A stretch of DNA of 64,000 bases, taken from NCBI GenBank assembly GCA_001442925.1, contig LDXX01000005.1, positions 294,995 to 358,994 on the forward strand, given 5' to 3'. Of the stretch, positions 1 through 64,000 are shown one piece after another; positions within the stretch are counted from its first letter, which is position 1, and every line of letters begins with the position of its first letter. Below the pieces are notes generated by a model. That model was not told where the DNA came from. It did not search any database and saw only the letters and a program-made list of their open reading frames with translations. This DNA is from Candidatus Kryptonium thompsonii. Its GTDB lineage: Bacteria; Bacteroidota; Ignavibacteria; Kryptoniales; Kryptoniaceae. A program made the position numbers and the translations under genes.

Positions 1-54
1 TGCTTGATTAAATTTAGGTTTGATTTTCAAAACAAAATCCACAAAACCACAAAA

Positions 55-1020
55 ATGAAAAGGATTGGAGTATTTACAAGTGGTGGTGATGCCCCGGGAA
101 TGAATGCATGTATAAGAGCGGTCGTAAGAGCTGGGATTTATTACGGTCTTGAAGTTATCGGAATTGGTCATGGATATCAAGGAATGATAAATGGCGAATT
201 TATACCGTTACAAGCGAGATCTGTGTCAAACATTCTCCAACGCGGTGGGACAATTCTAAAAACCGCAAGATCAGAAGAATTTATGACCAAAGAAGGCAGA
301 GCGAAAGCCGCAAAGAATCTGAAAGAGCAAGGAATAGAAGCGCTTGTTGCAATTGGTGGCGATGGAACCTTTCGTGGCGCTGTCGCACTGTATGAAGAAC
401 ACGGTATCCCATCGGTTGGAATACCTGCAACAATTGATAACGACTTATACGGAACTGATTACACGATCGGGTATGATACAGCGGTTAACACAGCGCTCGA
501 ATCAATTGATAAGATCCGAGATACAGCAGATGCGCATGATAGATTGTTTTATGTTGAGGTGATGGGAAGAACAAGTGGATTCATAGCGGTTGAAGCTGGA
601 ATCGGCGGAGGGGCTGAATATATCGCAATACCCGAGGAACAAACAGATTACGAGGAGATACGGAATGTTTTAAAGGGCTTCAGAAAAGATAAAACAAGCA
701 GTATAATAATTGTCGCAGAAGGGGATGAGGAAGGAGGGGCATTCAAAATCGCCAAAAAAGTGAAAGAACTTTATGGATTTGATTACAGAGTTGTTATCCT
801 TGGACATATTCAACGCGGAGGTGCTCCGAGCGCAAGGGATAGAATTCTTGCAAGTAAACTTGGCGTCGCAGCGGTTGAGGCATTGATAAATGGGAAATTT
901 AATGTTATGGTTGGAGAGGTAAAGGGTGAAATTAAACTTACACCTCTTAAAGAAACATTTGGTAGAAAGAAAGAGCCTGATCCGTACCTTTTGAGAATTG
1001 CGAAAATTTTATCAATATGA
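55..1020 (+). CDS. pfkA: ATP-dependent 6-phosphofructokinase
   Basis: Phosphorylates fructose 6-phosphate to fructose 1,6-bisphosphate, the committed step of cytosolic glycolysis. The N-terminus has the nucleotide-binding TSGGDAPGMN (residues 8-17), followed by GGDGTFRG, the catalytic PATIDND loop, MGRTSGF and GHIQRGG. GGDG rather than GGDD, and Ala rather than Lys before TIDND, are the ATP-type residues; pyrophosphate-dependent relatives have Asp and Lys there. The 321-aa product is the normal bacterial length. I chose the ATG at 55 because the upstream in-frame TTG at 4 would add 17 residues before the conserved MKRIGVFTSGGD start. It converges on the next gene with no gap; the two stop codons abut within TGATCA. 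Confidence 0.96.
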   Translation: MKRIGVFTSGGDAPGMNACIRAVVRAGIYYGLEVIGIGHGYQGMINGEFIPLQARSVSNILQRGGTILKTARSEEFMTKEGRAKAAKNLKEQGIEALVAIGGDGTFRGAVALYEEHGIPSVGIPATIDNDLYGTDYTIGYDTAVNTALESIDKIRDTADAHDRLFYVEVMGRTSGFIAVEAGIGGGAEYIAIPEEQTDYEEIRNVLKGFRKDKTSSIIIVAEGDEEGGAFKIAKKVKELYGFDYRVVILGHIQRGGAPSARDRILASKLGVAAVEALINGKFNVMVGEVKGEIKLTPLKETFGRKKEPDPYLLRIAKILSI

Positions 1021-1812
1021 TCACAGTTTTATCTCCTTCCTCTCTCTTCCTTCAAAAACCGAAACCTTGCCACCCCCATAAATTTGAATCAATTGATACG
1101 CAACTTCAAACCCTTTCCCTACATCATTGGGGTCGTGTGCATCTGATCCAAGGGTAAGCGGAATTTCATACTCTTTAACAATTTCAAGAATCCAAATCGA
1201 AGGATAAATTTCCCCAACTTTATGCCTCAATCCAGATGTGTTAATTTCAATACACAACCCACATTCCTTCACAATTTTTAATATCTCCCTTACCAACTCC
1301 TCAAAATTTTTATCCGAACGGTGACCAAATTTCTTTATCATGTCAAAATGCCCAACAATATCAAAAATTCCAGAGGATACAAGCTTTTTCACAGTTTTAT
1401 AATAGCTTTCGTAAACCTCGTTTACATCCCGTCCATCCCATTTCCACGCCTCCCTATGGCTTGCGATATTCCAATCACCAATAAAATGAAGCGAACCAAT
1501 TACATAGTCAAATTTTCCGTTCAAAACAAACTCTTTGATGAAACCGATTTTCTCTTCTATAAATTCAGCCTCAATCCCAAATTTTATCTTAATTTTATCC
1601 CCGAACTCTTCAACAACCGAGTCATACCATTGCTTGTAAGTTTTAAACTCATCAACACTCATCCTATGCTCAGGGTCAAAACCATCAGGCAAAGGCATAT
1701 GGTCAGAAACCCCTATCTCTTTAAAATTTTTGTTGATCGCACTCAAAACATAATCCCTAATTTCTCCACTTGCATGCCGACAAAGTCTCGTGTGTGTATG
1801 ATAATCAACCAT
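1021..1812 (-). CDS. PHP-domain phosphatase, histidinol-phosphatase (HisJ/HisK) family
   Basis: A 263-aa member of the PHP metallo-phosphoesterase superfamily, closest in layout to HisJ-type histidinol-phosphate phosphatases. Metal ligands are visible at the start (DYHTHTRLCRHASG), in SDHMPLP, in GSLHFIGD, in DIVGHFDMIKKFG, and near the end in LGSDAHDP. No other histidine-biosynthesis gene is in the window, so the substrate is not established and another phosphate monoester is possible. It is the last gene of a minus-strand run and starts 11 bp after the DUF2520 gene, suggesting co-transcription. Confidence 0.8.
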   Translation of the reverse strand: MVDYHTHTRLCRHASGEIRDYVLSAINKNFKEIGVSDHMPLPDGFDPEHRMSVDEFKTYKQWYDSVVEEFGDKIKIKFGIEAEFIEEKIGFIKEFVLNGKFDYVIGSLHFIGDWNIASHREAWKWDGRDVNEVYESYYKTVKKLVSSGIFDIVGHFDMIKKFGHRSDKNFEELVREILKIVKECGLCIEINTSGLRHKVGEIYPSIWILEIVKEYEIPLTLGSDAHDPNDVGKGFEVAYQLIQIYGGGKVSVFEGRERKEIKL

Positions 1813-1823
1813 AGAAAATATCT

Positions 1824-2720
1824 CTATTTTTTACCAATGTAAGAACTTACAAGTCCAAGCATCTGAGAAGCAAGGTTAACCGAAATGCTCTTCTTTTTGA
1901 AAGCGACCCTTATCGTCTCTATCGCCAGCGAAGAATAAAGTGGTAAAATCTCAGGAAACTTATCTTTAAGTTCATTAAGGTGAAGTTCAAGCGTTTCCAA
2001 ATCACCTCTTTCAATTGGTCCAGTGAGAGCGTTCACAACTCCAAGTTCATCAGCGTTTTTAAGCGATGCCTCCACAAGCGGGATCAAAAATTTGTCGTCG
2101 ACATTTAAATTTGCTTTCCTTAAAATTTCACCGATCGCATTCAAAAGTGCGATCACATAATTAGATGCGAAGACACAGGCAATGTGATAAAGGACTTTAC
2201 AAGATTTATCTATTGGAAAAATGTTCGAATCGAAATTGTAAAAAATCCACTTTGTTATGTCGTAAATCTTTTTGCTACCTTCAAGTGTGAATTTTATCTT
2301 CTTTATCTCGTCAACTGTATAATCAAAGTGCGAAACTGAATAAATAGGATGTAAAGAGCCGACCTCTGAACCACATCGATGCAAACTATCAAGGACATCA
2401 CTCGTTAAAACCCCGGATGTGTGATAAACTACGAGATTTTTAAAATTTAAATTTTCAAGTTTGGAAATCTTCTCAGCAACCTCCTTAATCGCTGAATCAG
2501 ATGTGGTTATAAAAATAACTTCAACTTCAGAAGGTAAATCATGAATTGATTTTGAAGCGACATCAGCCTTTACTCTTTTCAAAAACCTCTCTATTGATTC
2601 ATCGCTTCTGCTTACCACAGCGATTATCCTATGCCCAAGCACCTGACTAAGAAACTTCGCCATCAAAGTTCCAACTCTCCCAGCACCAACGATAGCTATG
2701 TTGAAAGATTTAAGCGCCAA
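1824..2720 (-). CDS. Rossmann-like and DUF2520 domain protein
   Basis: 298-aa protein with an N-terminal NAD(P)-binding Rossmann fold (IAIVGAGRVGT at residues 8-18) and a helical DUF2520 C-terminal half containing the LHPIYS segment and a buried CKVLYHIACVFASNY stretch. The family resembles 6-phosphogluconate or F420-dependent dehydrogenases, but no reaction is established for it. It lies 6 bp downstream of the MEMO1 gene. The third member of the usual AmmeMemoRadiSam set, a radical SAM protein, is not next to it. Confidence 0.8.
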   Translation of the reverse strand: MALKSFNIAIVGAGRVGTLMAKFLSQVLGHRIIAVVSRSDESIERFLKRVKADVASKSIHDLPSEVEVIFITTSDSAIKEVAEKISKLENLNFKNLVVYHTSGVLTSDVLDSLHRCGSEVGSLHPIYSVSHFDYTVDEIKKIKFTLEGSKKIYDITKWIFYNFDSNIFPIDKSCKVLYHIACVFASNYVIALLNAIGEILRKANLNVDDKFLIPLVEASLKNADELGVVNALTGPIERGDLETLELHLNELKDKFPEILPLYSSLAIETIRVAFKKKSISVNLASQMLGLVSSYIGKK

Positions 2721-2726
2721 CCCAAA

Positions 2727-3575
2727 TTAACCTGCTTTAAATAGAACAGCGGACAGATAGCCAACAACACCTGTCTTATCGCCTGTGACATCCCCTGAAT
2801 TGCAATAATAAAGAACTTCTGATTTATCTGCCCCAAGTTTTTTAGCTGCACGCATAACTGCGACAGTTGGACCCCCACCACACGCTTCACATATTTGCTG
2901 CTCAAGGTCGCTCATAAGCTTTTCCTCATCAAAATTCGCAACATCATCGATCACAATCTTATCAAATTTAATCGCAACTTCATAAGGATAGTAATGAGAT
3001 AAATCGGTGCTTGCAACGAGAAGGACATTGCGTCCGCCTAAAACCTCACCAAGTATATCCCCAAGGCGAAAACAGTAATCCGCTTTTTGATCACCCATCA
3101 CAATTGGGACAAGCTTAAAGTGGTTTAATGCTTTTTGAAGAAATGGAAGATGAACCTCAACCGCATGTTCAGTTTTATGACCGTGCGATGAAAACTCGAT
3201 CAAACCATTTCCCATTCCAACAATTTTTTCAGCGATCTCAAAATCAATCTCAATCTCCCCAAGTGGTGTTTTGTAAGATTTCCCATCGTAAATTGAAATA
3301 GCATCAAAATATTCCCTATGGCTCGGTGAAACCACAACGACCGTATCATAATCCTTGCCACGAACGAAAGAATAAGCGATGGCAGCAGTTTGACCTGAAT
3401 ACATATAACCAGCGTGAGGTGCTATTATAGCTTTTATCTCGCCGTTAATTTCTTTATCACCAATTATATCCCTGACCCTTTCAAACATCTTTTCAATTTC
3501 CGCATTTAAAATTGATGGAACATCGGGATAAAATAAACCAGCAACCGCTGGAAATCTTACCTTTTCTTTTATCAT
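2727..3575 (-). CDS. amrB: AmmeMemoRadiSam system protein B (MEMO1 family)
   Basis: 282-aa MEMO1-like protein of the class III extradiol dioxygenase fold. Visible signatures are the opening RFPAVAGLFYP, the metal-ligand region IIAPHAGYMYSGQTAA, a second conserved His in SSHGHKTEHAVEVHLPFLQ, and ASTDLSHYYPYE. Bacterial MEMO proteins are encoded with AMMECR1 and a radical SAM enzyme in a system of unresolved biochemistry. Here the start overlaps the AMMECR1 stop by 4 nt (ATGA), so the two are translationally coupled. No radical SAM partner is present in this locus. Confidence 0.9.
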   Translation of the reverse strand: MIKEKVRFPAVAGLFYPDVPSILNAEIEKMFERVRDIIGDKEINGEIKAIIAPHAGYMYSGQTAAIAYSFVRGKDYDTVVVVSPSHREYFDAISIYDGKSYKTPLGEIEIDFEIAEKIVGMGNGLIEFSSHGHKTEHAVEVHLPFLQKALNHFKLVPIVMGDQKADYCFRLGDILGEVLGGRNVLLVASTDLSHYYPYEVAIKFDKIVIDDVANFDEEKLMSDLEQQICEACGGGPTVAVMRAAKKLGADKSEVLYYCNSGDVTGDKTGVVGYLSAVLFKAG

Positions 3576-4156
3576 ACACCCTCCCCTGTTTTTTGTTTAA
3601 AATCGCTCTCTTTAAAAACAATTGCAGTGAATATGTAAATTTCAGTTTCTTTATCCTTCCAACAATCGGGTGGTAAACCAGCCTTCAAACATGTATGCTC
3701 AAGAAATTCTTCCCTTGTTAAGTTATGTTCAATCGCAACTTGTGGCAAAAGCAAGCCACGACGCCAACCTCTTTTTATCATTATCCCATTTTCTCCAACC
3801 TTTATCTCATCAACTGATTTAACACGAGTTAAGGGGGATAAAACTGATATTTCAATTTCGATCTTGTCAAGCTCATAAGGTTCGACTGGGGGAAATCGCG
3901 GATCCTCGAGCGCAGATTTAGCTGCTACCTCATTAACAGTTTCAGCAAGCGATTTCACCGGCTCAACATAACCGATGCATCCCCTCAAACTGTCGTTAAT
4001 CGTTATCGTCACGAAAGCTCCACATGGGGTTTTAAGATTTTCGGTCTTCGGTTCAACCTCAGGAAGCCCTTCCCCATTAACAGTGCTTGTAATCGAGTTG
4101 CGAGCAATTCGCAAAAGTTCAATTTTTTCTTCATCGGTGAGGTTCACTGCCTTCAC
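3572..4156 (-). CDS. amrA: AmmeMemoRadiSam system protein A (AMMECR1 domain)
   Basis: 194-aa single-domain AMMECR1 protein. The family hallmark is LRGCIGYVEP (residues about 58-67), preceded by CGAFVTI and followed by SALEDPRFPPV and the EIEISVLSPL strand; RGWRRGLLLPQVAIEH is also typical. The start codon is GTG (GTG AAG GCA). It is followed by the MEMO1 gene with an ATGA overlap. AMMECR1 and MEMO1 almost always co-occur in prokaryotes; their joint reaction is not known. Confidence 0.9.
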   Translation of the reverse strand: MKAVNLTDEEKIELLRIARNSITSTVNGEGLPEVEPKTENLKTPCGAFVTITINDSLRGCIGYVEPVKSLAETVNEVAAKSALEDPRFPPVEPYELDKIEIEISVLSPLTRVKSVDEIKVGENGIMIKRGWRRGLLLPQVAIEHNLTREEFLEHTCLKAGLPPDCWKDKETEIYIFTAIVFKESDFKQKTGEGV

Positions 4157-4277
4157 ACCTCTAAATTATAAACTCATCGAAAGAAAACTAAGAAAAATTA
4201 CCAAATTTTTCAACTTAACCCTGACAATCCAACTCAATAACCTCCCCCTCAGAAAAATTCTTTGGCTTCAGATATGG

Positions 4278-5114
4278 TTATTCTATGAAATAGCAGCTGA
4301 ATTTACTTGAAAACGCATTCAAAATTTTTTCTTTTTCACCGACTTTTTCAAAAAATCCAAAAACAGCTGAACCACTCCCCGACATCAGTGAAAAAACCGC
4401 CCCGATTTCGTAAAGTTTTTCTTTTACATCAGCAACAATCGGATGATATCGGAAGACAACATCCTCAAGATCATTTTTGACAAGTTCCCTCAACTTATCT
4501 GGTTTATCGATGTTTTCAACGACTATCTTTTTTAAACTTTCCTCCCCATCGTGACTTCTTAAATTTAAATTCCCATAAACCCATGAAGTTGAGACCTTAA
4601 CATTAGGATAAACGATGACAATTTTATATGGCACTTTAACCTCAATTGGTTCAATGATTTCCCCACGCCCCGTGGCATAAGCTGTGCCCCCCTTGATGAA
4701 AAATGGAACATCGGAACCAATTAAACTGCCAAGTTCACTTAGTAAATCATCATCCGCACCGACACCAAATAAAATGTTAAGCCCTTTCAAAACCGCAGCG
4801 GAATTACTGCTACCCCCACCAAGCCCAGCTCCAACGGGGATTCTTTTTTTAAGGTAAATCCTTACACCGCTATGAATTCCAAAACTTTCAAAGAAAATTC
4901 TCACAGCCTTCAAACAAAGATTTTCAAACCCACGCGGAATCTCATTGGAGTTAGTCTCAAATTCAATTTCATCCGAGATTTCCATTTCAATTTCATCAAA
5001 AAGTTTCACCTCATGAAAAACCGTCTCTATATCATGGTAGCCATCCTCACGCTTTCTCCATACCCTCAACCCGATGTTTATCTTGCCTGGTGAAAGAAGT
5101 TTTACCCTGTCCAT
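4278..5114 (-). CDS. ispE: 4-diphosphocytidyl-2-C-methyl-D-erythritol kinase
   Basis: GHMP-family kinase of the methylerythritol phosphate route to isoprenoids; it phosphorylates CDP-methylerythritol at the 2-hydroxyl in the cytosol. The N-terminus SPGKINIGLRV, the substrate residues around DGYHDIETVF, the glycine-rich ATP loop PVGAGLGGGSSNSAAVL, GSDVPFF and the late SLMSGSGSAVFG loop are all in the expected order. At 278 aa it is of normal length. Its start lies inside the 3' end of the adenosyltransferase gene (13-nt overlap), indicating one operon. Confidence 0.95.
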   Translation of the reverse strand: MDRVKLLSPGKINIGLRVWRKREDGYHDIETVFHEVKLFDEIEMEISDEIEFETNSNEIPRGFENLCLKAVRIFFESFGIHSGVRIYLKKRIPVGAGLGGGSSNSAAVLKGLNILFGVGADDDLLSELGSLIGSDVPFFIKGGTAYATGRGEIIEPIEVKVPYKIVIVYPNVKVSTSWVYGNLNLRSHDGEESLKKIVVENIDKPDKLRELVKNDLEDVVFRYHPIVADVKEKLYEIGAVFSLMSGSGSAVFGFFEKVGEKEKILNAFSSKFSCYFIE

Positions 5115-5644
5115 TTTATATCGTCAACATTTTCAATTTTGTTCGCATACCTCGCAAGCACAAACAAAAGATCCGAAAGACGGTTCACAAACGGTATCAC
5201 ATGTTCATTTATCCTCTCTTTTTCAGAAAGCGAAACAAGTCTTCTCTCAGCTCGCCTGCAAACTGTTCGCGCGTGATGCAAAAGCGATGCAAGCAGAGTC
5301 CCACCAGGAAGTATGAAATTTTTCAATGGAGAAAGTTCCTTATCAATTTCATCGATCAACTTTTCAATCATCTCAATATCATCCTTTGAAATCCTCTTTA
5401 CCCTTTCATTTTTAACATCTATCGGCGTTGCAAGATCAGAACCAAGAACGAAGAGAAGATTTTGAATATCGCGAATTATCCCACTGATAAATTCGTTTTT
5501 TGAAACAGCCCTTGCAATCCCAAGAATTGAATTAAATTCATCAATTGTTCCATAAGCTTCAACCCTTGCGTCATTTTTTTTAACTCTTCCACCCGCAAAA
5601 ATGGAAGTTGTTCCATCATCACCTGTCCGTGTGTAAATTTTCAT
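5102..5644 (-). CDS. ATP:cob(I)alamin adenosyltransferase, PduO type
   Basis: Transfers the adenosyl group of ATP to cob(I)alamin, making coenzyme B12. The 180-aa protein shows the PduO-type ATP-binding N-terminus TRTGDDGTTSIFAGGRVKK, the central FILPGG segment and the signature RTVCRRAERRLVSL, then VNRLSDLLFVLARY. Start ATG at 5644 sits within the end of the preceding SirB1-like gene, and it overlaps ispE downstream. No B12-dependent enzyme is in the window, so the cofactor user lies elsewhere. Confidence 0.93.
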   Translation of the reverse strand: MKIYTRTGDDGTTSIFAGGRVKKNDARVEAYGTIDEFNSILGIARAVSKNEFISGIIRDIQNLLFVLGSDLATPIDVKNERVKRISKDDIEMIEKLIDEIDKELSPLKNFILPGGTLLASLLHHARTVCRRAERRLVSLSEKERINEHVIPFVNRLSDLLFVLARYANKIENVDDIKWTG

Positions 5645-6479
5645 CTACCAATTCAATTAGTTTTATTATTTCAGTTAACTTGTTTGCTTTCTCCAGATAT
5701 CCGTTGTTCTTATAAGAAAGAGCAAGATTTTCAAACATTCTCTTAACAATTACATCAGCTGTCGCTCGCTTTAAATACTTGCAATTTTGAGAATATCCAA
5801 GCTGAGAAATTAATTTTTCACAATCTGCCCTCGACATTATTTTACCGCCGTTAAACGGGTCAACATAAATTTCAAAACCATTTGATTCATACCTCACGAC
5901 AAAACACCCTGGTAAATCAATGCCATAAACGGGAAGATTTGCCCTCCTTCCAACAAGGATGTAAACCAGGGAAAGCGTTATGGATATCCCCAATCGCCTG
6001 TCTATCACACGATTTATAAAGATGTTATCAGGCTCATAATAATTCTCAAAATTTCCCCTGAAGCCTTTTTCAACGAAGAAAAATTTATTCACAGCATCAA
6101 TAATGTCATCAAAATTTTCCCTTGTATAAATTCTTCTCTTTAATTCAAGAGCCATCAAATCAAGCTTTTCGGAATATTCCTTGAAATTAACATCGGGATA
6201 CGCAAACTTTGCAACAAGATATGCCCCTCTTTCAATATCCCTTTCAGCATCTTTAAAATATGCGACAACTTCCTCAAGATAACCTCTATATTTTATAACA
6301 TCCACAATTTCATCAAGCAAATTTTTAAGATTTCCACCAATTGTTTCACGCAAGTTCAAAAGCACAGGAAGTGCCTCTACTCCAGAGTTTATTAACTTTT
6401 CATAAGCAGTCTTTGAAATAAAAACATCCTCATCATCAAGAAGCTTAACAAGCGAAATTATGCGTCTTTCGAAGTTCAT
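5619..6479 (-). CDS. SirB1-like transglutaminase-related protein
   Basis: 286-aa protein of the SirB1/YchA (UPF0162) family: a transglutaminase-like core followed by a short helical TPR-like tail. The diagnostic stretch is INRVIDRRLGISITLSLVY then GIDLPGCFVVRY and YVDPFNGGKIMS, about residues 155-220. The biochemical role is unknown in the family. It overlaps the LOG gene upstream by 4 nt (ATGA) and the adenosyltransferase gene downstream by 26 nt, so it is embedded in a tight operon. Confidence 0.78.
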   Translation of the reverse strand: MNFERRIISLVKLLDDEDVFISKTAYEKLINSGVEALPVLLNLRETIGGNLKNLLDEIVDVIKYRGYLEEVVAYFKDAERDIERGAYLVAKFAYPDVNFKEYSEKLDLMALELKRRIYTRENFDDIIDAVNKFFFVEKGFRGNFENYYEPDNIFINRVIDRRLGISITLSLVYILVGRRANLPVYGIDLPGCFVVRYESNGFEIYVDPFNGGKIMSRADCEKLISQLGYSQNCKYLKRATADVIVKRMFENLALSYKNNGYLEKANKLTEIIKLIELVDENLHTDR

Positions 6480-7351
6480 AGATAATGTTTTGTTAATTCA
6501 TTTTTTAGATATTCAAATGCCTCGATCGGGGAATCAACAAACTTAAAAAGTTTCAAATCATCTTTATCAATTACACCATGCCCAACCATAGCATCAAAAT
6601 TAATAATTTTTCTCCAATATTCGCTCCCGTAAATTAAAACAACCATCTTCTTTTTGATTTTTTTCGTCTGAAGAAGCGTTAAAACTTCAAAAAGTTCATC
6701 AAGCGTCCCATATCCACCTGGAAATATAATAAGTGCCTTGGCAGGGTAAACAAACCAAAACTTGCGCATGAAGAAATAATGAAACTCAAATATAAGTTCA
6801 TCTGTGATATATGGATTTGGCTTTTGCTCGTATGGAAGGCTTATGTTAAGTCCTATACTCAAACCTTTAGCCTTATATGCTCCCTTATTTGCAGCCTCCA
6901 TGATACCAGGTCCCCCACCAGAACAAACTACAAACCGATGTCCATTTGCGTCACCAAGACTTTTCGACCACTCTGTTATCAACCTCGCAAGTTCTACAGC
7001 ATCCTCATAATATCTTGCCATATAAACATCGATCTCAGCCTTTGCTCTTTCCTCTATTAAACTTTGAGGCACAGGTTTTCCCTTCGACTCTAAATCTTTT
7101 ATTTTCGCCTCAATCTCCCGAAGATTTGCTTTTGCTTCCTTCATTGGTTTCGTTCTCGCAGAGCCAAAGAAAACTATCGTATCAACAATTTGATATTTTT
7201 TAAACCGAGATAATGGCTCAAGATATTCAGCAAGAATTCTCAAGGCTCTCGCATCGGGGCTATTTAAAAATTTTAAATTCTTGTACGCCTTCACAGGCTG
7301 TCTGTCCTCGCTTAATAACTTCTCCTCTTTTTCGATCTCCTCTTTTGGCAT
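6476..7351 (-). CDS. LOG family protein (TIGR00730-type Rossmann fold)
   Basis: 291-aa protein with the LOG/lysine-decarboxylase-like nucleotide-binding fold. Motifs seen are CSGGGPGIMEAANKGAY and FPGGYGTLDELFEVL, the conserved PGGxGTxxE signature. LOG proteins cleave cytokinin-type or other nucleoside 5'-monophosphates to free base and ribose 5-phosphate. Some bacterial relatives have uncertain substrates, and this longer version carries about 100 extra N-terminal residues, including a charged helix that may form a coiled coil (residues about 75-105). It sits between the SDR gene (18-bp gap) and the SirB1-like gene. Confidence 0.85.
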   Translation of the reverse strand: MPKEEIEKEEKLLSEDRQPVKAYKNLKFLNSPDARALRILAEYLEPLSRFKKYQIVDTIVFFGSARTKPMKEAKANLREIEAKIKDLESKGKPVPQSLIEERAKAEIDVYMARYYEDAVELARLITEWSKSLGDANGHRFVVCSGGGPGIMEAANKGAYKAKGLSIGLNISLPYEQKPNPYITDELIFEFHYFFMRKFWFVYPAKALIIFPGGYGTLDELFEVLTLLQTKKIKKKMVVLIYGSEYWRKIINFDAMVGHGVIDKDDLKLFKFVDSPIEAFEYLKNELTKHYL

Positions 7352-7369
7352 ATCAAATTAAGTTTTTGT

Positions 7370-8101
7370 TTATAAAATTGATCTTCCACCATCAACTGGG
7401 ATGACCTGCCCAGTTATGTAATCTCCCTTGGTAGCAAGGAACACAACTATTTCTGTTATATCCGAAGGTTTACCATATCTTTTCAACGGGATCTTATGTT
7501 CAGGTATGTGCTTTATTTCGCCAGATTCCTCCCCCGGAATTATTATAGTGCCCGGGGCAATCGCATTCACAGTTATATACGGAGCAAGCGCCTTCGCCAT
7601 AGCTTTCGTCAACATTATCAAACCCGCCTTCGCAACATTATAGGCTATATGCTCCGTCCAAACTTGCAAACCACCAAGCGAAGCGATGTTTATTATTTTA
7701 CCCTTCTTCCTCTCAAGCATGAACTTAACAACCTCTCTTGAACATAAAAATTGACCTTTCAAGTTAGTATTAATCACATAATCCCAAAGTTCGTCAGATA
7801 TCTCCCAAAACTTAACAGGCTTTGGAAAAATCGCTGCGTTATTCACAAGCACATCTATTTGCCCAAACTTTTCAATTGCTTTCTCAACCATCCTCTTCAC
7901 TTGTGATCCTTTCGTTATATCAGCTTTAATTACAATCGCATCTCTTCCAAGTTCCCTTATCCTGCTCAAAGTTTTCATCGCTTCATCCCTTGATCTATTA
8001 TAATTTACGACTATATCAAAGCCCGACTCAGCAAGAGCAATGGCGATTTGCCTTCCTAATCTTCTTCCAGAACCAGTTACAAGAGCGACTTTCTTCTCCA
8101 T
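7370..8101 (-). CDS. SDR family NAD(P)-dependent oxidoreductase
   Basis: 243-aa classical short-chain dehydrogenase/reductase. The cofactor loop is VTGSGRRLGRQIA near the N-terminus, then NNAAIFPKP, the catalytic Ser region NIASLGG, the YxxxK motif as YNVAKAG, and the C-terminal TGQVIPVDGG. The GSGRRLG form of the glycine motif resembles pteridine reductases and FabG-like enzymes. The substrate cannot be assigned. It heads the run LOG, SirB1-like, adenosyltransferase, ispE and starts 24 bp after the fRMsr gene. Confidence 0.85.
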   Translation of the reverse strand: MEKKVALVTGSGRRLGRQIAIALAESGFDIVVNYNRSRDEAMKTLSRIRELGRDAIVIKADITKGSQVKRMVEKAIEKFGQIDVLVNNAAIFPKPVKFWEISDELWDYVINTNLKGQFLCSREVVKFMLERKKGKIINIASLGGLQVWTEHIAYNVAKAGLIMLTKAMAKALAPYITVNAIAPGTIIIPGEESGEIKHIPEHKIPLKRYGKPSDITEIVVFLATKGDYITGQVIPVDGGRSIL

Positions 8102-8125
8102 TTTTCCGTCACTTTTTCTTTAACC

Positions 8126-8605
8126 TTAAAATTTTGAAACCAACAAATCAACAATTTTTTCAAGATAAACTTTATCAACCTCATCAAAATTATTTAACTC
8201 ATAACTATCAATATCAAGCACGCCAAGCACTTCTCCATCTTTAATTATTGGAACAACTATCTCGGATTTTGAATCGGGATCACAATAAATATGTCCCGGA
8301 AATTTCTCAACATCAGGAACAATTATAGTTTTCTTCTCCAAAGCAGAAGTCCCACATACGCCCGACCCAATTTTTATCCTCGTGCAGGCAAGTTTACCTT
8401 GAAATGGTCCAAGGACAAGCTCATTCCCTTTCATCAAATAAAATCCAACCCATGAAAAAGATGGGAACGCTTGCTTTAATACAGATGTGACATTGGCAAG
8501 ATTTGCGATTAAATCCGGTTCATCAGCAATTAGCGATTTTATCTGCGGTAAAAGTTCTGAGTATATTTCTTCCTTTGTCTCTCCTTTTATAACTATTTGC
8601 TCCAT
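8126..8605 (-). CDS. msrC: GAF-domain free methionine-(R)-sulfoxide reductase
   Basis: 159-aa single GAF domain of the fRMsr/YebR family, which reduces free methionine-(R)-sulfoxide with thioredoxin-derived electrons in the cytosol. The three family cysteines are present: C74 in LACTRI, C84 in GVCGTSA and C108 in HIYCDP. SWVGFYLM and EIVVPI are further family landmarks. The presence of all three cysteines favours a real reductase over a signalling GAF domain. Confidence 0.9.
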   Translation of the reverse strand: MEQIVIKGETKEEIYSELLPQIKSLIADEPDLIANLANVTSVLKQAFPSFSWVGFYLMKGNELVLGPFQGKLACTRIKIGSGVCGTSALEKKTIIVPDVEKFPGHIYCDPDSKSEIVVPIIKDGEVLGVLDIDSYELNNFDEVDKVYLEKIVDLLVSKF

Positions 8606-8632
8606 CTTTTAAACGCTCAGATTTATTTTTAA

Positions 8633-9742
8633 TTAAATTGAAAACGGTGGGATGACAATCATCGCAGATGAAACTTCACCATCATATCTAATTTCTACTT
8701 TCTCCCCCTGAACAGCATGATTTATTTTAATATAGCCAAGGGCAATCAACCTTTGAAAACCATAAGAATAAACTAAGCTGGTTATCTTGCCAACCGCTTC
8801 ATCATTAACATATACCTGAGCCCCCTCTCTAACTTTTCCTTTACCCCTATCCCTTTCCATTATAAATCCGACCAATTTCTTCTGCAATTTATTATAAGAG
8901 TCAATTCTCGCCAAAACCTCCTGCCCAATATAACATCCCTTTGTAAAACTAACATATTTACCCAAATTCGCCTCAAGTGGATTGTAATCCTGTGTTATCT
9001 CTTTTCCATAAGCTGGAAAACCCGCTTCAATTCTCAACATCTCTAAAATTTCACGTCCAATTGGCATTGCACCCCCTGAATATAACAATTTCCACATCTC
9101 AACAGAAAGATCATTTTTGAATATCAAATTATATCCTGGAATTAAAAATTCATTCGTTCTTGCTAAAACAACCTCACTATCAAACGCAAAACCACGAACG
9201 AAGTTATGAATTGGCATCTTTGATATATCTGTGAAATGTCTATGGTCAACCTTAAAATTAGGCTCAATGATTTCATGAATGTTATGACCATATGCAGAAA
9301 TAATCGCATAATCGTCGGTCACATCTTCAAGTCTCACATCATCCGTGATGACCAACTTATCAATCCAACTTTTTACCTTTTCTAATGCTTCATAACTTAA
9401 CAGAGCAAGGACCTCTTGATAATCTTCCCTGGACTCAAAAACATAAATAATCAACAACTCGATCATCTTCCCTTTTTCATCCGTAAGCACCGTGCCAATT
9501 CCCATCCCTGGCGAAAGCCCCCTCAAATCATTAGTTGAAATCCTGTTCAAAAAATCAATCGTGTCCTTCCCAAAAATCCGCAATTTTCCAAGATATGTTC
9601 TGTCAATTATGACATTCGATGTTTTCGCTGCTTTGTATTCATCCACAGGATTTACATAATGCTTCGGCAATTCCCAATCGGAATAAGAATCAAATTCAGC
9701 ACCAAGATCAAGATGTATTTCATATAGTGGCGTTCTCTTCAC
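8633..9742 (-). CDS. YgfZ/GcvT-like folate-binding aminomethyltransferase-family protein
   Basis: 369-aa protein with the GcvT_N and GcvT_C folds. The KGCYIGQE sequence near residue 265 matches the YgfZ (COG0354) signature, which is linked to tetrahydrofolate-dependent Fe-S cluster maintenance. The family can be hard to separate from glycine-cleavage T protein, but no gcvH or gcvP lies nearby and the Cys of the YgfZ motif is present, so the YgfZ role is favoured. The start is GTG at 9742, preceded by AAGGT. It is the first gene of the minus-strand run. Confidence 0.78.
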   Translation of the reverse strand: MKRTPLYEIHLDLGAEFDSYSDWELPKHYVNPVDEYKAAKTSNVIIDRTYLGKLRIFGKDTIDFLNRISTNDLRGLSPGMGIGTVLTDEKGKMIELLIIYVFESREDYQEVLALLSYEALEKVKSWIDKLVITDDVRLEDVTDDYAIISAYGHNIHEIIEPNFKVDHRHFTDISKMPIHNFVRGFAFDSEVVLARTNEFLIPGYNLIFKNDLSVEMWKLLYSGGAMPIGREILEMLRIEAGFPAYGKEITQDYNPLEANLGKYVSFTKGCYIGQEVLARIDSYNKLQKKLVGFIMERDRGKGKVREGAQVYVNDEAVGKITSLVYSYGFQRLIALGYIKINHAVQGEKVEIRYDGEVSSAMIVIPPFSI

Positions 9743-9911
9743 TAAACCTTCATCTTTGAATTTTCTTAAAAAATAGCAATTTTTTGAAACTCTGTCAAGT
9801 TTATGAAGCCCCTAAAATTCACTTTAGTTTAATAGTCACCCACCAAAGAAACTGGCTCCAATCGAACCACATGCGTCCAAGGAATAAAACTTTTCTTTCT
9901 CTTCTCGATAC

Positions 9912-9942
9912 TTGACTTTTAAATTTTGCTTCATTATATTTG
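9912..9942 (+). promoter_or_regulatory. Predicted promoter of the cytochrome P460 gene
   Basis: TTGACT at 9912-9917 and TATATT at 9935-9940 are separated by exactly 17 nt, a sigma70-like arrangement. The same DNA also satisfies the Bacteroidota rule: TTG at 9912-9914 and TATATTTG (TAnnTTTG) at 9935-9942. The expected start of transcription, about 9947, falls inside the palindrome that begins at 9939. The ATG is at 9987. Confidence 0.65.
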
Positions 9943-9959
9943 TTAGGAATCCTAACAAA
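9939..9959. promoter_or_regulatory. 21-bp palindromic operator overlapping the promoter
   Basis: Perfect inverted repeat with 10-bp arms TTTGTTAGGA and TCCTAACAAA around a single central A. It covers the end of the -10 element and the predicted transcription start, the usual position of a repressor site. The MarR-type regulator encoded 0.6 kb downstream is the obvious candidate binder, since MarR dimers recognise palindromes of about this size. The protein-DNA pairing is inference. Confidence 0.6.
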
Positions 9960-9986
9960 ATTCAAAACAAAATTTACGGTGTCATC

Positions 9987-10478
9987 ATGATTAAAAAGGC
10001 AATTTTAACGGTCGGCTTATTTGCCATTGCAGTTTTGTTTTTATTCTCAAATATCTCCGGTCAATCCAAGCCCAGTGTTCCATATCCCGAAGGATACAGG
10101 AAATGGGCTCATGTTAAATCAATGCTTATCCTGCCAGGACATCCGCTTTACGAAGCATTTGGTGGAATACATCACATATATGCGAACGATAAAGCAATGC
10201 GTGGATACAGAACTGGCAAATTTCCCGATGGTTCTGTAATTGTATTTGATCTTCTTGAAGCTAAATCTGAAAACAACACATATGTTGAAGGTGCAAGAAA
10301 AGTTGTCGGTGTGATGTATAAAGATTCCAAAAAATTTAAAAATACTGGTGGATGGGGTTTTGAAGCTTTCAAAGGCGATACAAAAGAAAGGGTTGTGAAA
10401 AATGCTGAGCAAGATTGTTTCTCATGTCATGCATCACAGGAAGCAACAGATTTTGTTTTTAGCCAGTATAGAAAGTAA
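9987..10478 (+). CDS. Secreted cytochrome P460 family protein
   Basis: 163-aa exported c-type haem protein. Residues 1-25 form a signal peptide (MIKKAI, hydrophobic core, cleavage after ISG). The body carries PYPEGYRKWAHVKSMLI, typical of cytochrome P460-like proteins, and a C-terminal CFSCH haem-binding motif at 144-148. Relatives act on hydroxylamine, NO or related nitrogen or oxidant stress, but many are uncharacterised and no substrate is implied here. The ATG at 9987 was chosen over an in-frame TTG at 9912 because the latter lies in the promoter. It is followed by a hairpin and then a MarR gene, which suggests a locally controlled stress unit. Confidence 0.85.
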   Translation: MIKKAILTVGLFAIAVLFLFSNISGQSKPSVPYPEGYRKWAHVKSMLILPGHPLYEAFGGIHHIYANDKAMRGYRTGKFPDGSVIVFDLLEAKSENNTYVEGARKVVGVMYKDSKKFKNTGGWGFEAFKGDTKERVVKNAEQDCFSCHASQEATDFVFSQYRK

Positions 10479-10493
10479 ATTAACGTAAAACAA

Positions 10494-10519
10494 AAGGCGG
10501 GGCTTTCCTGCCCCGCCTT
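10494..10519. terminator. Hairpin between the P460 and MarR genes
   Basis: Ten-bp arms AAGGCGGGGC and GCCCCGCCTT enclose the loop TTTCCT. It is very G+C-rich compared with the surroundings. On the plus strand it is not followed by a good U tract, so termination may be partial or the hairpin may act as an mRNA stabiliser. Confidence 0.6.
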
Positions 10520-10545
10520 GTAAAAAGTTAAACAAACTTAAAAAT

Positions 10546-11169
10546 ATGGCACCGGTATTTGATCCGATAGAACAAAATGAAAACATTGATTCAAAAATTA
10601 TTGCAGGGCTCGAAAGAATCTCAAGAGTTTTTAGACTTCTTTTATGGGATATCGCAAAAGATGAAAATTTAAGCCCAATTCAAATTCAATTTTTGATTTT
10701 TCTTCTCTACAATAAACCCTCCCGAAGACGCATAACAGATATCGCAAATGAGTTCAACCTCACGAAAGCAACCGTAAGTGATGCAATATCTTCACTTGAA
10801 GAAAAAAATTTAATCGAAAAAGATAAAAACACGGAAGATAAGCGAAGCTATGCTATCAAACTCACCCCAAAGGGTAAAAAACTCGCAAAACAGCTTTCCA
10901 TCTGGGCTGATGTTTTAAAAAACAATCTAAAAAATTTTAATCAGGAAGAGAAAGAAGCAGTTCTTAAATTCATCTTCAAACTAATCGAGTCCCTCTACGA
11001 AGCAGGAATAATCACGATACAAAGAATGTGTTTTTCATGCCTTTACTTCCAAAGGGACATTCACCCAAATCCAGAAGCCCCACATCATTGCAACTTTCTT
11101 AACAAACCACTTTCTATCGTTGAGCTTCGCCTCGATTGTGAGGACTACGCTCCGATTGAATCAAATTAA
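10546..11169 (+). CDS. MarR family regulator with a C-terminal Cys/His-rich module
   Basis: 207-aa protein. Residues about 15-150 are a MarR winged helix-turn-helix: RITDIANEFNLTKATVSDAI is the recognition region and EDKRSYAIKLTPKG the wing. Beyond the usual MarR length is a 45-residue tail with C162 and C165 (MCFSCLYF), H180, H181 and C182 (PHHCNF) and C198 (RLDCEDY), which looks like a zinc, Fe-S or haem site, or a thiol switch. The gene follows the P460 gene in the same direction and is the likely owner of the palindrome at 9939-9959. The inducing signal is unknown. Confidence 0.85.
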   Translation: MAPVFDPIEQNENIDSKIIAGLERISRVFRLLLWDIAKDENLSPIQIQFLIFLLYNKPSRRRITDIANEFNLTKATVSDAISSLEEKNLIEKDKNTEDKRSYAIKLTPKGKKLAKQLSIWADVLKNNLKNFNQEEKEAVLKFIFKLIESLYEAGIITIQRMCFSCLYFQRDIHPNPEAPHHCNFLNKPLSIVELRLDCEDYAPIESN

Positions 11170-11202
11170 ACATCTTGCTTCAAAACCAACTTAACAAAAA
11201 TG

Positions 11203-12477
11203 TTAAGCTTTCTTCTTCAAAATCACAATATATTCATATCTCATAGTGAGATCTTTTTCACCTTTGACATTAGATGGTGAGTTTTCAATAGGCATTCTCT
11301 TATTAGATATTGCCCTTACAATTGTTTTTTGATGTTCAAAACCCTGACTTTCAAAAAAATCCGCAGAAATTTTATCTGTCGGCAGTTCTAATCCTTTTAC
11401 CTTTCTATTGCCAACGACAAAACAAACAAAACCTTTCTCTCTAACTTTCTTCGCTATGATTTGGATGGATGTGTATAAATCCGCATAAAACGAAAATACC
11501 TCCTTTGCTCTCTTTTCATCTTTATCTGCGATCTTTTCTATATATTTATAAAGTAAGTCCGAAGGTAATCCTAAATTAATATCCTTAGGTTTTGCCCCAA
11601 GCGATGTTCGATCTACATTCTCCTCTAATCCCAACCATCTTAAGGATAACCTTGAAAATTGACCATAAGCCACTGTAGTTTTTGAATCCCCATAAGGCGG
11701 AGAAGTGATTACCAAATCGACGGAATTATCTTCCAATGGAATGCCATCTATTATATTCCTTTCCTCAAGTTTTAGAGAGACTTTGTGCGGTGTGAATTTA
11801 TTGTAAAAATCTGTAAGTAGCCCGATATTTTTTAGAGACACTTCTCTAAAGGTTTTTACAACATCAGGAGTATCATCGTCTTTTTTTCTTATCAGCTTAA
11901 ATTCTTCATACCTTGCTTTTGAAACTCTTCTTACAGTTTCTGAAAATACTACTTTAAAGAAATCCCTTACATCACTGTTTTCTATGTTAAATATTACTTG
12001 TCGTAGTTTCGACAAATTTTTTATTACATCCTCATCAAACCAATAATAAATATTTGGGAATTCCACGGTTTCAGGTTTCTGCTCTTTAAAGGTTTGCAAG
12101 ATACACTCTAATGTCTCTAAAAGCGAATTGAATGGTATGGGTGTTGTTCTAACTTTTGAGATTAACACAGCCAATGGATTTATATCATAGCCAACAAAAT
12201 TTCTTCCGCTAATCAAACATTCGCCAGCAACTACTCCAGAACCCATAAACGGATCTAAAACATTTTCTCCCTCATTAGAAAAATTCTTGATGATTTCCCT
12301 CACAACTAAAAAGTGAAACATAGCGGGATAAGGATGTATTCCATAGATTCCAGTGCCTGCTGGAGTATCTTTGAAATCAAAATATTCATCTCTTACTCGC
12401 TTAAAAGGCAACCTCTTTACTAACTTATTAACTTCGACATTCTTTCCTTCAGTTTCAAATAGAGCTATTTGTTTCAT
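11203..12477 (-). CDS. Type II DNA methyltransferase (N4-cytosine/N6-adenine class)
   Basis: 424-aa amino-methyltransferase that would protect the recognition site of the partner nuclease. The AdoMet motif DPFMGSG is at residues 75-81 and the catalytic TSPPYG at 258-263; SPPY is most common in N4-cytosine enzymes. The insertion of about 175 residues between them probably holds target-recognition functions. The start overlaps the upstream nuclease stop by 4 nt (ATGA). The recognition sequence cannot be read from the protein. Confidence 0.9.
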   Translation of the reverse strand: MKQIALFETEGKNVEVNKLVKRLPFKRVRDEYFDFKDTPAGTGIYGIHPYPAMFHFLVVREIIKNFSNEGENVLDPFMGSGVVAGECLISGRNFVGYDINPLAVLISKVRTTPIPFNSLLETLECILQTFKEQKPETVEFPNIYYWFDEDVIKNLSKLRQVIFNIENSDVRDFFKVVFSETVRRVSKARYEEFKLIRKKDDDTPDVVKTFREVSLKNIGLLTDFYNKFTPHKVSLKLEERNIIDGIPLEDNSVDLVITSPPYGDSKTTVAYGQFSRLSLRWLGLEENVDRTSLGAKPKDINLGLPSDLLYKYIEKIADKDEKRAKEVFSFYADLYTSIQIIAKKVREKGFVCFVVGNRKVKGLELPTDKISADFFESQGFEHQKTIVRAISNKRMPIENSPSNVKGEKDLTMRYEYIVILKKKA

Positions 12478-13232
12478 ATTTTTCTCAGCTCCTTAGGTAA
12501 ATCAGATAATTTTCTAATCCAAGGCATTTTTTTAAAGGCTCTGTTTTTCAATAGTTCATCTCTAACAAATGCGATTAGCCCTTTCTGATTTATTTCGTTA
12601 GCTTTGCTTTCTGGCAAATTTTCATCTATTGTTATAAGGTAGATTCTTTGATTTGGTCGAGCTTGCGGAACTTCTTGTTTCCATCTTTCTCTCAATGTTC
12701 GTTTACAAGTTAAAAATATTGCTCTATCGGGAGTTTTAGTAGCAATCTCCACAGATGGTATTACTATATCAATCCGTCTTAACTCCTCTCTTGCTTTTCC
12801 TTTTGGGATTTCACATTTAATATCTATAAAATTTAAGAGTTTTAAAAGCACTTTTTCAAAAGTTTTACCGCCCCTTGCCTTTCTCATGTTACCTAAAACC
12901 TTCTCAAAATTTTGAACCAAAACACCAAATTCTACAAAAATTTCACTTGCCTTTTCTATAAACCTATCCCACCCATCCTGAGCAACAATTTTCTCTAACC
13001 TTTCCTTAATCTCTTTCTTTTGTAAACTTATCCAAGATTTTGCAAGTTTCTCTAAAGCCTTTCTCTCATAGTTTCTGAATATCTCTGTTGCCTTTTCATC
13101 AAACATTACCAATACTTTTCCAAAATTATTTCTTACAAAAGATTTATTTAACCCCAGATCATCCCATGTCTCGTTGAGAATACGGTTAACAGATGGAATT
13201 TCACTTTTTGCTGTTTCAATGAGCTTTTCCAT
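12474..13232 (-). CDS. Type II restriction endonuclease, PD-(D/E)XK-like
   Basis: 252-aa protein encoded directly upstream of, and translationally coupled to, a DNA methyltransferase. The C-terminal half has a plausible nuclease core: E126 in GKTFEKVL, D155 in RRIDIVIP and K177 in LTCKRTLRERWKQ. The last motif resembles the K-x-TLRxRW segment of several Type II enzymes. The N-terminal half is helical, charged and unrecognised. ATG at 13232 is preferred; a TTG one codon upstream is also possible. Assignment rests mainly on the pairing with the methylase plus the core motif. Confidence 0.8.
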   Translation of the reverse strand: MEKLIETAKSEIPSVNRILNETWDDLGLNKSFVRNNFGKVLVMFDEKATEIFRNYERKALEKLAKSWISLQKKEIKERLEKIVAQDGWDRFIEKASEIFVEFGVLVQNFEKVLGNMRKARGGKTFEKVLLKLLNFIDIKCEIPKGKAREELRRIDIVIPSVEIATKTPDRAIFLTCKRTLRERWKQEVPQARPNQRIYLITIDENLPESKANEINQKGLIAFVRDELLKNRAFKKMPWIRKLSDLPKELRKI

Positions 13233-13320
13233 CAAAAATTTTTTCTCCTGTTCACTTACTTTTTATCGTTTGTTAACATCATTTTAACGAAAAACAAGCA
13301 AAAAATCAATTGGTTTTAGT

Positions 13321-13332
13321 AGTTGCGCAACT
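13321..13332. promoter_or_regulatory. 12-bp palindrome in a divergent promoter region
   Basis: AGTTGCGCAACT is a perfect inverted repeat in the 213-bp gap between the divergently transcribed nuclease and DPP IV genes. It could bind a dimeric regulator, but nothing else supports this. Confidence 0.25.
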
Positions 13333-13445
13333 CTTCTCCAACACTGATTCTTATCTCCTACAGACTAAACTTTCCAAACTTTTAGTTGAACTTTTCAAAA
13401 TTTTGAGTTAACATTATACAAAGAAAACAAAAAATACCGCTTGAC

Positions 13446-15623
13446 ATGAAAAGAGTTAGATTTTTAACCATCGTAATTCTAATCCTAACTATTACAATTT
13501 CAGCATCTGCGCAAAAGAAGCTCACACTTGAGGACATTTTTAAAACCTTTAAATTTAGAACCAACACCCTGATAAAGCAATGGTTATCCGACGAAGATGC
13601 CTATACCACCCTTAAATATGATTCCCTCTCAAGATCAATGGCAATTTATAAGTATGATTTAAAATCTGGCAAAGAAGAAAAAATTGTTTCTTACGCTGAA
13701 CTTGACTCCCAAATTCCGAACTTCTCAAAAAATGTAAGCGCTTATTTCTTCTCACCAAATAAAAAATTTATACTTTTCACTGGCAGTCTGCCAGCCCGAA
13801 GATTGAAAACCGGTGGGAATTTCTATCTTTACGACATTCAAACAAAAACCCTAAAACAAATAACGAACACTGAGGAACCCCAAGCGATAATAAAATTCTC
13901 ACCCGACAGCAGGTTTATAAGCTTCGTCAGAAATAATAACATCTTTGTTTATGAAATTTCAACTGGAAATTTTAAACAGCTCACTTTTGATGGTTCTGAG
14001 ACAATCCTAAATGGACTTTTCGATTGGGTTTATGAAGAGGAATTTAGCATAATTGATGGTTATGAATGGTCCCCCGATGGAAGGCACATTGCTTTCTGGC
14101 GTCTCGACCAGTCAAAGGTTCCAGTTTTCAAACTCATTGATTATGAACCAACTTATTTAAATGTGATCGATCAGCGTTATCCCTACGCAGGTTATCCAAA
14201 TTCAACTGTTAAAATTGGAATCGTTAATGTTCAAACTGGCGACATCAAATATATTGATTTTGGAGATGAAGATATTTACATACCAAGGGTCAATTGGACG
14301 AGAAACCCAGATATTTTATCCTACCAGAAACTTAACAGATTACAAAACAAACTTGAACTTATATTTTATAACATCAAAACTGGCGAGCAAAAATTAATTT
14401 TAACAGAGGAATCAAACACATGGGTTGATGTTCATGATTATTTGACTTTTCTCAAAGATGGTAGACACTTCATCTGGGCAAGCGAGAGAGACGGATGGCT
14501 TCATCTTTACCTTTACAGAATCGATGGGAAATTAATAAATCAAATAACAGAGGGGACATTTGAGATCGACCAACTTTGCTTTGTTGATGAAAAGAATAGA
14601 AAAATTTACTATACATCAACTGAGGTCTCACCCCTTGAGAGACATCTTTATGTAATCGATTTCAAGGGCTTAAACAAAAAGAAGTTATCCGTTGAGGCTG
14701 GCTGGCACAATGTTGACTTCTCTCCTTCGGGAAGTTTCTACATCGACAATCATTCAACGATAACGAGACCACCGAAGTGGAAACTTTATAGCTATACTGG
14801 AAAATTTATCCGAACACTTGTGGACAATCCAGACGATATTCTTGCAGGTTATGATAAAGGAGAAGTCACATTTGAAGTTGTTGAAACAAGCGATGGTGTG
14901 AAACTAAATGCATGGATGATAAAACCCGCAAACTTTGATTCAACCCGAAAATATCCTGTGCTTTTCTATGTTTACGGCGGACCTGGAAGTCAAACAGTAA
15001 GAAATGCCTTTCTTGGAAACTATGCTTGGTATCAATATCTTGCACAGAATGGATATATAATTTTCAGTGTCGATGGGCGTGGCACAGGAGCGAGAGGAAA
15101 ATCGTTTAGAGATGTGATTTATAAAAATCTCGGATATTATGAGTCAAAAGATCAAGCTGAAGCAGCGCTCTATCTTATCAAAAAATATAAATTCGTCGAC
15201 AGCTCAAGGATTGGCATCTGGGGTTGGAGCTACGGTGGATATATGTCAAGTTTAACGCTTTTTAAATTTGGAGATATTTTTAAATTAGCTGTCGCAGTGG
15301 CACCCGTGACGACATGGCGATTATACGACACCATCTACACAGAAAGATATATGCAAACCCCTGAACTAAACCCCGAAGGCTATGAGCAAAGCTCGGTATT
15401 AAAATATGCAGACACTCTAAAAGGTAAATACCTTGTGATTCATGGCACGACCGATGATAATGTACATTGGCAAAATACGATTCAACTTGTGGATAAACTT
15501 CAAAAAGCGGGAAAGCAATTTAATGTGATGTTTTATCCAAATAAGGACCACAGCATTGCGGGAAGAGACACAAGGTATCATCTATTTACCCTGATAACGA
15601 ACTTCATTCTTGAAAACTTGTGA
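13446..15623 (+). CDS. Secreted dipeptidyl peptidase IV (S9B) family serine peptidase
   Basis: 725-aa periplasmic or surface peptidase expected to remove X-Pro or X-Ala dipeptides. Residues 1-22 are a signal peptide ending ASAQ. An N-terminal beta-propeller (about 40-480) contains the double-Glu motif WVYEEEF (E197-E199) that anchors the substrate amino terminus. The alpha/beta hydrolase domain carries the triad S595 (GWSYGGY), D670 (TTDDNVHWQ) and H702 (NKDHSIAG). Length and motif order match family S9B closely. The gene converges on the DUF4159 lipoprotein gene with a 6-bp gap. With the OPT transporter it fits a peptide-using lifestyle. Confidence 0.95.
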   Translation: MKRVRFLTIVILILTITISASAQKKLTLEDIFKTFKFRTNTLIKQWLSDEDAYTTLKYDSLSRSMAIYKYDLKSGKEEKIVSYAELDSQIPNFSKNVSAYFFSPNKKFILFTGSLPARRLKTGGNFYLYDIQTKTLKQITNTEEPQAIIKFSPDSRFISFVRNNNIFVYEISTGNFKQLTFDGSETILNGLFDWVYEEEFSIIDGYEWSPDGRHIAFWRLDQSKVPVFKLIDYEPTYLNVIDQRYPYAGYPNSTVKIGIVNVQTGDIKYIDFGDEDIYIPRVNWTRNPDILSYQKLNRLQNKLELIFYNIKTGEQKLILTEESNTWVDVHDYLTFLKDGRHFIWASERDGWLHLYLYRIDGKLINQITEGTFEIDQLCFVDEKNRKIYYTSTEVSPLERHLYVIDFKGLNKKKLSVEAGWHNVDFSPSGSFYIDNHSTITRPPKWKLYSYTGKFIRTLVDNPDDILAGYDKGEVTFEVVETSDGVKLNAWMIKPANFDSTRKYPVLFYVYGGPGSQTVRNAFLGNYAWYQYLAQNGYIIFSVDGRGTGARGKSFRDVIYKNLGYYESKDQAEAALYLIKKYKFVDSSRIGIWGWSYGGYMSSLTLFKFGDIFKLAVAVAPVTTWRLYDTIYTERYMQTPELNPEGYEQSSVLKYADTLKGKYLVIHGTTDDNVHWQNTIQLVDKLQKAGKQFNVMFYPNKDHSIAGRDTRYHLFTLITNFILENL

Positions 15624-15629
15624 TTAAAA

Positions 15630-17105
15630 TTATTCGCTTTTCATTGCCACTTGTTTTGTTGAAACTGCATATATAAGAATGTTGGAGAAAAGCTGTAATT
15701 GTGTAGTATTATCAATTGAAGGGTTATCAAACTTGCTTAAGATTCGCATATAACCTTTATTTGAGAAAACAACGATTATTCTCTTTTGCCAAAAGAGAGC
15801 CTCAAGATAGTTGTATTTTTCTTCCCTTTCAAATTCTTTTACTTCGACTATATCATCAGCTCCAAGGGGGAGTTCCTTTATTTTCGCCCAGATTGAATAA
15901 ACCGGGTGAGAAAGAAAAATTTTCTCGATATAGCTCCCCTCAAATTTTGCTTTTATTTTATCAAGCAAATCCCTTGCACCAATGTTAAATTGACTCGATT
16001 TTGAATGATTTAGATCATCAATTAAAATTATGCCCCCATTTCTTATACATGCGGCGAAGTTATCGACCGCAACAGGGGAAAACTGAGGTTTCACCACCCC
16101 ACCGCTCACAACGACAAGATCTGATTTAGCAACGCTCGGCGACTCAGCCCTTCCACTCTCAAGCGTAACCTTTAACCCCTCTTTTTTATTCAGAAATTCA
16201 ACAAGATTTTTTAATCCAAGTTCAACTATTTCTTCGCCATCTCCCCCGTACTTAACTTGGAAAATTTTTATTTCCCTATCTTTTATCGTTTTTAAGTCAA
16301 CCCCATCCCCACCTGCGGCGATAACCTTAGTTGCCTCTGTAACTCTTCGAATTACAGGAACCCGTTTAAAGTAAAAGTTAATATCTATGAAATCGCTCGG
16401 CACGTTATTTTCATCATATCCAACTATGAAATTTTTCAAGACAACCTTTATTCGTTCAACTCCTTCTGACAATGGATCAAAGACAACTAACCCCTCCCTG
16501 CTGTCACCTTTATACAAAGGTCTCCCATAAGTTAACATCGTTCTTCTCGCTATTCCCATCCTCGCTTCAAAAACATCTTCATCAATTCCCGTCGATCCCT
16601 TCCTCGCACGGTAATATTCCTCCAAGCTATGAAACTTACTTGTCTTTGCTTCAAGCCCATAGGCAATAAATCTATCACCCCGGTCACTTAACAAAATCGC
16701 ATTTTCTGGATCAAAATTTATTTTGGGTGCAGCGTAGTTATATATTGAAACCTTAAAGACAGTAAATCGATTCGGCGTATAACCTAGCTCAGGATCAACC
16801 CAATCGCCATAAGTGTAGGGATTCGTAGAGTAAATTCCACCCTTGGATTCTTCGGGAAACTCAAAATTGTTAAGCTGATAATCGCTCATATATTTAATTT
16901 CAACTTTAAAAGTGCCTTTATCGAAGACGATGGTCATCGAATCTTTGCCAATGTAGTAGCTCGTATCCCCTGCCGTTTTCATCATCTCTATATCGGGAAC
17001 GATCTCATATTCAATTTTTTGCGGAGGGAAAAAGAGGAAACGATAAACATTATCACAACCGTTTAAGATGAGAAACAATAAAAAGAGAGGAAGAATCTTT
17101 TTCAT
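15630..17105 (-). CDS. DUF4159 domain lipoprotein
   Basis: 491-aa predicted lipoprotein. From the ATG at 17105 the sequence is MKKILPLF, a hydrophobic stretch and lipobox LNGC, which an earlier in-frame start would bury. The middle half is a beta-rich region with no recognised domain. The C-terminal 200 residues are a DUF4159 (GATase/ThuA-like) domain: GGIILIDD, HPVYSIWAKI, YNYLEALFWQKRIIVVFSNKGY and DNTTQLQLFSNILIYA. The same landmarks occur in the TonB-like protein at 18006-19262, so the two are paralogous at their C-termini. It is the last gene of the ExbBD cluster. Molecular role unknown. Confidence 0.82.
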   Translation of the reverse strand: MKKILPLFLLFLILNGCDNVYRFLFFPPQKIEYEIVPDIEMMKTAGDTSYYIGKDSMTIVFDKGTFKVEIKYMSDYQLNNFEFPEESKGGIYSTNPYTYGDWVDPELGYTPNRFTVFKVSIYNYAAPKINFDPENAILLSDRGDRFIAYGLEAKTSKFHSLEEYYRARKGSTGIDEDVFEARMGIARRTMLTYGRPLYKGDSREGLVVFDPLSEGVERIKVVLKNFIVGYDENNVPSDFIDINFYFKRVPVIRRVTEATKVIAAGGDGVDLKTIKDREIKIFQVKYGGDGEEIVELGLKNLVEFLNKKEGLKVTLESGRAESPSVAKSDLVVVSGGVVKPQFSPVAVDNFAACIRNGGIILIDDLNHSKSSQFNIGARDLLDKIKAKFEGSYIEKIFLSHPVYSIWAKIKELPLGADDIVEVKEFEREEKYNYLEALFWQKRIIVVFSNKGYMRILSKFDNPSIDNTTQLQLFSNILIYAVSTKQVAMKSE

Positions 17106-17118
17106 CTCGTGAGCAAAT

Positions 17119-17961
17119 TTATTTTTCACTGACAAATTCAAATCTAAAATCAATCGATTTAACTTTTTCATTGTCCTTATAAATGTTTACCTCCGGCAAA
17201 ATGAAGAGCAACCATCGGACCTTTTCAGCTGGCTTCCTGAAAACAACTAATCCCTTTCTAACAACACCAGGATATATTTTTTCATCACGAAGTAAAATAT
17301 CCTTCAAAAATTTTTTGTTCAATTCAGCTCTCCTTTGGCTCGACAGCAAATACCCTGCGAGAAATGGATCATAAATGGTGTATGGATTTATATATCTCAT
17401 CGGATATGGAATTGATTCAGTTTGAATTATATCATCAACCTCAAGAGCTCGAAACTGATTTCGCTTATCGTCCAACAAAACACTGGCGGATGGCTTTATT
17501 TCTACTTTATCAGAGCGCAAATTCTCAATGGCGACGCTTAAAACAATGTAAGGAATTTTTCCAAAATCATCTTCAAATGGGCTTGGGATATTTTGTGGTG
17601 CTATTTGATTTCCGAACACATCGTAATAGTTTCCATATTCTTGGAGATGAATGTATTCATTATATGCTGAAAGAATTTCGGAGTTATCCTCTTGGGCATA
17701 ATTTATGTATTCATCCTTCAAAATTTTCTCAAAATCCTTTTTATCATATCTCTTGCCCGCAGCTATTTTTCTTATCTCAGCTGGGGTAAGAAACTTGACA
17801 CTTACTTTGATGCTATCTTTTATAACCGTTGCAAGCGTCTCAGCCACATTATAGTTGCTTACTTCGTATGGTTTAACCTGCTCGTCATAATTTTCACTCA
17901 AGAAATAGGCGCATCCCCATAAAAACAGACCAAATGCAAAGGATAAAAATTTAAACTTCAT
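17119..17961 (-). CDS. Hypothetical lipoprotein of the ExbBD/DUF4159 cluster
   Basis: 280-aa protein starting at the ATG at 17961, with a short hydrophobic leader ending in lipobox LWGC, so probably membrane-anchored and periplasmic. I recognise no domain. Its later half (VLSVAIENLRSDKVEIKPSA, LLDDKRNQFRALE, GVVRKGLVVFRKP) resembles the middle region of the next gene, which has ENAILLSDRGDRFIAYGLE and SREGLVVFDPL, so the two share a homologous beta-rich module. It sits 14 bp upstream of the DUF4159 lipoprotein and 44 bp downstream of the TonB-like gene. Confidence 0.7.
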   Translation of the reverse strand: MKFKFLSFAFGLFLWGCAYFLSENYDEQVKPYEVSNYNVAETLATVIKDSIKVSVKFLTPAEIRKIAAGKRYDKKDFEKILKDEYINYAQEDNSEILSAYNEYIHLQEYGNYYDVFGNQIAPQNIPSPFEDDFGKIPYIVLSVAIENLRSDKVEIKPSASVLLDDKRNQFRALEVDDIIQTESIPYPMRYINPYTIYDPFLAGYLLSSQRRAELNKKFLKDILLRDEKIYPGVVRKGLVVFRKPAEKVRWLLFILPEVNIYKDNEKVKSIDFRFEFVSEK

Positions 17962-18005
17962 TTTAAATCGCCTCCACAAAAAAGAATTTTTAAGTTTTTA
18001 AATGC

Positions 18006-19262
18006 TTATTGTTGCATCACAACTTTCTCTTTATTCTTTGCAACAATGCCACCAGGTTGATTCATTGCGAAGATAAGTATATTCAAACCCATTTGCAACT
18101 GTCTCGTGTTATCAAGCGGTGGAGTTGAATATGGCCAATCTCCCCACGCTTGGGTATAGCCGCGATTTGAAAGGACCACCGCAAGTCTCCCACCAAGCCA
18201 AATTCCCTCAAGATAGTTGTAAATTTCACGAGCTGGTCTTCTTGAATCAACCCTTGCAAGATCATCACCAGCCGGCGGACCATCAAAATCTTTCCAAATG
18301 TGATAAATTGGATGACTGTTAGGAATCCTCTCCCACACGGCATCATAGCCAAGGGCATCTTGGATCAACTGTTTTACAGATCTGGTAAATGGTCCATAAG
18401 CAGATGCAAGCCCATCATCAATGAATAAGAAACCACCGGAGCGAAGATATTTAGCTAAGTTCTCGACCTCGTTTTTTGTGTAAATCACTTCACCATCATA
18501 GCCCATCATTATAAGAATTGGAACATCCATAATATTTTTTGAATCGAGACGAATTGAACCCATGAGATTAAGTTGAAGGTTAGGCAGAACCTCCATAGCG
18601 TATCTTTGAAGATTCTGTAAAGCAGATGGTCTATAATTCCACATTGGTTCACCATTTGGAGCTGATTTACTGCTCCTATATTGCACTTGATAGACATTTA
18701 AAAATCCTCTCCAATCCTCTTTACTTCTGCCACGCTCAAGCCAACCCTCAAATCTGTCCATGAAGTTCGTATAACTTATCAACTCTTCCTGTAAACTTTT
18801 TATCGTTCTTCCAGAATGTCTGGTGTCCATTATATCATAGTTTAAACTTGGTCCCGTTAACATAGCAGGAGGACTGTAGGTTCTTTCCACATATTCCCCT
18901 GGTCTGGCAAGCGAGGCAAGAGCTGTCCCTCCATGGACAGTGGCAGTTGTCATAGAACGAGCAGACATTCGAGGTTTTTGAGGAGACACAAATCTTTGAA
19001 TAACGCGTTCAACTATTGTCGGCATCTTCCTGAACTCAATACTTTTCGTCAAACGCGGCGGTTTTTGAATAAACTTTACAGTCGTCGGCGGTCGCTTAAT
19101 CTCTTTCTTTTCTGGAAGCTTCATATTTAAAATTACAGGAATGCTATGGATAAAAAATGCAACAATTAAAAATTTTAACAACGCCTTACGATTTTCATAT
19201 ATAAACCGCGCTATCTTGTCACTGAGTTCAACTCCAGGTATTTTGTAGTTCGTCTCTCGCAT
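18006..19262 (-). CDS. TonB-like energy transducer with a C-terminal DUF4159 domain
   Basis: 418-aa inner-membrane protein. A short cytoplasmic N-terminus is followed by one transmembrane helix (about 27-46) containing AFFIH, with H39 in the place of the His of the TonB/TolA SxxxH motif. Next comes a basic, Pro-containing stretch (LPEKKEIKRPP, FIQKPPRLTK) like the TonB linker. Residues about 185-402 are DUF4159: DVPILIMMGYDGEV, GGFLFIDDG, HPIYHIWKDF, YNYLEGIWLGGRLAVVLSNRGY and DNTRQLQMGLNILIFAM. The gene follows exbB and exbD with 6-bp spacing, exactly where tonB or tolA would be expected. No TonB C-terminal domain is present. Coupling to ExbBD is inference from architecture and order. Confidence 0.82.
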   Translation of the reverse strand: MRETNYKIPGVELSDKIARFIYENRKALLKFLIVAFFIHSIPVILNMKLPEKKEIKRPPTTVKFIQKPPRLTKSIEFRKMPTIVERVIQRFVSPQKPRMSARSMTTATVHGGTALASLARPGEYVERTYSPPAMLTGPSLNYDIMDTRHSGRTIKSLQEELISYTNFMDRFEGWLERGRSKEDWRGFLNVYQVQYRSSKSAPNGEPMWNYRPSALQNLQRYAMEVLPNLQLNLMGSIRLDSKNIMDVPILIMMGYDGEVIYTKNEVENLAKYLRSGGFLFIDDGLASAYGPFTRSVKQLIQDALGYDAVWERIPNSHPIYHIWKDFDGPPAGDDLARVDSRRPAREIYNYLEGIWLGGRLAVVLSNRGYTQAWGDWPYSTPPLDNTRQLQMGLNILIFAMNQPGGIVAKNKEKVVMQQ

Positions 19263-19268
19263 TTTAAA

Positions 19269-19691
19269 TCATTTAACTTGGATTTCCTCTTCTTCTTTCT
19301 CCGTGGCTATTGCAAGTTGATCAATTCCACATAACTTTGCAATGTCCATAACTTTCACAACTATACCATGTAGCGTCTTTTTATCAGCTTTGATTATCAA
19401 AACCTTGCTTCCAAATATCTCTTTATCCTTGAGCATCTCCTCCTGCAAGTTGTCGAATGTAACTCTCCTTCCATTTAAATCCATCTCTCCATTTGAAGAG
19501 ATAACTATCGTTAAATCCTTCTCCGGCGGAGCATCAGAAGATGCCGCGGTTGGAAGGTCAACTTTTAAACCACTTTGAACAGCAAACACAGTTGTCACCA
19601 TGAAAAATATCAAAAGCTGGAAAACACAATCAATCATCGGTGTTAAGTTAATATCAACTGAATAATCACTATTTTTGCTTTTTTTCTTCAT
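19269..19691 (-). CDS. exbD: ExbD/TolR family biopolymer transport protein
   Basis: 140-aa inner-membrane protein with one N-terminal transmembrane helix in INLTPMIDCVFQLLIFFMV. D21 is the conserved protonatable aspartate of ExbD/TolR/MotB-type stators. A periplasmic domain of about 90 residues follows. It lies 10 bp after the ExbB gene and 6 bp before the TonB-like DUF4159 gene, forming a complete proton-channel and transducer set. Confidence 0.93.
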   Translation of the reverse strand: MKKKSKNSDYSVDINLTPMIDCVFQLLIFFMVTTVFAVQSGLKVDLPTAASSDAPPEKDLTIVISSNGEMDLNGRRVTFDNLQEEMLKDKEIFGSKVLIIKADKKTLHGIVVKVMDIAKLCGIDQLAIATEKEEEEIQVK

Positions 19692-19701
19692 TTCTGGTTC
19701 A

Positions 19702-20565
19702 TCATTCTTTTTTAACCTTTAAACTTTTAATAACCTCATCCTCAATAGCCCGCGCTTCCTCATCCGAAATATCAAGTTCGATTCTTTTACGCCTCAGATA
19801 TTCGCCTCCTTCCTCAGTTAAACTTCCATTTCTGTAAACGCTTGCAACGATCGCCCTATAAGACTCTATTCTACCATGTTCATGAAGCAATGTATTGACG
19901 AAATGATTTTCAAATGGCTCAAGATGTTTAGTGATTTTTTCAGCCCTTCTTCTCAAAAAGCTATATCCAAGAACAGATGGTATCGCAACAGTTAAACCAG
20001 CAGCCGTGGTTAAAAGTGCAACCGATATCCCATGGGCTACAACAGCTGGATCTCCACGTCCACCTTTTGCAAGTTCATCAAAAGACATTATCATTCCAAT
20101 AATAGTCCCGAAAAGTCCAAGCAATGTTGCAACATTTGCAATTGTAGCAACTATTGGCAAAAACTCTTCAAGATAATCACTCGTCGAATCAACCGCAGTA
20201 TCCATCAACTCCTGTCGCATATCGTTTATAGAGCGATTCTCTTGGAGTAAAAACTCGTATCTTTTCAAAACCGATAGAAACACAAATGAAAGTGCATTTT
20301 TTTTGTTCTCAAAATATTTAACAACCGGTTCAATCTTTTTGTTTGTCCTTAAAATCTCCTCAACTTCTTCCAGCATTTGTGCTATTTTTTTATCCTTCGG
20401 GATTTTTAGATATCTGTAAATTCGTTCAATAATTATTCCCATTGAAATTACAGAAAAGATAAAAAGCGGGACCATAATGTATGGTCCACCCTTTATAATT
20501 ATGTCAACAAGCCAGTTATCCCAAAGCCAGGACCACCACGATTTCTGCTGAATTAAAAGAATCAT
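19702..20565 (-). CDS. exbB: MotA/TolQ/ExbB proton channel family protein
   Basis: 287-aa multi-pass inner-membrane protein, longer than typical ExbB. The family core is in the last two thirds: LLGLFGTIIGMIMSFDELAKGG followed by HGISVALLTTAAGLTVAIPSV. An N-terminal helix (GGPYIMVPLFIFSVISMG) and a cytoplasmic loop precede it, and a charged C-terminal tail of about 60 residues extends it. ATG at 20565 is preferred to an in-frame TTG at 20580. It forms the stator with the adjacent ExbD and would use the proton gradient to drive the TonB-like protein. Confidence 0.92.
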   Translation of the reverse strand: MILLIQQKSWWSWLWDNWLVDIIIKGGPYIMVPLFIFSVISMGIIIERIYRYLKIPKDKKIAQMLEEVEEILRTNKKIEPVVKYFENKKNALSFVFLSVLKRYEFLLQENRSINDMRQELMDTAVDSTSDYLEEFLPIVATIANVATLLGLFGTIIGMIMSFDELAKGGRGDPAVVAHGISVALLTTAAGLTVAIPSVLGYSFLRRRAEKITKHLEPFENHFVNTLLHEHGRIESYRAIVASVYRNGSLTEEGGEYLRRKRIELDISDEEARAIEDEVIKSLKVKKE

Positions 20566-20589
20566 AAAATCATCGCCCAATTTTGTTTT

Positions 20590-23500
20590 TCAAAAATTAA
20601 AGTTGCTCTTTATCCATTCAAGATGTTCCCTTGCGAAAATAACAGCAGCCCGAGCATTATCATCGCTTGAATTTTCATAATCTCGGATTATTTCTTGATA
20701 CATCTTCGCCGCCGTTCTCCAATCTCCAAGTTGCTCATAAGCAGCCGCTATATTAACCCGACACCCAACGACGATATCAGAATCTGGATATTTCTGCCAT
20801 ATCTTCGTCAACTCTTCAATCGCCCGACGATAATCCTTGTTGTCAAAATATCTCATCGCCTCTTGATACTCAGCATAAACATTTATAAGTTTTAAATCTT
20901 TAATAAGTTGCCTTGCCTCACCTACTTTTTCATGCTCGGGATACAACATCACAAACTCCTCATATGCCTGTTGAGCCTTCTGATAGTCTTTCAAGTTATA
21001 ATAATAATCCCCGATCGTAAAAAGAGCGATCGGGGCATATTCACTTTTAGGATAGCGTTTTGCAAGTTGTTTAAAAGATTCAACCATTTGCTCGGGTTTT
21101 TGAAGCTCATAATAGCACCAACCTTCGCTGTAAAGAGCCATTGGAGCAAGCTCATCGTTTGGGAACATCCTATAAACATTGCTATACTCACGAATTGCCT
21201 CCTCATATTTGCCCATGTTATAGTAAGATTCACCAATGTTAAAATAAGCCTCAGGGGTTAACTCATCCTTTGGAAACTCTTTAACAAACCTTCTAAAATA
21301 CATTGCTGACTTGTCCCAGTATCCAAGTCTAAAATACGAATAGGAAAGGAAGAAAAGAGCATCTTTATAGTTTTGTGAATTTGGGAAAAGTTTTAAGAAT
21401 CTATCAAAAATCTCAATCGCATTTTCATACTCGCCCTTATCGTAGTAAACTGCCCCAGTTGAGAAGAAGGCATCTTGGATAAATTTTGAATTAGGAAACT
21501 TTTCAGCAGCCTTCGAAAGAATACTCAGCGCCTTATTGAATTCACCGAGTTCCCTATGTGAATTAGCAAGCACATAAGTTGCCTTTGAAAAAATTAACTC
21601 GTCCGAAACATCGCTTTGAAAAACATCATTTGCAAATCTTATCGCATTTTTATAATCTTTCGCTTCAAAATATGCTTCAGCAAGCACAGCGGTGTATCTA
21701 ATCTTTTCTGTAAACTCAACCGTTTCACCGACCAACTTTGAAATAAAACTTATCCCCTTCTCAATCTGACCAATTTTAATGTACGAAATCGCCAACTTCT
21801 CGTTTACCTGGGGAATAAGTTGAGAAAGATCAGCTATAAATCTCTTGTTCGAGATGCAATTTTCAAAATCAGTTGTTGCTTCCTTATATCGTTCGAGTTG
21901 ATAGTAAAGCGAGCCACGAGCATAAATTGATTGAAGTTTAAGTATCTCGTTAGCCTTCGGGTCATCTATGACAAGTGTTAACTCATCAATAGCATCCTTG
22001 TATTTCCCCTGTCCAATGTAGATATCCGCAAGCGAGAAATGAACTTCAGGAATGAAATAGATGCTGTCTTTTAAAGATTCAGCGGTTCTAAAAATATCCT
22101 TGATAAATTTTTCTCCCTCGGCAAATTTGTTTTGTAAACTAAATGATTTTGATACCTTTATAAAAGCAGGCAAGTAAAAACTTGAACCAGGTGTAATTTT
22201 AGCGAAAATATCCAATAGGCTATCATATCTTTGGGTATCAAAATAGGTCAAAAGGATATAGTAATAAACCTCATCCTTGTTTAAACCAGCTGGGTTCTCA
22301 GCAAGTATTTCATTAAATTCACTTAAAGCGTTTTCATATCGTTTCCACTCATAATATGTTCTCCCAAGTTGAACACATGCTGGCGCATATTGTGGAGAAT
22401 TTTTGTATTGTGTCTTTATAACAACAAATGAACTCTCCGCCGATGCATACTCTCCCACTGCAAGATGCGAAATCCCCTTGAAAAAGAGCATATCTGGGAT
22501 GTAATTAGAACCTGGAAATTTTATCAAGAAAGAATCACACTCTGAGATTGTTTCTCTATATTTTTTTGCATTGTAAAGACATATAATTTTTGAATAAGTT
22601 GCATCTTCAACAGGAAAATCAATTAAGAACGCAACTTCACCATATGCTTTAATATAAAGGTCATATTCACTTGCTGCCCTATCATAGCGAAGCGAGTCTT
22701 GATATGTCTTCGCAATTAAATATTGCATTTTTGCCTGCAATTGCTTATTCTCAAAGCTTCTATCAATTGCCTCCCTATAAATTGAAATTCCAGCTTCAAG
22801 CCCTTTCTTCTCAAGCGTATATTGAGCCATTTTTATATATGCGGTTTCAATTAAGCTTGGCAAAAGAGTGTATGTTGCTATAACATTTCGGTATGATTTT
22901 ATCGCCTCATCAAAGTTATCCATCATTTTATAGCAATCAGCAATCCTTAAATTTGATTTTGCAACAATTTCAAGCGGAGTTTCTTCCCCTTCTCGTCCAG
23001 TTATAGCTTCAAAAACTTTTCTTTCCCTTACAGCTTTCAACTCGATTTTTTCAAATTCTTCCCTTTTAAAACTCTCAGGTTTAAATTTATCAACGATATC
23101 TTTGAACCAATTTAACGCTATATCGAAGTTTCCCTTGTCATAATAATTTTGACCAATCTGATACATAGAATGTGGCACAAGCTCACCTTTGGGAAATTTT
23201 TCAACCAACGCCTTAAAGTAGAAAATTGAACTGTCAAGCATTTTTAATTCTCTAAATGCCCAACCAATCGTATAATATGCCTTCGGAACACGCTCGTCAT
23301 TTGGAAATCTATCAATTAATTTCTTTGACTCCGCTATTGCTTCCTCAAGTTTACCTTCCGAGTAGTAAATATCAGCAATTTGGTATTGGGCGAGAGCTGA
23401 AAGCCAAGGTGAATCATTCCTTTTCTCAGAAACAACTCTAAAGCTTTCTATCGCTTCAGCGTTATTCTTCAACTTCCTTAAAGCATTCCCCTTTTGATAA

Positions 23501-23745
23501 TAAGCTGCTGTTTTCACACTAACTATCAAATCACCGTTGAAAAGCGCAACTTTTACGCTGTCCTCATTTAAGAATTTACTTTCGGTATTTATAATGAAAT
23601 CATATTGCTTTATCGCTTTTTTAAAGTCACCGCTTGCATAAAAATTTTGTCCTGAGTTAAAGGCTTTCTGGAGCTCAAGCGGTGTCGGAATGAAGTTTGC
23701 AATTATAGATGCGGTTAATGTAACGATGATAATTATCTTCCACAT
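20590..23745 (-). CDS. Large periplasmic tetratricopeptide-repeat protein
   Basis: 1051-aa protein built almost entirely of TPR units after a short signal-like N-terminus (IIIIVTLTASIIANF). Repeats such as YYDKGEYENAIEIFDRFLKL, YFRLGYWDKSAMYFRRFVKE and YYNMGKYEEAIREYSNVYRM recur at about 34-36 residue spacing. The protein is probably a long superhelical scaffold in the periplasm. A strong ribosome site, GGAGGTGA, lies just upstream of the ATG at 23745. The neighbours are a large outer-membrane barrel (upstream) and ExbB (downstream). Small TPR proteins accompany Tol and gliding motors (CpoB, AglT), but this one is several times larger. Role unknown. Confidence 0.85.
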   Translation of the reverse strand: MWKIIIIVTLTASIIANFIPTPLELQKAFNSGQNFYASGDFKKAIKQYDFIINTESKFLNEDSVKVALFNGDLIVSVKTAAYYQKGNALRKLKNNAEAIESFRVVSEKRNDSPWLSALAQYQIADIYYSEGKLEEAIAESKKLIDRFPNDERVPKAYYTIGWAFRELKMLDSSIFYFKALVEKFPKGELVPHSMYQIGQNYYDKGNFDIALNWFKDIVDKFKPESFKREEFEKIELKAVRERKVFEAITGREGEETPLEIVAKSNLRIADCYKMMDNFDEAIKSYRNVIATYTLLPSLIETAYIKMAQYTLEKKGLEAGISIYREAIDRSFENKQLQAKMQYLIAKTYQDSLRYDRAASEYDLYIKAYGEVAFLIDFPVEDATYSKIICLYNAKKYRETISECDSFLIKFPGSNYIPDMLFFKGISHLAVGEYASAESSFVVIKTQYKNSPQYAPACVQLGRTYYEWKRYENALSEFNEILAENPAGLNKDEVYYYILLTYFDTQRYDSLLDIFAKITPGSSFYLPAFIKVSKSFSLQNKFAEGEKFIKDIFRTAESLKDSIYFIPEVHFSLADIYIGQGKYKDAIDELTLVIDDPKANEILKLQSIYARGSLYYQLERYKEATTDFENCISNKRFIADLSQLIPQVNEKLAISYIKIGQIEKGISFISKLVGETVEFTEKIRYTAVLAEAYFEAKDYKNAIRFANDVFQSDVSDELIFSKATYVLANSHRELGEFNKALSILSKAAEKFPNSKFIQDAFFSTGAVYYDKGEYENAIEIFDRFLKLFPNSQNYKDALFFLSYSYFRLGYWDKSAMYFRRFVKEFPKDELTPEAYFNIGESYYNMGKYEEAIREYSNVYRMFPNDELAPMALYSEGWCYYELQKPEQMVESFKQLAKRYPKSEYAPIALFTIGDYYYNLKDYQKAQQAYEEFVMLYPEHEKVGEARQLIKDLKLINVYAEYQEAMRYFDNKDYRRAIEELTKIWQKYPDSDIVVGCRVNIAAAYEQLGDWRTAAKMYQEIIRDYENSSDDNARAAVIFAREHLEWIKSNFNF

Positions 23746-23762
23746 GCTGACTCACCTCCATA

Positions 23763-26741
23763 TTAAAAACCTGCTATGACAGTGAAAAATATAGCCGACT
23801 CATCACGACTATATCTTTCCTCTCCAGGCTTTACAAATTTTCTCTTTGTAAATTTATAGCCGAAATCAACAACGATTGAATAACCTTTATACGAGCTTTG
23901 ATTCGTCAGCGAAAAAGCAATTGTGCCTCTATTTTCACTGCCCGTTCCATCTTTTAAGTTCCTTATCCGATACGAAAATATATCTGGCAACCCTATAATG
24001 CTCAAACCTTGAAGTCCAAAGTTAAAAACAGAGCGATCAGTCAACTTATACCCAACTCTGAAAATCGGTATCATCTCCTGTGTGTGTTGAATTATATCAG
24101 GAACTTTTCTTAACTCTCCACCAACATTAACATATCCAAGCCTTACCTCTTTGACTGTCCTAACTTTAAATTGGGGTTTTACATCAAGACGACCATTAAG
24201 GAATCTAAACGTATAATCAATTTTATTAACTAAACCCCACAGCGTTATCCTTCCCTCAAGCTGATCACCAGTATATTTTGCCTCAGGGAGCAAAGCTTTT
24301 GCTGGATCGCCAAGTGGGCGCTGAAAATTAAGCTCAAAACGAACTTTGTTTTCAATATTAAGATTTGGTATCTGTGTATATCTTGCTTCAAAATAAAGAT
24401 TATGGACAAAACTATTTCTATACCTCAATAGATCCTCCGTAAAGACTGGGAAAGGACTCGTTATCGTTATCACACCTTTATACTGATAAACTGGATTTGG
24501 AACTTCATCCCTAACTCTCTTCATCACATAATACAAAAGGATTGAACCAAGCCGAGGGTTTGTCGCAGTATAAAATGTTTTAAGATAGAAAACTCGGTTA
24601 ATTCCACCCCTTGCGATAGCTCTTTCATTTATAAAGCCAACTTGAGAGTTCCAATTTCTCGTTAGACTTATCTTTGTAAAGGCATGATAACCATTTATGT
24701 CTGGCTCATAAGGATAATCGGGGTATATATCATTTTCTTGTTCATCAATTATACCATTATTGTTCCAGTCATCACCATAATCAAAGGTTGGCGGATCACT
24801 GTAATATGTTAAGAAATCTTCTTGGTAATCGGGGATACCGTTAGCGTTTTGGTCATCGTCAGGTATCCCATCGTTGTTTCTATCTTTCCCAGGAAATATA
24901 CCCGCATCAGGTCTTCTTATTATGCTTGTTAAACCGATCAATTCATTTGCATTTTGTCTGTAGCCAAGCAAAAATGGATCAGGTGTAGGATTTAATACAT
25001 CGGTATTCTCAAATGTCGGGTTTGGTGTTGCATTGTAAAAATAAAATCCATCTTCCCATCTATCTCTATCGTCATTATCATCAACAAGTGAAAAATAAGC
25101 TCCGCCTGGAATAAAAGAGATTGAGCTCGAAACATCGTAAGCTGTTACACCATAAACATCAGGCGCAAGGTAAGAATAACCCGAACCAGTCCACAGCATG
25201 TAGTAACTGTTCTCAAGTGAATAAACATTAAGGGAAGTTGTATAATTCGGTTCAATTTTATATCGTTCAAATCCAAAGGTTAAACGTCCAACCTTTTTGG
25301 AAGCTTTGATATAAAATGCGTTCCCTTTTTGTGTAAACCAAGGACCACGCCCCACAGGATATTTTGACCACTCCAAACTTTGAGCAAACTCGCCTTCTAT
25401 ATTAAACCCCTTCCAATTGAACTTGAGGTTTAAACTATATACACTCATTCCTGTCGTTAAAGCGTAATTAAACATCACTATTTGTCTATTCGATGCATCT
25501 TTAACATTTCCCTCCGCTCTTTTTATAAGTCTGAAAAATGTCGGCGTTCCAACGGCGATTGAATCATAGTGTGGAATAAACCGCGCACCCGTAGTTTGCT
25601 CCCAATCATCAAGACGGTTAACAAAATCATGTGCTGCTTCAATCTTAAAATCATTTGCAACGACAAGTTCAAATTCAACAGATTCAACTTTGGGTGGAAT
25701 TATATAAGCAAATGTTATATTTCCATCGCTTGGAATTTGCTCCGGATAAACTGGCAAAGCTGATAGCCTCGATCTGAATTTATATCCCGGACCTCCTTGA
25801 ATTGGTGTATAAGCGGTATAACTTAATGTATCAGCTCCAGCAACCCAAAGCGTTCTATCTATGCTGAAGTTTCTGAAGACATAATATTGAATTGGCGCAC
25901 CAAGAACAGTTTCCTGCGGAGATGGAACTTTACCATTTATATTTTTGGTTGAAACTCTCACACCGTTAATCTTAACAACCGGCTCTGAATAAATTATTGG
26001 ACCTGAGCCATCCCTAGGGGAATCATCACTTATTCTGACAAAAATGATCCTCGGAACACCGTTTGGCGGAACCCCTTTGAACGGAACATCTCGAGCGTTA
26101 ACATCCATTCGCCTTGTGTGTTGATTTACATAAGTTGCACCGATCGTCAAAACATCACCAATATCTGTTTCAAAATGACCTCCGAAAAGATATTGAGCCC
26201 AGTTTCGTGTCCTTTGAATGCCATCTATCAAAAGCGGTGAATCAAACCTAAATCTAACAGGATCACTAACTCTTGAAAAAACAACCGTACCTCTATGTTT
26301 TGTTGTAGCCCCGTCCCATCTAACACCATTAAACCTTGCCTTATCAAATGTAAGCGATGTGAATTTCGTTCTTATGGCATCTCCAATTATCAATCTTGTT
26401 TGAAAATCCCCATAATTATCACTGGCGATCACAAGATTTTGAAAATATTGATAATAAAACCTTGACTTCGTCAAGCTGCTGAACCCACCCAACTCTTGCC
26501 CTACAAGCTGCCTCTGATTTTCAAGCAACTCAAAAATTAAACTTCCATCTATGAGAAAATTCCCAAAGTTATCATAAAACCTCTTTCTCAAAAACGATAT
26601 ACTGTAGTTTTCATAATTTCTCCCCGAGTAATTAAGATAACCTTCTTTATCCCTTGCTATAAATTGAGCATTTAAAGTTTCAATTCCGATTGTTAAAACC
26701 ACAAAAAACAGGATAAACACTCTCATAGCAATTAGAATCAT
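23763..26741 (-). CDS. Large outer-membrane beta-barrel-like surface protein
   Basis: 992-aa exported protein: signal peptide (RVFILFFVVLTIGIETLNAQ), then long alternating beta-strand sequence, ending in AIFFTVIAGF with a terminal Phe typical of outer-membrane barrels. Around residues 555-675 is an Asp/Asn-rich region (DDNDDRDRWEDG, DRNNDGIPDDDQNANGIPD, DDWNNNGIIDEQEND) resembling calcium-binding thrombospondin type 3 loops. I do not recognise a named family; it is much shorter than the T9SS translocon SprA. ATG at 26741 is used, and ATG at 26726 is possible. It is followed by the TPR protein and ExbBD, so it may be the outer-membrane target of that machine. Confidence 0.72.
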   Translation of the reverse strand: MILIAMRVFILFFVVLTIGIETLNAQFIARDKEGYLNYSGRNYENYSISFLRKRFYDNFGNFLIDGSLIFELLENQRQLVGQELGGFSSLTKSRFYYQYFQNLVIASDNYGDFQTRLIIGDAIRTKFTSLTFDKARFNGVRWDGATTKHRGTVVFSRVSDPVRFRFDSPLLIDGIQRTRNWAQYLFGGHFETDIGDVLTIGATYVNQHTRRMDVNARDVPFKGVPPNGVPRIIFVRISDDSPRDGSGPIIYSEPVVKINGVRVSTKNINGKVPSPQETVLGAPIQYYVFRNFSIDRTLWVAGADTLSYTAYTPIQGGPGYKFRSRLSALPVYPEQIPSDGNITFAYIIPPKVESVEFELVVANDFKIEAAHDFVNRLDDWEQTTGARFIPHYDSIAVGTPTFFRLIKRAEGNVKDASNRQIVMFNYALTTGMSVYSLNLKFNWKGFNIEGEFAQSLEWSKYPVGRGPWFTQKGNAFYIKASKKVGRLTFGFERYKIEPNYTTSLNVYSLENSYYMLWTGSGYSYLAPDVYGVTAYDVSSSISFIPGGAYFSLVDDNDDRDRWEDGFYFYNATPNPTFENTDVLNPTPDPFLLGYRQNANELIGLTSIIRRPDAGIFPGKDRNNDGIPDDDQNANGIPDYQEDFLTYYSDPPTFDYGDDWNNNGIIDEQENDIYPDYPYEPDINGYHAFTKISLTRNWNSQVGFINERAIARGGINRVFYLKTFYTATNPRLGSILLYYVMKRVRDEVPNPVYQYKGVITITSPFPVFTEDLLRYRNSFVHNLYFEARYTQIPNLNIENKVRFELNFQRPLGDPAKALLPEAKYTGDQLEGRITLWGLVNKIDYTFRFLNGRLDVKPQFKVRTVKEVRLGYVNVGGELRKVPDIIQHTQEMIPIFRVGYKLTDRSVFNFGLQGLSIIGLPDIFSYRIRNLKDGTGSENRGTIAFSLTNQSSYKGYSIVVDFGYKFTKRKFVKPGEERYSRDESAIFFTVIAGF

Positions 26742-26747
26742 TTTTTG

Positions 26748-27659
26748 TTAGAAATTAAACTCAATGCTGAACTTATGGCTTCCACCTGCATCAGATATCT
26801 CAAACTGATAAACATAAACATAATCAATCTTGAATTTCCAATATCTTATCCCAAATCCAGAATTCAAACTCGATTGTCTACCGCCTTCTACGATAGCTCC
26901 CCCTGAACCTCTCAAGATAAATTCAAAACGATCTTTCAAAAACTCAGAAGAAAAAGCTAAAATTTCCACTCCAATGTCAGCCTTTATATCACCCTCCGAT
27001 TTTGAAATTCCCAACCCTATCAGATAATTGTAAGAATTCGAAACATATACAACACCACCCGAAATTTCAAGTGGCAACTTTGCATCATTCGACTTATTCA
27101 CTGCTATGCTTGGTTGTGTTATATTCTTTAGTACCATCCCAAATCTCAAATCAGAACCATTGATAAAATCCCGCCATACAAAAATAGCTCCAGCATCAAA
27201 TGTGAAATTAAAATATGAATAATTTGATTCTCCAACTGGTGCAACTGCAGACCATCTTAAAAATTTCAGATTCCCACCCACCGATAAACCTTTAAACCCA
27301 CTTGCTACTGAAAGAACAACTTGGTTTTCACTCCACATCCCGATTTTAAAATGAGAAATTCCCACACCAAAATCGAAAATTGAAAAGCCGGGTAAGACGC
27401 CAGATAAAGTTAAGTAGTGAAGCTTTTCATCTTGAATAAAAGGATAAAGTCGTGAATATGTCGTTGCTAAACCAAATTTTTTTATTTGCGTCATTCCAGC
27501 AGGGTTATAAAACATAGCATATGGATTATTTGCAATGGCAACATAACTTAACCCAAGAGATACAGCTCGAGCCCCATTTCCAAGGTCTTTAAAGGCGCCA
27601 GCAAACCCAAAATTAAATCCAAATACAATCACAACTGTCAGAAAAGCAATTTTCTTCAT
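26748..27659 (-). CDS. PorV/PorQ family outer-membrane protein
   Basis: 303-aa exported protein with a signal peptide (MKKIAFLTVVIVFGFNFGFAG) and the PorV/PorQ/UPF0164 opening GNGARAVSLGLSYVAIANN then FYNPAGM. The rest is beta-strand rich and ends in SIEFNF, a barrel-type terminus. PorV is the shuttle of the type IX secretion system that carries cargo to the attachment complex, but many paralogues exist and this may be a dedicated one. It sits between an FlgD-type secreted protein and the 992-aa barrel, with a 6-bp gap to the latter. Confidence 0.8.
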   Translation of the reverse strand: MKKIAFLTVVIVFGFNFGFAGAFKDLGNGARAVSLGLSYVAIANNPYAMFYNPAGMTQIKKFGLATTYSRLYPFIQDEKLHYLTLSGVLPGFSIFDFGVGISHFKIGMWSENQVVLSVASGFKGLSVGGNLKFLRWSAVAPVGESNYSYFNFTFDAGAIFVWRDFINGSDLRFGMVLKNITQPSIAVNKSNDAKLPLEISGGVVYVSNSYNYLIGLGISKSEGDIKADIGVEILAFSSEFLKDRFEFILRGSGGAIVEGGRQSSLNSGFGIRYWKFKIDYVYVYQFEISDAGGSHKFSIEFNF

Positions 27660-27678
27660 TAGAATGAAAAATTATTTT

Positions 27679-29337
27679 TCAATAAACAACAGTTATAGTT
27701 TTAAAAATTGACTCAGCCCCAGCGTCAGCATTTATCATAACCCTCAAAAGGTAAACACCAGGTCTGACAAGCTTCCCATTATCATCCCTACCATCCCATA
27801 AAAACGAATTAGAAGAAATATAAGCAAATGCTTTACTTGGACCATCAAAAACTGTTTTGATAAGCTTACCTGTCAAATCAAAAATTTGAATTTTTAAATT
27901 TCTCTCAATGTTAAGATTGGAAAGGAAAAAACTTATTTGAGTTTGGTCGTTTAACCCATCTCCATTTGGAGAAAACGGGTTCGGATTTACTTGCAAGTCA
28001 ACTATTAACTTTTCAGAAACCCCAGTTGTTAAAACAGTCCAACTGCTCAAATCTCCCCTTTTATACACATTAACAAACTGTGGATTTAAAGGTGTGATTT
28101 TGCTTATAGCAACTGTTGGAAACTCATTGACATCAAGATAAAGTGTTAAACTTAGCTTAACAGTTATCCGTGAATTCGAATTTATCGACTGATTAAAAGC
28201 TACCTTGATATATTCAGGGGTTGATACCAGTGAATAGGCAACTGGAGCTCCATTGAGTAAAACAGATTCAACATTAGCTGGGGATGGCGTAAATATCAAC
28301 AAAGTATCAATACCAAGCGAATTTTCATCAACTTCAATATTAAAATCGCAAGATATCTCGGTTCGCTTTAAAATTGGAACAACAGGTGGATTGACTTCAA
28401 AAGCGATGTTTCGAGCAACGAGTTTTTTATCATAGAATATCGTAAGCTTTTTCAAAACTGGCGTCTCCGTGCTTGATGTGGATAAATTTGCCTTAAATTG
28501 AATATAACGCCTTGGCTCATCAACTTTTAAAATCTCGGTTTGAGAAATCTCTGGTGACCACTGACTCCATGCACCATTAATCCCTGGCGTAGCCCCCGTA
28601 CGAAATTGAAAAGTTACATTGGTACCCTCGGGCAACTCAGCATCCCATTCAGCCCAACCCCAGTTCACCGTTTGACCCACATCAATGACCTTAGAGTAAT
28701 ACTCTCCATATGATAAATATCCAACACCATAGATCTCTATCTCACATACAACGGTCGAGCTAAACCTATCAATAACATCAAAAACGATCTTTACAAATCG
28801 TGCAATAATAGGGTCAAAAATATCAATCGTTTTTACATCAAGATTATCCGTTTTTTGCAAAACCCTCGTCAATTGAATCGAATCAGTCCCTGCGTAAATT
28901 GTATAAGCCCTTGGTCTAAGGGATTGATTTAGACCAAAAGTTACAATCACAACTTTGTTGATTTTTCTAAGTGCGAGTAAATCAATGAGAATATAACTTC
29001 CATCACCCCCGGGCCTAATCTGGCAAAATGTCCTGGTATCCCCATCAATTACTTTCATTGGATTTCCTGTAACGGTATCTCGGTCCCCTGTTTGGGTTTT
29101 GGGCTCACCGGTTCCGTAGTAAGTTATTGTCGCCCTTCTATTCTTGGCAAGATTTTCCTGTTCGCTTGTTTTCAAAATCAAATAACCTGACGAATTACCA
29201 ACATTAACCCCCTGGCTAAGTGTTGTGTCAATAAAAGTAGCAAAATTTGAAATAACTATGGTATCTGGGGGAGTCTGAGATTTAGCACTGACAATAGAAA
29301 TGATTAGCAGAGCGAACAAAAGTTTCAATCTGTGCAT
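27679..29337 (-). CDS. Secreted surface protein with discoidin-like domain and FlgD-like C-terminal module
   Basis: 552-aa exported protein. After a signal peptide (LLFALLIISIVSAKSQ), residues about 60-205 look like a discoidin/F5-8C galactose-binding domain (KVIDGDTRTFCQIRP, YILIDLLALRKINKVVI, ARFVKIVFD, EIEIYG). A second beta region follows. The last 90 residues are a gliding-motility/FlgD-like module: NPNPFSPNGDGLND, KIQIFDLTGKLIKTV, WDGRDDNGKLVRPGVYLLRV. Such modules are anchored by or exported through type IX secretion. It is the first gene of the nine-gene run and could be the cargo or surface tip. Confidence 0.8.
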   Translation of the reverse strand: MHRLKLLFALLIISIVSAKSQTPPDTIVISNFATFIDTTLSQGVNVGNSSGYLILKTSEQENLAKNRRATITYYGTGEPKTQTGDRDTVTGNPMKVIDGDTRTFCQIRPGGDGSYILIDLLALRKINKVVIVTFGLNQSLRPRAYTIYAGTDSIQLTRVLQKTDNLDVKTIDIFDPIIARFVKIVFDVIDRFSSTVVCEIEIYGVGYLSYGEYYSKVIDVGQTVNWGWAEWDAELPEGTNVTFQFRTGATPGINGAWSQWSPEISQTEILKVDEPRRYIQFKANLSTSSTETPVLKKLTIFYDKKLVARNIAFEVNPPVVPILKRTEISCDFNIEVDENSLGIDTLLIFTPSPANVESVLLNGAPVAYSLVSTPEYIKVAFNQSINSNSRITVKLSLTLYLDVNEFPTVAISKITPLNPQFVNVYKRGDLSSWTVLTTGVSEKLIVDLQVNPNPFSPNGDGLNDQTQISFFLSNLNIERNLKIQIFDLTGKLIKTVFDGPSKAFAYISSNSFLWDGRDDNGKLVRPGVYLLRVMINADAGAESIFKTITVVY

Positions 29338-29449
29338 GATGCTTTAAGAAGCGATATTTTTAATTTCAGTAGTCTAATTTATCAAATTTTTACTTATCAA
29401 GTCAAGGAAATTGAAGGAATTAATCGGTGGGCGATAAACTTAGCTTTTA

Positions 29450-30160
29450 TCACCTATTAGTCTTACTCAAATTTTTTATAACCTTACTTAAACCCTTTGA
29501 GTAAACCACATACCACAGGTTCTCTTCCGTGAGATATTCATTAACATCAAAAATAACGGGATGGAGAATTTTTTTAAATTTCATATAGTAAATCTCCTTA
29601 CCTTGACTTCGCCATTTCTGTTCGTATTTTGTCGGATAATATCCTGGATTTTCTGTGGTGAAACCATTTGGATATACACTTTCAAAAAAACCGGAATCAA
29701 GAACCGACTCGATCACGAAATCTCTAAATTCAGGATGATCCGTCGTCACCGAAATTAGACCTCCATCTTTAAGCCGTTTGGCAAGCAAACAATTAAATCC
29801 AAACTTAAGTAATCTTCTTTTTTTATGCTTTTTCTTAAACCAAGGATCTGGGAAATTAAAATATATATGGTCAAAGAGCCTATCCCGAAACAGTATCAAA
29901 AGTAATAACTTCGCATCCCCGACAAACAATCTCACATTGTCAATCCCGGCGTTTCTAATTTTTTTATCAGCTTTTTTCGCGAAGAAGTTCACAAGTTCAA
30001 TTCCAACGAAGTTCTTACCTGGGTTATCTCTGGCTATTTGAAGGAGAAAAATTCCATTACCAAATCCAATCTCAAGTTCAGTTTCGGAATTTCGGTTAAA
30101 AATAGATTCTAAATCAATCGGATAATTAAGACTGCGCCAATCGACGATGAATTCATTCAT
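29450..30160 (-). CDS. trmB: tRNA (guanine-N7-)-methyltransferase
   Basis: 236-aa TrmB, which makes m7G46 in the tRNA variable loop using S-adenosylmethionine. Visible landmarks are the AdoMet site ELEIGFGNGIFLLQIA, NFVGIELV, IYFNFPDPWFKKKHKKRRL (the FPDPWxKxxHxKRR signature) and the late TTDHPEFRDFV and TKYEQKWRSQGKEIYY. It stands alone between the surface-protein cluster and the repeat-flanked pabBC gene. Confidence 0.96.
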   Translation of the reverse strand: MNEFIVDWRSLNYPIDLESIFNRNSETELEIGFGNGIFLLQIARDNPGKNFVGIELVNFFAKKADKKIRNAGIDNVRLFVGDAKLLLLILFRDRLFDHIYFNFPDPWFKKKHKKRRLLKFGFNCLLAKRLKDGGLISVTTDHPEFRDFVIESVLDSGFFESVYPNGFTTENPGYYPTKYEQKWRSQGKEIYYMKFKKILHPVIFDVNEYLTEENLWYVVYSKGLSKVIKNLSKTNR

Positions 30161-30219
30161 TTCTACCAGTGATATTATTTAGTCAAAAATTGTCTGGCAA
30201 TTTCATATTTTACAACAAT

Positions 30220-30252
30220 TTTCGAATTCTAATGCTGTTCTTGTTGGTCTCA
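30220..30252. repeat. Direct repeat copy 1 (pairs with 32476-32508)
   Basis: A 33-bp segment identical to 32476-32508 except for one base. The shared 28-bp core is 30225-30252, which begins AATTCTAATG and ends GTTGGTCTCA. It lies between trmB and pabBC, so the two copies bracket pabBC. Confidence 0.85.
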
Positions 30253-30288
30253 TATATATTAAAAATTTTATACACAAAATCTTTACTC

Positions 30289-30314
30289 GCAAAATTAAAT
30301 ATGCGTTTATCAAT
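30289..30314. repeat. 26-bp repeat at the pabBC stop codon (pairs with 35494-35519)
   Basis: Matches 35494-35519 at 24 of 26 positions. It begins GCAAAATTAA and ends TTTATCAAT. In both places it sits immediately downstream of, and overlapping, the stop codon of a minus-strand gene. A 14-bp part (ATGCGTTTATCAAT) recurs inverted at 32341-32354. Confidence 0.7.
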
Positions 30315-32188
30315 CACATCGGAAGATGTAGCTCACATTTTCTCATCCCTCTTATCGCATTGCATATAAAAATTTCGTCCGCATTAAGCAAGTCATCTAA
30401 ATACAAAATTTCTTCCAAAGCATCTTTATTTGTTTCAAGAATATATTGCCGATAAACTCCGTTTAACAAACCACATTCAACAGGCGGTGTAAGGAGCTTA
30501 GCACCTTTTCTTATAAAAACATTACTAATTGCGCCTTCTGTAATTTGGTTTTTCTCATTCATGAAAATAATGTCAGCATAACCCTCGCTTAAAGCCTTTT
30601 TATATAGTTTATCGTAAATTTCTCTTTTTGTCGTCTTATGATAAAGAAATATATCATTAGAATTTGTCTTAACATCAGAAATTGTAATAATTAGCTTTTC
30701 ATTTTGATTCTCGTCCACGGGAAACTTTTCAATTTTTATTTCGCCAAATAGGTTTAAACTTACTCTAATTTTATACTTCCTTCCCCTTTCAAGACAGGCT
30801 TCAAATTCTCTTAACATCTCGACTAATTTGTTTAAGTCAAATTGAAAATCAAAATATTTTGCTGAGCTTGACATTCTTTTTATATGCTTTCCGAGTAATC
30901 TATATTCTTCATCCCACAAAATTGATTCAATTATTTCAAAAGTTTCAAGCGGTTCGGTTAAGAATTTTGCTTTCAATTGGCATTCTTTGTATTCGCTTTC
31001 TGGGTCAGAATCATAAACTATTCCGCTTCCGCTACCCATTTCGCCATGATTTCCCCTAATCACAATTGTTCTGATTGGAACATTAAACACCGCTTCTCTA
31101 AAAGCGCCTTTTGGAGCAAAATACCCGATCGCACCAGTATAAACACCCCTTGGTTCCAGCTCGAGCTCGCTGATTATTTCCATGGTTCTAATTTTAGGCG
31201 CACCAGTCACAGAACCGCTTGGAAAAATTGCCTCAAAAATTTCATAATATGTTAAATTATCCCGAAGCTCGCCTTCAATTGTTGAAGTCATCTGAAATAA
31301 AGTTTGGTATTTTTCAACTTCAAAAAGTTTGTTAACTTTTACACTTCCAATTTTTGAGATTTTGCCAAGATCATTTCTTAACAAGTCAACAATCATTAAA
31401 TTTTCGGCTCTATTTTTCTCATCGTTTCTTAACCATTCACTCAACTTATTGTCCTCATCAAGAGTTTTTCCCCTTTTAACGGTTCCTTTCATTGGTTTTG
31501 TTATAATTTTATCACCCTTTATTCTAAAAAATAATTCTGGGGCAAATGATAAAATAGATATTTCATCGGTTTGTATAAGTGCGCCGTACGGGACTTTTTG
31601 TTTTTCTCTCAAAAATTTATATAGCGAAATTATAGAACCTTTTTCAGATGGATCTTTTGAAACAAAGTTAAAAATAAATTTTCCAGTAAAGTTAACCTGA
31701 TATGTATCACCGGAAATTATATACTTTTTGATAGACTTAATTTTCTCAAAATAAATTTCTTCCGGGATATTAAATTTTATGTCAGTAATTTCAAGATTCG
31801 AATTGTTAATTTCCTGATGGCTTTCAATGAAATACTCATTTTCAATTTGCATAAGTCTATGGTCAAAAACAACAACTTTATCATACACACCCAACCAAGC
31901 CAATGGATAATCTAAGGCTTTTGCTAAGTATGGTTTTTGAATAAAATGATACCCACATTCATACGCAAAGTATCCAGCGATATAAAATGATTTTTTAAGG
32001 TAGGTTTCTATATCTTCGAAAAGCTTTGGAATTTCATGGATTGAATTAGCTGTTAAAATTTTAACGGGTTGAACGAATAAAAATGATTTAAAATTTTCAG
32101 GGTCACATTTTATAGTTTCAAGAAGGACAAAATTGGTTTCTTTTGCTAAATTATTTAAATATTTTTCAGGAAGTTTTGAGTATAACAA
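30314..32188 (-). CDS. pabBC: Aminodeoxychorismate synthase component I fused to aminodeoxychorismate lyase
   Basis: 624-aa fusion for 4-aminobenzoate (folate) synthesis. The first 370 residues are the chorismate-binding domain: YIISGDTYQVNFT, KPMKGTVKRG near 230, and IFPSGSVTGAPKIRTMEII. The remainder is a class IV PLP enzyme: HIKRMSSSAKYFDF, KYKIRVSLN with the likely PLP lysine, and GAISNVFIRKG with LLTPPVECGLLNGVYR. The open frame has no ATG before the conserved N-terminus; TTG at 32188 is taken as the start, with an in-frame stop nine codons upstream. The gene is bracketed by 28-bp direct repeats. The PabA glutaminase is not nearby. Confidence 0.9.
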   Translation of the reverse strand: MLYSKLPEKYLNNLAKETNFVLLETIKCDPENFKSFLFVQPVKILTANSIHEIPKLFEDIETYLKKSFYIAGYFAYECGYHFIQKPYLAKALDYPLAWLGVYDKVVVFDHRLMQIENEYFIESHQEINNSNLEITDIKFNIPEEIYFEKIKSIKKYIISGDTYQVNFTGKFIFNFVSKDPSEKGSIISLYKFLREKQKVPYGALIQTDEISILSFAPELFFRIKGDKIITKPMKGTVKRGKTLDEDNKLSEWLRNDEKNRAENLMIVDLLRNDLGKISKIGSVKVNKLFEVEKYQTLFQMTSTIEGELRDNLTYYEIFEAIFPSGSVTGAPKIRTMEIISELELEPRGVYTGAIGYFAPKGAFREAVFNVPIRTIVIRGNHGEMGSGSGIVYDSDPESEYKECQLKAKFLTEPLETFEIIESILWDEEYRLLGKHIKRMSSSAKYFDFQFDLNKLVEMLREFEACLERGRKYKIRVSLNLFGEIKIEKFPVDENQNEKLIITISDVKTNSNDIFLYHKTTKREIYDKLYKKALSEGYADIIFMNEKNQITEGAISNVFIRKGAKLLTPPVECGLLNGVYRQYILETNKDALEEILYLDDLLNADEIFICNAIRGMRKCELHLPM

Positions 32189-32340
32189 CGTTTTAGCAGC
32201 AAACCATTTGTTTTAAAAATTAATTAACCTACCGCTAGTTACATCACTACACAAAGGCACTTTTTACAAAATGTTATCTAGATAAGATAAAAAATCACTA
32301 TATCCGCTGCAAAACACGGATTTTTTCACTAGAAAAATTT

Positions 32341-32354
32341 ATTGATAAACGCAT
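32341..32354. repeat. Inverted copy of the 14-bp ATGCGTTTATCAAT motif
   Basis: Reads ATTGATAAACGCAT on the plus strand, the exact reverse complement of 30301-30314. It lies in the gap upstream of pabBC, so this motif occurs on both sides of that gene in opposite orientation. Confidence 0.6.
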
Positions 32355-32475
32355 AATAGAATTAACAATATTGAAGCCTTAGAAAGGATTTAGAAACTTA
32401 ACAAAAGAACTCAAGAATTCTTCTTCTGATCTAACTCTATTACTCTTATCACGAGCAGGCTTATAAAGTTCTTTG

Positions 32476-32508
32476 TTTCTAATTCTAATGCTGTTCTTGT
32501 TGGTCTCA
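32476..32508. repeat. Direct repeat copy 2 (pairs with 30220-30252)
   Basis: The 28-bp core 32481-32508 is identical to 30225-30252. This copy is preceded by GTTTCT, so read on the minus strand the unit ends in AGAAAC, a common 3' end for CRISPR repeats. No spacer-repeat periodicity is present, so it is listed as a dispersed repeat only. Confidence 0.85.
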
Positions 32509-32801
32509 AAATTTAGATATCGCATTTATCAATAATAAATTCACCTTAAAAATCCAAATTGAAGAGAGCTACGAGATGTTGGAGCGAGGATTTTGGTTAT
32601 TTGGGAATAGTTACAGGGGGGCTTGTAAACAACTGGGTATGATTGACACTCATAGAAACTTCGTGGAGATAACTTAAATTTAAATGCCGCCTTCTCTCTT
32701 ATTTTCATTTTAATCGTATTATTAAATTCTCACTCGATCATCTCTCCCAAAATGGAATACTTTTACTTAATTGTGGTTTTCAGAACCTAGAGGTTTACAA
32801 G

Positions 32802-33590
32802 CTATATCCAATCTATTTCCTTTCGCACATCTTTTACACCACTATTATCAGAAACAACTTTAATGAAAATTTCCTCAAGCGTTGCATATGTCTCTTTGCT
32901 TATTTCATCCTTAATCCTCTTTTGAATATTTTCCGTCCTGTCTTGAAAAACTATCCTCCCCTTGTTTATTATCGCAACTTCATCACAAAATCTCTCAACC
33001 ATATCAAGATAATGTGAACTAATCAACACACTTGCACCTCTATTTACCATCGACCTCAATATGTCTTTTACTAACTTGCTTGACATAGGGTCAAGACCCT
33101 CCAACGGCTCATCAAGGATCAAAAGTTTTGGATTGTGAATTATCGCTGCCATAATTGATACCTTCTTCTTCATCCCAGCTGAGTATTTCTCTATCAGCTC
33201 ATCGCTTTTTTCCTCAAGTTCAAAAAGTTTAAGTAAATTGTTTACTCGCCTTCTCGTTTCATCCCTCGGAATATCAAACATAGAACCAACAAATTCTAAA
33301 TACTCCCTCCCTGTAAGCTTCTCAAAATAAACCGGCTTTTCAAGAACAAATCCAATAAAACGCTTATATTCATAATCACTCTCCCTAATTTTATTGCCAA
33401 ATATATAAATCTCTCCGCAATCCTTTTTCACAAGTCCAGCAAGTATATTGATTGTCGTCGTCTTCCCCGCACCATTTGGACCTACAAGACCTAAAATTGT
33501 CCCCTCTCTCAAAAATAAATTTAATGAATCAAGAGCACGAACCCCGTTTGAGTATGTCTTGCTCAAATCTTTAATCTCTAATATATTCAT
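32802..33590 (-). CDS. ABC transporter ATP-binding protein (ABC-2 type exporter)
   Basis: 262-aa ATPase with Walker A GPNGAGKTTTINIL, signature YSAGMKKKVSI, Walker B LLILDEPLEGLDP and the switch His in ISSHYLD. The C-terminal 60 residues are a divergent helical tail. The partner is the permease encoded 26 bp upstream. The pair is a drug, peptide or lipid exporter; the cargo is not fixed by sequence, but short Cys-containing ORFs directly upstream of the permease make a peptide possible. Confidence 0.92.
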   Translation of the reverse strand: MNILEIKDLSKTYSNGVRALDSLNLFLREGTILGLVGPNGAGKTTTINILAGLVKKDCGEIYIFGNKIRESDYEYKRFIGFVLEKPVYFEKLTGREYLEFVGSMFDIPRDETRRRVNNLLKLFELEEKSDELIEKYSAGMKKKVSIMAAIIHNPKLLILDEPLEGLDPMSSKLVKDILRSMVNRGASVLISSHYLDMVERFCDEVAIINKGRIVFQDRTENIQKRIKDEISKETYATLEEIFIKVVSDNSGVKDVRKEIDWI

Positions 33591-33616
33591 ACCACTTATT
33601 GTTGTGTTTTTTATCT

Positions 33617-35110
33617 CTAACTATGAAATAGATATTCTATATTTCGCTCTAATAGTTTGCTCCAGTAACGGAGCAATAAATAATATGCAATAAATAAAAA
33701 TGTCACTAAACAGAATCCAACAATGATACTGGCTTGAGTTAATATGATGAATAAAATGCTTATCAATATCTCCAGGATAAATACTACAAAAAGGATTACC
33801 GGCGATGTAGCTGATAGTTTTATAAATTTAAGTGAAGCAAAATTTAGTAGGATAATTGTTAAAATTGATAAAAAAAGTGAATATAACATACTGAAAACCA
33901 AAACATAAGAGCTCGGTTTGAAGTATAGATATCCACAAAAAATACTAATTAAATTTACACTTACTAAAATAATCAAAATTGATATATTTTTAGAAACGAT
34001 ATAAGGATATATAATGTTAGGGAATTGAATTAAGTTAACAAAGCGTATCCCCATAGTTGTATAAAGCTTTCCGCCAATAAGGGAGCCAAACATGTATGTT
34101 ATAATAAAAATGAAAGAAACAAATGCCATACTTACGATTTTCATGTTCATTGTATCTAAATTTAAAATTGAAATGGGTAATAAAAAGAACAATGGGATAA
34201 ATAGCATTACAAATAAAATCTTTTCACTACGCTGCATCAACTTTGCATCTGTAAATATCAAATTTAAATAGCGCTTACCTTGAAATGCTTCTGCAATCTT
34301 AGTAAAGGTAGAAATTTGGTGCTTATCAAAATGTGGTTGAATTTTAATTTTTAAAGTAAATTTAGAAGATAATTTTTTCTTCACATTGACTAATCCTGTG
34401 TAATATATATTTTGAGAGATTAAACTAACAGGAAAAACTAAACTAATAAAAAGTAACAAAGAAGCTAGACCCAGCAAGACATCCTTAATTTTAAAACTAA
34501 TTAATGATACCAAGCTATCTCTAAACACAGAAACAGGTAAGAGGAATTCAATAAAATTAAATTCATTTTTATACACTAGCGGAGCCGTTAAAATAATAAA
34601 AATAAAAGTGGAAAAAGTAATTGTTAAAAGTAGCCCTAACTTTTTAACAGCCGTTCTCAAAATTAACATTAAAAGGAAGAAAAGCAAGGAAATTGCAAAA
34701 TAACCAACTAGGAATACGCAAATAGTTAATGCAACAACACCCACATTTGAATTTAAATAAAAAATAGTAATTACCATACCTATTAGTGGCAAAACGTATA
34801 ACCATAGTCTCTCACTTAAAACAAACATGAAAAACCTAATGGTAAATTTTTTGGTCCAACTGAAAGGGAAAAGCACAAATGCGGCTACATCGAAAAATGA
34901 ATTAGATACCGTCGCTTGCCTGAATATAAAAAATATTTCCATGGTAAATAGGAACCAAATAAATGTATTCAATAAATCCGTAGGTTTCCCCCGAGCTATC
35001 ATCGGGATGGTGATTAGAACTGTCAGAAATAAACCAGCAACAAGATAGTAAATGTAAATAATTTTTCTATCAAGGAAATTTATTTTCCCAAGCCAAAGTA
35101 TTTTGAACAT
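33617..35110 (-). CDS. Multi-pass membrane protein, ABC-2 type permease partner
   Basis: 497-aa hydrophobic protein with about 11-12 predicted transmembrane segments and few conserved polar motifs. Layout and length resemble the Bacteroidota permeases of the DUF5687 type that pair with a single ABC-2 ATPase. Substrate unknown. It is immediately upstream of its ATPase and 21 bp downstream of the stop of a 28-codon Cys-containing ORF. Its codon use is more A+T-rich than the flanking nuo and pheA genes. Confidence 0.78.
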   Translation of the reverse strand: MFKILWLGKINFLDRKIIYIYYLVAGLFLTVLITIPMIARGKPTDLLNTFIWFLFTMEIFFIFRQATVSNSFFDVAAFVLFPFSWTKKFTIRFFMFVLSERLWLYVLPLIGMVITIFYLNSNVGVVALTICVFLVGYFAISLLFFLLMLILRTAVKKLGLLLTITFSTFIFIILTAPLVYKNEFNFIEFLLPVSVFRDSLVSLISFKIKDVLLGLASLLLFISLVFPVSLISQNIYYTGLVNVKKKLSSKFTLKIKIQPHFDKHQISTFTKIAEAFQGKRYLNLIFTDAKLMQRSEKILFVMLFIPLFFLLPISILNLDTMNMKIVSMAFVSFIFIITYMFGSLIGGKLYTTMGIRFVNLIQFPNIIYPYIVSKNISILIILVSVNLISIFCGYLYFKPSSYVLVFSMLYSLFLSILTIILLNFASLKFIKLSATSPVILFVVFILEILISILFIILTQASIIVGFCLVTFLFIAYYLLLRYWSKLLERNIEYLFHS

Positions 35111-35131
35111 ATTTTTTAAATCAAATGTATA

Positions 35132-35218
35132 TTAGAAGCACTGACTACCAATTTGGAGTCCAGCCGCAAATCCAGCAGAAATACACATCGCACCACATTC
35201 GTCCACATTGGTACTCAT
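35132..35218 (-). CDS. Putative small Cys-containing peptide upstream of the ABC exporter
   Basis: 28-codon ORF starting ATG at 35218, with AGG ten nt upstream. The product begins MSTNVDECGAMC and continues ISAGFAAGLQIGSQCF. C8, C12 and C27 plus a Gly/Ala/Ser-rich body resemble a ribosomally made peptide precursor. The stop is 21 bp before the permease start, on the same strand. No modifying enzyme is adjacent and a competing frame overlaps, so coding status is uncertain. Confidence 0.3.
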   Translation of the reverse strand: MSTNVDECGAMCISAGFAAGLQIGSQCF

Positions 35219-35273
35219 TTTTGTCCAACCTATAAGGGCAAGTCGAAGCAATAAATACGATAATGGAAAACAT
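35145..35273 (-). CDS. Alternative overlapping small Cys/Trp-rich ORF
   Basis: 42-codon ORF in another frame of the same DNA. Its ATG at 35273 is preceded by a good AAAGGTG site 4 nt away, and a TATAAT at 35289-35294 lies just upstream. The product has an aliphatic start (MFSIIVFIAS) and a Cys/Trp-rich end (YQCGRMWCDVYFCWICGW, with five Cys in all). At most one of the two overlapping ORFs is likely to be the real product. Confidence 0.22.
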   Translation of the reverse strand: MFSIIVFIASTCPYRLDKNEYQCGRMWCDVYFCWICGWTPNW

Positions 35274-35514
35274 GCTTCACCTTTTTCTATTATATATAAA
35301 GGCAAATAACCACCCTTAAATCCCTACCACTCTTGCTAATTTGGTTCTTGTATTTGTCAATAGAGCTATAACTCTAGAGCCATAGATCTACTTTTATTTT
35401 AAAAATTTCATTTTTGATTTTCGAATTTTTCGCAATTTTTACTAAACCAAATCCTTAAAATTTACTTATTTTAAAGAGAAAGTGCGCAATTTTGCAAAGT
35501 TAAATATGCATTTA
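35274..35514. other. A+T-rich gap upstream of the small ORFs and exporter
   Basis: No gene is visible on either strand. On the minus strand TTGACA (35360-35355) and TATAAT (35294-35289) are present but too far apart to form one standard promoter. The far end carries the second copy of the 26-bp repeat at the stop of the DUF2231 gene. Confidence 0.4.
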
Positions 35515-35519
35515 TCAAT
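35494..35519. repeat. 26-bp repeat at the DUF2231 stop codon (pairs with 30289-30314)
   Basis: Differs from 30289-30314 at two positions (GCAAAG for GCAAAA, ATGCAT for ATGCGT). The TGA of the minus-strand gene is inside it, as at the pabBC end. The genes themselves are unrelated, so the repeat is not a by-product of gene duplication. Confidence 0.7.
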
Positions 35520-35943
35520 TTACTTTTAATCCAACGCCATACTCAAAAACAAGTTTCATTCCAAAATAAGCCGTTCTGAAAACAAGTAATAAACCGATCA
35601 AGTATAATCCAAGTAGAATTGATAAAAGTCGAGAAGATGAACTTTTAAATTTCAAAAAAATGTAAAGTTTAAACATAAAAATCACAGCAGATATGACCAA
35701 AAATAAATTCGCACTATCCTGATGTGAGATAAGTATCTCCTCAGCTTCTTTTGAAAAACTTAAATTTTGGGCCTCAACATTTCCCGTTTGAACAGCAACG
35801 ATTGAGAACAAAAGAGAGAAAAACAAAAGGAGAAATGCGAAATTTTTAAATTTACCCTTCGATGTAAATTCAATTATCTCAAATATGAAAGCAATTGTAA
35901 AAAGTCCGATCGGGAAGTGAACAAATATCGGATGCAATTTCAT
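35515..35943 (-). CDS. DUF2231 domain integral membrane protein
   Basis: 142-aa protein with four transmembrane helices and the DUF2231 opening MKLHPIFVHFPIGLFTIAF, where HP and H may be metal or haem ligands. The family is found with respiratory or cytochrome genes, but its function is not established. The ATG at 35943 fits the family N-terminus and has GGAG upstream; an ATG at 35967 that overlaps the HIT stop (ATGA) would add eight residues. It is the last gene of the run that begins with nuoA. Confidence 0.75.
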   Translation of the reverse strand: MKLHPIFVHFPIGLFTIAFIFEIIEFTSKGKFKNFAFLLLFFSLLFSIVAVQTGNVEAQNLSFSKEAEEILISHQDSANLFLVISAVIFMFKLYIFLKFKSSSSRLLSILLGLYLIGLLLVFRTAYFGMKLVFEYGVGLKVN

Positions 35944-35963
35944 ATCGCTCCAACTTTTATTCA

Positions 35964-36308
35964 TCATCCAGGTGGCCACATCATGATTCTTCCACCCAAA
36001 AGATGCAGGTGAACATGATAAATGCTTTGCCCAGCTTCGCGATTACAATTGAAGACAAGCCTAAAACCACGATTGTGAATATTAAACTTTTTCGCTACCT
36101 CATTCGCAACAAGGATTAGCTTTCCCATCAACTCTGCATCTTCAGGTTTAATGTCAAGGAGCGTTGGGTAATGTTTTCTCGGGACGACAAGTATGTGAAC
36201 TGGAGCCTGTGGATTGATATCCTTAAAAGCAACTATTTCGTCATCCTCATAAACAAAATCCGCCGGCATTCTTTTCGCGATGATTTCGCAAAATATACAT
36301 TCATTCAT
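35964..36308 (-). CDS. HIT family nucleotide-binding protein (Hint type)
   Basis: 114-aa histidine-triad protein. The N-terminal CIFCEIIAKRMPADFVYED and the catalytic HVHLHLLGG near the C-terminus define the Hint branch, which hydrolyses adenosine phosphoramidates and similar AMP conjugates. The start is the ATG at 36308; an in-frame TTG lies two codons upstream. It follows ftsX by 21 bp. Confidence 0.92.
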   Translation of the reverse strand: MNECIFCEIIAKRMPADFVYEDDEIVAFKDINPQAPVHILVVPRKHYPTLLDIKPEDAELMGKLILVANEVAKKFNIHNRGFRLVFNCNREAGQSIYHVHLHLLGGRIMMWPPG

Positions 36309-36329
36309 CAGCAAGTATCCTTTTGTTTT

Positions 36330-37208
36330 TTAAGATATCAATTTATATGTGATGTACTTCCGCGCCGATATCCAGCTACCCACAAAGCCAAGAACCAAAC
36401 CAAGTAAAACTAAAGCAGGGAAAAATAAATCAGGTATATTCACACTGCTTACAACATCATCTGGAAATTGCGGTATCACAACTCTGAGCATCGTGTAAAT
36501 TATCATCGCCGACAAAATCCCGGCAATCAACCCTTGTAAAAGACCTTGAATCAAGAAAGGAAGCATTATGAACCCGCGAGTTGCCCCAACAAGCTGCATT
36601 ATTTTTATTAATTTTCTTTTCGCATATATGCTCAATCTTATCGTGTTAACTATCAAAAGAATTGAGATCAAGCTTAACAAAATTCCACCTCCAAGAAACG
36701 CCCACGACAAAATTTGAAAACGTCTTTCAATTATCCTAAGCAATAATCTCCTGTACTTAACATCTTCAAAATCTGGGATCTTTCTTAACTTTCCAACCAC
36801 ACTTTCAACCCCGCGCGAGGTCCTAAACCCCTCCTTTAACTTTATCTTGAACGACGCTGGAAGTGGATTGAAATCAAGAACACTGAAAATATCCTCCCCA
36901 AACTCCTTCTCAAATATCTTCGCTGCTTCCTCTTTTGATATATAAATCACATCTTCAACTTCATCAAACGACTTAACAATTTTTTTCAACGAATCTATTT
37001 GCTCTTTTGTCCGTCCATCCTTTATAAAGACCTCAATTTCAATCTTTTCCTTTATCATCTTGATTAAACGATTTACATTATATCCAACAATTACAAATGT
37101 GCCCATCGAAAGCAAAGAAACAAAAAGCACAAAAATTGAAGCAAAAGCTGATAGCCTCGATCTTTTAAAGCCAGACATTGCTTCTTTAAAAGCATATCTA
37201 AATCTCAT
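36330..37208 (-). CDS. ftsX: FtsX-like cell-division ABC transporter permease
   Basis: 292-aa protein with the FtsX plan: one N-terminal transmembrane helix (LSAFASIFVLFVSLLSMGTF), a periplasmic domain with KEEAAKIFEKEFGEDIFSVL and LPASFKIKL, then three more helices including the conserved LVGATRGFIMLPFLIQGLLQG. FtsEX controls septal peptidoglycan hydrolases. The FtsE ATPase is not adjacent, so it must be encoded elsewhere. The start overlaps the pheA stop by 4 nt (ATGA). Confidence 0.9.
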   Translation of the reverse strand: MRFRYAFKEAMSGFKRSRLSAFASIFVLFVSLLSMGTFVIVGYNVNRLIKMIKEKIEIEVFIKDGRTKEQIDSLKKIVKSFDEVEDVIYISKEEAAKIFEKEFGEDIFSVLDFNPLPASFKIKLKEGFRTSRGVESVVGKLRKIPDFEDVKYRRLLLRIIERRFQILSWAFLGGGILLSLISILLIVNTIRLSIYAKRKLIKIMQLVGATRGFIMLPFLIQGLLQGLIAGILSAMIIYTMLRVVIPQFPDDVVSSVNIPDLFFPALVLLGLVLGFVGSWISARKYITYKLIS

Positions 37209-38035
37209 TCAACTTCCCTCCCTTTCTCATAAGTCCCGAGAAACTTATAATACTGCGTCATTTTTTTCAATTCACTTATCGCATCAGCACAAATTTCATC
37301 TTCAATGCTTCCCTCAAAATCAAGATAAAACATATATCTCCAAGGTTGCCCAATTATTGGCCTCGATTCAATTTTCAAAAGGTTAATGTACCTATAAGCA
37401 AAGACGCCAAGCGCTGAAAAAAGAGCGCCTGGTATATTTTTCGTTGTGAAGATAATCGATGTTTTAGGATTTTTGCGCGCTATGATTTTTCTTTTTGACA
37501 AAATTAAAAACCTTGTGAAATTTTTTTCATGATTTTCTATGCCCGATTTTAAAGTTTTCAAGCCATAATATTTGCCCGCTTGCTTGCCGGCGATGGCTGC
37601 TCCGTCAAGTATTTTTTTCTCTTTTATCATTTTCGCAGAGCCAGCTGTATCATAAGTTGGAATTATTTCAACACCTTTCAACTTCTTAAGAAAATCCTCA
37701 CATTGAGCTAACGCTTGCGGGTGTGAATAAATTTTTTTAACATCGCTCATTCTCACACCGTAATTTGCAAGCAGATAATGTTTTATCCTTAACTTTACTT
37801 CACCAACTATATAAACATTATGCCTCTGAAGCAAATCATAATTTTGATGTATGCTACCGTACAACGAATTTTCAATTGGTATAACTCCATAATCAACATC
37901 ACCTTTCTTCACACTTTTGAAAACTTCCTCAAAAGAGTGAAGAGCGATGGGTATCATCCTATCGCCGAAAAACGCATACCCAGCCTGTTCGCTAAAAGCT
38001 CCTCTTTCCCCTTGAAATGCAACCTTTACTTTCAA
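37205..38035 (-). CDS. pheA: Prephenate dehydratase
   Basis: Converts prephenate to phenylpyruvate in phenylalanine synthesis. The 276-aa protein has the periplasmic-binding-like catalytic domain (VAFQGERGAFSEQA, GVIPIENSLYGS, HPQALAQC) with the TRF motif in NFTRFLIL, and a C-terminal ACT regulatory domain with GALFSALG and KIESRPIIGQPWRYMFYLDF. The ESRP signature suggests allosteric control by phenylalanine. The start is TTG at 38035; no in-frame ATG precedes the conserved N-terminus. It lies between a lipoprotein gene and ftsX in the nuo transcript direction. Confidence 0.95.
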   Translation of the reverse strand: MKVKVAFQGERGAFSEQAGYAFFGDRMIPIALHSFEEVFKSVKKGDVDYGVIPIENSLYGSIHQNYDLLQRHNVYIVGEVKLRIKHYLLANYGVRMSDVKKIYSHPQALAQCEDFLKKLKGVEIIPTYDTAGSAKMIKEKKILDGAAIAGKQAGKYYGLKTLKSGIENHEKNFTRFLILSKRKIIARKNPKTSIIFTTKNIPGALFSALGVFAYRYINLLKIESRPIIGQPWRYMFYLDFEGSIEDEICADAISELKKMTQYYKFLGTYEKGREVE

Positions 38036-38054
38036 TCTAATCTCATCCCTTTAT

Positions 38055-38552
38055 TTAGTAATTTGATTCATCACGCCAAAAAACAATTAACCATGGCTCA
38101 GATGGACTGCTACGCTGCAATATAAAATTTGCTTTTCCATCAACCTTAACTATATCACCAGGATTGAATGTGACGGTCAAATTAAAACTTCTCACAACAT
38201 TCCTATAAAGCGAATCCCCGGAATCAACAATTATATTATTCCATATAAGATCAAGATTCTGGGTATTCCTGAAAAGTCCATAAGTCGCTCTCATCTCATC
38301 AACCTTTCCCCATGAGATATCTTGTCCCTTATCATAATCACGATAAACAAAGACAAAATTTTCATCAAGCAACTTGCTATAAACGGAAGTATCCTTAAGC
38401 ACATAAGCATATTTAAAATTTTGAAAAACACCCTCAATGGTCCTTTGATCGCCAAGCAATACTGATTCCTCACCACTTGTATCAAGCCCTGGTGCAAAAG
38501 GATTAACGCAAGAAAGAGTTAAAACCGAAAGTGTAAAATAAAAAAATCGCAT
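38055..38552 (-). CDS. Small NTF2-like lipoprotein
   Basis: 165-aa predicted lipoprotein: MRFFYFTLSVLTLSC leader with lipobox LTLSC. The body looks like a cone-shaped NTF2/SnoaL-type fold (VFQNFKYAYVLKDTSVYSKLLDENFVF, ending WLIVFWRDE). It resembles its upstream neighbour in plan, with YAYVLKDTSVYSKLLDENF against AIYYRNTENYIRCFVDSNF, so the two are probably paralogues. Function unknown. It overlaps nothing but follows the neighbour by 2 bp. Confidence 0.65.
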   Translation of the reverse strand: MRFFYFTLSVLTLSCVNPFAPGLDTSGEESVLLGDQRTIEGVFQNFKYAYVLKDTSVYSKLLDENFVFVYRDYDKGQDISWGKVDEMRATYGLFRNTQNLDLIWNNIIVDSGDSLYRNVVRSFNLTVTFNPGDIVKVDGKANFILQRSSPSEPWLIVFWRDESNY

Positions 38553-38554
38553 AA

Positions 38555-39136
38555 TCAATAGCTAAACTTTGCTTTTAACTCACTCCAACTAAATTCGTTT
38601 TGAATTTTTATATCAATCCACTTGTAAATCACCCAATTCCCGTTTTTATCCGATACAAGATAAAACTGCAGATTTCCTTTTGCGCTTTGTGGAACATCCT
38701 TAACTACATGCTGGAAATTCACAAGATAACTTGCATAATAGACAGCCTCGTCAGTGCCGAAACTCTGAAAACTTCCAGATAAAACAAGATCAGATGTGCC
38801 TCCTTGAGGAACATTAGTTTTGATATTATTAAAATAATTCCTTTCGCTATTTAAACTCCAATTTCTGAAAATATCGGGATATTGTATCTGTGCTTCCTGA
38901 GTTGGGACAAAAGTAAATCTTTTGTCTGAAAAATTTGAATCAACGAAACAACGAATATAATTTTCAGTGTTCCTGTAATAAATTGCGTTACGCAGGTTTT
39001 CAAGGGTTATCTCAGGAGTTATGGGTTGTTTCCAGCCCAATTGCTCGGTCACCTCAGTTGGCGTCTCAGGACTTCGCGTCTTAAAAAGTTGACAAGAAAT
39101 AAAAGCCAAGCAAAGTAAAAAGGTTATCCTCATCAT
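38555..39136 (-). CDS. Small NTF2-like lipoprotein, paralogue of the next gene
   Basis: 193-aa predicted lipoprotein with leader MRITFLLCLAFISC and lipobox AFISC. Residues about 45-190 have the helix-then-curved-sheet plan of NTF2-like proteins: LRNAIYYRNTENYIRCFVD, SDLVLSGSF, ASYLVNFQHV and GNWVIYKWIDIK. It starts 6 bp after nuoF, so it is probably transcribed with the complex I genes, but no link to complex I is known. Confidence 0.65.
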   Translation of the reverse strand: MMRITFLLCLAFISCQLFKTRSPETPTEVTEQLGWKQPITPEITLENLRNAIYYRNTENYIRCFVDSNFSDKRFTFVPTQEAQIQYPDIFRNWSLNSERNYFNNIKTNVPQGGTSDLVLSGSFQSFGTDEAVYYASYLVNFQHVVKDVPQSAKGNLQFYLVSDKNGNWVIYKWIDIKIQNEFSWSELKAKFSY

Positions 39137-39142
39137 ATTAAG

Positions 39143-40408
39143 TTATTTCTCAACCAGCACAGTTGATTTAAACTTTATATACTTTTCAAAATCTTCTCTA
39201 AACCTTTGAACCCCAAATTTTATCGGCCAGGCTGCAGCATCTCCAAGAGCACAAATTGTGTTGCCTTCGATATTATTCGCAACGCTGACAAGCAAATCAA
39301 GATCCTCAGGTCTTCCGCCACCTTTAACAATCCTGTCAAGAATTTTAAACATCCAACCTGTCCCTTCTCTGCAAGGCGTACATTGACCGCAGGATTCATG
39401 CCAATAAAACTTTGCAATCCTCCATAAAACTTTAACCATATCAGTATCCTCATCCATCACTATAACACCACCTGTCCCAATCATTGAGCCAGCGTTTCTT
39501 AAACTGTCAAAGTCCATTGTCACACCCTCAATTTGATCACCTCTTAAAGCTGGAGTTGAAGATCCACCTGGTATTACTGCTTTAATCTTCTTGTTATTTC
39601 TCACTCCGCCAGCATACTTGTAAATTAAATCGGTCAACAAAATTCCGGTCGGCAGTTCATAAATACCTGGTTTATTCACATGGCCACTCACACCAAAAAG
39701 AATTGTCCCCGGATGTTTTGGAGCACCGATTTTAGAATACCATTCGCCACCTTTTTCAATTATCACAGGAACGTTTGCAAGTGTTTCAACATTATTTATC
39801 GTCGTCGGATAACCCCAAAGTCCATATTGAGCTGGGAAAGGTGGCTTCACCCTTGGGTAACCTCTCTTTCCTTCAATTGATTCCATCAAAGCAGATTCCT
39901 CACCACAAATATAAGCCCCTGCACCACGATGAATATAAATATCGACGCTAAATCCAGAACCAAGGATATTTTTACCAATATAACCCCGAGAATAAGCTTC
40001 ATCAATCGCATTTTGAAGAATTTTCATCCACTTAACATATTCACCACGGATGTAAACATAAATCGTTTGTGCCCCTATAGCATAAGCTGCTATCAATGCG
40101 CCTTCAATTAATTGATGTGGATTCTTCTCAATTATCGCTCTATCTTTAAATGTTCCAGGCTCACCTTCATCTGCATTTACAATTAAATATTTCGGCCTCG
40201 AATCCTTTGGCATAAAACTCCACTTCATGCCCGTTGGAAACGCAGCACCACCTCTACCTCTTAACCCTGACTTCTTTACTTCTTCAATAATTTCATCAGG
40301 TTTCATCCCAAGTGCTTTTCTCAAAGCTGAATATCCACCATTTGCCTCATAAACTTCTATTCGATGAAGTTCAGGTATATCTTTTAGGATTAATTTTATT
40401 TGTTCCAT
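39143..40408 (-). CDS. nuoF: NADH-quinone oxidoreductase subunit F
   Basis: 421-aa NADH-oxidising subunit of respiratory complex I on the cytoplasmic arm. [13 protein letters not shown] and [19 protein letters not shown] bind FMN and [19 protein letters not shown] and the later Cys in [12 protein letters not shown] ligate the N3 4Fe-4S cluster. The start abuts the nuoE stop. NuoG is not downstream; instead two lipoprotein genes follow. Confidence 0.97.
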
Positions 40409-40884
40409 TATTTTCTGTCCCGACTTAGTTGTTCAATTAATTTTTCAAGTTTTTCTTTACTCATATCTTCATAATAATCATCATTTACCTGCACAACAGG
40501 TGCAGTTCCACACGAACCAAGACACTCAACCTCTGTTAATGTAAACTTCATGTCAGGCGTAGTTTGCCCTACTTTTATCCCAAGCTTTTTCTCAAGATAC
40601 TCAAGATTTTCATAAGCGCCCCTCAACATGCAACTTACATTTGTACATACCTGAATATGATACTTACCAACTGGCTTTTTATTATACATCGTGTAAAATG
40701 TGACGACGCCGTAAACATGGCTGTAGGGCAGTCCAAGAAGTTCAGCGACATAGCGCATCACATCTTCTGAAATCCATCCGAATTGTTCCTGCGCTATCCA
40801 AAGAACAGGTAAAAGTGCTGCTTGAGATGTTGGATACCTTTTTTTAATTTCTTCAACCTTTTTCAAGTTTTCTTCTGTGAACAT
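40408..40884 (-). CDS. nuoE: NADH-quinone oxidoreductase subunit E
   Basis: 158-aa thioredoxin-fold 2Fe-2S subunit. Cluster ligands are the CTNVSC pair and the ECLGSC pair separated by about 35 residues, and the N-terminal helix bundle ([27 protein letters not shown]) is typical. ATG at 40884 is chosen; a TTG three codons upstream is also in frame. It lies between nuoD and nuoF. Confidence 0.96.
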
Positions 40885-40908
40885 TTCAAACAAAAATTTA
40901 TTTTTTGT

Positions 40909-42150
40909 TTATTTATCAGCCTCTCCCATGACAGGGTCTATACTTCCAATTATAACGACAAGGTCAGCAATCATATGACCTTTAAGCATCAAAGGCAACG
41001 CTTGAATATTGGTAAAAGACGGGGATCTAACTTTCAATCTCCAGGGATAACCTGTACCATCGCTCACAATATAAAAACCAAGCTCTCCCTTTGGATTTTC
41101 AACAGCGTGGTAAACTTCGCCAACAGGAGGAGTGCCACCGAAATTTGTGAGAATAAAATCATGAATTAACTCTTCCATTTTCGTATAAATCTTCTCCTTC
41201 TTGGGATGAGTTGCTTTCGGCTCATCTGCTTTTACAGGACCCGGTGGTAATTTCTCAATGCATTGTCTTACAATCTTAACACTTTCCTTCATTTCATCAA
41301 GGCGAACATAATAACGAGCAAGGCAATCCCCCTCTTCATAAACAGGTATATCAAAATCAAGCTCGCCATAAACAAGATACGGTTCATCTTTTCTTAAATC
41401 TCTTGGCACACCAACTGCCCTTAAATTTGGACCGCTCAGACCAATGTCAATCGCTTGCTCTTTTGTTATAACACCTATTCCATCTGTCCTTTCAATAAAA
41501 ATTCTATTTTTGTTCAACAGCTTCTCGCACTGTTCAAGTTCTTTTGGAAAATTATCGATAAACTCTTTTATCGCATGAATTGCCTCATCGGTTATATCCT
41601 GCGCAACTCCTCCAATCCTTGCATAACTTGTTGTGAATCTAACTCCCGTCACAAGATCTAATATGCTTAAAATTTTTTCCCTTTCCCTAAAGCACCACAT
41701 GAAAACAGTCAAAGCCCCGACATCCATAGCAAAGGTTCCAAGCCACACAAGATGAGATGCGATCCTTGAGAGCTCATTCAAAATCACCCTGATATATTGA
41801 GCCCTTTTAGGTGCTTCAACTCCAAAAAGTTTTTCAACCGCAAGCATATAAGCCGTATTATTAGAAAGAGGAGCGAGATAATCCATTCTGTCTGTGTGAG
41901 GTAAGAACTCAAGAAAGGTCATATTTTCAGCAATTTTTTCCTTACCTCGGTGTAAATAACCAAGCTCTGGAACAGCATCAACTATATATTCACCGTCAAG
42001 CTTTAAAACTAATCTCAAAACCCCGTGCGTCGCTGGATGCTGAGGACCGACATTTAAAATCATTTCAGTTCCAAGTGGGTCCCTTCTTACTTCGGCTTCT
42101 ATATTTCTCCTACTTAGCGATTCAACTATCTTATCCATTCTCTCTTCCAT
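40909..42150 (-). CDS. nuoD: NADH-quinone oxidoreductase subunit D
   Basis: 413-aa 49-kDa subunit that forms the quinone-binding cavity with NuoB. Conserved landmarks: LNVGPQHPATHGVLRL near the start, LGYLHRGKEKIAE, LPHTDRMDYLAP, GVRFTTSYARIGG, and the C-terminal GELGFYIVSDGTGYPWRLKVRSPSF. It starts 3 bp after nuoC; C and D are separate genes here. Confidence 0.97.
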   Translation of the reverse strand: MEERMDKIVESLSRRNIEAEVRRDPLGTEMILNVGPQHPATHGVLRLVLKLDGEYIVDAVPELGYLHRGKEKIAENMTFLEFLPHTDRMDYLAPLSNNTAYMLAVEKLFGVEAPKRAQYIRVILNELSRIASHLVWLGTFAMDVGALTVFMWCFREREKILSILDLVTGVRFTTSYARIGGVAQDITDEAIHAIKEFIDNFPKELEQCEKLLNKNRIFIERTDGIGVITKEQAIDIGLSGPNLRAVGVPRDLRKDEPYLVYGELDFDIPVYEEGDCLARYYVRLDEMKESVKIVRQCIEKLPPGPVKADEPKATHPKKEKIYTKMEELIHDFILTNFGGTPPVGEVYHAVENPKGELGFYIVSDGTGYPWRLKVRSPSFTNIQALPLMLKGHMIADLVVIIGSIDPVMGEADK

Positions 42151-42153
42151 ACT

Positions 42154-42660
42154 CTAACTCCGTTGAATTTTTACTTTTTCCTGTCCGGGCAAAGGAATTG
42201 ATCCAGGTATCCCCTGCAATGGAAAATCTTTTCTCAGTGGATAATATTCGAAATCCTCAGGCATATAAATTCTTCTTAAATCAGGATGTCCTGAAAATTT
42301 AATCCCAAACATATCAAATGTTTCACGCTCGTGCCAATTCGCCGCCGACCACACAGATGTGACAGATGGTACGACAAGATCCGGCTCATCAACATAAACT
42401 TTTAACCTCAACCTGAACTTATTTTTTAAAGACCATAAATTGTAAACCACGGCAAACCTATCCTTTTCACGGTAATAATCAACCCCACAAATATCTACAA
42501 GGTAATCAAACGAAAGCTCAGGATCTTCTTTTAAAAATTTACAGATATCGACGATTTTCTCTTTTTTCACAACTATGGTAAGTTCTCCGCGAAATTCAGA
42601 TATTTCAACTATATCGTCCTTAAAAGAACTGTTTAGCTTTTCAATAACTTTATCCTTCAT
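42154..42660 (-). CDS. nuoC: NADH-quinone oxidoreductase subunit C
   Basis: 168-aa 30-kDa subunit of the complex I peripheral arm. ANWHERETFDMFGIKFSGHP and LRRIYMPEDFEYYPLRKDFP are the family signature. It is 21 bp after nuoB and 3 bp before nuoD, all in the nuoABCDEF order. Confidence 0.96.
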   Translation of the reverse strand: MKDKVIEKLNSSFKDDIVEISEFRGELTIVVKKEKIVDICKFLKEDPELSFDYLVDICGVDYYREKDRFAVVYNLWSLKNKFRLRLKVYVDEPDLVVPSVTSVWSAANWHERETFDMFGIKFSGHPDLRRIYMPEDFEYYPLRKDFPLQGIPGSIPLPGQEKVKIQRS

Positions 42661-42681
42661 TTCAATCCCCGGATTTTAAGT

Positions 42682-43182
42682 TTAAATGTATATCGGGTCC
42701 CTTTTGGGTGGAATTCCATTCTTTATAAGCTCCTGAATTTTAAGCAAGCCATTGATTAAGTTCTCCGGTCTTGGAGGACAACCGGAAACATAGACATCAA
42801 CAGGCAAAAACTGGTCAATTCCTTGAACAACAGCGTAGGATCTATACATCCCACCGGTTGAAGTGCAAACCCCCATGGCTATCACCCATTTGGGCTCCGG
42901 CATTTGATCGTAAATTTTTCTGACAACGCGAGCCATTTTATAAGTGACTGTCCCAGCAACTATCAAAAGATCAGATTGGCGTGGTGAAAATCTCAAAAAT
43001 TCGGAGCCAAACCTTGCTACATCATATTTCGGCGCAGCGAAAGCCATCATCTCGATAGCGCAACATGAGATGCCAAGAGGCATTGGCCAAAGTGAATTGC
43101 GTTGAGCCCATCTGATGAATTCACTTAACTTCGTTGTTAAAAATCCTTGCTCCTCTATGTTAAATGTGTTTATTATTCCCAT
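42682..43182 (-). CDS. nuoB: NADH-quinone oxidoreductase subunit B
   Basis: 166-aa subunit holding cluster N2, the last Fe-S centre before quinone. The vicinal cysteines in [11 protein letters not shown], the Cys in [18 protein letters not shown] and the Cys in [13 protein letters not shown] are all present. The start overlaps nuoA by 10 nt. Confidence 0.97.
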
Positions 43183-43529
43183 TTTAGCGCACCTTTTTTT
43201 ATTATGTAAAAATACCCAACCAAAAGAACGAAGATAAAGAGAAACATCTCTACATAACCTAACACACCAAGCTTGTCAAAAGTTACAGCCCATGGATAAA
43301 GAAAAACAATCTCGATATCAAAAATTATAAAAAGCATCGCAACAAGATAAAATTTAACAGAGAACCGGTCTCTCGCAGTTCTTATTGGTTCCATCCCACT
43401 CTCATAAGTTGAAAGTTTTTCGGGATTAGGTTTTTTGGGACCGAGGATTCGGTTGGATAAAACCATAACTGAGGCAAAGGCGAGAGCAAAAATCATCAGT
43501 ATGAAAATCGGTAAATATTCACTTAACAT
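43173..43529 (-). CDS. nuoA: NADH-quinone oxidoreductase subunit A
   Basis: 118-aa membrane subunit with three transmembrane helices and the conserved loop [21 protein letters not shown] and [15 protein letters not shown]. It is the first nuo gene, following an intergenic region that contains the terminator of the OPT gene and must hold the operon promoter. Confidence 0.96.
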
Positions 43530-43596
43530 GTTTTAAATATGTGCTTTTGTTTAAAAAACTTTGGTATAATTTAAAAAAGGTGCTTAAAAAATCAAA

Positions 43597-43620
43597 AAGG
43601 CACGCCCGAGGACGTGCCTT
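43597..43620 (-). terminator. Intrinsic terminator of the OPT transporter gene
   Basis: On the minus strand AAGGCACG, an 8-nt loop and CGTGCCTT are followed by TTTTTGATTTTTT. The stem is much more G+C-rich than the surroundings. It begins 7 bp after the OPT stop codon and separates that gene from nuoA. Confidence 0.85.
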
Positions 43621-43626
43621 AAATTG

Positions 43627-45654
43627 TTAAGATTTCTTTTCCTCTGTTTGAGATGCGTAACGAATCGGAGTCAAAATCAAAAGCAAAGCTATCAAAACTA
43701 TCACAACTAAGCTGATAAGATAAGAAGGAGTCGGTGTGATTGGTTTTATCTTCACCTCATAAAATGCAAGCCCTGCAAATATCAAACCCATAAGAGCTTC
43801 ACCTGCAATTAAACCTGACGCAAGGAGAGTTCCGTTATTTTCAAGCTTTGACATTTGTTCATCCGTAAATTTACGCTTTTTAGCAATTAAATCCGTGATT
43901 CCTCTTATTAATCCACCAACGAAAATGGCTGATGTCGTCTCAAAAGGTAGATACATCCCAACACAAACGAGCATCGGACTTCTAACTTGCAAAAGGATAA
44001 GCCCAAAAGCCATAAGCATCCCAACAATTATGAGAGGCCAAGCCATCTCACCGCCGACAATCCCTTTCGATAACATAGCCATCAAACTTGCCTGAGGTGC
44101 AGGAAGTGCCTTTCCACCAAAACCAGTTCCTCCCGCTTTTATATCACCTTGGTGCAAAACAAGCAACGGGAAATACAAAACAAACGAAGCAACGATAACA
44201 CCAATTATATCTCCAACCTGCATCTTCCACGGCGTTCCACCAAGGATATGCCCAACCTTCAAATCTTGGAACATTTCACCTGCAACAGCTGCAGCAACAC
44301 AAATTACAGCTGCAACCCCAAGCACAGCCGCCACTCCAGGTAGTCCCTTAACACCAAGAACAACCATCAAAAGTGCAGCGACAATCAAAGTTGAAAGCGT
44401 AAGACCACTCACAGGATTATTACTTGAACCAATTATTCCAACGAGATAACCTGAAACTGCAGCGAAGAAAAATCCAGCAATTATCATCACAATCGTCGCA
44501 GTTATCGATGCATTGAACATTCCGCTGAAATAATAATAAAGTGCAAAAGTTAACACAGCAAAAATTAACAAAAGCGGAAGAACCCACTTCAAACTTAAAT
44601 CTTGATCAACCCTACTCACACTTGCAGTTTCCCCAGCTGTTGCTTTTTTCAAATCAGATATTGACCTTTTCAATCCGACTGCCAAACTGCTTCTCATCCT
44701 ATAAAGCGTATAAATTGCACTTAAAAGCATACCACCTATTGCGATCGGGCGCACAATGAATTTCCAAATAGCATAAGCCAACTCAACCCATGAGGTTGGT
44801 TGCCCCTCTTGAGTTATAAGTGGTTCAAGCTGCGGACCAAGGAAATACATAAGTAATGGAACAAACAAACCCCATGCAAGCAAACCTCCACTGAAGTTCA
44901 ATGCTGCAAGCCTCGGACCAATTATAAATCCAACACCAATATAAGCTGGGCTTACCGCTGGGGCTGTTAAAAGAGTGCCACCGCCTGCTGAAACACTTGT
45001 GATCTCTTGTCCTCTTCCACTCAACAACTTTACACCTGTTTTGGCAAATGTCGTAAACTTCTCCCAGCTTGTCGCAAAGAAATTGAACTTGCCAAGAGTT
45101 TGAATTAAAGCGCCAATGCCCATCGCCCCAAACAAATATTTCGCCCCGCTTCCACCAGCTTGACCAGCTTTGTGAATCTCAGACGCAGCAACTGATTCGG
45201 GAAACGGCAACTCAGGATCCTCAACTAAAACCCTTCGCAAAAGCGTAACAAACAAAATTCCTATCACACCACCTATGACCATTATGAAAGATGATTCCCA
45301 ATATCTCTGCGGAGAATCAAAATTTTGCCACACGCCAGCAATTAAGAAAGCAGGAATTGTAAAAATAGCACCAGCTGCAACGGATTCACCTATTGAACCA
45401 ACAGTTCTTGCAAAATTCTCCTCAAGAATTGTTCCCCTGAACAATCTCAAAAAAGCCATGCTTATAACCGCCGCTGGGTATGTAGCTGCAATCGTCATAC
45501 CAGCTTTTAAACCAAGATAAGCATTCGCTGCACCAAGAACCACAGACATAATAAGACCAAGAATTAACGCACGAACAGTAAATTCCTTCATCGTTTGTTC
45601 AGGCGGAACAAGAGGCTTGTACTTTAAACCAGAGCCACTTTTAATTTCTGCCAT
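43627..45654 (-). CDS. OPT family oligopeptide transporter
   Basis: 675-aa integral membrane protein with about 15-16 transmembrane helices. Family landmarks include the N-terminal EFTVRALILGLIMSVVLGAA and NAYLGLKAGMTIAATYPAA, ELPFPESVAASEIHKAG, and GSSNNPVSGLTLSTLIVAAL. OPT proteins are proton-coupled importers of small peptides or metal-chelate complexes. The bacterial subgroup most like this one is usually annotated as oligopeptide uptake, which would fit the DPP IV in this window, but the substrate is not determined. The transcript ends at a clear terminator. Confidence 0.93.
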   Translation of the reverse strand: MAEIKSGSGLKYKPLVPPEQTMKEFTVRALILGLIMSVVLGAANAYLGLKAGMTIAATYPAAVISMAFLRLFRGTILEENFARTVGSIGESVAAGAIFTIPAFLIAGVWQNFDSPQRYWESSFIMVIGGVIGILFVTLLRRVLVEDPELPFPESVAASEIHKAGQAGGSGAKYLFGAMGIGALIQTLGKFNFFATSWEKFTTFAKTGVKLLSGRGQEITSVSAGGGTLLTAPAVSPAYIGVGFIIGPRLAALNFSGGLLAWGLFVPLLMYFLGPQLEPLITQEGQPTSWVELAYAIWKFIVRPIAIGGMLLSAIYTLYRMRSSLAVGLKRSISDLKKATAGETASVSRVDQDLSLKWVLPLLLIFAVLTFALYYYFSGMFNASITATIVMIIAGFFFAAVSGYLVGIIGSSNNPVSGLTLSTLIVAALLMVVLGVKGLPGVAAVLGVAAVICVAAAVAGEMFQDLKVGHILGGTPWKMQVGDIIGVIVASFVLYFPLLVLHQGDIKAGGTGFGGKALPAPQASLMAMLSKGIVGGEMAWPLIIVGMLMAFGLILLQVRSPMLVCVGMYLPFETTSAIFVGGLIRGITDLIAKKRKFTDEQMSKLENNGTLLASGLIAGEALMGLIFAGLAFYEVKIKPITPTPSYLISLVVIVLIALLLILTPIRYASQTEEKKS

Positions 45655-45683
45655 TTTCTCCTCGCTTTTGTTTGTTAATTAAT

Positions 45684-47246
45684 TTATTCAAGGCCAGTTA
45701 TCGATAAATCTTTGGGATGTTCAACATAAAACTTAAGACCCAAAGTTCTTTCCTCGGCAGGTTTCAAGCTGATTTCCCATACTATAATACCTTCAGCATC
45801 AATCTTAGCTTCGCTCTCGGATGGAGATTCGAGGACAACTTTTATTTTCTCATTCCTTGAAATCGGATAATTATCCCTAACTTCAATCGTTATATCCCGA
45901 CTCTTCCCATTTTTTACTTTTACCTCGTATTCGTAGTGAATTTTTTTGTTCCTCCCAAACGATGTAAACTCTGTAAATTTCTTTTTCAATTTTCTCTCTA
46001 TCTTGACATCTTCATCAACCCCAAGGAATAAATCAAATATTTCATCAGGTAAAATTTTTTTGAGTGAAGAAGTTGAAATATACTTGCCATCGATGTAAAT
46101 CCTTGCTTCGCCTGGGAGGATCGGAAAATTAAACTCATTTCTCAAATTTGCTGTTAAATACGCATACCTTGACAACTTTGGAACGGCATAGTAAGTAAAT
46201 TTAACATCCTGTGAAAACGAAGAAAGAAAAACCTTATGAAATTGATTATCCGAAGGAACACTTGATTTTGGAAGTTTAAAACTAACTGATGTCATCTCAA
46301 CTTCAACTTCGGGAGAGACATATTCCGGCGCCATTTCAGCGGCAACCTCTGGCGCTTTAATAAATGCTTCCTCCTTTAAAAAATCCTTTTTAAATCTCGG
46401 CTGATAAACATCGACATACCATGGATAAAGTTCTGGTGGTGTGCCGAAAATAAAAACAGGCGCAGTCCCAATTTCAATTGGGACATCTACCCAATCCTCA
46501 CCCGTTGATTGCTTTACAAATGCAAATAAATTTAAATCGACCTTGCCTGCGTTAGAATTTGCCCTTACCTCATAACCAGGCGTCCATGTCGCCCCAGATA
46601 CAAGATATGAAACCTTGAGGTCAACCTCACCCTTGGAAGCAGATAAAAGATTTATCTGGATACTCTTACTCTTTTCCTTCGCCGATGAAAGTTTATTTAA
46701 TTCATCTTCAATTAATTTTCTATCATAGCTCAACTTTTCAATTTCCTTTTCAAGTTTTGTTTTTTTCTTCACACTTTCACTTAACCACTTGCCATAAAAT
46801 TTAAAATAATTCTCAAGCTCAACGGTTGTCAACCTTTGCCCTTGCAAAGTTGGGGACAGCTTTTTTAAAAATTCAATCTCACCTAAAATTATCTCAATCT
46901 CCCCCTTTTTCGAATTTATCAAATCATTCAAACTATCCAATTTAGCCTTCAACCTTTCTACTTTTTCAACCTCTGGCTTCTCAAGATATGTCTCCTCAAC
47001 TTTGACATCCGAAATTTTAACATCTTTACCCCTTAAAATCTCAACTTGAACCGAATAATCCAAAAGGTTCGGTGTTAACCTGTCAATTCTTATTTGATTT
47101 TCTCCCCTATCAACGGAAGTGGAAATCGTCTTAGTAATAAATGCATTATCTCGATAGATTACAACTGATGTAAGCTTTGATTTCACGACATCGCCAGCGG
47201 GATAAAGCATAAAGGCAAAAAATATAAAGGAAAGAACTAAACTCAT
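45684..47246 (-). CDS. MuiA-like protein (DUF4140/DUF4139)
   Basis: 520-aa exported protein. After a signal peptide (LVLSFIFFAFMLYPAG), residues about 25-125 are DUF4140 (LTSVVIYRDNAFITK, NQIRIDRLTP). A coiled coil of about 100 residues follows (EKVERLKAKLDSLNDLINSK, KKTKLEKEIEKLSYDRKLI). The C-terminal half is DUF4139 (VSYLVSGATWTPGYEVRANS, FAFVKQSTGEDWVDVPIEIG). The family includes mucoidy inhibitor A of Rhizobium, but the mechanism is unknown. Transcribed alone, 29 bp upstream of the OPT gene. Confidence 0.85.
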   Translation of the reverse strand: MSLVLSFIFFAFMLYPAGDVVKSKLTSVVIYRDNAFITKTISTSVDRGENQIRIDRLTPNLLDYSVQVEILRGKDVKISDVKVEETYLEKPEVEKVERLKAKLDSLNDLINSKKGEIEIILGEIEFLKKLSPTLQGQRLTTVELENYFKFYGKWLSESVKKKTKLEKEIEKLSYDRKLIEDELNKLSSAKEKSKSIQINLLSASKGEVDLKVSYLVSGATWTPGYEVRANSNAGKVDLNLFAFVKQSTGEDWVDVPIEIGTAPVFIFGTPPELYPWYVDVYQPRFKKDFLKEEAFIKAPEVAAEMAPEYVSPEVEVEMTSVSFKLPKSSVPSDNQFHKVFLSSFSQDVKFTYYAVPKLSRYAYLTANLRNEFNFPILPGEARIYIDGKYISTSSLKKILPDEIFDLFLGVDEDVKIERKLKKKFTEFTSFGRNKKIHYEYEVKVKNGKSRDITIEVRDNYPISRNEKIKVVLESPSESEAKIDAEGIIVWEISLKPAEERTLGLKFYVEHPKDLSITGLE

Positions 47247-47611
47247 CTTCTCTCGTATTTGATTTTAACTACACAAAATATAAAAACAGCACAGGAAATT
47301 TTCAAGTGGTTCAACAGGAACTTATAATCTGAGGCTCGCTTAAATTTTCGATCCCCTTCTTGAAATTTATTCTCGATTTCGGTATATTTTCACCAAAGCC
47401 AATAAAAATGAAATCGATCGCGTAAAAATACCACACCTGGAAGCGGTTAGGAAAGGAGTTAAGATATGTGCAATAGAGCAATTTTATTCAATGAATTTTT
47501 TGGTTTGTTAGTGAAGTGTGGGAGTGTGGTTTTATGCACAAGAAAATAGAATTACTTGCGGAGTTTCGAGTTTTGAAATCTTGCAAGTTATGAAAGGGAG
47601 GAATAGCTCAT
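47247..47611. other. Upstream region of the hsd island
   Basis: 365-bp gap between divergent muiA-like and hsdR genes. No recognisable gene; two plus-strand ORFs of 15 and 19 codons (47466-47513 and 47534-47593) are unsupported. A strong ribosome site, AAAGGGAGG, lies 10-11 nt before the hsdR ATG at 47612. Base composition rises toward the hsd genes. Confidence 0.5.
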
Positions 47612-50293
47612 ATGCCCCTTAACGAAGCTGATACCCGCGCACAACTAATTGAGCCAAAGCTGAAAGTAGCAAGATGGACAGAGAAGGAGATTTCACGGGA
47701 GTTCTATTATAAAGCCGATCACCAATACACTCCTGGCAAAATTATCCTTGTTGGCGATAAAGTACAACGAGGGAAACCCAAAAGGGTGGATTACCTTTTG
47801 CGCTACACAGATGGATTTCCAATTGCAGTTGTAGAGGCAGAACCTGAGGATAGCTCACCGGAAGCTGGATTAGAGCAAGCCAAGCGCTATGCTCAAGATC
47901 TTGGTCTGGCTTTCGCCTATGCAACTAACGGTCACAGAATTCTCGAATATGACTTTTTCACTCACACAACACGAGAGCTGGAAGAATTTCCAAGCCCAGA
48001 AGAGCTTTGGCAACGCTGGAAGAAAAACACAGGTCTTGAACAACCCAGTGTTGGGAAAGTTCAAGAAGCACCTGCTATCTATGGTATTGACACCGAAAGG
48101 CAATCCAACCCGCTTCTTTATCCTTACTGCCCCGAAAACCAATGCGGTAAGCGTCCATACTACTTCCAGGAGAGAGCGATTCGTGAAGTTATTTTGCGTA
48201 TAATGCGTGGACAAAAACGCATTCTTCTTACCATGGCTACGGGAACGGGCAAGACCTTTGTCGCTTTTCAAGTGGTTTGGAAACTCATTAAATCGGGATG
48301 GTTACAAAGACAACACCCCGAACGGCCTGCTCGTGTGTTATTTTTAGCCGATCGCATAGTGCTTCGTAATCAGGCATATAACACCTTCTCCCCCTTTGCC
48401 ACTGGCACCGCTGACCCGCGTCATCTCATTGAGGGACATCCGCCAAACTTGAACCGAGACCTATACTTTGGCATCTATCAGACACTTTGGAGCCCGGATG
48501 AGAACGGAAAAAGGCTTTTTGAAAAGTTTCCAACGGATTTCTTTGATCTTATCATCATTGATGAGTGTCATCGCTCCGGCTGGGGAACTTGGAGAGAAAT
48601 TTTAGACCACTTCTCTTCGGCAATTCACCTTGGTATGACCGCTACACCAAAGCAAGATGAGAATGTAGACACCTATGCTTATTTCTGTGCAGAGGAACCA
48701 GAAGTTTTTATTGAGCCCGAAAAGCCAGAGAGGGGCAAATGGCGTCCACCCGCTTTTCAATATAGTTTGGGGCAGGGCATAGAGGATGGCTTTTTAGCAA
48801 CATATAAGGTCCACCGTGTGCGCACCACTGTGGATGCTACAGGATTGCGCTTGGAAGATGCAATCGAACAAGGTGCGGAAGTTTTTATTCCGGAAGATGT
48901 AGAGCCAAGAGAGATTTACACAACGCCCCAATTTGAACGAGAGATCACGTTGCCAGATCGCACCCGTGCCATGGTTCAACACTTGGCTAATCTTTTGCGT
49001 CGTTTTGGACATATGGAGAAGACCATGGTCTTCTGTGTAGATATGGAGCATGCGCGTTTAGTTGCGAGACTTTTACAAGATGAGTTTGGTCCTGAAACTG
49101 GCTTAGACAACTATGCTGTTCCGATCATATCTGAAGAAGGTGAAGAAGCTCATCGCTGGCTGGAAGATTTTGCCGACTCCGACAAAAAGTCACCTGTTGT
49201 GGCCACGACTGCTGAATTACTTTCTACAGGCGTGGATGTTCCCGCTTGTCGAAACATCGTTTTTATGAAAACAATCTCTTCTCCCATTCTCTTTAAGCAA
49301 ATCATTGGGCGCGGAAGTCGTATCGATCCAATCACAGACAAATCCTGGTTCCGTATAATTGATTTCACAGACGCAACTCGTCTTTTTGACCAATGGGATC
49401 GCCCTCCAAGTGCACTCCCAGAGATACCGAAAGGTCCGTTTACAGCAAAGCTGGAGGGTGTAGTCTTTCACACAGAGACGAAAGAACGCATCGTTGGTGC
49501 GTCTGTGAGCGTTCAGATAGGTCCAAATACTCAACGCGGTCCAATTCGAACCGATGATGAAGGTAAGTTTATCTTTGACAATCTCCCGGAGGACGCACTC
49601 ACTTTGATCGTTAGCGCAAGTGGTTTTGTTCAGCGCAGGATTAGAGTAAACACATTGGCAGATCACACGACTTTTATAGAAGTCCCTCTTAAACCTGAGA
49701 CAAAAGGTAAGAAGAAAATCCGTGTAGAAGGGCTTGAGGTTAGCATTGCGGACGAAGCAATTTTCACCATAGACGCCACAGGTCAGCAGTTATCTTTGAA
49801 GGAGTATCGAGACTACACTCGCAGGCAAGTGCTTCATCGTGCACCTAAGATTCAAGATCTTCGAAATATTTGGGTAGATTCAAATCGCAGGCGAACATTC
49901 TTGAACGAGCTGCGTCGTCTTAGTATTCACCCAGAGATCTTGGCTGAAGTAGAAGGGCTTGCCGAAGCAGATATTTACGACATCCTTGCTCATATTGCCT
50001 TCGGAGCTCCAATACGCACGAGAAGTGAACGAGCAACCGCTTTTCTTAACAGAGAACAGAGCTTCCTTAAACGCTACAGCGATTTAGCTCGTAAGGTAAT
50101 CTTAGAGCTTGTAGACAAGTACCGTGCAGGCGGTATAGAGCAACTGGAGCCGGAGGTTTTTAGCGTTTCTCCTTTTAGGGAATGGGGCGGTGCGGTGAAA
50201 ATTAGTAGTTGGTTTGGTGGAGTTGAAAAGCTTGGCGATACTCTTAAAGAAATGCGTGAGCGAATATATCCCGTTTCGGAAGTAACACCATGA
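47612..50293 (+). CDS. hsdR: Type I restriction endonuclease subunit R with an inserted beta domain
   Basis: 893-aa motor and nuclease subunit of a Type I system. The N-terminal nuclease region has D60 (RVDYLL) and VVEAE (E75, E77), with Glu where Lys is usual in the D-ExK core. Two RecA folds follow: Walker A MATGTGKTF near 207 and IIDECHRSGWGTW near 316, then TTAELLSTGVDVPACRNIVF and IIGRGSRID. Residues about 612-695 look like a carboxypeptidase-regulatory beta domain (KLEGVVFHTETKERIVGASV, TDDEGKFIFDNLP, VSASGFVQRRI), unusual in HsdR. The EcoEI-type C-terminal helical region follows. It leads the hsdRMS operon, whose G+C-rich codons suggest transfer. Confidence 0.92.
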   Translation: MPLNEADTRAQLIEPKLKVARWTEKEISREFYYKADHQYTPGKIILVGDKVQRGKPKRVDYLLRYTDGFPIAVVEAEPEDSSPEAGLEQAKRYAQDLGLAFAYATNGHRILEYDFFTHTTRELEEFPSPEELWQRWKKNTGLEQPSVGKVQEAPAIYGIDTERQSNPLLYPYCPENQCGKRPYYFQERAIREVILRIMRGQKRILLTMATGTGKTFVAFQVVWKLIKSGWLQRQHPERPARVLFLADRIVLRNQAYNTFSPFATGTADPRHLIEGHPPNLNRDLYFGIYQTLWSPDENGKRLFEKFPTDFFDLIIIDECHRSGWGTWREILDHFSSAIHLGMTATPKQDENVDTYAYFCAEEPEVFIEPEKPERGKWRPPAFQYSLGQGIEDGFLATYKVHRVRTTVDATGLRLEDAIEQGAEVFIPEDVEPREIYTTPQFEREITLPDRTRAMVQHLANLLRRFGHMEKTMVFCVDMEHARLVARLLQDEFGPETGLDNYAVPIISEEGEEAHRWLEDFADSDKKSPVVATTAELLSTGVDVPACRNIVFMKTISSPILFKQIIGRGSRIDPITDKSWFRIIDFTDATRLFDQWDRPPSALPEIPKGPFTAKLEGVVFHTETKERIVGASVSVQIGPNTQRGPIRTDDEGKFIFDNLPEDALTLIVSASGFVQRRIRVNTLADHTTFIEVPLKPETKGKKKIRVEGLEVSIADEAIFTIDATGQQLSLKEYRDYTRRQVLHRAPKIQDLRNIWVDSNRRRTFLNELRRLSIHPEILAEVEGLAEADIYDILAHIAFGAPIRTRSERATAFLNREQSFLKRYSDLARKVILELVDKYRAGGIEQLEPEVFSVSPFREWGGAVKISSWFGGVEKLGDTLKEMRERIYPVSEVTP

Positions 50294-50336
50294 ACAAACA
50301 CTGGAATAAAAAAATTAAAATTTCGGAGATAACGAT

Positions 50337-51842
50337 ATGAACAATCGCCCCCAAACTCGTGAAACTTTAGCAAATGAAATCTGGCGCGCTTGTGACATTT
50401 TACGCAGAGACAACAACTGTGGCGGTATCATGGAGTATGTTGAACATCTTTCTTGGCTTTTGTTCTTGCGTTTTTTAGACGCACAAGAAGAAGAATGGGA
50501 AACTCAAGCTAAACTGGCTGGCCGTGAATATCGCCCAACTATAGAATCACCTTACCGCTGGAGAGATTGGGCGATGAAAGATTATCCTGCTGATGAACTA
50601 CTTAGCTTCGTCCATGGAAAGCTTATTCCCTATCTACAGAGCCTTGGTGGAGATCCGCTGCGTGACACTATCCGAGGTGTCTTCGCTGAACGAAATGTAA
50701 TAGTCTGCGCCTCTGGGTACAATCTCAAGGATGTGATCTCCATAATCAATAGCATCGACTTCCACAGCCAAGACGATATATTCACAGTTTCCCAAGTCTA
50801 TGAAGAACTACTTCGCAGGCTTGGTAACGAAAACCGCATGGCGGGCGAGTTTTACACTCCCCGTCCAGTCGTGCGCTTTATTGTAGAACTCGTGAATCCT
50901 CAAATCGGTGAGACTGTTTACGATCCCGCTTGCGGGACTTGTGGGTTCCTGGCGGAGGCTTATCTTTGGATGAAGCGTCAAGAAAAAACTATTGAAGACC
51001 ATAAAACTCTGCAAGAACAAACTTTCTTTGGACAAGAGAAAAAGCCCATTCCAGCTCTCTTGGGCTTGATGAACATGGTTTTACATGGAGTCACTGCACC
51101 TAAAGTTTATCGTAAAAACACGCTTGAGGAGAACATTCGGCAAGTAACGCAACGCTTTGATGTGATCATGACTAATCCACCTTTCGGCGGAACTGAAGGA
51201 CGACATATTCAGCAAAACTTCCCTGTGCAATCACAGGCAACGGAACTGCTATTCTTACAGCACATCATGAAAAAACTGAAACCCCGAAACGGGGCAAGAT
51301 GTGGGATGGTTGTTCCCGACGGCATGCTTTCCGGTGGTGGAGCGTTTGCAGAGGTCAAGCGGACACTTTTGGAGGAGTTTAACCTCCACACAATCGTGAG
51401 CTTACCAATTGGCACTTTCGCTCCTTACTCCGATGTAAAAACTGCGCTTATTTTTTTTGAACGCCCGGGTCCAACTAAGGAAATCTGGTATTATGAGCTT
51501 CCGCTACCTGAAGGACTGAAAAAGTTCAGCAAGGGTAACCCAATCAAAGACGAACACTTTGAAGAGGCACGCAAGCTTTGGAAGGCTTGGGATGCTTACC
51601 GCAAAGGTCAAGGTCCTCGTGAGTCGTGCCTTTCCGAGCGTTCTTGGATTGTGTCCATTGAGGATATTAAGAATCGTGGTTACGACCTCACCGCGCGCAA
51701 CCCCAATCGCAAAGAGACAGAATCACTACCATCACCAGTGGAAATCGTTGTTAACCTTCTTGAGCGCGAACAGGAAATTTTGAGCATTGTTGAGGAACTA
51801 AATGAACTCCTCGGCAACAATAAGGAGGGGACGGAAGCATGA
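50337..51842 (+). CDS. hsdM: Type I restriction-modification methyltransferase subunit M
   Basis: 501-aa N6-adenine methyltransferase subunit. The N-terminal helical HsdM_N domain (LANEIWRACDILRRDNN, MEYVEHLSWLLFLRFLD) precedes GEFYTPRPVVRFIVELV, the AdoMet motif DPACGTCGFLAEAY near 196 and the catalytic NPPFGG near 280. The start ATG at 50337 follows CGGAGATAACG, 43 bp after hsdR, and the stop overlaps hsdS by 4 nt (ATGA). Confidence 0.96.
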   Translation: MNNRPQTRETLANEIWRACDILRRDNNCGGIMEYVEHLSWLLFLRFLDAQEEEWETQAKLAGREYRPTIESPYRWRDWAMKDYPADELLSFVHGKLIPYLQSLGGDPLRDTIRGVFAERNVIVCASGYNLKDVISIINSIDFHSQDDIFTVSQVYEELLRRLGNENRMAGEFYTPRPVVRFIVELVNPQIGETVYDPACGTCGFLAEAYLWMKRQEKTIEDHKTLQEQTFFGQEKKPIPALLGLMNMVLHGVTAPKVYRKNTLEENIRQVTQRFDVIMTNPPFGGTEGRHIQQNFPVQSQATELLFLQHIMKKLKPRNGARCGMVVPDGMLSGGGAFAEVKRTLLEEFNLHTIVSLPIGTFAPYSDVKTALIFFERPGPTKEIWYYELPLPEGLKKFSKGNPIKDEHFEEARKLWKAWDAYRKGQGPRESCLSERSWIVSIEDIKNRGYDLTARNPNRKETESLPSPVEIVVNLLEREQEILSIVEELNELLGNNKEGTEA

Positions 51843-53050
51843 GTGAGGGACCCTACAAACTTCCCGAAGGCTGGAGATGGGTAAAGTTAGGAGAGGTTGC
51901 TACTATTGAGCGACGCACGGTAGATCCTAGGCGGTTCCCTCAAAGTACGTTTTACCTTTACAGCATTCCTGCTTACGACAAAGGCCAAAGTCCTGAAAAG
52001 TTAGCTGGTAGTCAAATTGGCAGCACCAAGATCGTCATAGGACCAGGCATGTGTCTTTTCTCCAAGCTGAACCCACGCATTCCACGAGCCTGGGTGGTTA
52101 CCGAGGTACCTCAAGATGGAGTGTCCGTTGCATCAACAGAGTTTATGCCCTTACGGCCTAATTCTAGCGTTTTAGATCTTGACTATCTCGGCAAGCTACT
52201 AGTGACAGAAGGATTTCTCTCGCAAGTGCGCTCGGATGTAACCGGAGCAACGGGAAGTCGCCAAAGGTTGAAGCCCGAAGTTGTATTGAACGCACTCATT
52301 CCTCTCCCCCCTCTCTCCGAACAACACCGAATTGTAGAGCGGATTGAAGAACTAATGGAGCGGATAAGGGAAGCAAAGCGCCTGAGGGAAGAAGCAAAAC
52401 AAGATGCTGAACGCCTTTGGCAGGCTGTGCTTGCCGAAACCTTCCCTCGCCCCGGAGATGAACTTCCAGAAGATTGGAGATGGGTGAAGTTGGAGGAGGT
52501 TGCTGTTATTGAACGGCACACTAAAAAGCCCACAGATTTGCCACCAGAATTGCCTTATGTGGGATTAGAACATGTTGAGTCAGGAACAGGGAGTGTTGAT
52601 ATTGACAAATGTCCTCCTGTGTCGTCCGTGAGTAGTCAGGTGTATTTGTATGACGAAAGCCATGTCCTTTACAGCAAGTTGCGCCCCTACTTGAACAAGG
52701 TCTACCTACCTGAAGGGAAAGGAGCCTGCACTACTGAACTTCTCCCTCTCAAGCCCGATCCTTCTCGTGTAGACAGACACTTTTTAGCTTGGTATCTGCG
52801 GTCGCCTGGTTTCGTTGCCTATGCCAATGCTCACACAACAGGCTCAAGGCAACCTCGTGTTGATCTGCGAGCTTTGGTAACTGCTCTTATCCCTCTTCCT
52901 CCACTCTCCGAGCAGAAACGCATTGTAGAGCATCTTGAAGCGGTGCAGGAACGGATAAGGGCTCTTAAAGAAGCTCAAGCTTATACCGAAGCTGAACTCA
53001 AGAGGTTAGAACAGTCTATCTTAGAAAAAGCCTTTCGCGGAGAGCTATGA
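51839..53050 (+). CDS. hsdS: Type I restriction-modification specificity subunit S
   Basis: 403-aa subunit with two target-recognition domains, each opening with a similar phrase (LPEGWRWVKLGEVATIERR and LPEDWRWVKLEEVAVIERH) and each followed by a coiled-coil spacer (IVERIEELMERIREAKRLRE and IVEHLEAVQERIRALKEAQA). The last motif LEQSILEKAFRGEL is typical. The internal similarity at the TRD borders permits domain exchange. It would define a bipartite recognition sequence that cannot be read from the protein. Confidence 0.95.
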   Translation: MSEGPYKLPEGWRWVKLGEVATIERRTVDPRRFPQSTFYLYSIPAYDKGQSPEKLAGSQIGSTKIVIGPGMCLFSKLNPRIPRAWVVTEVPQDGVSVASTEFMPLRPNSSVLDLDYLGKLLVTEGFLSQVRSDVTGATGSRQRLKPEVVLNALIPLPPLSEQHRIVERIEELMERIREAKRLREEAKQDAERLWQAVLAETFPRPGDELPEDWRWVKLEEVAVIERHTKKPTDLPPELPYVGLEHVESGTGSVDIDKCPPVSSVSSQVYLYDESHVLYSKLRPYLNKVYLPEGKGACTTELLPLKPDPSRVDRHFLAWYLRSPGFVAYANAHTTGSRQPRVDLRALVTALIPLPPLSEQKRIVEHLEAVQERIRALKEAQAYTEAELKRLEQSILEKAFRGEL

Positions 53051-53316
53051 ATGCATTTGATCTTTGGGGAAATCCCGTCAAGCGAAGCGCAACATACTAT
53101 GTCTACCACGATGAGAACATACCGAACAAAAAATGGCTGCTGATAGGACTTCGGGCAACTCAGTTGGCTTTAGTGGGAAATTCACATCGAGAAACTAAGC
53201 ACGAGCCTGTCAGGTACATTGTTCGCTGGTGCTATGGAACAGATGTTTTTTGGAGCTTTGTAAAGGGAAGATTCCTAAAGCATCCTAGAGCATCAAGAAA
53301 TTTGCGTTATATTTAA
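53047..53316 (+). pseudogene. Probable remnant of a DUF3800-type gene
   Basis: 89-codon ORF overlapping the hsdS stop (ATGA). Residues 17-36 (YYVYHDENIPNKKWLLIGLR) resemble the start of DUF3800 proteins, which often accompany restriction systems and have an Asp-Glu in this position. After that the sequence loses resemblance and the ORF ends far short of the usual 200-300 aa, so truncation or frameshift decay is likely. A short intact protein cannot be excluded. Confidence 0.5.
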
Positions 53317-53361
53317 AGTAATAGTAACTTTGTTTAGCGAACTAAATCCCCAAAAACAAAA

Positions 53362-54858
53362 ATGGTCAAAGGTGCCATGCGCCTCATTACAATTTCCACC
53401 TTACCTTTACTTTTAATATCAATACTCTCAACATTCACTTTTTCTCAAGAACAACCACAATGGACCTCAAAATGGTACTGCGTTTATGCAACTTACGATG
53501 ACGAGACCAATGGAACAGGACACAATACACCAAGCGTCGGGGTATTAAAAGAAAACACATTCATCGCCTGCGTTACAACTTATAATGCAAGAAGTTTTCT
53601 TATACCTTATGTAAATGCAGACTCAGCCACTGGACGCCTTTACTACTATGGGTATGACACCCCCGGAATTGGCAATTTCTTTCTCCCTTGGACAAATCCA
53701 AATGATGTTTTTGACGAAGTCCTGATGAAGAATGCATGGTTTATCTTGGCAACCCCAAAAGATAGTTTGATCTATGTAGCAAATAACGATGAAAAGCATA
53801 GTATCCTCGTTTTCAAATTTACAGGAGACACAATTCTCTCAACCCCTTACCGTCTTGAAACCGGTGACAACATAATTTTTTCAATCGACCTTGATGCAAA
53901 TGGAAATGTCTTCGTGATTAACGACAGCAGTTATGGAAAAACTGATGACATTAAAATCTTTCCATCAATTGAAAGCAACAAAACAGCATGGGAAAGCCAC
54001 ACAACCACCCCTTTAAACACAATTGACTTACCTGACGGAGTTTACAAAGGAATTGAAGTTAACAACGACGGCACTTGGCTTTTCGTTTCTTATTCTGACA
54101 CGACAAAAAGAAAAGTTGTAAAGTATGTTGGCTCCATCCAAACTGGATATCAAATTGATACTAAATTTAACTTCCAACTTGGAGTAGCTGACACTGGAGC
54201 TACTTCTGCTTGGAAAGCAAGTCCAATTGGTCTTGAATACCTTGATGAAAATAATTTATTATTTATCGCATGCGCAGTTTGGAGACCATCCCCACTTTCA
54301 ATGGGTTATCCCTACGGCAGGATCTATGTTGTAAGCGGAACAACTGGTGAACCAATTGACACAATAGATATAGCAAAATGGAATTTCATCAAGACGGGTG
54401 GCTATAACCTTAGAGAAAACGGAACCACACCTGGGAATGCGTCTGGGTATACCTCAGTTTATGATGTAAAATTTGACGAGAAGAAAAATCTTTACACTCA
54501 ATCCTATTACGGTTGGACAGTTGATAAATGGGTTTACCAGGGAACACTGCCAATTATACCATTAAAAGTTGAAAAACTAAACGATGAAATTCCCAATGGA
54601 TATGAATTAAAGCAAAACTATCCAAATCCATTTAATCCAACCACAACAATTGAATTTTCGATTCCAACACGACAAAATGTAACTTTAAAAATTTACACGA
54701 TTTTAGGTCAAGAAATTGCAACTCTTGTTGATGAAGTTCTCGATCCCGGAACTTACAGAGTAATATTTGATGCAAGTAAACTTGCAACGGGATCATATAT
54801 TTACACTTTGAAGGCAGGGAAATATGTCGAAAGCAAAAAGTTAATGTTTGTCAAATGA
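53362..54858 (+). CDS. Secreted protein with T9SS type A C-terminal sorting domain
   Basis: 498-aa exported protein: a signal peptide (LITISTLPLLLISILSTFTFSQ) is followed by a 380-residue region of beta-propeller-like repeats (IDLDANGNVFVINDSS, IEVNNDGTWLFVSYSD, VKFDEKKNLYTQSYYG). The C-terminal 75 residues are a type IX sorting domain: YELKQNYPNPFNPTTTIEFS, then LKIYTILGQEIATLVDEVL and GTYRVIFDASKLATGSYIY. The product is probably displayed on the surface or released. ATG at 53362 or 53377 could start it. The substrate of the propeller is unknown. Confidence 0.85.
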   Translation: MVKGAMRLITISTLPLLLISILSTFTFSQEQPQWTSKWYCVYATYDDETNGTGHNTPSVGVLKENTFIACVTTYNARSFLIPYVNADSATGRLYYYGYDTPGIGNFFLPWTNPNDVFDEVLMKNAWFILATPKDSLIYVANNDEKHSILVFKFTGDTILSTPYRLETGDNIIFSIDLDANGNVFVINDSSYGKTDDIKIFPSIESNKTAWESHTTTPLNTIDLPDGVYKGIEVNNDGTWLFVSYSDTTKRKVVKYVGSIQTGYQIDTKFNFQLGVADTGATSAWKASPIGLEYLDENNLLFIACAVWRPSPLSMGYPYGRIYVVSGTTGEPIDTIDIAKWNFIKTGGYNLRENGTTPGNASGYTSVYDVKFDEKKNLYTQSYYGWTVDKWVYQGTLPIIPLKVEKLNDEIPNGYELKQNYPNPFNPTTTIEFSIPTRQNVTLKIYTILGQEIATLVDEVLDPGTYRVIFDASKLATGSYIYTLKAGKYVESKKLMFVK

Positions 54859-54864
54859 AAACAC

Positions 54865-54886
54865 GGGGCGGTTTCAAAACCGCCCC
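54865..54886. terminator. Bidirectional terminator between convergent genes
   Basis: Arms GGGGCGGTTT and AAACCGCCCC pair around a CA centre, followed on the plus strand by ATATCGTTTTTTCTT. It begins 7 bp after the stop of the sorted protein. The stop codon of the opposing tadA gene lies inside the hairpin. Confidence 0.85.
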
Positions 54887-55344
54887 ATATCGTTTTTTCT
54901 TAACCCCTCAAAGAAAGCCCTCAATAAACTTTGTGCTTCATCCCCCATTATCCCACCGATGACTTCAACTTTATGATTCAAATTCCCATCTCCAGCTATG
55001 TTATAAACACTTCCACATGCGCCAGCCTTGAAGTCATACGCTCCGAAAACAATTTTATCAACCCGCGAAAGAACAATTGCCCCAGCACACATTGGACACG
55101 GCTCGAGCGTCACATAAATCGTGCATCCATCAAGCCTCCACGCTTGAAAATAATTATACGCTGCGGATAAAGCGATCATCTCAGCATGAGCGGTGGCGTC
55201 TTTCAAAGTTTCAACTTGATTATAACCTTTCGCAATGATTTGCCCCTTATAAACTATAATAGCACCAACGGGTATCTCACCGAGCTCAAAAGCTTTCTGC
55301 GCCTCCTTCAGCGCGTATTCCATCCAATACCTATGCTCATGCAT
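54874..55344 (-). CDS. tadA: tRNA-specific adenosine deaminase
   Basis: 156-aa zinc deaminase that converts wobble adenosine 34 of tRNA-Arg to inosine. HAEMIAL supplies the zinc His and catalytic Glu, and PCPMCAGAI supplies the two zinc Cys. RVDKIVFGAYDFKAGACGSVYNI is TadA-specific. It follows mqnC, whose stop shares one base with the tadA start (TAATG), indicating coupling. Confidence 0.95.
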   Translation of the reverse strand: MHEHRYWMEYALKEAQKAFELGEIPVGAIIVYKGQIIAKGYNQVETLKDATAHAEMIALSAAYNYFQAWRLDGCTIYVTLEPCPMCAGAIVLSRVDKIVFGAYDFKAGACGSVYNIAGDGNLNHKVEVIGGIMGDEAQSLLRAFFEGLRKNDMGRF

Positions 55345-56414
55345 TAATTTAACCTCTTCCTTGGTTCAAATCCCGCGTCTTTTATCGCTTTTAACATTTG
55401 ATCAAGCGTGACGAGATGCTTTGTTCCAGCTGCACTTACAACATTTTCCTCAATGAGCAAACTCCCAAAATCATCAGCACCAAATTTTAATCCAATTTGT
55501 GCCATCTTCAAACCTTGCGTAACCCAAGAAACTTGAATCGTTGGGATATTATCAAGCATCAACCTTGATATCGCAAGCGTCTTGAGATAGTCAAACCCCG
55601 TCGACCTTTCCTTCAAATTATCCATGTTTTCCGCAAGCTTTGTATTCCTGGGTTGAAATGTCCACGGTATGAAAGAAGTAAATCCACCAGTTATATCTTG
55701 AAGCTCACGAATTAACAACATGTGCTGAACCCTATCTTCATATGTCTCAACATGTCCAAACATCATCGTTGCCGTCGTCTTCAAACCAAGCTGATGCGCC
55801 TCATACATAACCCCAAGCCATTCATCAGCGCTACATTTTTTAGGTGAAATTTTCTCCCTCACCCTATCAACTAAAATTTCAGCCCCACCTCCGGGGATTG
55901 ATTGCAAGCCCGCATCAATTAATCTCTTCAAAACATCGCGAACTTTCAATCCAGAAACATCAGCTATATGCAAAATTTCCTCAGGCGAAAGAGCATGAAG
56001 CCATATCTCAGGATAATTTTTCTTTATCCATCTGAATAAATCTTCGTAAAACTCAATTCCAAGTTCTGGATTTAAACCACCTTGCAATAAAATCCTCGTC
56101 CCGCCGAGTTGAATTGTCTCCTCAATTTTCTTCGCGATGGTTTCGTAATCAAGTGTATATCCCTTAACAGTGTCCCCAACCTTCGCATAGAAAGCGCAAA
56201 ATGTACACTCAGTGGTGCAAATGTTTGTATAGTTTATATTTCGATCAATTATGTATGTCACCACTGGCTCTGGATGCAAACGCCACCTGACCATATCCGC
56301 CATCATTCCAATCGTGATGAGATCATCAGATTGAAAAAGTTTAACGCCGTCTTCAAATGTGAGTCTTTCTCCATTTTCAACCTTTTTATATATCTCAAGT
56401 AAGTTTTTGTCCAT
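55344..56414 (-). CDS. mqnC: Cyclic dehypoxanthinylfutalosine synthase
   Basis: 356-aa radical SAM enzyme of the futalosine menaquinone pathway; it cyclises dehypoxanthine futalosine. The cluster ligands are CTTECTFCAF (CxxxCxxC) after IDRNINYTNI, and GGTRILLQGGLNP and LHALSPEEI are family landmarks, as is IPGGGAEIL. Length is normal. It indicates that the organism makes menaquinone by the alternative route, which would be the electron acceptor for the Nuo complex in this window. MqnA, B, D and E are not visible here. Confidence 0.93.
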   Translation of the reverse strand: MDKNLLEIYKKVENGERLTFEDGVKLFQSDDLITIGMMADMVRWRLHPEPVVTYIIDRNINYTNICTTECTFCAFYAKVGDTVKGYTLDYETIAKKIEETIQLGGTRILLQGGLNPELGIEFYEDLFRWIKKNYPEIWLHALSPEEILHIADVSGLKVRDVLKRLIDAGLQSIPGGGAEILVDRVREKISPKKCSADEWLGVMYEAHQLGLKTTATMMFGHVETYEDRVQHMLLIRELQDITGGFTSFIPWTFQPRNTKLAENMDNLKERSTGFDYLKTLAISRLMLDNIPTIQVSWVTQGLKMAQIGLKFGADDFGSLLIEENVVSAAGTKHLVTLDQMLKAIKDAGFEPRKRLN

Positions 56415-56481
56415 CCAACAACCTGATTTCTTTTTAATTTTTGCAAATTTAACAACCCAAACCCTAAAATAAAAATTTCAC

Positions 56482-56949
56482 TTAAGCCCCAATTTCAGAT
56501 AAAATTTCCCTTATGATTTCCTTACACGAAACCCTGACCTCGGAAGAAATAGAACTGCCAACATCGAAATCCTTACCAACAATACCATAAATAATTAACT
56601 CCTTCGGCAATTTACCAAGCGCCTTTGCAATTTCGATATATTCAATTAGCCCAACGGAATGAGTTGAAAAAAACTCCAACTGGGCGGGTATTTTATCAAC
56701 CCCAAATTTCAAACGATAGATTTTCCCCGGTTTTTCCCCAGATTTAATCGCGTCAATAAAAATGATTAAATCATAATCCCCAAAAAATTGTATCAATTCA
56801 TCGAATGATGTTTCAACCCCAATGATCTTTACATTTTCTTTAAAACACCTTTTCAAAAACCTTGCGATTAAAATTCCAACAGCATCATCACCGCGAAATA
56901 CATTCCCAACCCCAACTATTAAAAAATTCTTTTCTCTATTCCCTTTCAA
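56482..56949 (-). CDS. Hydrogenase maturation protease
   Basis: 155-aa HyaD/HycI-family endopeptidase that trims the C-terminus of the nickel-loaded large subunit. The Ni-sensing residues are in [14 protein letters not shown], in IDAIKSG, and the His of FFSTHSVGL. The start is TTG at 56949, overlapping the end of hydA by 14 nt, so it is coupled to the substrate it processes. It is the last gene of the hydrogenase operon. Confidence 0.9.
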
Positions 56950-58225
56950 TGTAAAGTTTCAAAAAGTGAGTTGCACATGAAATACACGGATCATAGTTTC
57001 GTATCGCTTGTTCACATTTCCAAGTCAGCTCATCTTCAGGAAGATTTAGATAAGTAGCCACAAATTTCCAGAGATCACTTTCCATCATTTTCAAATTCTG
57101 CGAAGTTGGCGGGACAATTTTAGCGTCAAGTATCGTTCCTTTTTCATCCACTTTATATCTATGGTAAAGGATTCCCCTCGGCGCTTCCGTGCAGCCATAA
57201 CCGATGCCCGGTTTCACAGAAAAATCGACAAACGGTTTATCGAGATCATCATATTCTGATATTATTCTCAAAGATTCATCGCAGGCGTATAGCGTTTCAA
57301 CAGCCCTTGCAAGTATGCTCTTAAATGGATTTTTACACACCGGTTTAAAGTTAACCTCAAGTGCAATCTCTTTTGCGATATCGGATAATTTATCAAAGTT
57401 CAAGTTAAATCTTGCAAGCGGTCCAACAAAGTAAGCACCCCTACCGACTATCATCGAATGCAAAGCATTTGAATGTGGAACATGCTCCTCGACAAAATGA
57501 TTATCATACTCATTTACGGAAATGTCAAGACCCTTATTTGAAACAATTCTACCCTCATTGAGTGGATACTCATTCGGATGCCTCAGCGCAACAAATTCAT
57601 AATCTTGCTCGAACTCCGGAAATTCAAGATCAGCAAGGAACTTAACAGTCTCAATTGAAAAATCCCTCGCCCATTTTAAATCATCTTCAAGCTTTCTCAA
57701 TTCCTTTTTCGAAGGCAACTTATAAAATCCACCGACTTTCAAATTAATCGGGTGAATCTCCCTGCCCCCAAGGATTCTGATTATTTCGTTTCCGATTTTT
57801 TTAAGCCTCAATGCCTTTTGAACAGTATCGGGATAATCTTTAGCCATTTGAATGACATCATCATATCCAAGAAAATCCGGGAGATGAAGCATAAATATGT
57901 GCAACGCGTGGCTTTCTATCCATTCACCGCAGTAAATTAACCTTCTTAACATTCTAATTTGTTCAGTTACCTTGACACCAAATATGCCCTCAATTGCATG
58001 TATAGAACTCATTTGATAAGCAACGGGACAGATCCCACAAATCCTCGCAGTGATATCTGGAACTTCCCTAAAACTTCTTCCCCTTAAAAATGCCTCGAAA
58101 AAACGCGGTGGCTCAAAAATTTTAACTTTTACATCGACGACATAACCATTTTTAACTTTAATATAAAGTGCCCCTTCACCCTCAACTCGCGCCAAGTAAT
58201 CAACTTTTATTGCTTTATCTTTCAT
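56936..58225 (-). CDS. hydA: [NiFe] hydrogenase large subunit, group 3b-type (HydA)
   Basis: 429-aa catalytic subunit. The nickel ligands are in RICGICPV and DPCISCATH; the nine residues after the final His (FLKLYIERE) are the expected cleaved tail. [18 protein letters not shown] and [19 protein letters not shown] are typical of the cytosolic group 3 enzymes. ATG at 58225 has GGGAG upstream and overlaps hydD; the longer frame would begin inside hydD. With HydB, G and D it forms a soluble NAD(P)H-linked hydrogenase (sulfhydrogenase I type). Exact subgroup is inferred from gene order. Confidence 0.94.
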
Positions 58226-58991
58226 ATGCTTCACTCCCTTTTCTGAACGGTTCTGCATAAGAGTTAAAGTTTCTTAAAACTCTAACTATATCCGCCGAAG
58301 ACAAACCGTTTTTTAGAAAATGTTCCGATAGCGAAAACACATTTGGTGTCTCCTTTGGCCCAAAGCATCCATAACATCCTCTCTGATAAGATGGACATAT
58401 AGCTCCACATCCAGCTTGCACAACTGGACCTAAACATGGAGTTCCACTTGAGACCATGACACAAACATTACCATTCCTCTTACACTCAACACAGACACTA
58501 TACGAAGGTATATTTGGCTTGCGATTGTTAAGAAATGCACTTATGACCTCAATCAATTGATATTTATTTATCGGGCAACCCCTAAGTTCAAAATCGACAA
58601 ATACATGATCTGATATCGGAGTGGACTTGCTCAATGTCTCAATATACGAAGGATTCGCGTAAACAATTGAAATGAACTCCTTTACATCTTTAAAATTTCT
58701 CAACGCTTGAATCCCACCGGCAGTGGCACACGCCCCGATTGTAATTAAATACTTAGAAACTTTCCTTATCTTGTGAATCCTCTCAGCATCATGTGGCGTT
58801 GTAATTGAACCTTCAACAAGTGAGATGTCATATGGACCTGAAACAGTAGCCCTTGAAGCCTCAAGGAAATACGCTATTTCCACCGCACCAACAATATCAA
58901 GCAGTTCATCTTCACAGTCAAGTAAACTCAATTGACATCCATCGCACGAAGCAAATTTCCAAACTGCAAGTTTTGGTTTCCTTTTCTTCAT
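58215..58991 (-). CDS. hydD: [NiFe] hydrogenase small subunit (HydD)
   Basis: 258-aa electron-transfer subunit. The proximal cluster is formed by [16 protein letters not shown], the Cys of [12 protein letters not shown] and a late Cys of the [18 protein letters not shown] region. A Cys-rich segment ([15 protein letters not shown] and following) supplies the other two clusters. There is no Tat signal, so the enzyme is cytosolic. The 3' end overlaps hydA. Confidence 0.93.
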
Positions 58992-58994
58992 TTT

Positions 58995-59855
58995 TTAAAT
59001 CTCCCGCTTAAATATCAAATCCTTTACTTGATTATAACTAAACACAGGACCATCTTTGCAAATAAATACCGGCCCAAATTGACAATGCCCACATAATCCA
59101 ATGCCACATTTCATATTCCTTTCCATCGAGAGAAATATGTTGTTCTCTTTAACACCCCTCTTGATAAGTTCAAGCGCTGTAAAACGCATCATTATTTCAG
59201 GACCACAAACAAGAGCAACCGTATTTTCCGGTTCAAAAGGAGCTCGCGGAATTAATGTCGTGACAACGCCAACATTGCCTTTCCATCCGCTGATTCCCCT
59301 GTCAACGGTGACATAAACCTCAAAGTCAAACCTCGATCTCCATTTTTCAATCTCATTCTTATAAAGAATGTCATCAGGTGTCCTTGCCCCATAGAGTAAA
59401 ATCACACGATTATATCTCTCTCGATTTGATAAAATGTAGTAAATCGCTGGTCTTAACGGGGCTAACCCAATACCGCCAGCAACTATGACGATATCACACC
59501 CGCTACATTTATCAACTGGCCAACTTGAGCCGAAAGGACCTCTTATGCCCAACAAATCCCCTTTCTTCAGTTTCCCCATCGCCTTCGTCACAATTCCAAC
59601 CATGCGCGTCGTGTGCATTATGCGGTTCTTTTTACTTGGATCACCACTTATCGAAATTGGAACTTCGCCAACACCGAAAACATACACCATGTTAAACTGC
59701 CCTGGAAGAAACTTAAATTCAGATTTTGAATCCAATGGTTCAATTTCAAGCGTAAATGTATCATTTGTTTCCTGCTTTCTTGAACGCACCTGAAAGATTA
59801 AAGGAAGCATCGGGTTTTGAACAGCTGTTAATACTTCTTTTTCAACTGGCTCCAT
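58995..59855 (-). CDS. hydG: Hydrogenase FAD/NAD(P)-binding subunit (HydG, sulfhydrogenase gamma)
   Basis: 286-aa ferredoxin-reductase-like subunit that passes electrons between NAD(P)H and the Fe-S chain. The FAD site is [19 protein letters not shown], the nucleotide site is [19 protein letters not shown], and the C-terminal 2Fe-2S ligands are in [23 protein letters not shown] at 59855 is chosen over a TTG three codons upstream; it overlaps the 3' end of the cNMP-fold gene. Confidence 0.93.
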
Positions 59856-60306
59856 ATAGATCAAGCAATTGTATTCTTGTTGCTTGAAGTCTTTGCTCTA
59901 CAACAGTGATAAATCTTTTTAAAATCTCATATCCCAAACTATGGTCTTCCTCGCACTTATTTCTTAAACATTTCCCATCAAAAGCTATAGCTCTCGTCGG
60001 CTCAACCACCCTTGCGTCAAAATGCCAATAATACGGTGGTGTAATCCATGACCACCCAAGGACTTCACCACTTTCGAGCGTTTGAATTATAACCGGCTTT
60101 TTCCCAGGAAATGAAATTTCAAGTGCCACCTTGCCATCCCTTATAAGATAAAACTCTTGTGCCTCTTCCCCCTCACGAAATATAAACTCACCAGGTTTAT
60201 AAAATGCATTCCGCGCACACCCAACTATAAACGAAAGGTAATCCTTTTTGAGATCTTTAAAAAAAGGATGTTCTGCAAGTAGCCTTTCAAGTGTTTCCAC
60301 GGCCAT
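59842..60306 (-). CDS. Cyclic nucleotide-binding-fold protein in the hydrogenase operon
   Basis: 154-aa single cNMP-binding (CRP-like) domain with no DNA-binding helix-turn-helix. The jellyroll is clear: [28 protein letters not shown] and [12 protein letters not shown]. The phosphate-binding cassette lacks the usual RxA signature ([14 protein letters not shown]), so cAMP or cGMP binding is doubtful. Overlapping both hydB and hydG argues for a structural or regulatory subunit of the hydrogenase. A GTG three codons upstream of the ATG is also possible. Confidence 0.85.
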
Positions 60307-61444
60307 AACTCTCACCAGTTTTGAGTTTTAATTCACTTTCTTTGAAAAGTTTGACATTCTCAACTATATCAATGCCAACAGGACACCAAGTTATACATCT
60401 GCCACACCCAACACAGCCGATCATACCGAACTGATTTTTCCAGGTTGAAAGTTTGTGCGTCATCCACTGTCTATATCTCGAAGCAGTCGAATACCTTACA
60501 CTTCCCCCGTGTATATAAGAAAACTCAAGCGTAAAACATGAATCCCATTTCCTCACCCTTTTTGCACTTTGCCCTGTTAAATCCGTTACATCCTCAACTG
60601 TATGACAAAAACATGTTGGACAAACCATGGTACAATTAGCACATGTCAAACACTTTTCCGAAACCTTCTCCCACAATGGATTTTCATAATTTGATTGAAG
60701 CATTTCAACAACATCACTTAGATCAACTTCCTTTCTAAACTTGTTAACTGCTTCATTACTTACTTTATCTGCCTCATCAATCTCTTGAGTCGTCGCCTCC
60801 CTAAAACCTAAAGATGCCAATATTTCTTCACCTAAGTCTGAGCCTGGCTTCGCAATCAGATAATGCCCACTCTCAGAAATAACCTCGGTTAAAACAATAT
60901 CATAACCAGTTAAAACTTTTGGGCCCGTTCCAGTCGATAAACAAAAGCAATTATTCCCAGGTTCGTTGCAATTTACAGCGATTATAAACGCATTTTCCCT
61001 TCTTCTTAAGTAATTTGGGTCAACATATTGTCCACCGCCGAAGATTTTATCCTGAATCAAAATGGCGGAAATCTCACATGCCCTAACACCTACAAATACA
61101 AATTTTTCCTCAGAGTAGTTTTGTTCGTAAATCTTAAACTTTCCATTTTCCCTTTTAGCTTCCCAGAGCGTTAAAATCGGCGGGAAAAGAAATTTTTTCC
61201 ACGAATGCGGTCCGACAACATAACCAAATAAAGCCTCGTCATTTCTTCGCTTCAACCTGTAACTTCCAGGACCTTGCTCATCCGTCCAACCCAAAGGCAA
61301 ATCATTAACACTTTCAATTTCATCGTAAACAATTGCATTATCTTTAACGGTGGGACCAGCGATTTTGTACCCCCTTGTTTTAAAGTAGTCAAAAATCTTG
61401 TTTAATTCCTCAGGTGCTAAATAATAAGATTTAAACTTTTCCAT
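60287..61444 (-). CDS. hydB: Hydrogenase 4Fe-4S subunit (HydB, sulfhydrogenase beta)
   Basis: 385-aa Fe-S protein. After a 230-residue N-terminal domain shared with anaerobic sulfite reductase subunit A and HydB (VGPHSWKKFLFPP, FVGVRACEISAI) come two ferredoxin-like cluster sites: CLTCANCTMVCPTCFC and CVGCGRCITWCPVGIDI. It is the first gene of the hydrogenase operon, from ATG at 61444. Group 3b enzymes can reduce sulfur as well as protons, so a sulfur-reducing side activity is possible. Confidence 0.93.
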   Translation of the reverse strand: MEKFKSYYLAPEELNKIFDYFKTRGYKIAGPTVKDNAIVYDEIESVNDLPLGWTDEQGPGSYRLKRRNDEALFGYVVGPHSWKKFLFPPILTLWEAKRENGKFKIYEQNYSEEKFVFVGVRACEISAILIQDKIFGGGQYVDPNYLRRRENAFIIAVNCNEPGNNCFCLSTGTGPKVLTGYDIVLTEVISESGHYLIAKPGSDLGEEILASLGFREATTQEIDEADKVSNEAVNKFRKEVDLSDVVEMLQSNYENPLWEKVSEKCLTCANCTMVCPTCFCHTVEDVTDLTGQSAKRVRKWDSCFTLEFSYIHGGSVRYSTASRYRQWMTHKLSTWKNQFGMIGCVGCGRCITWCPVGIDIVENVKLFKESELKLKTGESYGRGNT

Positions 61445-61595
61445 ATTCAATCTATTTTGTTAAATCTCAAACTAAATATTAACAAAAACTATGCCTTAAA
61501 AAATTGAATAAAAATCAATAAACCTCACAAACAAAAATTAACAAAATGGGGAAATCAACGACAGGACAGCACAATCAATCTCTCCACAACTTAAA

Positions 61596-62021
61596 TCACC
61601 AGCCGTAGTAATAAAAGTTATAAAACGGGAGTTGGCGATATTGGATATTTATTAACATGTTATTAAATGGGCGATAGTTCAACTCAATGCGATTAATATA
61701 AATTCCGTTGATCCCCCGCTGGAAATTTTTCCCAAAACTGCTAAACGGTGAGCTAACCAGACTTATGTCAGCTTGCAAATTTAAATTATCTGAAAATCTA
61801 TAAAAAATTGAATTCGTATACGAATTTATCATCATCCCTTTCCCACCTATGCTAATGTATGAAGCTGAAAAAGTATGTCTCATAAATAAGTTGCTAAGCC
61901 ATCCCCCTCTAACGATTGATTGATAAACATCGGGCTTCGTCTCAATTTGCTCTTTGAACTGAGCAAACCCGAATGAAGTCGCAAAGATAATTAAAACTAA
62001 AACCATGGTTAAACGCTTCAT
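61596..62021 (-). CDS. Small exported protein, function unknown
   Basis: 141-aa protein with a signal peptide (MKRLTMVLVLIIFATSFGFAQ). The mature part is Asn/Tyr/Phe-rich with alternating hydrophobics (SNSIFYRFSDNLNLQADISL, RIELNYRPFNNMLINIQY), as in a small outer-membrane or surface beta protein, and it ends FYNFYYYGW. The ATG at 62021 has GGAG upstream; the longer open frame adds 20 residues before the signal peptide. It lies between the hydrogenase operon and a large T9SS protein. Confidence 0.65.
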   Translation of the reverse strand: MKRLTMVLVLIIFATSFGFAQFKEQIETKPDVYQSIVRGGWLSNLFMRHTFSASYISIGGKGMMINSYTNSIFYRFSDNLNLQADISLVSSPFSSFGKNFQRGINGIYINRIELNYRPFNNMLINIQYRQLPFYNFYYYGW

Positions 62022-62092
62022 CGCAAATCTCCAAATTTTGTTTTTCATCTTCAATATAAAAAACCACAACCAATTTTTCAAGTTCCCACGCT

Positions 62093-64000
62093 TTACTTTA
62101 TCACCACCATCTTTTTAACATCTCTAAAGATACTCCTTCCTTCTTCCACAGCCTCCATAACATAGAAATAAACTCCACTTGAAACCTCAACATTATCACT
62201 TCTCCTCCTGCTATCCCACACAACCTCATAATACCCAGGCTTGAAATAATCATCAACAAGCACTGTGACCTCTCTCCCTATGACATCGTAAACTTTTATA
62301 ATCACACGACTATACCTGGGCACATGATATCTTATAACCGTATTCGGATTAAATGGATTTGGATAATTCTGCAAAAGTGCAAACTCCTTCGGAACATCTG
62401 GAATAGTGCTAAGTTCTATCCTTTCATAAAAATCATATACATTCCCTGAAACCCCAAACAATTCATAAGCAATCACACCCTCACCTTTTGATTCCTTGAT
62501 CGCTTTAAACTCAATCCTTGCAACAACATCGTTCCCCAACATACCCAAATTACCAAAATTCGCAAAGTCAATCACAATCAACCCATTCACCGAATCAACA
62601 TAACTTAAGAAGATCGTCTTGCCACTATCAAGTTTACCAAACACATCTCTATCTTTTATCCCGACAAATTGTAAAACTTCAGGATCATATTTGAAAACAA
62701 ACTCACCCGCATAAATTGTATCTGAAAAACCATTCGCTAAATTGAACCTAACATCATAATTGATGTACTTGTCGTTCGATCCGCCAATACGACTGTACTT
62801 GTTAAATGGCTCAATCCTATCGAGCATCAATAATTGCTCTTTATAAGCTTTGGCTACAGTTATTACTAATCCGTTTGAGTCATCGTTCTCAAATAATTTG
62901 CTTGCCAACTTGAACCCACCAGTTTTAACCGTCCAATTCCAGTTCATCACGAAAACCATCAAATCTTCAAAATCAACTTTGCCATCTGGTTGAACTATCA
63001 TCTGCGGTGGTTTGCCGGTCGCAGGTCCAATCTCTCTACTTGCGTGCTTATTAACCCACACATCCCTGAACAAAGCAAGATCTTCAATGTTAACTTTTTT
63101 ATCAAGGTTATAATCCCCAGGAATCGTTGAAACAAATGTCAAAGTTACATCATCAACAGGTGAACCTTCTGGATCTCCATCTTTATCCCCATCAAAGGTA
63201 TTTCCATTTGAATCCCTAAGGCTATCTGCAATTATTTTTACAGTTACCGTCTCAGCAGAAGCGAAGTGGGGAGATGGGATAAGATAAAAAACGCTGTCAA
63301 AAGATGATGCGTTAAATCGATGTTCACCTGTCAAACTCCCATAAATTTTTACCCCAGCTCCAACCCCATAAACTTTTCTATCAAACCTTAACTTAATGGT
63401 ATCGTTATAGAAGCTGACATTGATTGGATAAGATGAAAGAATAATTGGGCCTGTTTGATTGTCAACCTTAAATCTTCCAGATATAGCATATCTACCTGTA
63501 TCCCTATCAAACGGCGTTATCTTAAAGTAAACCCAAACATCTTGATTCGGTAAATCAGAATCCGATAACCATATCACACCAAGCGTATCATTATACCTCG
63601 ACCCCATCCTTACAGTTGCACCTCTCCAATTCATCGTATCACCAACTGAATACTCAAACTTAAAACTCAACAAATCTCTCTCCTGATCAAACGCAACAAA
63701 CTTGATCTCAAACGCCCCTGATTTCTCAACTTGCGGCGTTTCAACATATGTTATAACAGGAACCTCATTATTATCAAGATGAAATACTATCGTATCAGCT
63801 ACACCAACAACCATATCCTTTGGAACAACTCTAAACATCAACGAATCTATATCTTGACCATCCAAATCTAAATTCGACTTCCACACAAACGAACCTGAAT
63901 ATTTCCTATACCCTACAACAGTATCACCCTCAACTCTAGCCCTATGCCACGAACCATCATAAAAATACTCTGGAACAAGAACTACCTCAGACAATGTGTC
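62093..64000 (-). CDS. Cohesin/dockerin-like T9SS-sorted surface protein (partial, 5' end beyond window)
   Basis: At least 635 codons; the frame stays open to the right edge. Visible parts, in order, are Ig-like beta domains, then a dockerin-like pair of Ca loops (GDYNLDKKVNIEDLALFRDV and PDGKVDFEDLMVFVMNW). A cohesin-like domain follows (TIYAGEFVFKYDPEVLQFVG, GNDVVARIEFKA), and the last 80 residues are a type IX sorting domain (ALLQNYPNPFNPNTVIRYHV, IIKVYDVIGREVTVLVDD, SSGVYFYVMEA). It is a large secreted or surface-anchored protein; ligand unknown. Confidence 0.85.
   Translation of the reverse strand, partial: DTLSEVVLVPEYFYDGSWHRARVEGDTVVGYRKYSGSFVWKSNLDLDGQDIDSLMFRVVPKDMVVGVADTIVFHLDNNEVPVITYVETPQVEKSGAFEIKFVAFDQERDLLSFKFEYSVGDTMNWRGATVRMGSRYNDTLGVIWLSDSDLPNQDVWVYFKITPFDRDTGRYAISGRFKVDNQTGPIILSSYPINVSFYNDTIKLRFDRKVYGVGAGVKIYGSLTGEHRFNASSFDSVFYLIPSPHFASAETVTVKIIADSLRDSNGNTFDGDKDGDPEGSPVDDVTLTFVSTIPGDYNLDKKVNIEDLALFRDVWVNKHASREIGPATGKPPQMIVQPDGKVDFEDLMVFVMNWNWTVKTGGFKLASKLFENDDSNGLVITVAKAYKEQLLMLDRIEPFNKYSRIGGSNDKYINYDVRFNLANGFSDTIYAGEFVFKYDPEVLQFVGIKDRDVFGKLDSGKTIFLSYVDSVNGLIVIDFANFGNLGMLGNDVVARIEFKAIKESKGEGVIAYELFGVSGNVYDFYERIELSTIPDVPKEFALLQNYPNPFNPNTVIRYHVPRYSRVIIKVYDVIGREVTVLVDDYFKPGYYEVVWDSRRRSDNVEVSSGVYFYVMEAVEEGRSIFRDVKKMVVIK

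Follow-up and report, generated by a model that had tools for sequence, protein, structure and literature searches.

A cross-phylum ExbBD and DUF4159 gene block in Candidatus Kryptonium thompsonii as a possible proton-driven trans-envelope machine

We analysed a window of 64,000 nucleotides from Candidatus Kryptonium thompsonii (GCA_001442925.1, contig LDXX01000005.1, positions 294,995 to 358,994 of the forward strand), in which a preliminary description had reported nine same-direction genes with short gaps at 15630..29337. An ORF check of the sequence returned all nine ORFs on the (-) strand with the coordinates and lengths given earlier (Table 1). The gaps between genes of the block are 6-26 nt, and a single overlap is listed, to which we return below. 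Scans for promoters (63 sites against 50.2 expected) and terminators (12 against 10.2 expected) were uninformative.

Table 1. Genes of the block and selected features within them (window coordinates).
Feature	Position	Strand	Basis
DUFb, lipoprotein carrying both an LP and a DUF4159 domain	15630..17171 (start probably 17105)	(-)	DUF4159 31.1 bits; LP profile
LP, lipoprotein-like protein, 286 aa	17119..17979	(-)	LP domain common to DUFb, profile 171.2 bits
DUFa, TonB/TolA-like transducer with a TM helix, a disordered linker and a DUF4159 head	18006..19262	(-)	DUF4159 77.6 bits
S/A-X3-His motif of DUFa (Ala35...His39)	19146..19160	(-)	alignment of DUFa homologues
ExbD-like subunit	19269..19691	(-)	Pfam PF02472, 108.9 bits
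ExbD TM Asp21, channel aspartate by homology	19629..19631	(-)	aligned column
ExbB-like proton-channel subunit	19702..20580	(-)	Pfam PF01618 (MotA_ExbB), 104.7 bits
ExbB Ser43, first TM helix, column co-varying with transducer His	20452..20454	(-)	aligned columns
TPR, 1051-aa TPR-repeat protein, N-terminal signal-like sequence	20590..23745	(-)	Pfam TPR models
BAR, 992-aa outer-membrane beta-barrel, family without Pfam/NCBIfam model	23763..26741	(-)	structure model, homologues
Acidic region of BAR, residues about 554-682, highly conserved	24696..25082	(-)	invariant Asp/Asn/Gly columns, A1 and A2
POR, PorV/PorQ-like outer-membrane protein, 303 aa	26748..27659	(-)	NCBIfam NF033709, sub-threshold
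F58, secreted and surface-type, 552 aa, carrying an F5/8 type C domain and a CHU_C tail	27679..29337	(-)	Pfam
CHU_C-like C-terminal domain of F58, residues 452-535	27733..27984	(-)	Pfam

The suggestion of a TonB-like transducer was upheld for DUFa, which is neither TonB nor TolA, keeps the TM motif and carries DUF4159 as its head. DUF4159 (PF13709) exceeds its cut-off of 25.9 in both DUFa (77.6 bits) and DUFb (31.1 bits), and in DUFa it is the sole Pfam family at E<=1, with no TonB C-terminal domain. The structure model of DUFa has a helix at residues 11-44, a low-confidence stretch at 87-152 and a head that matches 4i66; the fold of this head is predicted to be ThuA/GATase-like. In a literature search of CC-licensed PMC papers (without preprints) DUF4159 appeared in none, either by name or together with ExbD.

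By the account in PMC12215075, a TM motif of the S/A-X3-His type is the contact of TonB with ExbB and of TolA with TolQ. The motif His is kept in 68 of 72 aligned sequences (alignment A3: 60 of 108 homologues, 11 loci and the window sequence), and position -4 from it is Ser in 51, Ala in 16 and Gly in 4 (n=71; Ser or Ala in 67/71). A TonB/TolA motor-binding motif sits on an unrelated head domain in the inner-membrane arm of the predicted machine. The ExbB Ser and the transducer His co-vary (20:3:0, with L002, which is the gene of the window itself, and L043, whose ExbB is cut, set aside); in the genome's own TonB_C protein the motif His is absent, as is the Ser in the ExbB of that set. Among the 39 loci that encode a TM-type DUF4159 protein (L002 is again left out of this tally), 7 lack the His, and these all fall within L066-L083. 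The Ton/Tol contact Trp of ExbB is Met in the window ExbB, and shared descent accounts for most of the distance agreement. Because three further MotA/ExbB loci exist in the genome, of which one includes a TonB_C gene and another is flagellar, the ExbBD of the block constitutes a separate motor set.

Many Pfam TPR models match the 1051-aa TPR protein, and its score of 143.4 bits against the PorW/SprE model NF052312 lies below the cut-off of 250 and is expected for any TPR protein. The single Pfam match of the 286-aa LP is a sub-threshold Arrestin_N; the LP-domain profile used for LP, DUFb and their relatives was built in this analysis.

BAR matches no Pfam family at E<=1, plug and TonB-dependent-receptor families included, and no NCBIfam family. 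Its predicted fold, modelled with a pLDDT of 87.3 and a pTM of 0.86, has long strands in plenty. A sequence search against the PDB gave no match below E 0.26, and the best Foldseek match, 7zgx (SlpA of Deinococcus, E 5.2e-9), has a TM-score of only 0.21-0.22. Comparison with SprA yielded no TIGR04189 match at E<=0.1 and hhalign windows that score no better than shuffled controls. Homologues numbered 173; of the 120 listed from these, alignment A1 comprises 32 and A2 comprises 116, with P0031, P0112, P0117 and P0118 omitted from A2. The acidic region is predicted, from its conserved residues, to bind Ca2+. PF21620, which a Pfam search did not find in the window BAR, is at or over its cut-off of 35 in three of six BAR homologues (37.7, 36.3 and 35 bits, spanning about 70-97 residues).

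F58 scores 40.9 bits for F5_F8_type_C and 29.7 bits for CHU_C (cut-off 27), and both domains were found in 12 of 13 F58 homologues at E<=0.001; its TIGR04131 score of 27.4 bits is below the cut-off of 35. The FlgD-like C-terminus proposed earlier did not survive this comparison, in that FlgD_ig reaches 23.6 bits, under its cut-off of 27, and CHU_C, a type IX signal, fits better. The F58 gene adjoins that of POR, for which the PorV-like call is backed by the NF033709 match (62.7 bits, E 4e-17) but falls short of that model's cut-off of 90. Gene-linked shuttles of the PorP/SprF type serve type B cargo, as described in PMC9143113 and PMC12618676.

Standard partners had been said to be missing; for SprA this is true of the cluster but not of the genome, in which an SprA gene lies at G000:C5:205844-212194, outside the window and apart from the block. 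SprA exceeds its cut-off in all 21 cluster-bearing genomes and in 59 of the 61 relatives. The GldL model TIGR03513 matches nothing in the own genome at E<=0.001 and is over cut-off in 0/61 relatives and 0/21 cluster-bearing genomes; as a positive control, the same model found GldL in 70 of the phylum's 296 genomes. This distribution favours the reading that the block powers a canonical SprA translocon instead of GldLM, which we nevertheless consider improbable: the block brings its own barrel, SprA is located apart from it, and BAR and full-length DUFa are found in the same 11 genomes among the 61 relatives. The block as a class-wide SprA motor was demoted to a weak rival because most SprA-bearing relatives are without the block.

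Relatives of BAR occur in Kryptonia, Ignavibacteria, KSB1, Zixibacteria, Marinimicrobia, Latescibacterota and Gemmatimonadota. We examined 76 loci, the best of 505 relatives. A gene was counted as a neighbour only if it had the same strand as the barrel and, for TPR and F58, reached a minimum score; sub-counts for L016-L057 and L058-L091 were tallied from the neighbourhood rows. At all 25 loci outside Latescibacterota and Gemmatimonadota that have at least 6.5 kb downstream, BAR is followed by a TPR protein, a DUF4159 protein with a membrane anchor and a lipoprotein with the LP domain; ExbB is present in 18 of these 25. Over 44 loci, a TPR homologue was found in 33 and ExbB in 19, and POR is missing at 25 of the 56 loci with enough upstream sequence. 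The neighbourhood counts bear out the view of a dedicated trans-envelope set with ExbBD, kept together across phyla, and because it is conserved in other phyla the block is more than chance; the block itself, its recurrence in several phyla, the TM motif and the ExbB co-variation are all read at the level of sequence. The proposed co-occurrence of barrel, TPR and DUF4159 stood in Kryptonia, Ignavibacteria, KSB1, Zixibacteria and Marinimicrobia (25/25), but not throughout: among the 19 Latescibacterota/Gemmatimonadota-type loci with sufficient flank, 6 have a barrel without any same-strand partner, and in G058, an Ignavibacteria-type genome, the motor is unlinked, with no motor gene within 34 kb around the block and ExbD genes on other contigs.

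From Ton, Tol-Pal and type IX the block departs in each case on a tested feature. As in the Ton and Tol systems (ExbBD-TonB, TolQR-TolA), an ExbB/ExbD-type motor accompanies a protein with one TM helix bearing a Ser-X3-His-type motif, a linker and a globular head; unlike in those systems, the head is DUF4159 rather than TonB_C or TolA-C, the barrel has no recognised plug, and TPR, LP-domain lipoproteins, and PorV-like and type IX-tailed proteins are added. In a rival reading, energised uptake, F58 would capture a polymer, BAR would import it as a gated channel and DUFa would act as TonB. We judge this decidedly unlikely. ExbBD does occur together with the TonB-type TM motif, the F5/8 type C domain of F58 is of a ligand-binding type, and in L054 and L055 the block is followed by a gene for a GHL10 glycoside hydrolase bearing a Por tail; yet Pfam shows no plug or TonB-dependent-receptor family in BAR and no TonB_C in DUFa, the TPR and lipoprotein partners are foreign to Ton systems, and the most conserved stretch of BAR is a single acidic region, unlike a variable substrate receptor. 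Still less probable is a role in envelope upkeep, with the block as a Tol-like tether for holding or remodelling the outer membrane. The TPR partner resembles CpoB of Tol-Pal as described in PMC12204202, and inner-membrane and lipoprotein DUF4159 proteins are paired in Kryptonia and Ignavibacteria; against this, Pfam found no OmpA/Pal or TolB-type domain among the nine proteins of the block, and presence in 11/61 relatives would be odd for a basic tether.

The vWA force transducers of PMC12204202 are similar in having a TM helix (with an SHLS motif), a disordered linker and a non-TonB head; they are accompanied by tolQ-like and TPR genes and a pair of tolR-like genes, and their function is described there as unknown. 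Their head is vWA, whereas that of DUFa is DUF4159; section 8 of that paper, which describes them, gives them neither a large barrel of their own nor a partner that is PorV-like or type IX-tailed, and the main text never mentions DUF, ThuA, Ignavibacteria or Marinimicrobia. With type IX the block shares a large barrel, a putative PorV-like protein, a TPR protein, a proton motor and a CHU_C-tailed protein, but BAR has no significant relationship to SprA, the motor is ExbBD and not GldLM, and the TPR protein is under the PorW/SprE cut-off.

A surface-motility or adhesion machine, in which POR would hold F58 as an adhesin and the ExbBD-DUF4159 motor would move it over the cell surface in the manner of SprB-SprF/GldLM or Agl-Glt, is in our view unlikely. 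The genome has a MotA-MotB pair, so the block need not supply motility, and at 552 aa F58 is small beside gliding adhesins. In favour of such a machine are the type IX-type tail of F58 with the PorV-like gene next door, the binding of SprB, a type B cargo, to the PorP-like SprF (PMC9143113), and a parts list resembling that of Agl-Glt of Myxococcus, which is described in PMC3169522 as having an ExbB/ExbD-type motor, a TonB-motif transducer, and TPR and outer-membrane proteins. Neither DUF4159 nor a 1000-aa barrel appears in those Table 1 rows of that paper that our comparison covered.

Our preferred reading, held tentatively although it is quite possible, is that the block, with its own ExbBD and DUF4159-headed transducer, is a proton-driven trans-envelope machine that delivers F58 to POR. 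Proton flow would move DUFa in the way it moves the Ton and Tol transducers; from the inner membrane DUFa would meet DUFb/LP and TPR in the periplasm; and the machine would pull on BAR via the TPR scaffold and the outer-membrane lipoproteins. In what is the weakest step, this work would open BAR or load it with F58, and POR would then hold F58 at the surface, like the PorV/PorP-type shuttles of type IX. Placing the co-encoded F58 on the cell surface is our best guess at the machine's task, and Oar/PopC offers a precedent in that a Ton system can serve secretion (PMC6434023). F58 may be exportable by the genome's own SprA, which would leave BAR with another job and counts against this reading. 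On the favourable side we counted block conservation, the motif, the co-variation, the BAR model, the absence of a plug by Pfam, the F58 tail beside POR, and Oar/PopC; on the other, the POR gaps, the unlinked motors, the missing His, the partnerless barrels, the ExbB Met and a distance agreement that is mostly descent. The wider proposal, of an undescribed FCB protein-export machine in which ExbBD and a DUF4159 transducer drive a non-SprA translocon of ~1000 residues that passes surface proteins with type IX tails to a PorV-like shuttle, in cells whose SprA is without GldLM, we consider doubtful.

A proton-driven machine of this kind would add a class of force transducer that joins TonB/TolA-type motor binding to a ThuA/GATase-like head, accompanied by a barrel family without a Pfam or NCBIfam model in at least six phyla as assigned by record title. 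That SprA is present almost throughout the 61 relatives and GldL never over cut-off sharpens the question of what powers surface export, and the block is a concrete, testable candidate power source in part of them.

We also wish to point out the start of DUFb. The preliminary description named two lipoproteins and two DUF4159 proteins; both DUF4159 proteins are present, and the second, DUFb, is itself one of the two lipoproteins. Its ORF (15630-17171) and that of LP (17119-17979) form the single listed overlap, of 53 nt, which would probably be removed by a start at the internal Met23 (about 17105), and a lipobox-like sequence, LNGC, lies just after Met23.

The nine genes of the block are transcribed in the order F58 (a surface-type F5/8 type C protein), POR (PorV-like), BAR (the 992-aa outer-membrane barrel), TPR (the 1051-aa TPR protein), ExbB, ExbD, DUFa (a membrane-anchored, TonB/TolA-like DUF4159 transducer), LP (lipoprotein-like) and DUFb. 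The block is preceded, 112 nt away, by a Methyltransf_4 gene in the same orientation; at its far flank a gene for a DPP IV-type peptidase is convergent. Elsewhere in the window, an EcoRII-C-type nuclease and an N6_N4 DNA methylase are likely a restriction-modification pair, and a single protein with chorismate-binding and class IV aminotransferase domains is a PabB-PabC-like fusion.

Coordinates of the block and of other features (G000, own genome; C3 to C5, its contigs; L-numbers, loci cut from genomes)
Feature	Location	Strand	Remarks
Nine-gene block	window 15630-29337	minus	intergenic gaps 6-26 nt
F58	first gene	minus	F5/8 type C, CHU_C tail
DUFb	last gene	minus	lipoprotein with LP and DUF4159 domains
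EcoRII-C-type nuclease, N6_N4 methylase	window 11203-13235		adjoining
PabB-PabC-like protein	window 30314-32188		
SprA	G000:C5:205844-212194		outside window
Stand-alone DUF4159 protein	L001; G000:C4:83238-83843		about 245 aa; also in relatives
ExbB-ExbD-TonB_C	L131 (G000:C4:112000-127000), 6221-8013		MotA/ExbB locus
ExbB-ExbD-ExbD	L133 (G000:C3:106000-121000), 6310-8043		MotA/ExbB locus
MotA-MotB	own genome		MotA/ExbB locus
Tandem TM-type DUF4159 transducers	L050 17396-19972		KSB1; each with histidine
GHL10 glycoside-hydrolase-like protein	L054 17132-18997		Zixibacteria/Marinimicrobia set; Por secretion tail; 3' of block
GHL10 glycoside-hydrolase-like protein	L055 17818-19635		as L054

A homologue search with BAR found 173 proteins (120 listed). 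Scanning genomes turned up 505 relatives; the analysis kept the best 80 matches, which lie in 76 loci. These best 76 loci span Kryptonia, Ignavibacteria, Bacteroidetes, KSB1, Zixibacteria, Neomarinimicrobiota, Latescibacterota, Handelsmanbacteria and Gemmatimonadota, with one from Bryobacterales. The barrel of the window is 88-94% identical to those of the Candidatus Chrysopegis, Kryptonia and Thermokryptus loci, which puts the own genome in that group. Neighbouring genes were classed by purpose-built profiles. Among the 44 loci whose sequence extends 6.5 kb or more downstream of the barrel, 38 carry at least one partner of any kind: TPR in 33, TM-type DUF4159 and LP-domain lipoprotein in 34 each, ExbB in 19 and ExbD in 20. 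F58 is present in all 56 loci with at least 3.5 kb upstream, and POR in 31 of them. Of these 44, the 25 in L016-L057 all have TPR, TM-type DUF4159 and LP (ExbB 18/25, ExbD 19/25). The other 19, in L058-L091 from Latescibacterota, Gemmatimonadota and similar genomes, have TPR in 8, TM-type DUF4159 and LP in 9 each, and ExbB and ExbD in one each; six of these loci have no same-strand partner. Two to four tandem barrel paralogues are frequent there (for example L066 and L072), and several transducers in L058-L084 lack the TM histidine.

ExbB and ExbD are the loosely kept part of the block. In Kryptonia, KSB1, Zixibacteria, Marinimicrobia and some Ignavibacteria the pair comes after TPR; in other loci ExbB-ExbD-ExbD lies upstream of F58 or behind DUFa. 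Within 34 kb around the block of one Ignavibacteria-type relative no motor gene was found, and its ExbD genes sit on other contigs; a PF02472 search found ExbD in 10/10 genomes. Protein distances over 20 sets agree for BAR against TPR, POR, F58 and DUFa (r 0.90-0.94), but for BAR against ExbB r is 0.42 and against ExbD 0.32. Most of the agreement in distances reflects shared descent, since over 11 genomes the correlation of BAR with SprA, the type IX translocon, is 0.80, compared with 0.89 for TPR and 0.86 for DUFa.

BAR is present in 11 of 61 relatives, the own genome counted, and in 4 of 296 genomes across the phylum, namely the own genome plus three others from its class. Full-length matches to the DUFa profile fall in the identical 11 genomes; in 49 others the match is confined to the DUF4159 part, giving a DUF4159 match of some kind in 60/61 and none in one.

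SprA was found in 60/61 relatives (59 over the cut-off) and in all 21 cluster-bearing genomes reached through loci. GldL, a subunit of the type IX motor, passed the cut-off in 0/61 and 0/21; as a positive control, its model recovers 70/296 genomes of the phylum. One report found complete type IX systems in Bacteroidetes only (PMC4793230), and an extension to other FCB phyla has been suggested (PMC11285876). Since 811 proteins with a Por C-terminal sorting domain are reported for Kryptonia (PMC4737851), type IX-style cargo is abundant where the known motor is absent. That the block helps SprA is a live alternative.

The simplest output of the block would be delivery of F58, which has a type IX-type tail and whose gene adjoins the PorV-like gene, to the cell surface; type B cargo rely on linked PorP-like shuttles (PMC9143113, PMC12618676). 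If it works like its Ton and Tol homologues, the ExbBD channel would turn proton flow into movement of DUFa, whose head may engage the LP/DUF4159-kind lipoproteins and the TPR scaffold, and these in turn would act on BAR. GldLM are proton motors of the same broad kind (PMC8986121), and PorW, a TPR protein of type IX secretion, forms the link between the translocon and the ring on the motor side (PMC8754138). Roles in motility, uptake or envelope upkeep are likewise live rivals to F58 delivery. For each of Ton, Tol-Pal and type IX secretion, a defining feature was looked for and not found. Of the ideas already described, the vWA force-transducer family comes closest: it shares its plan with DUFa but has another head, and no function is described for it (PMC12204202); the term DUF4159 was not found in openly licensed PMC literature. 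A bold reading would make the block a new export machine.

The BAR model (pLDDT 87.3, pTM 0.86) has long strands. Foldseek ranks SlpA, the Mtr complex and LptD highest, with low TM-scores; comparison with SprA demonstrated no relationship. The most conserved stretch of BAR, residues about 554-682, is acidic, of D-x-D-x-D-G type, and is predicted to bind Ca2+.

The own genome has four MotA/ExbB loci, the block's included. In L131 neither the TM histidine of the TonB_C-type transducer nor the matching serine of its ExbB is present. Among the neighbours scanned in L133 no transducer was recognised; this set lies near Colicin_V and YqeY genes and resembles the three-gene motor of other Ignavibacteria blocks.
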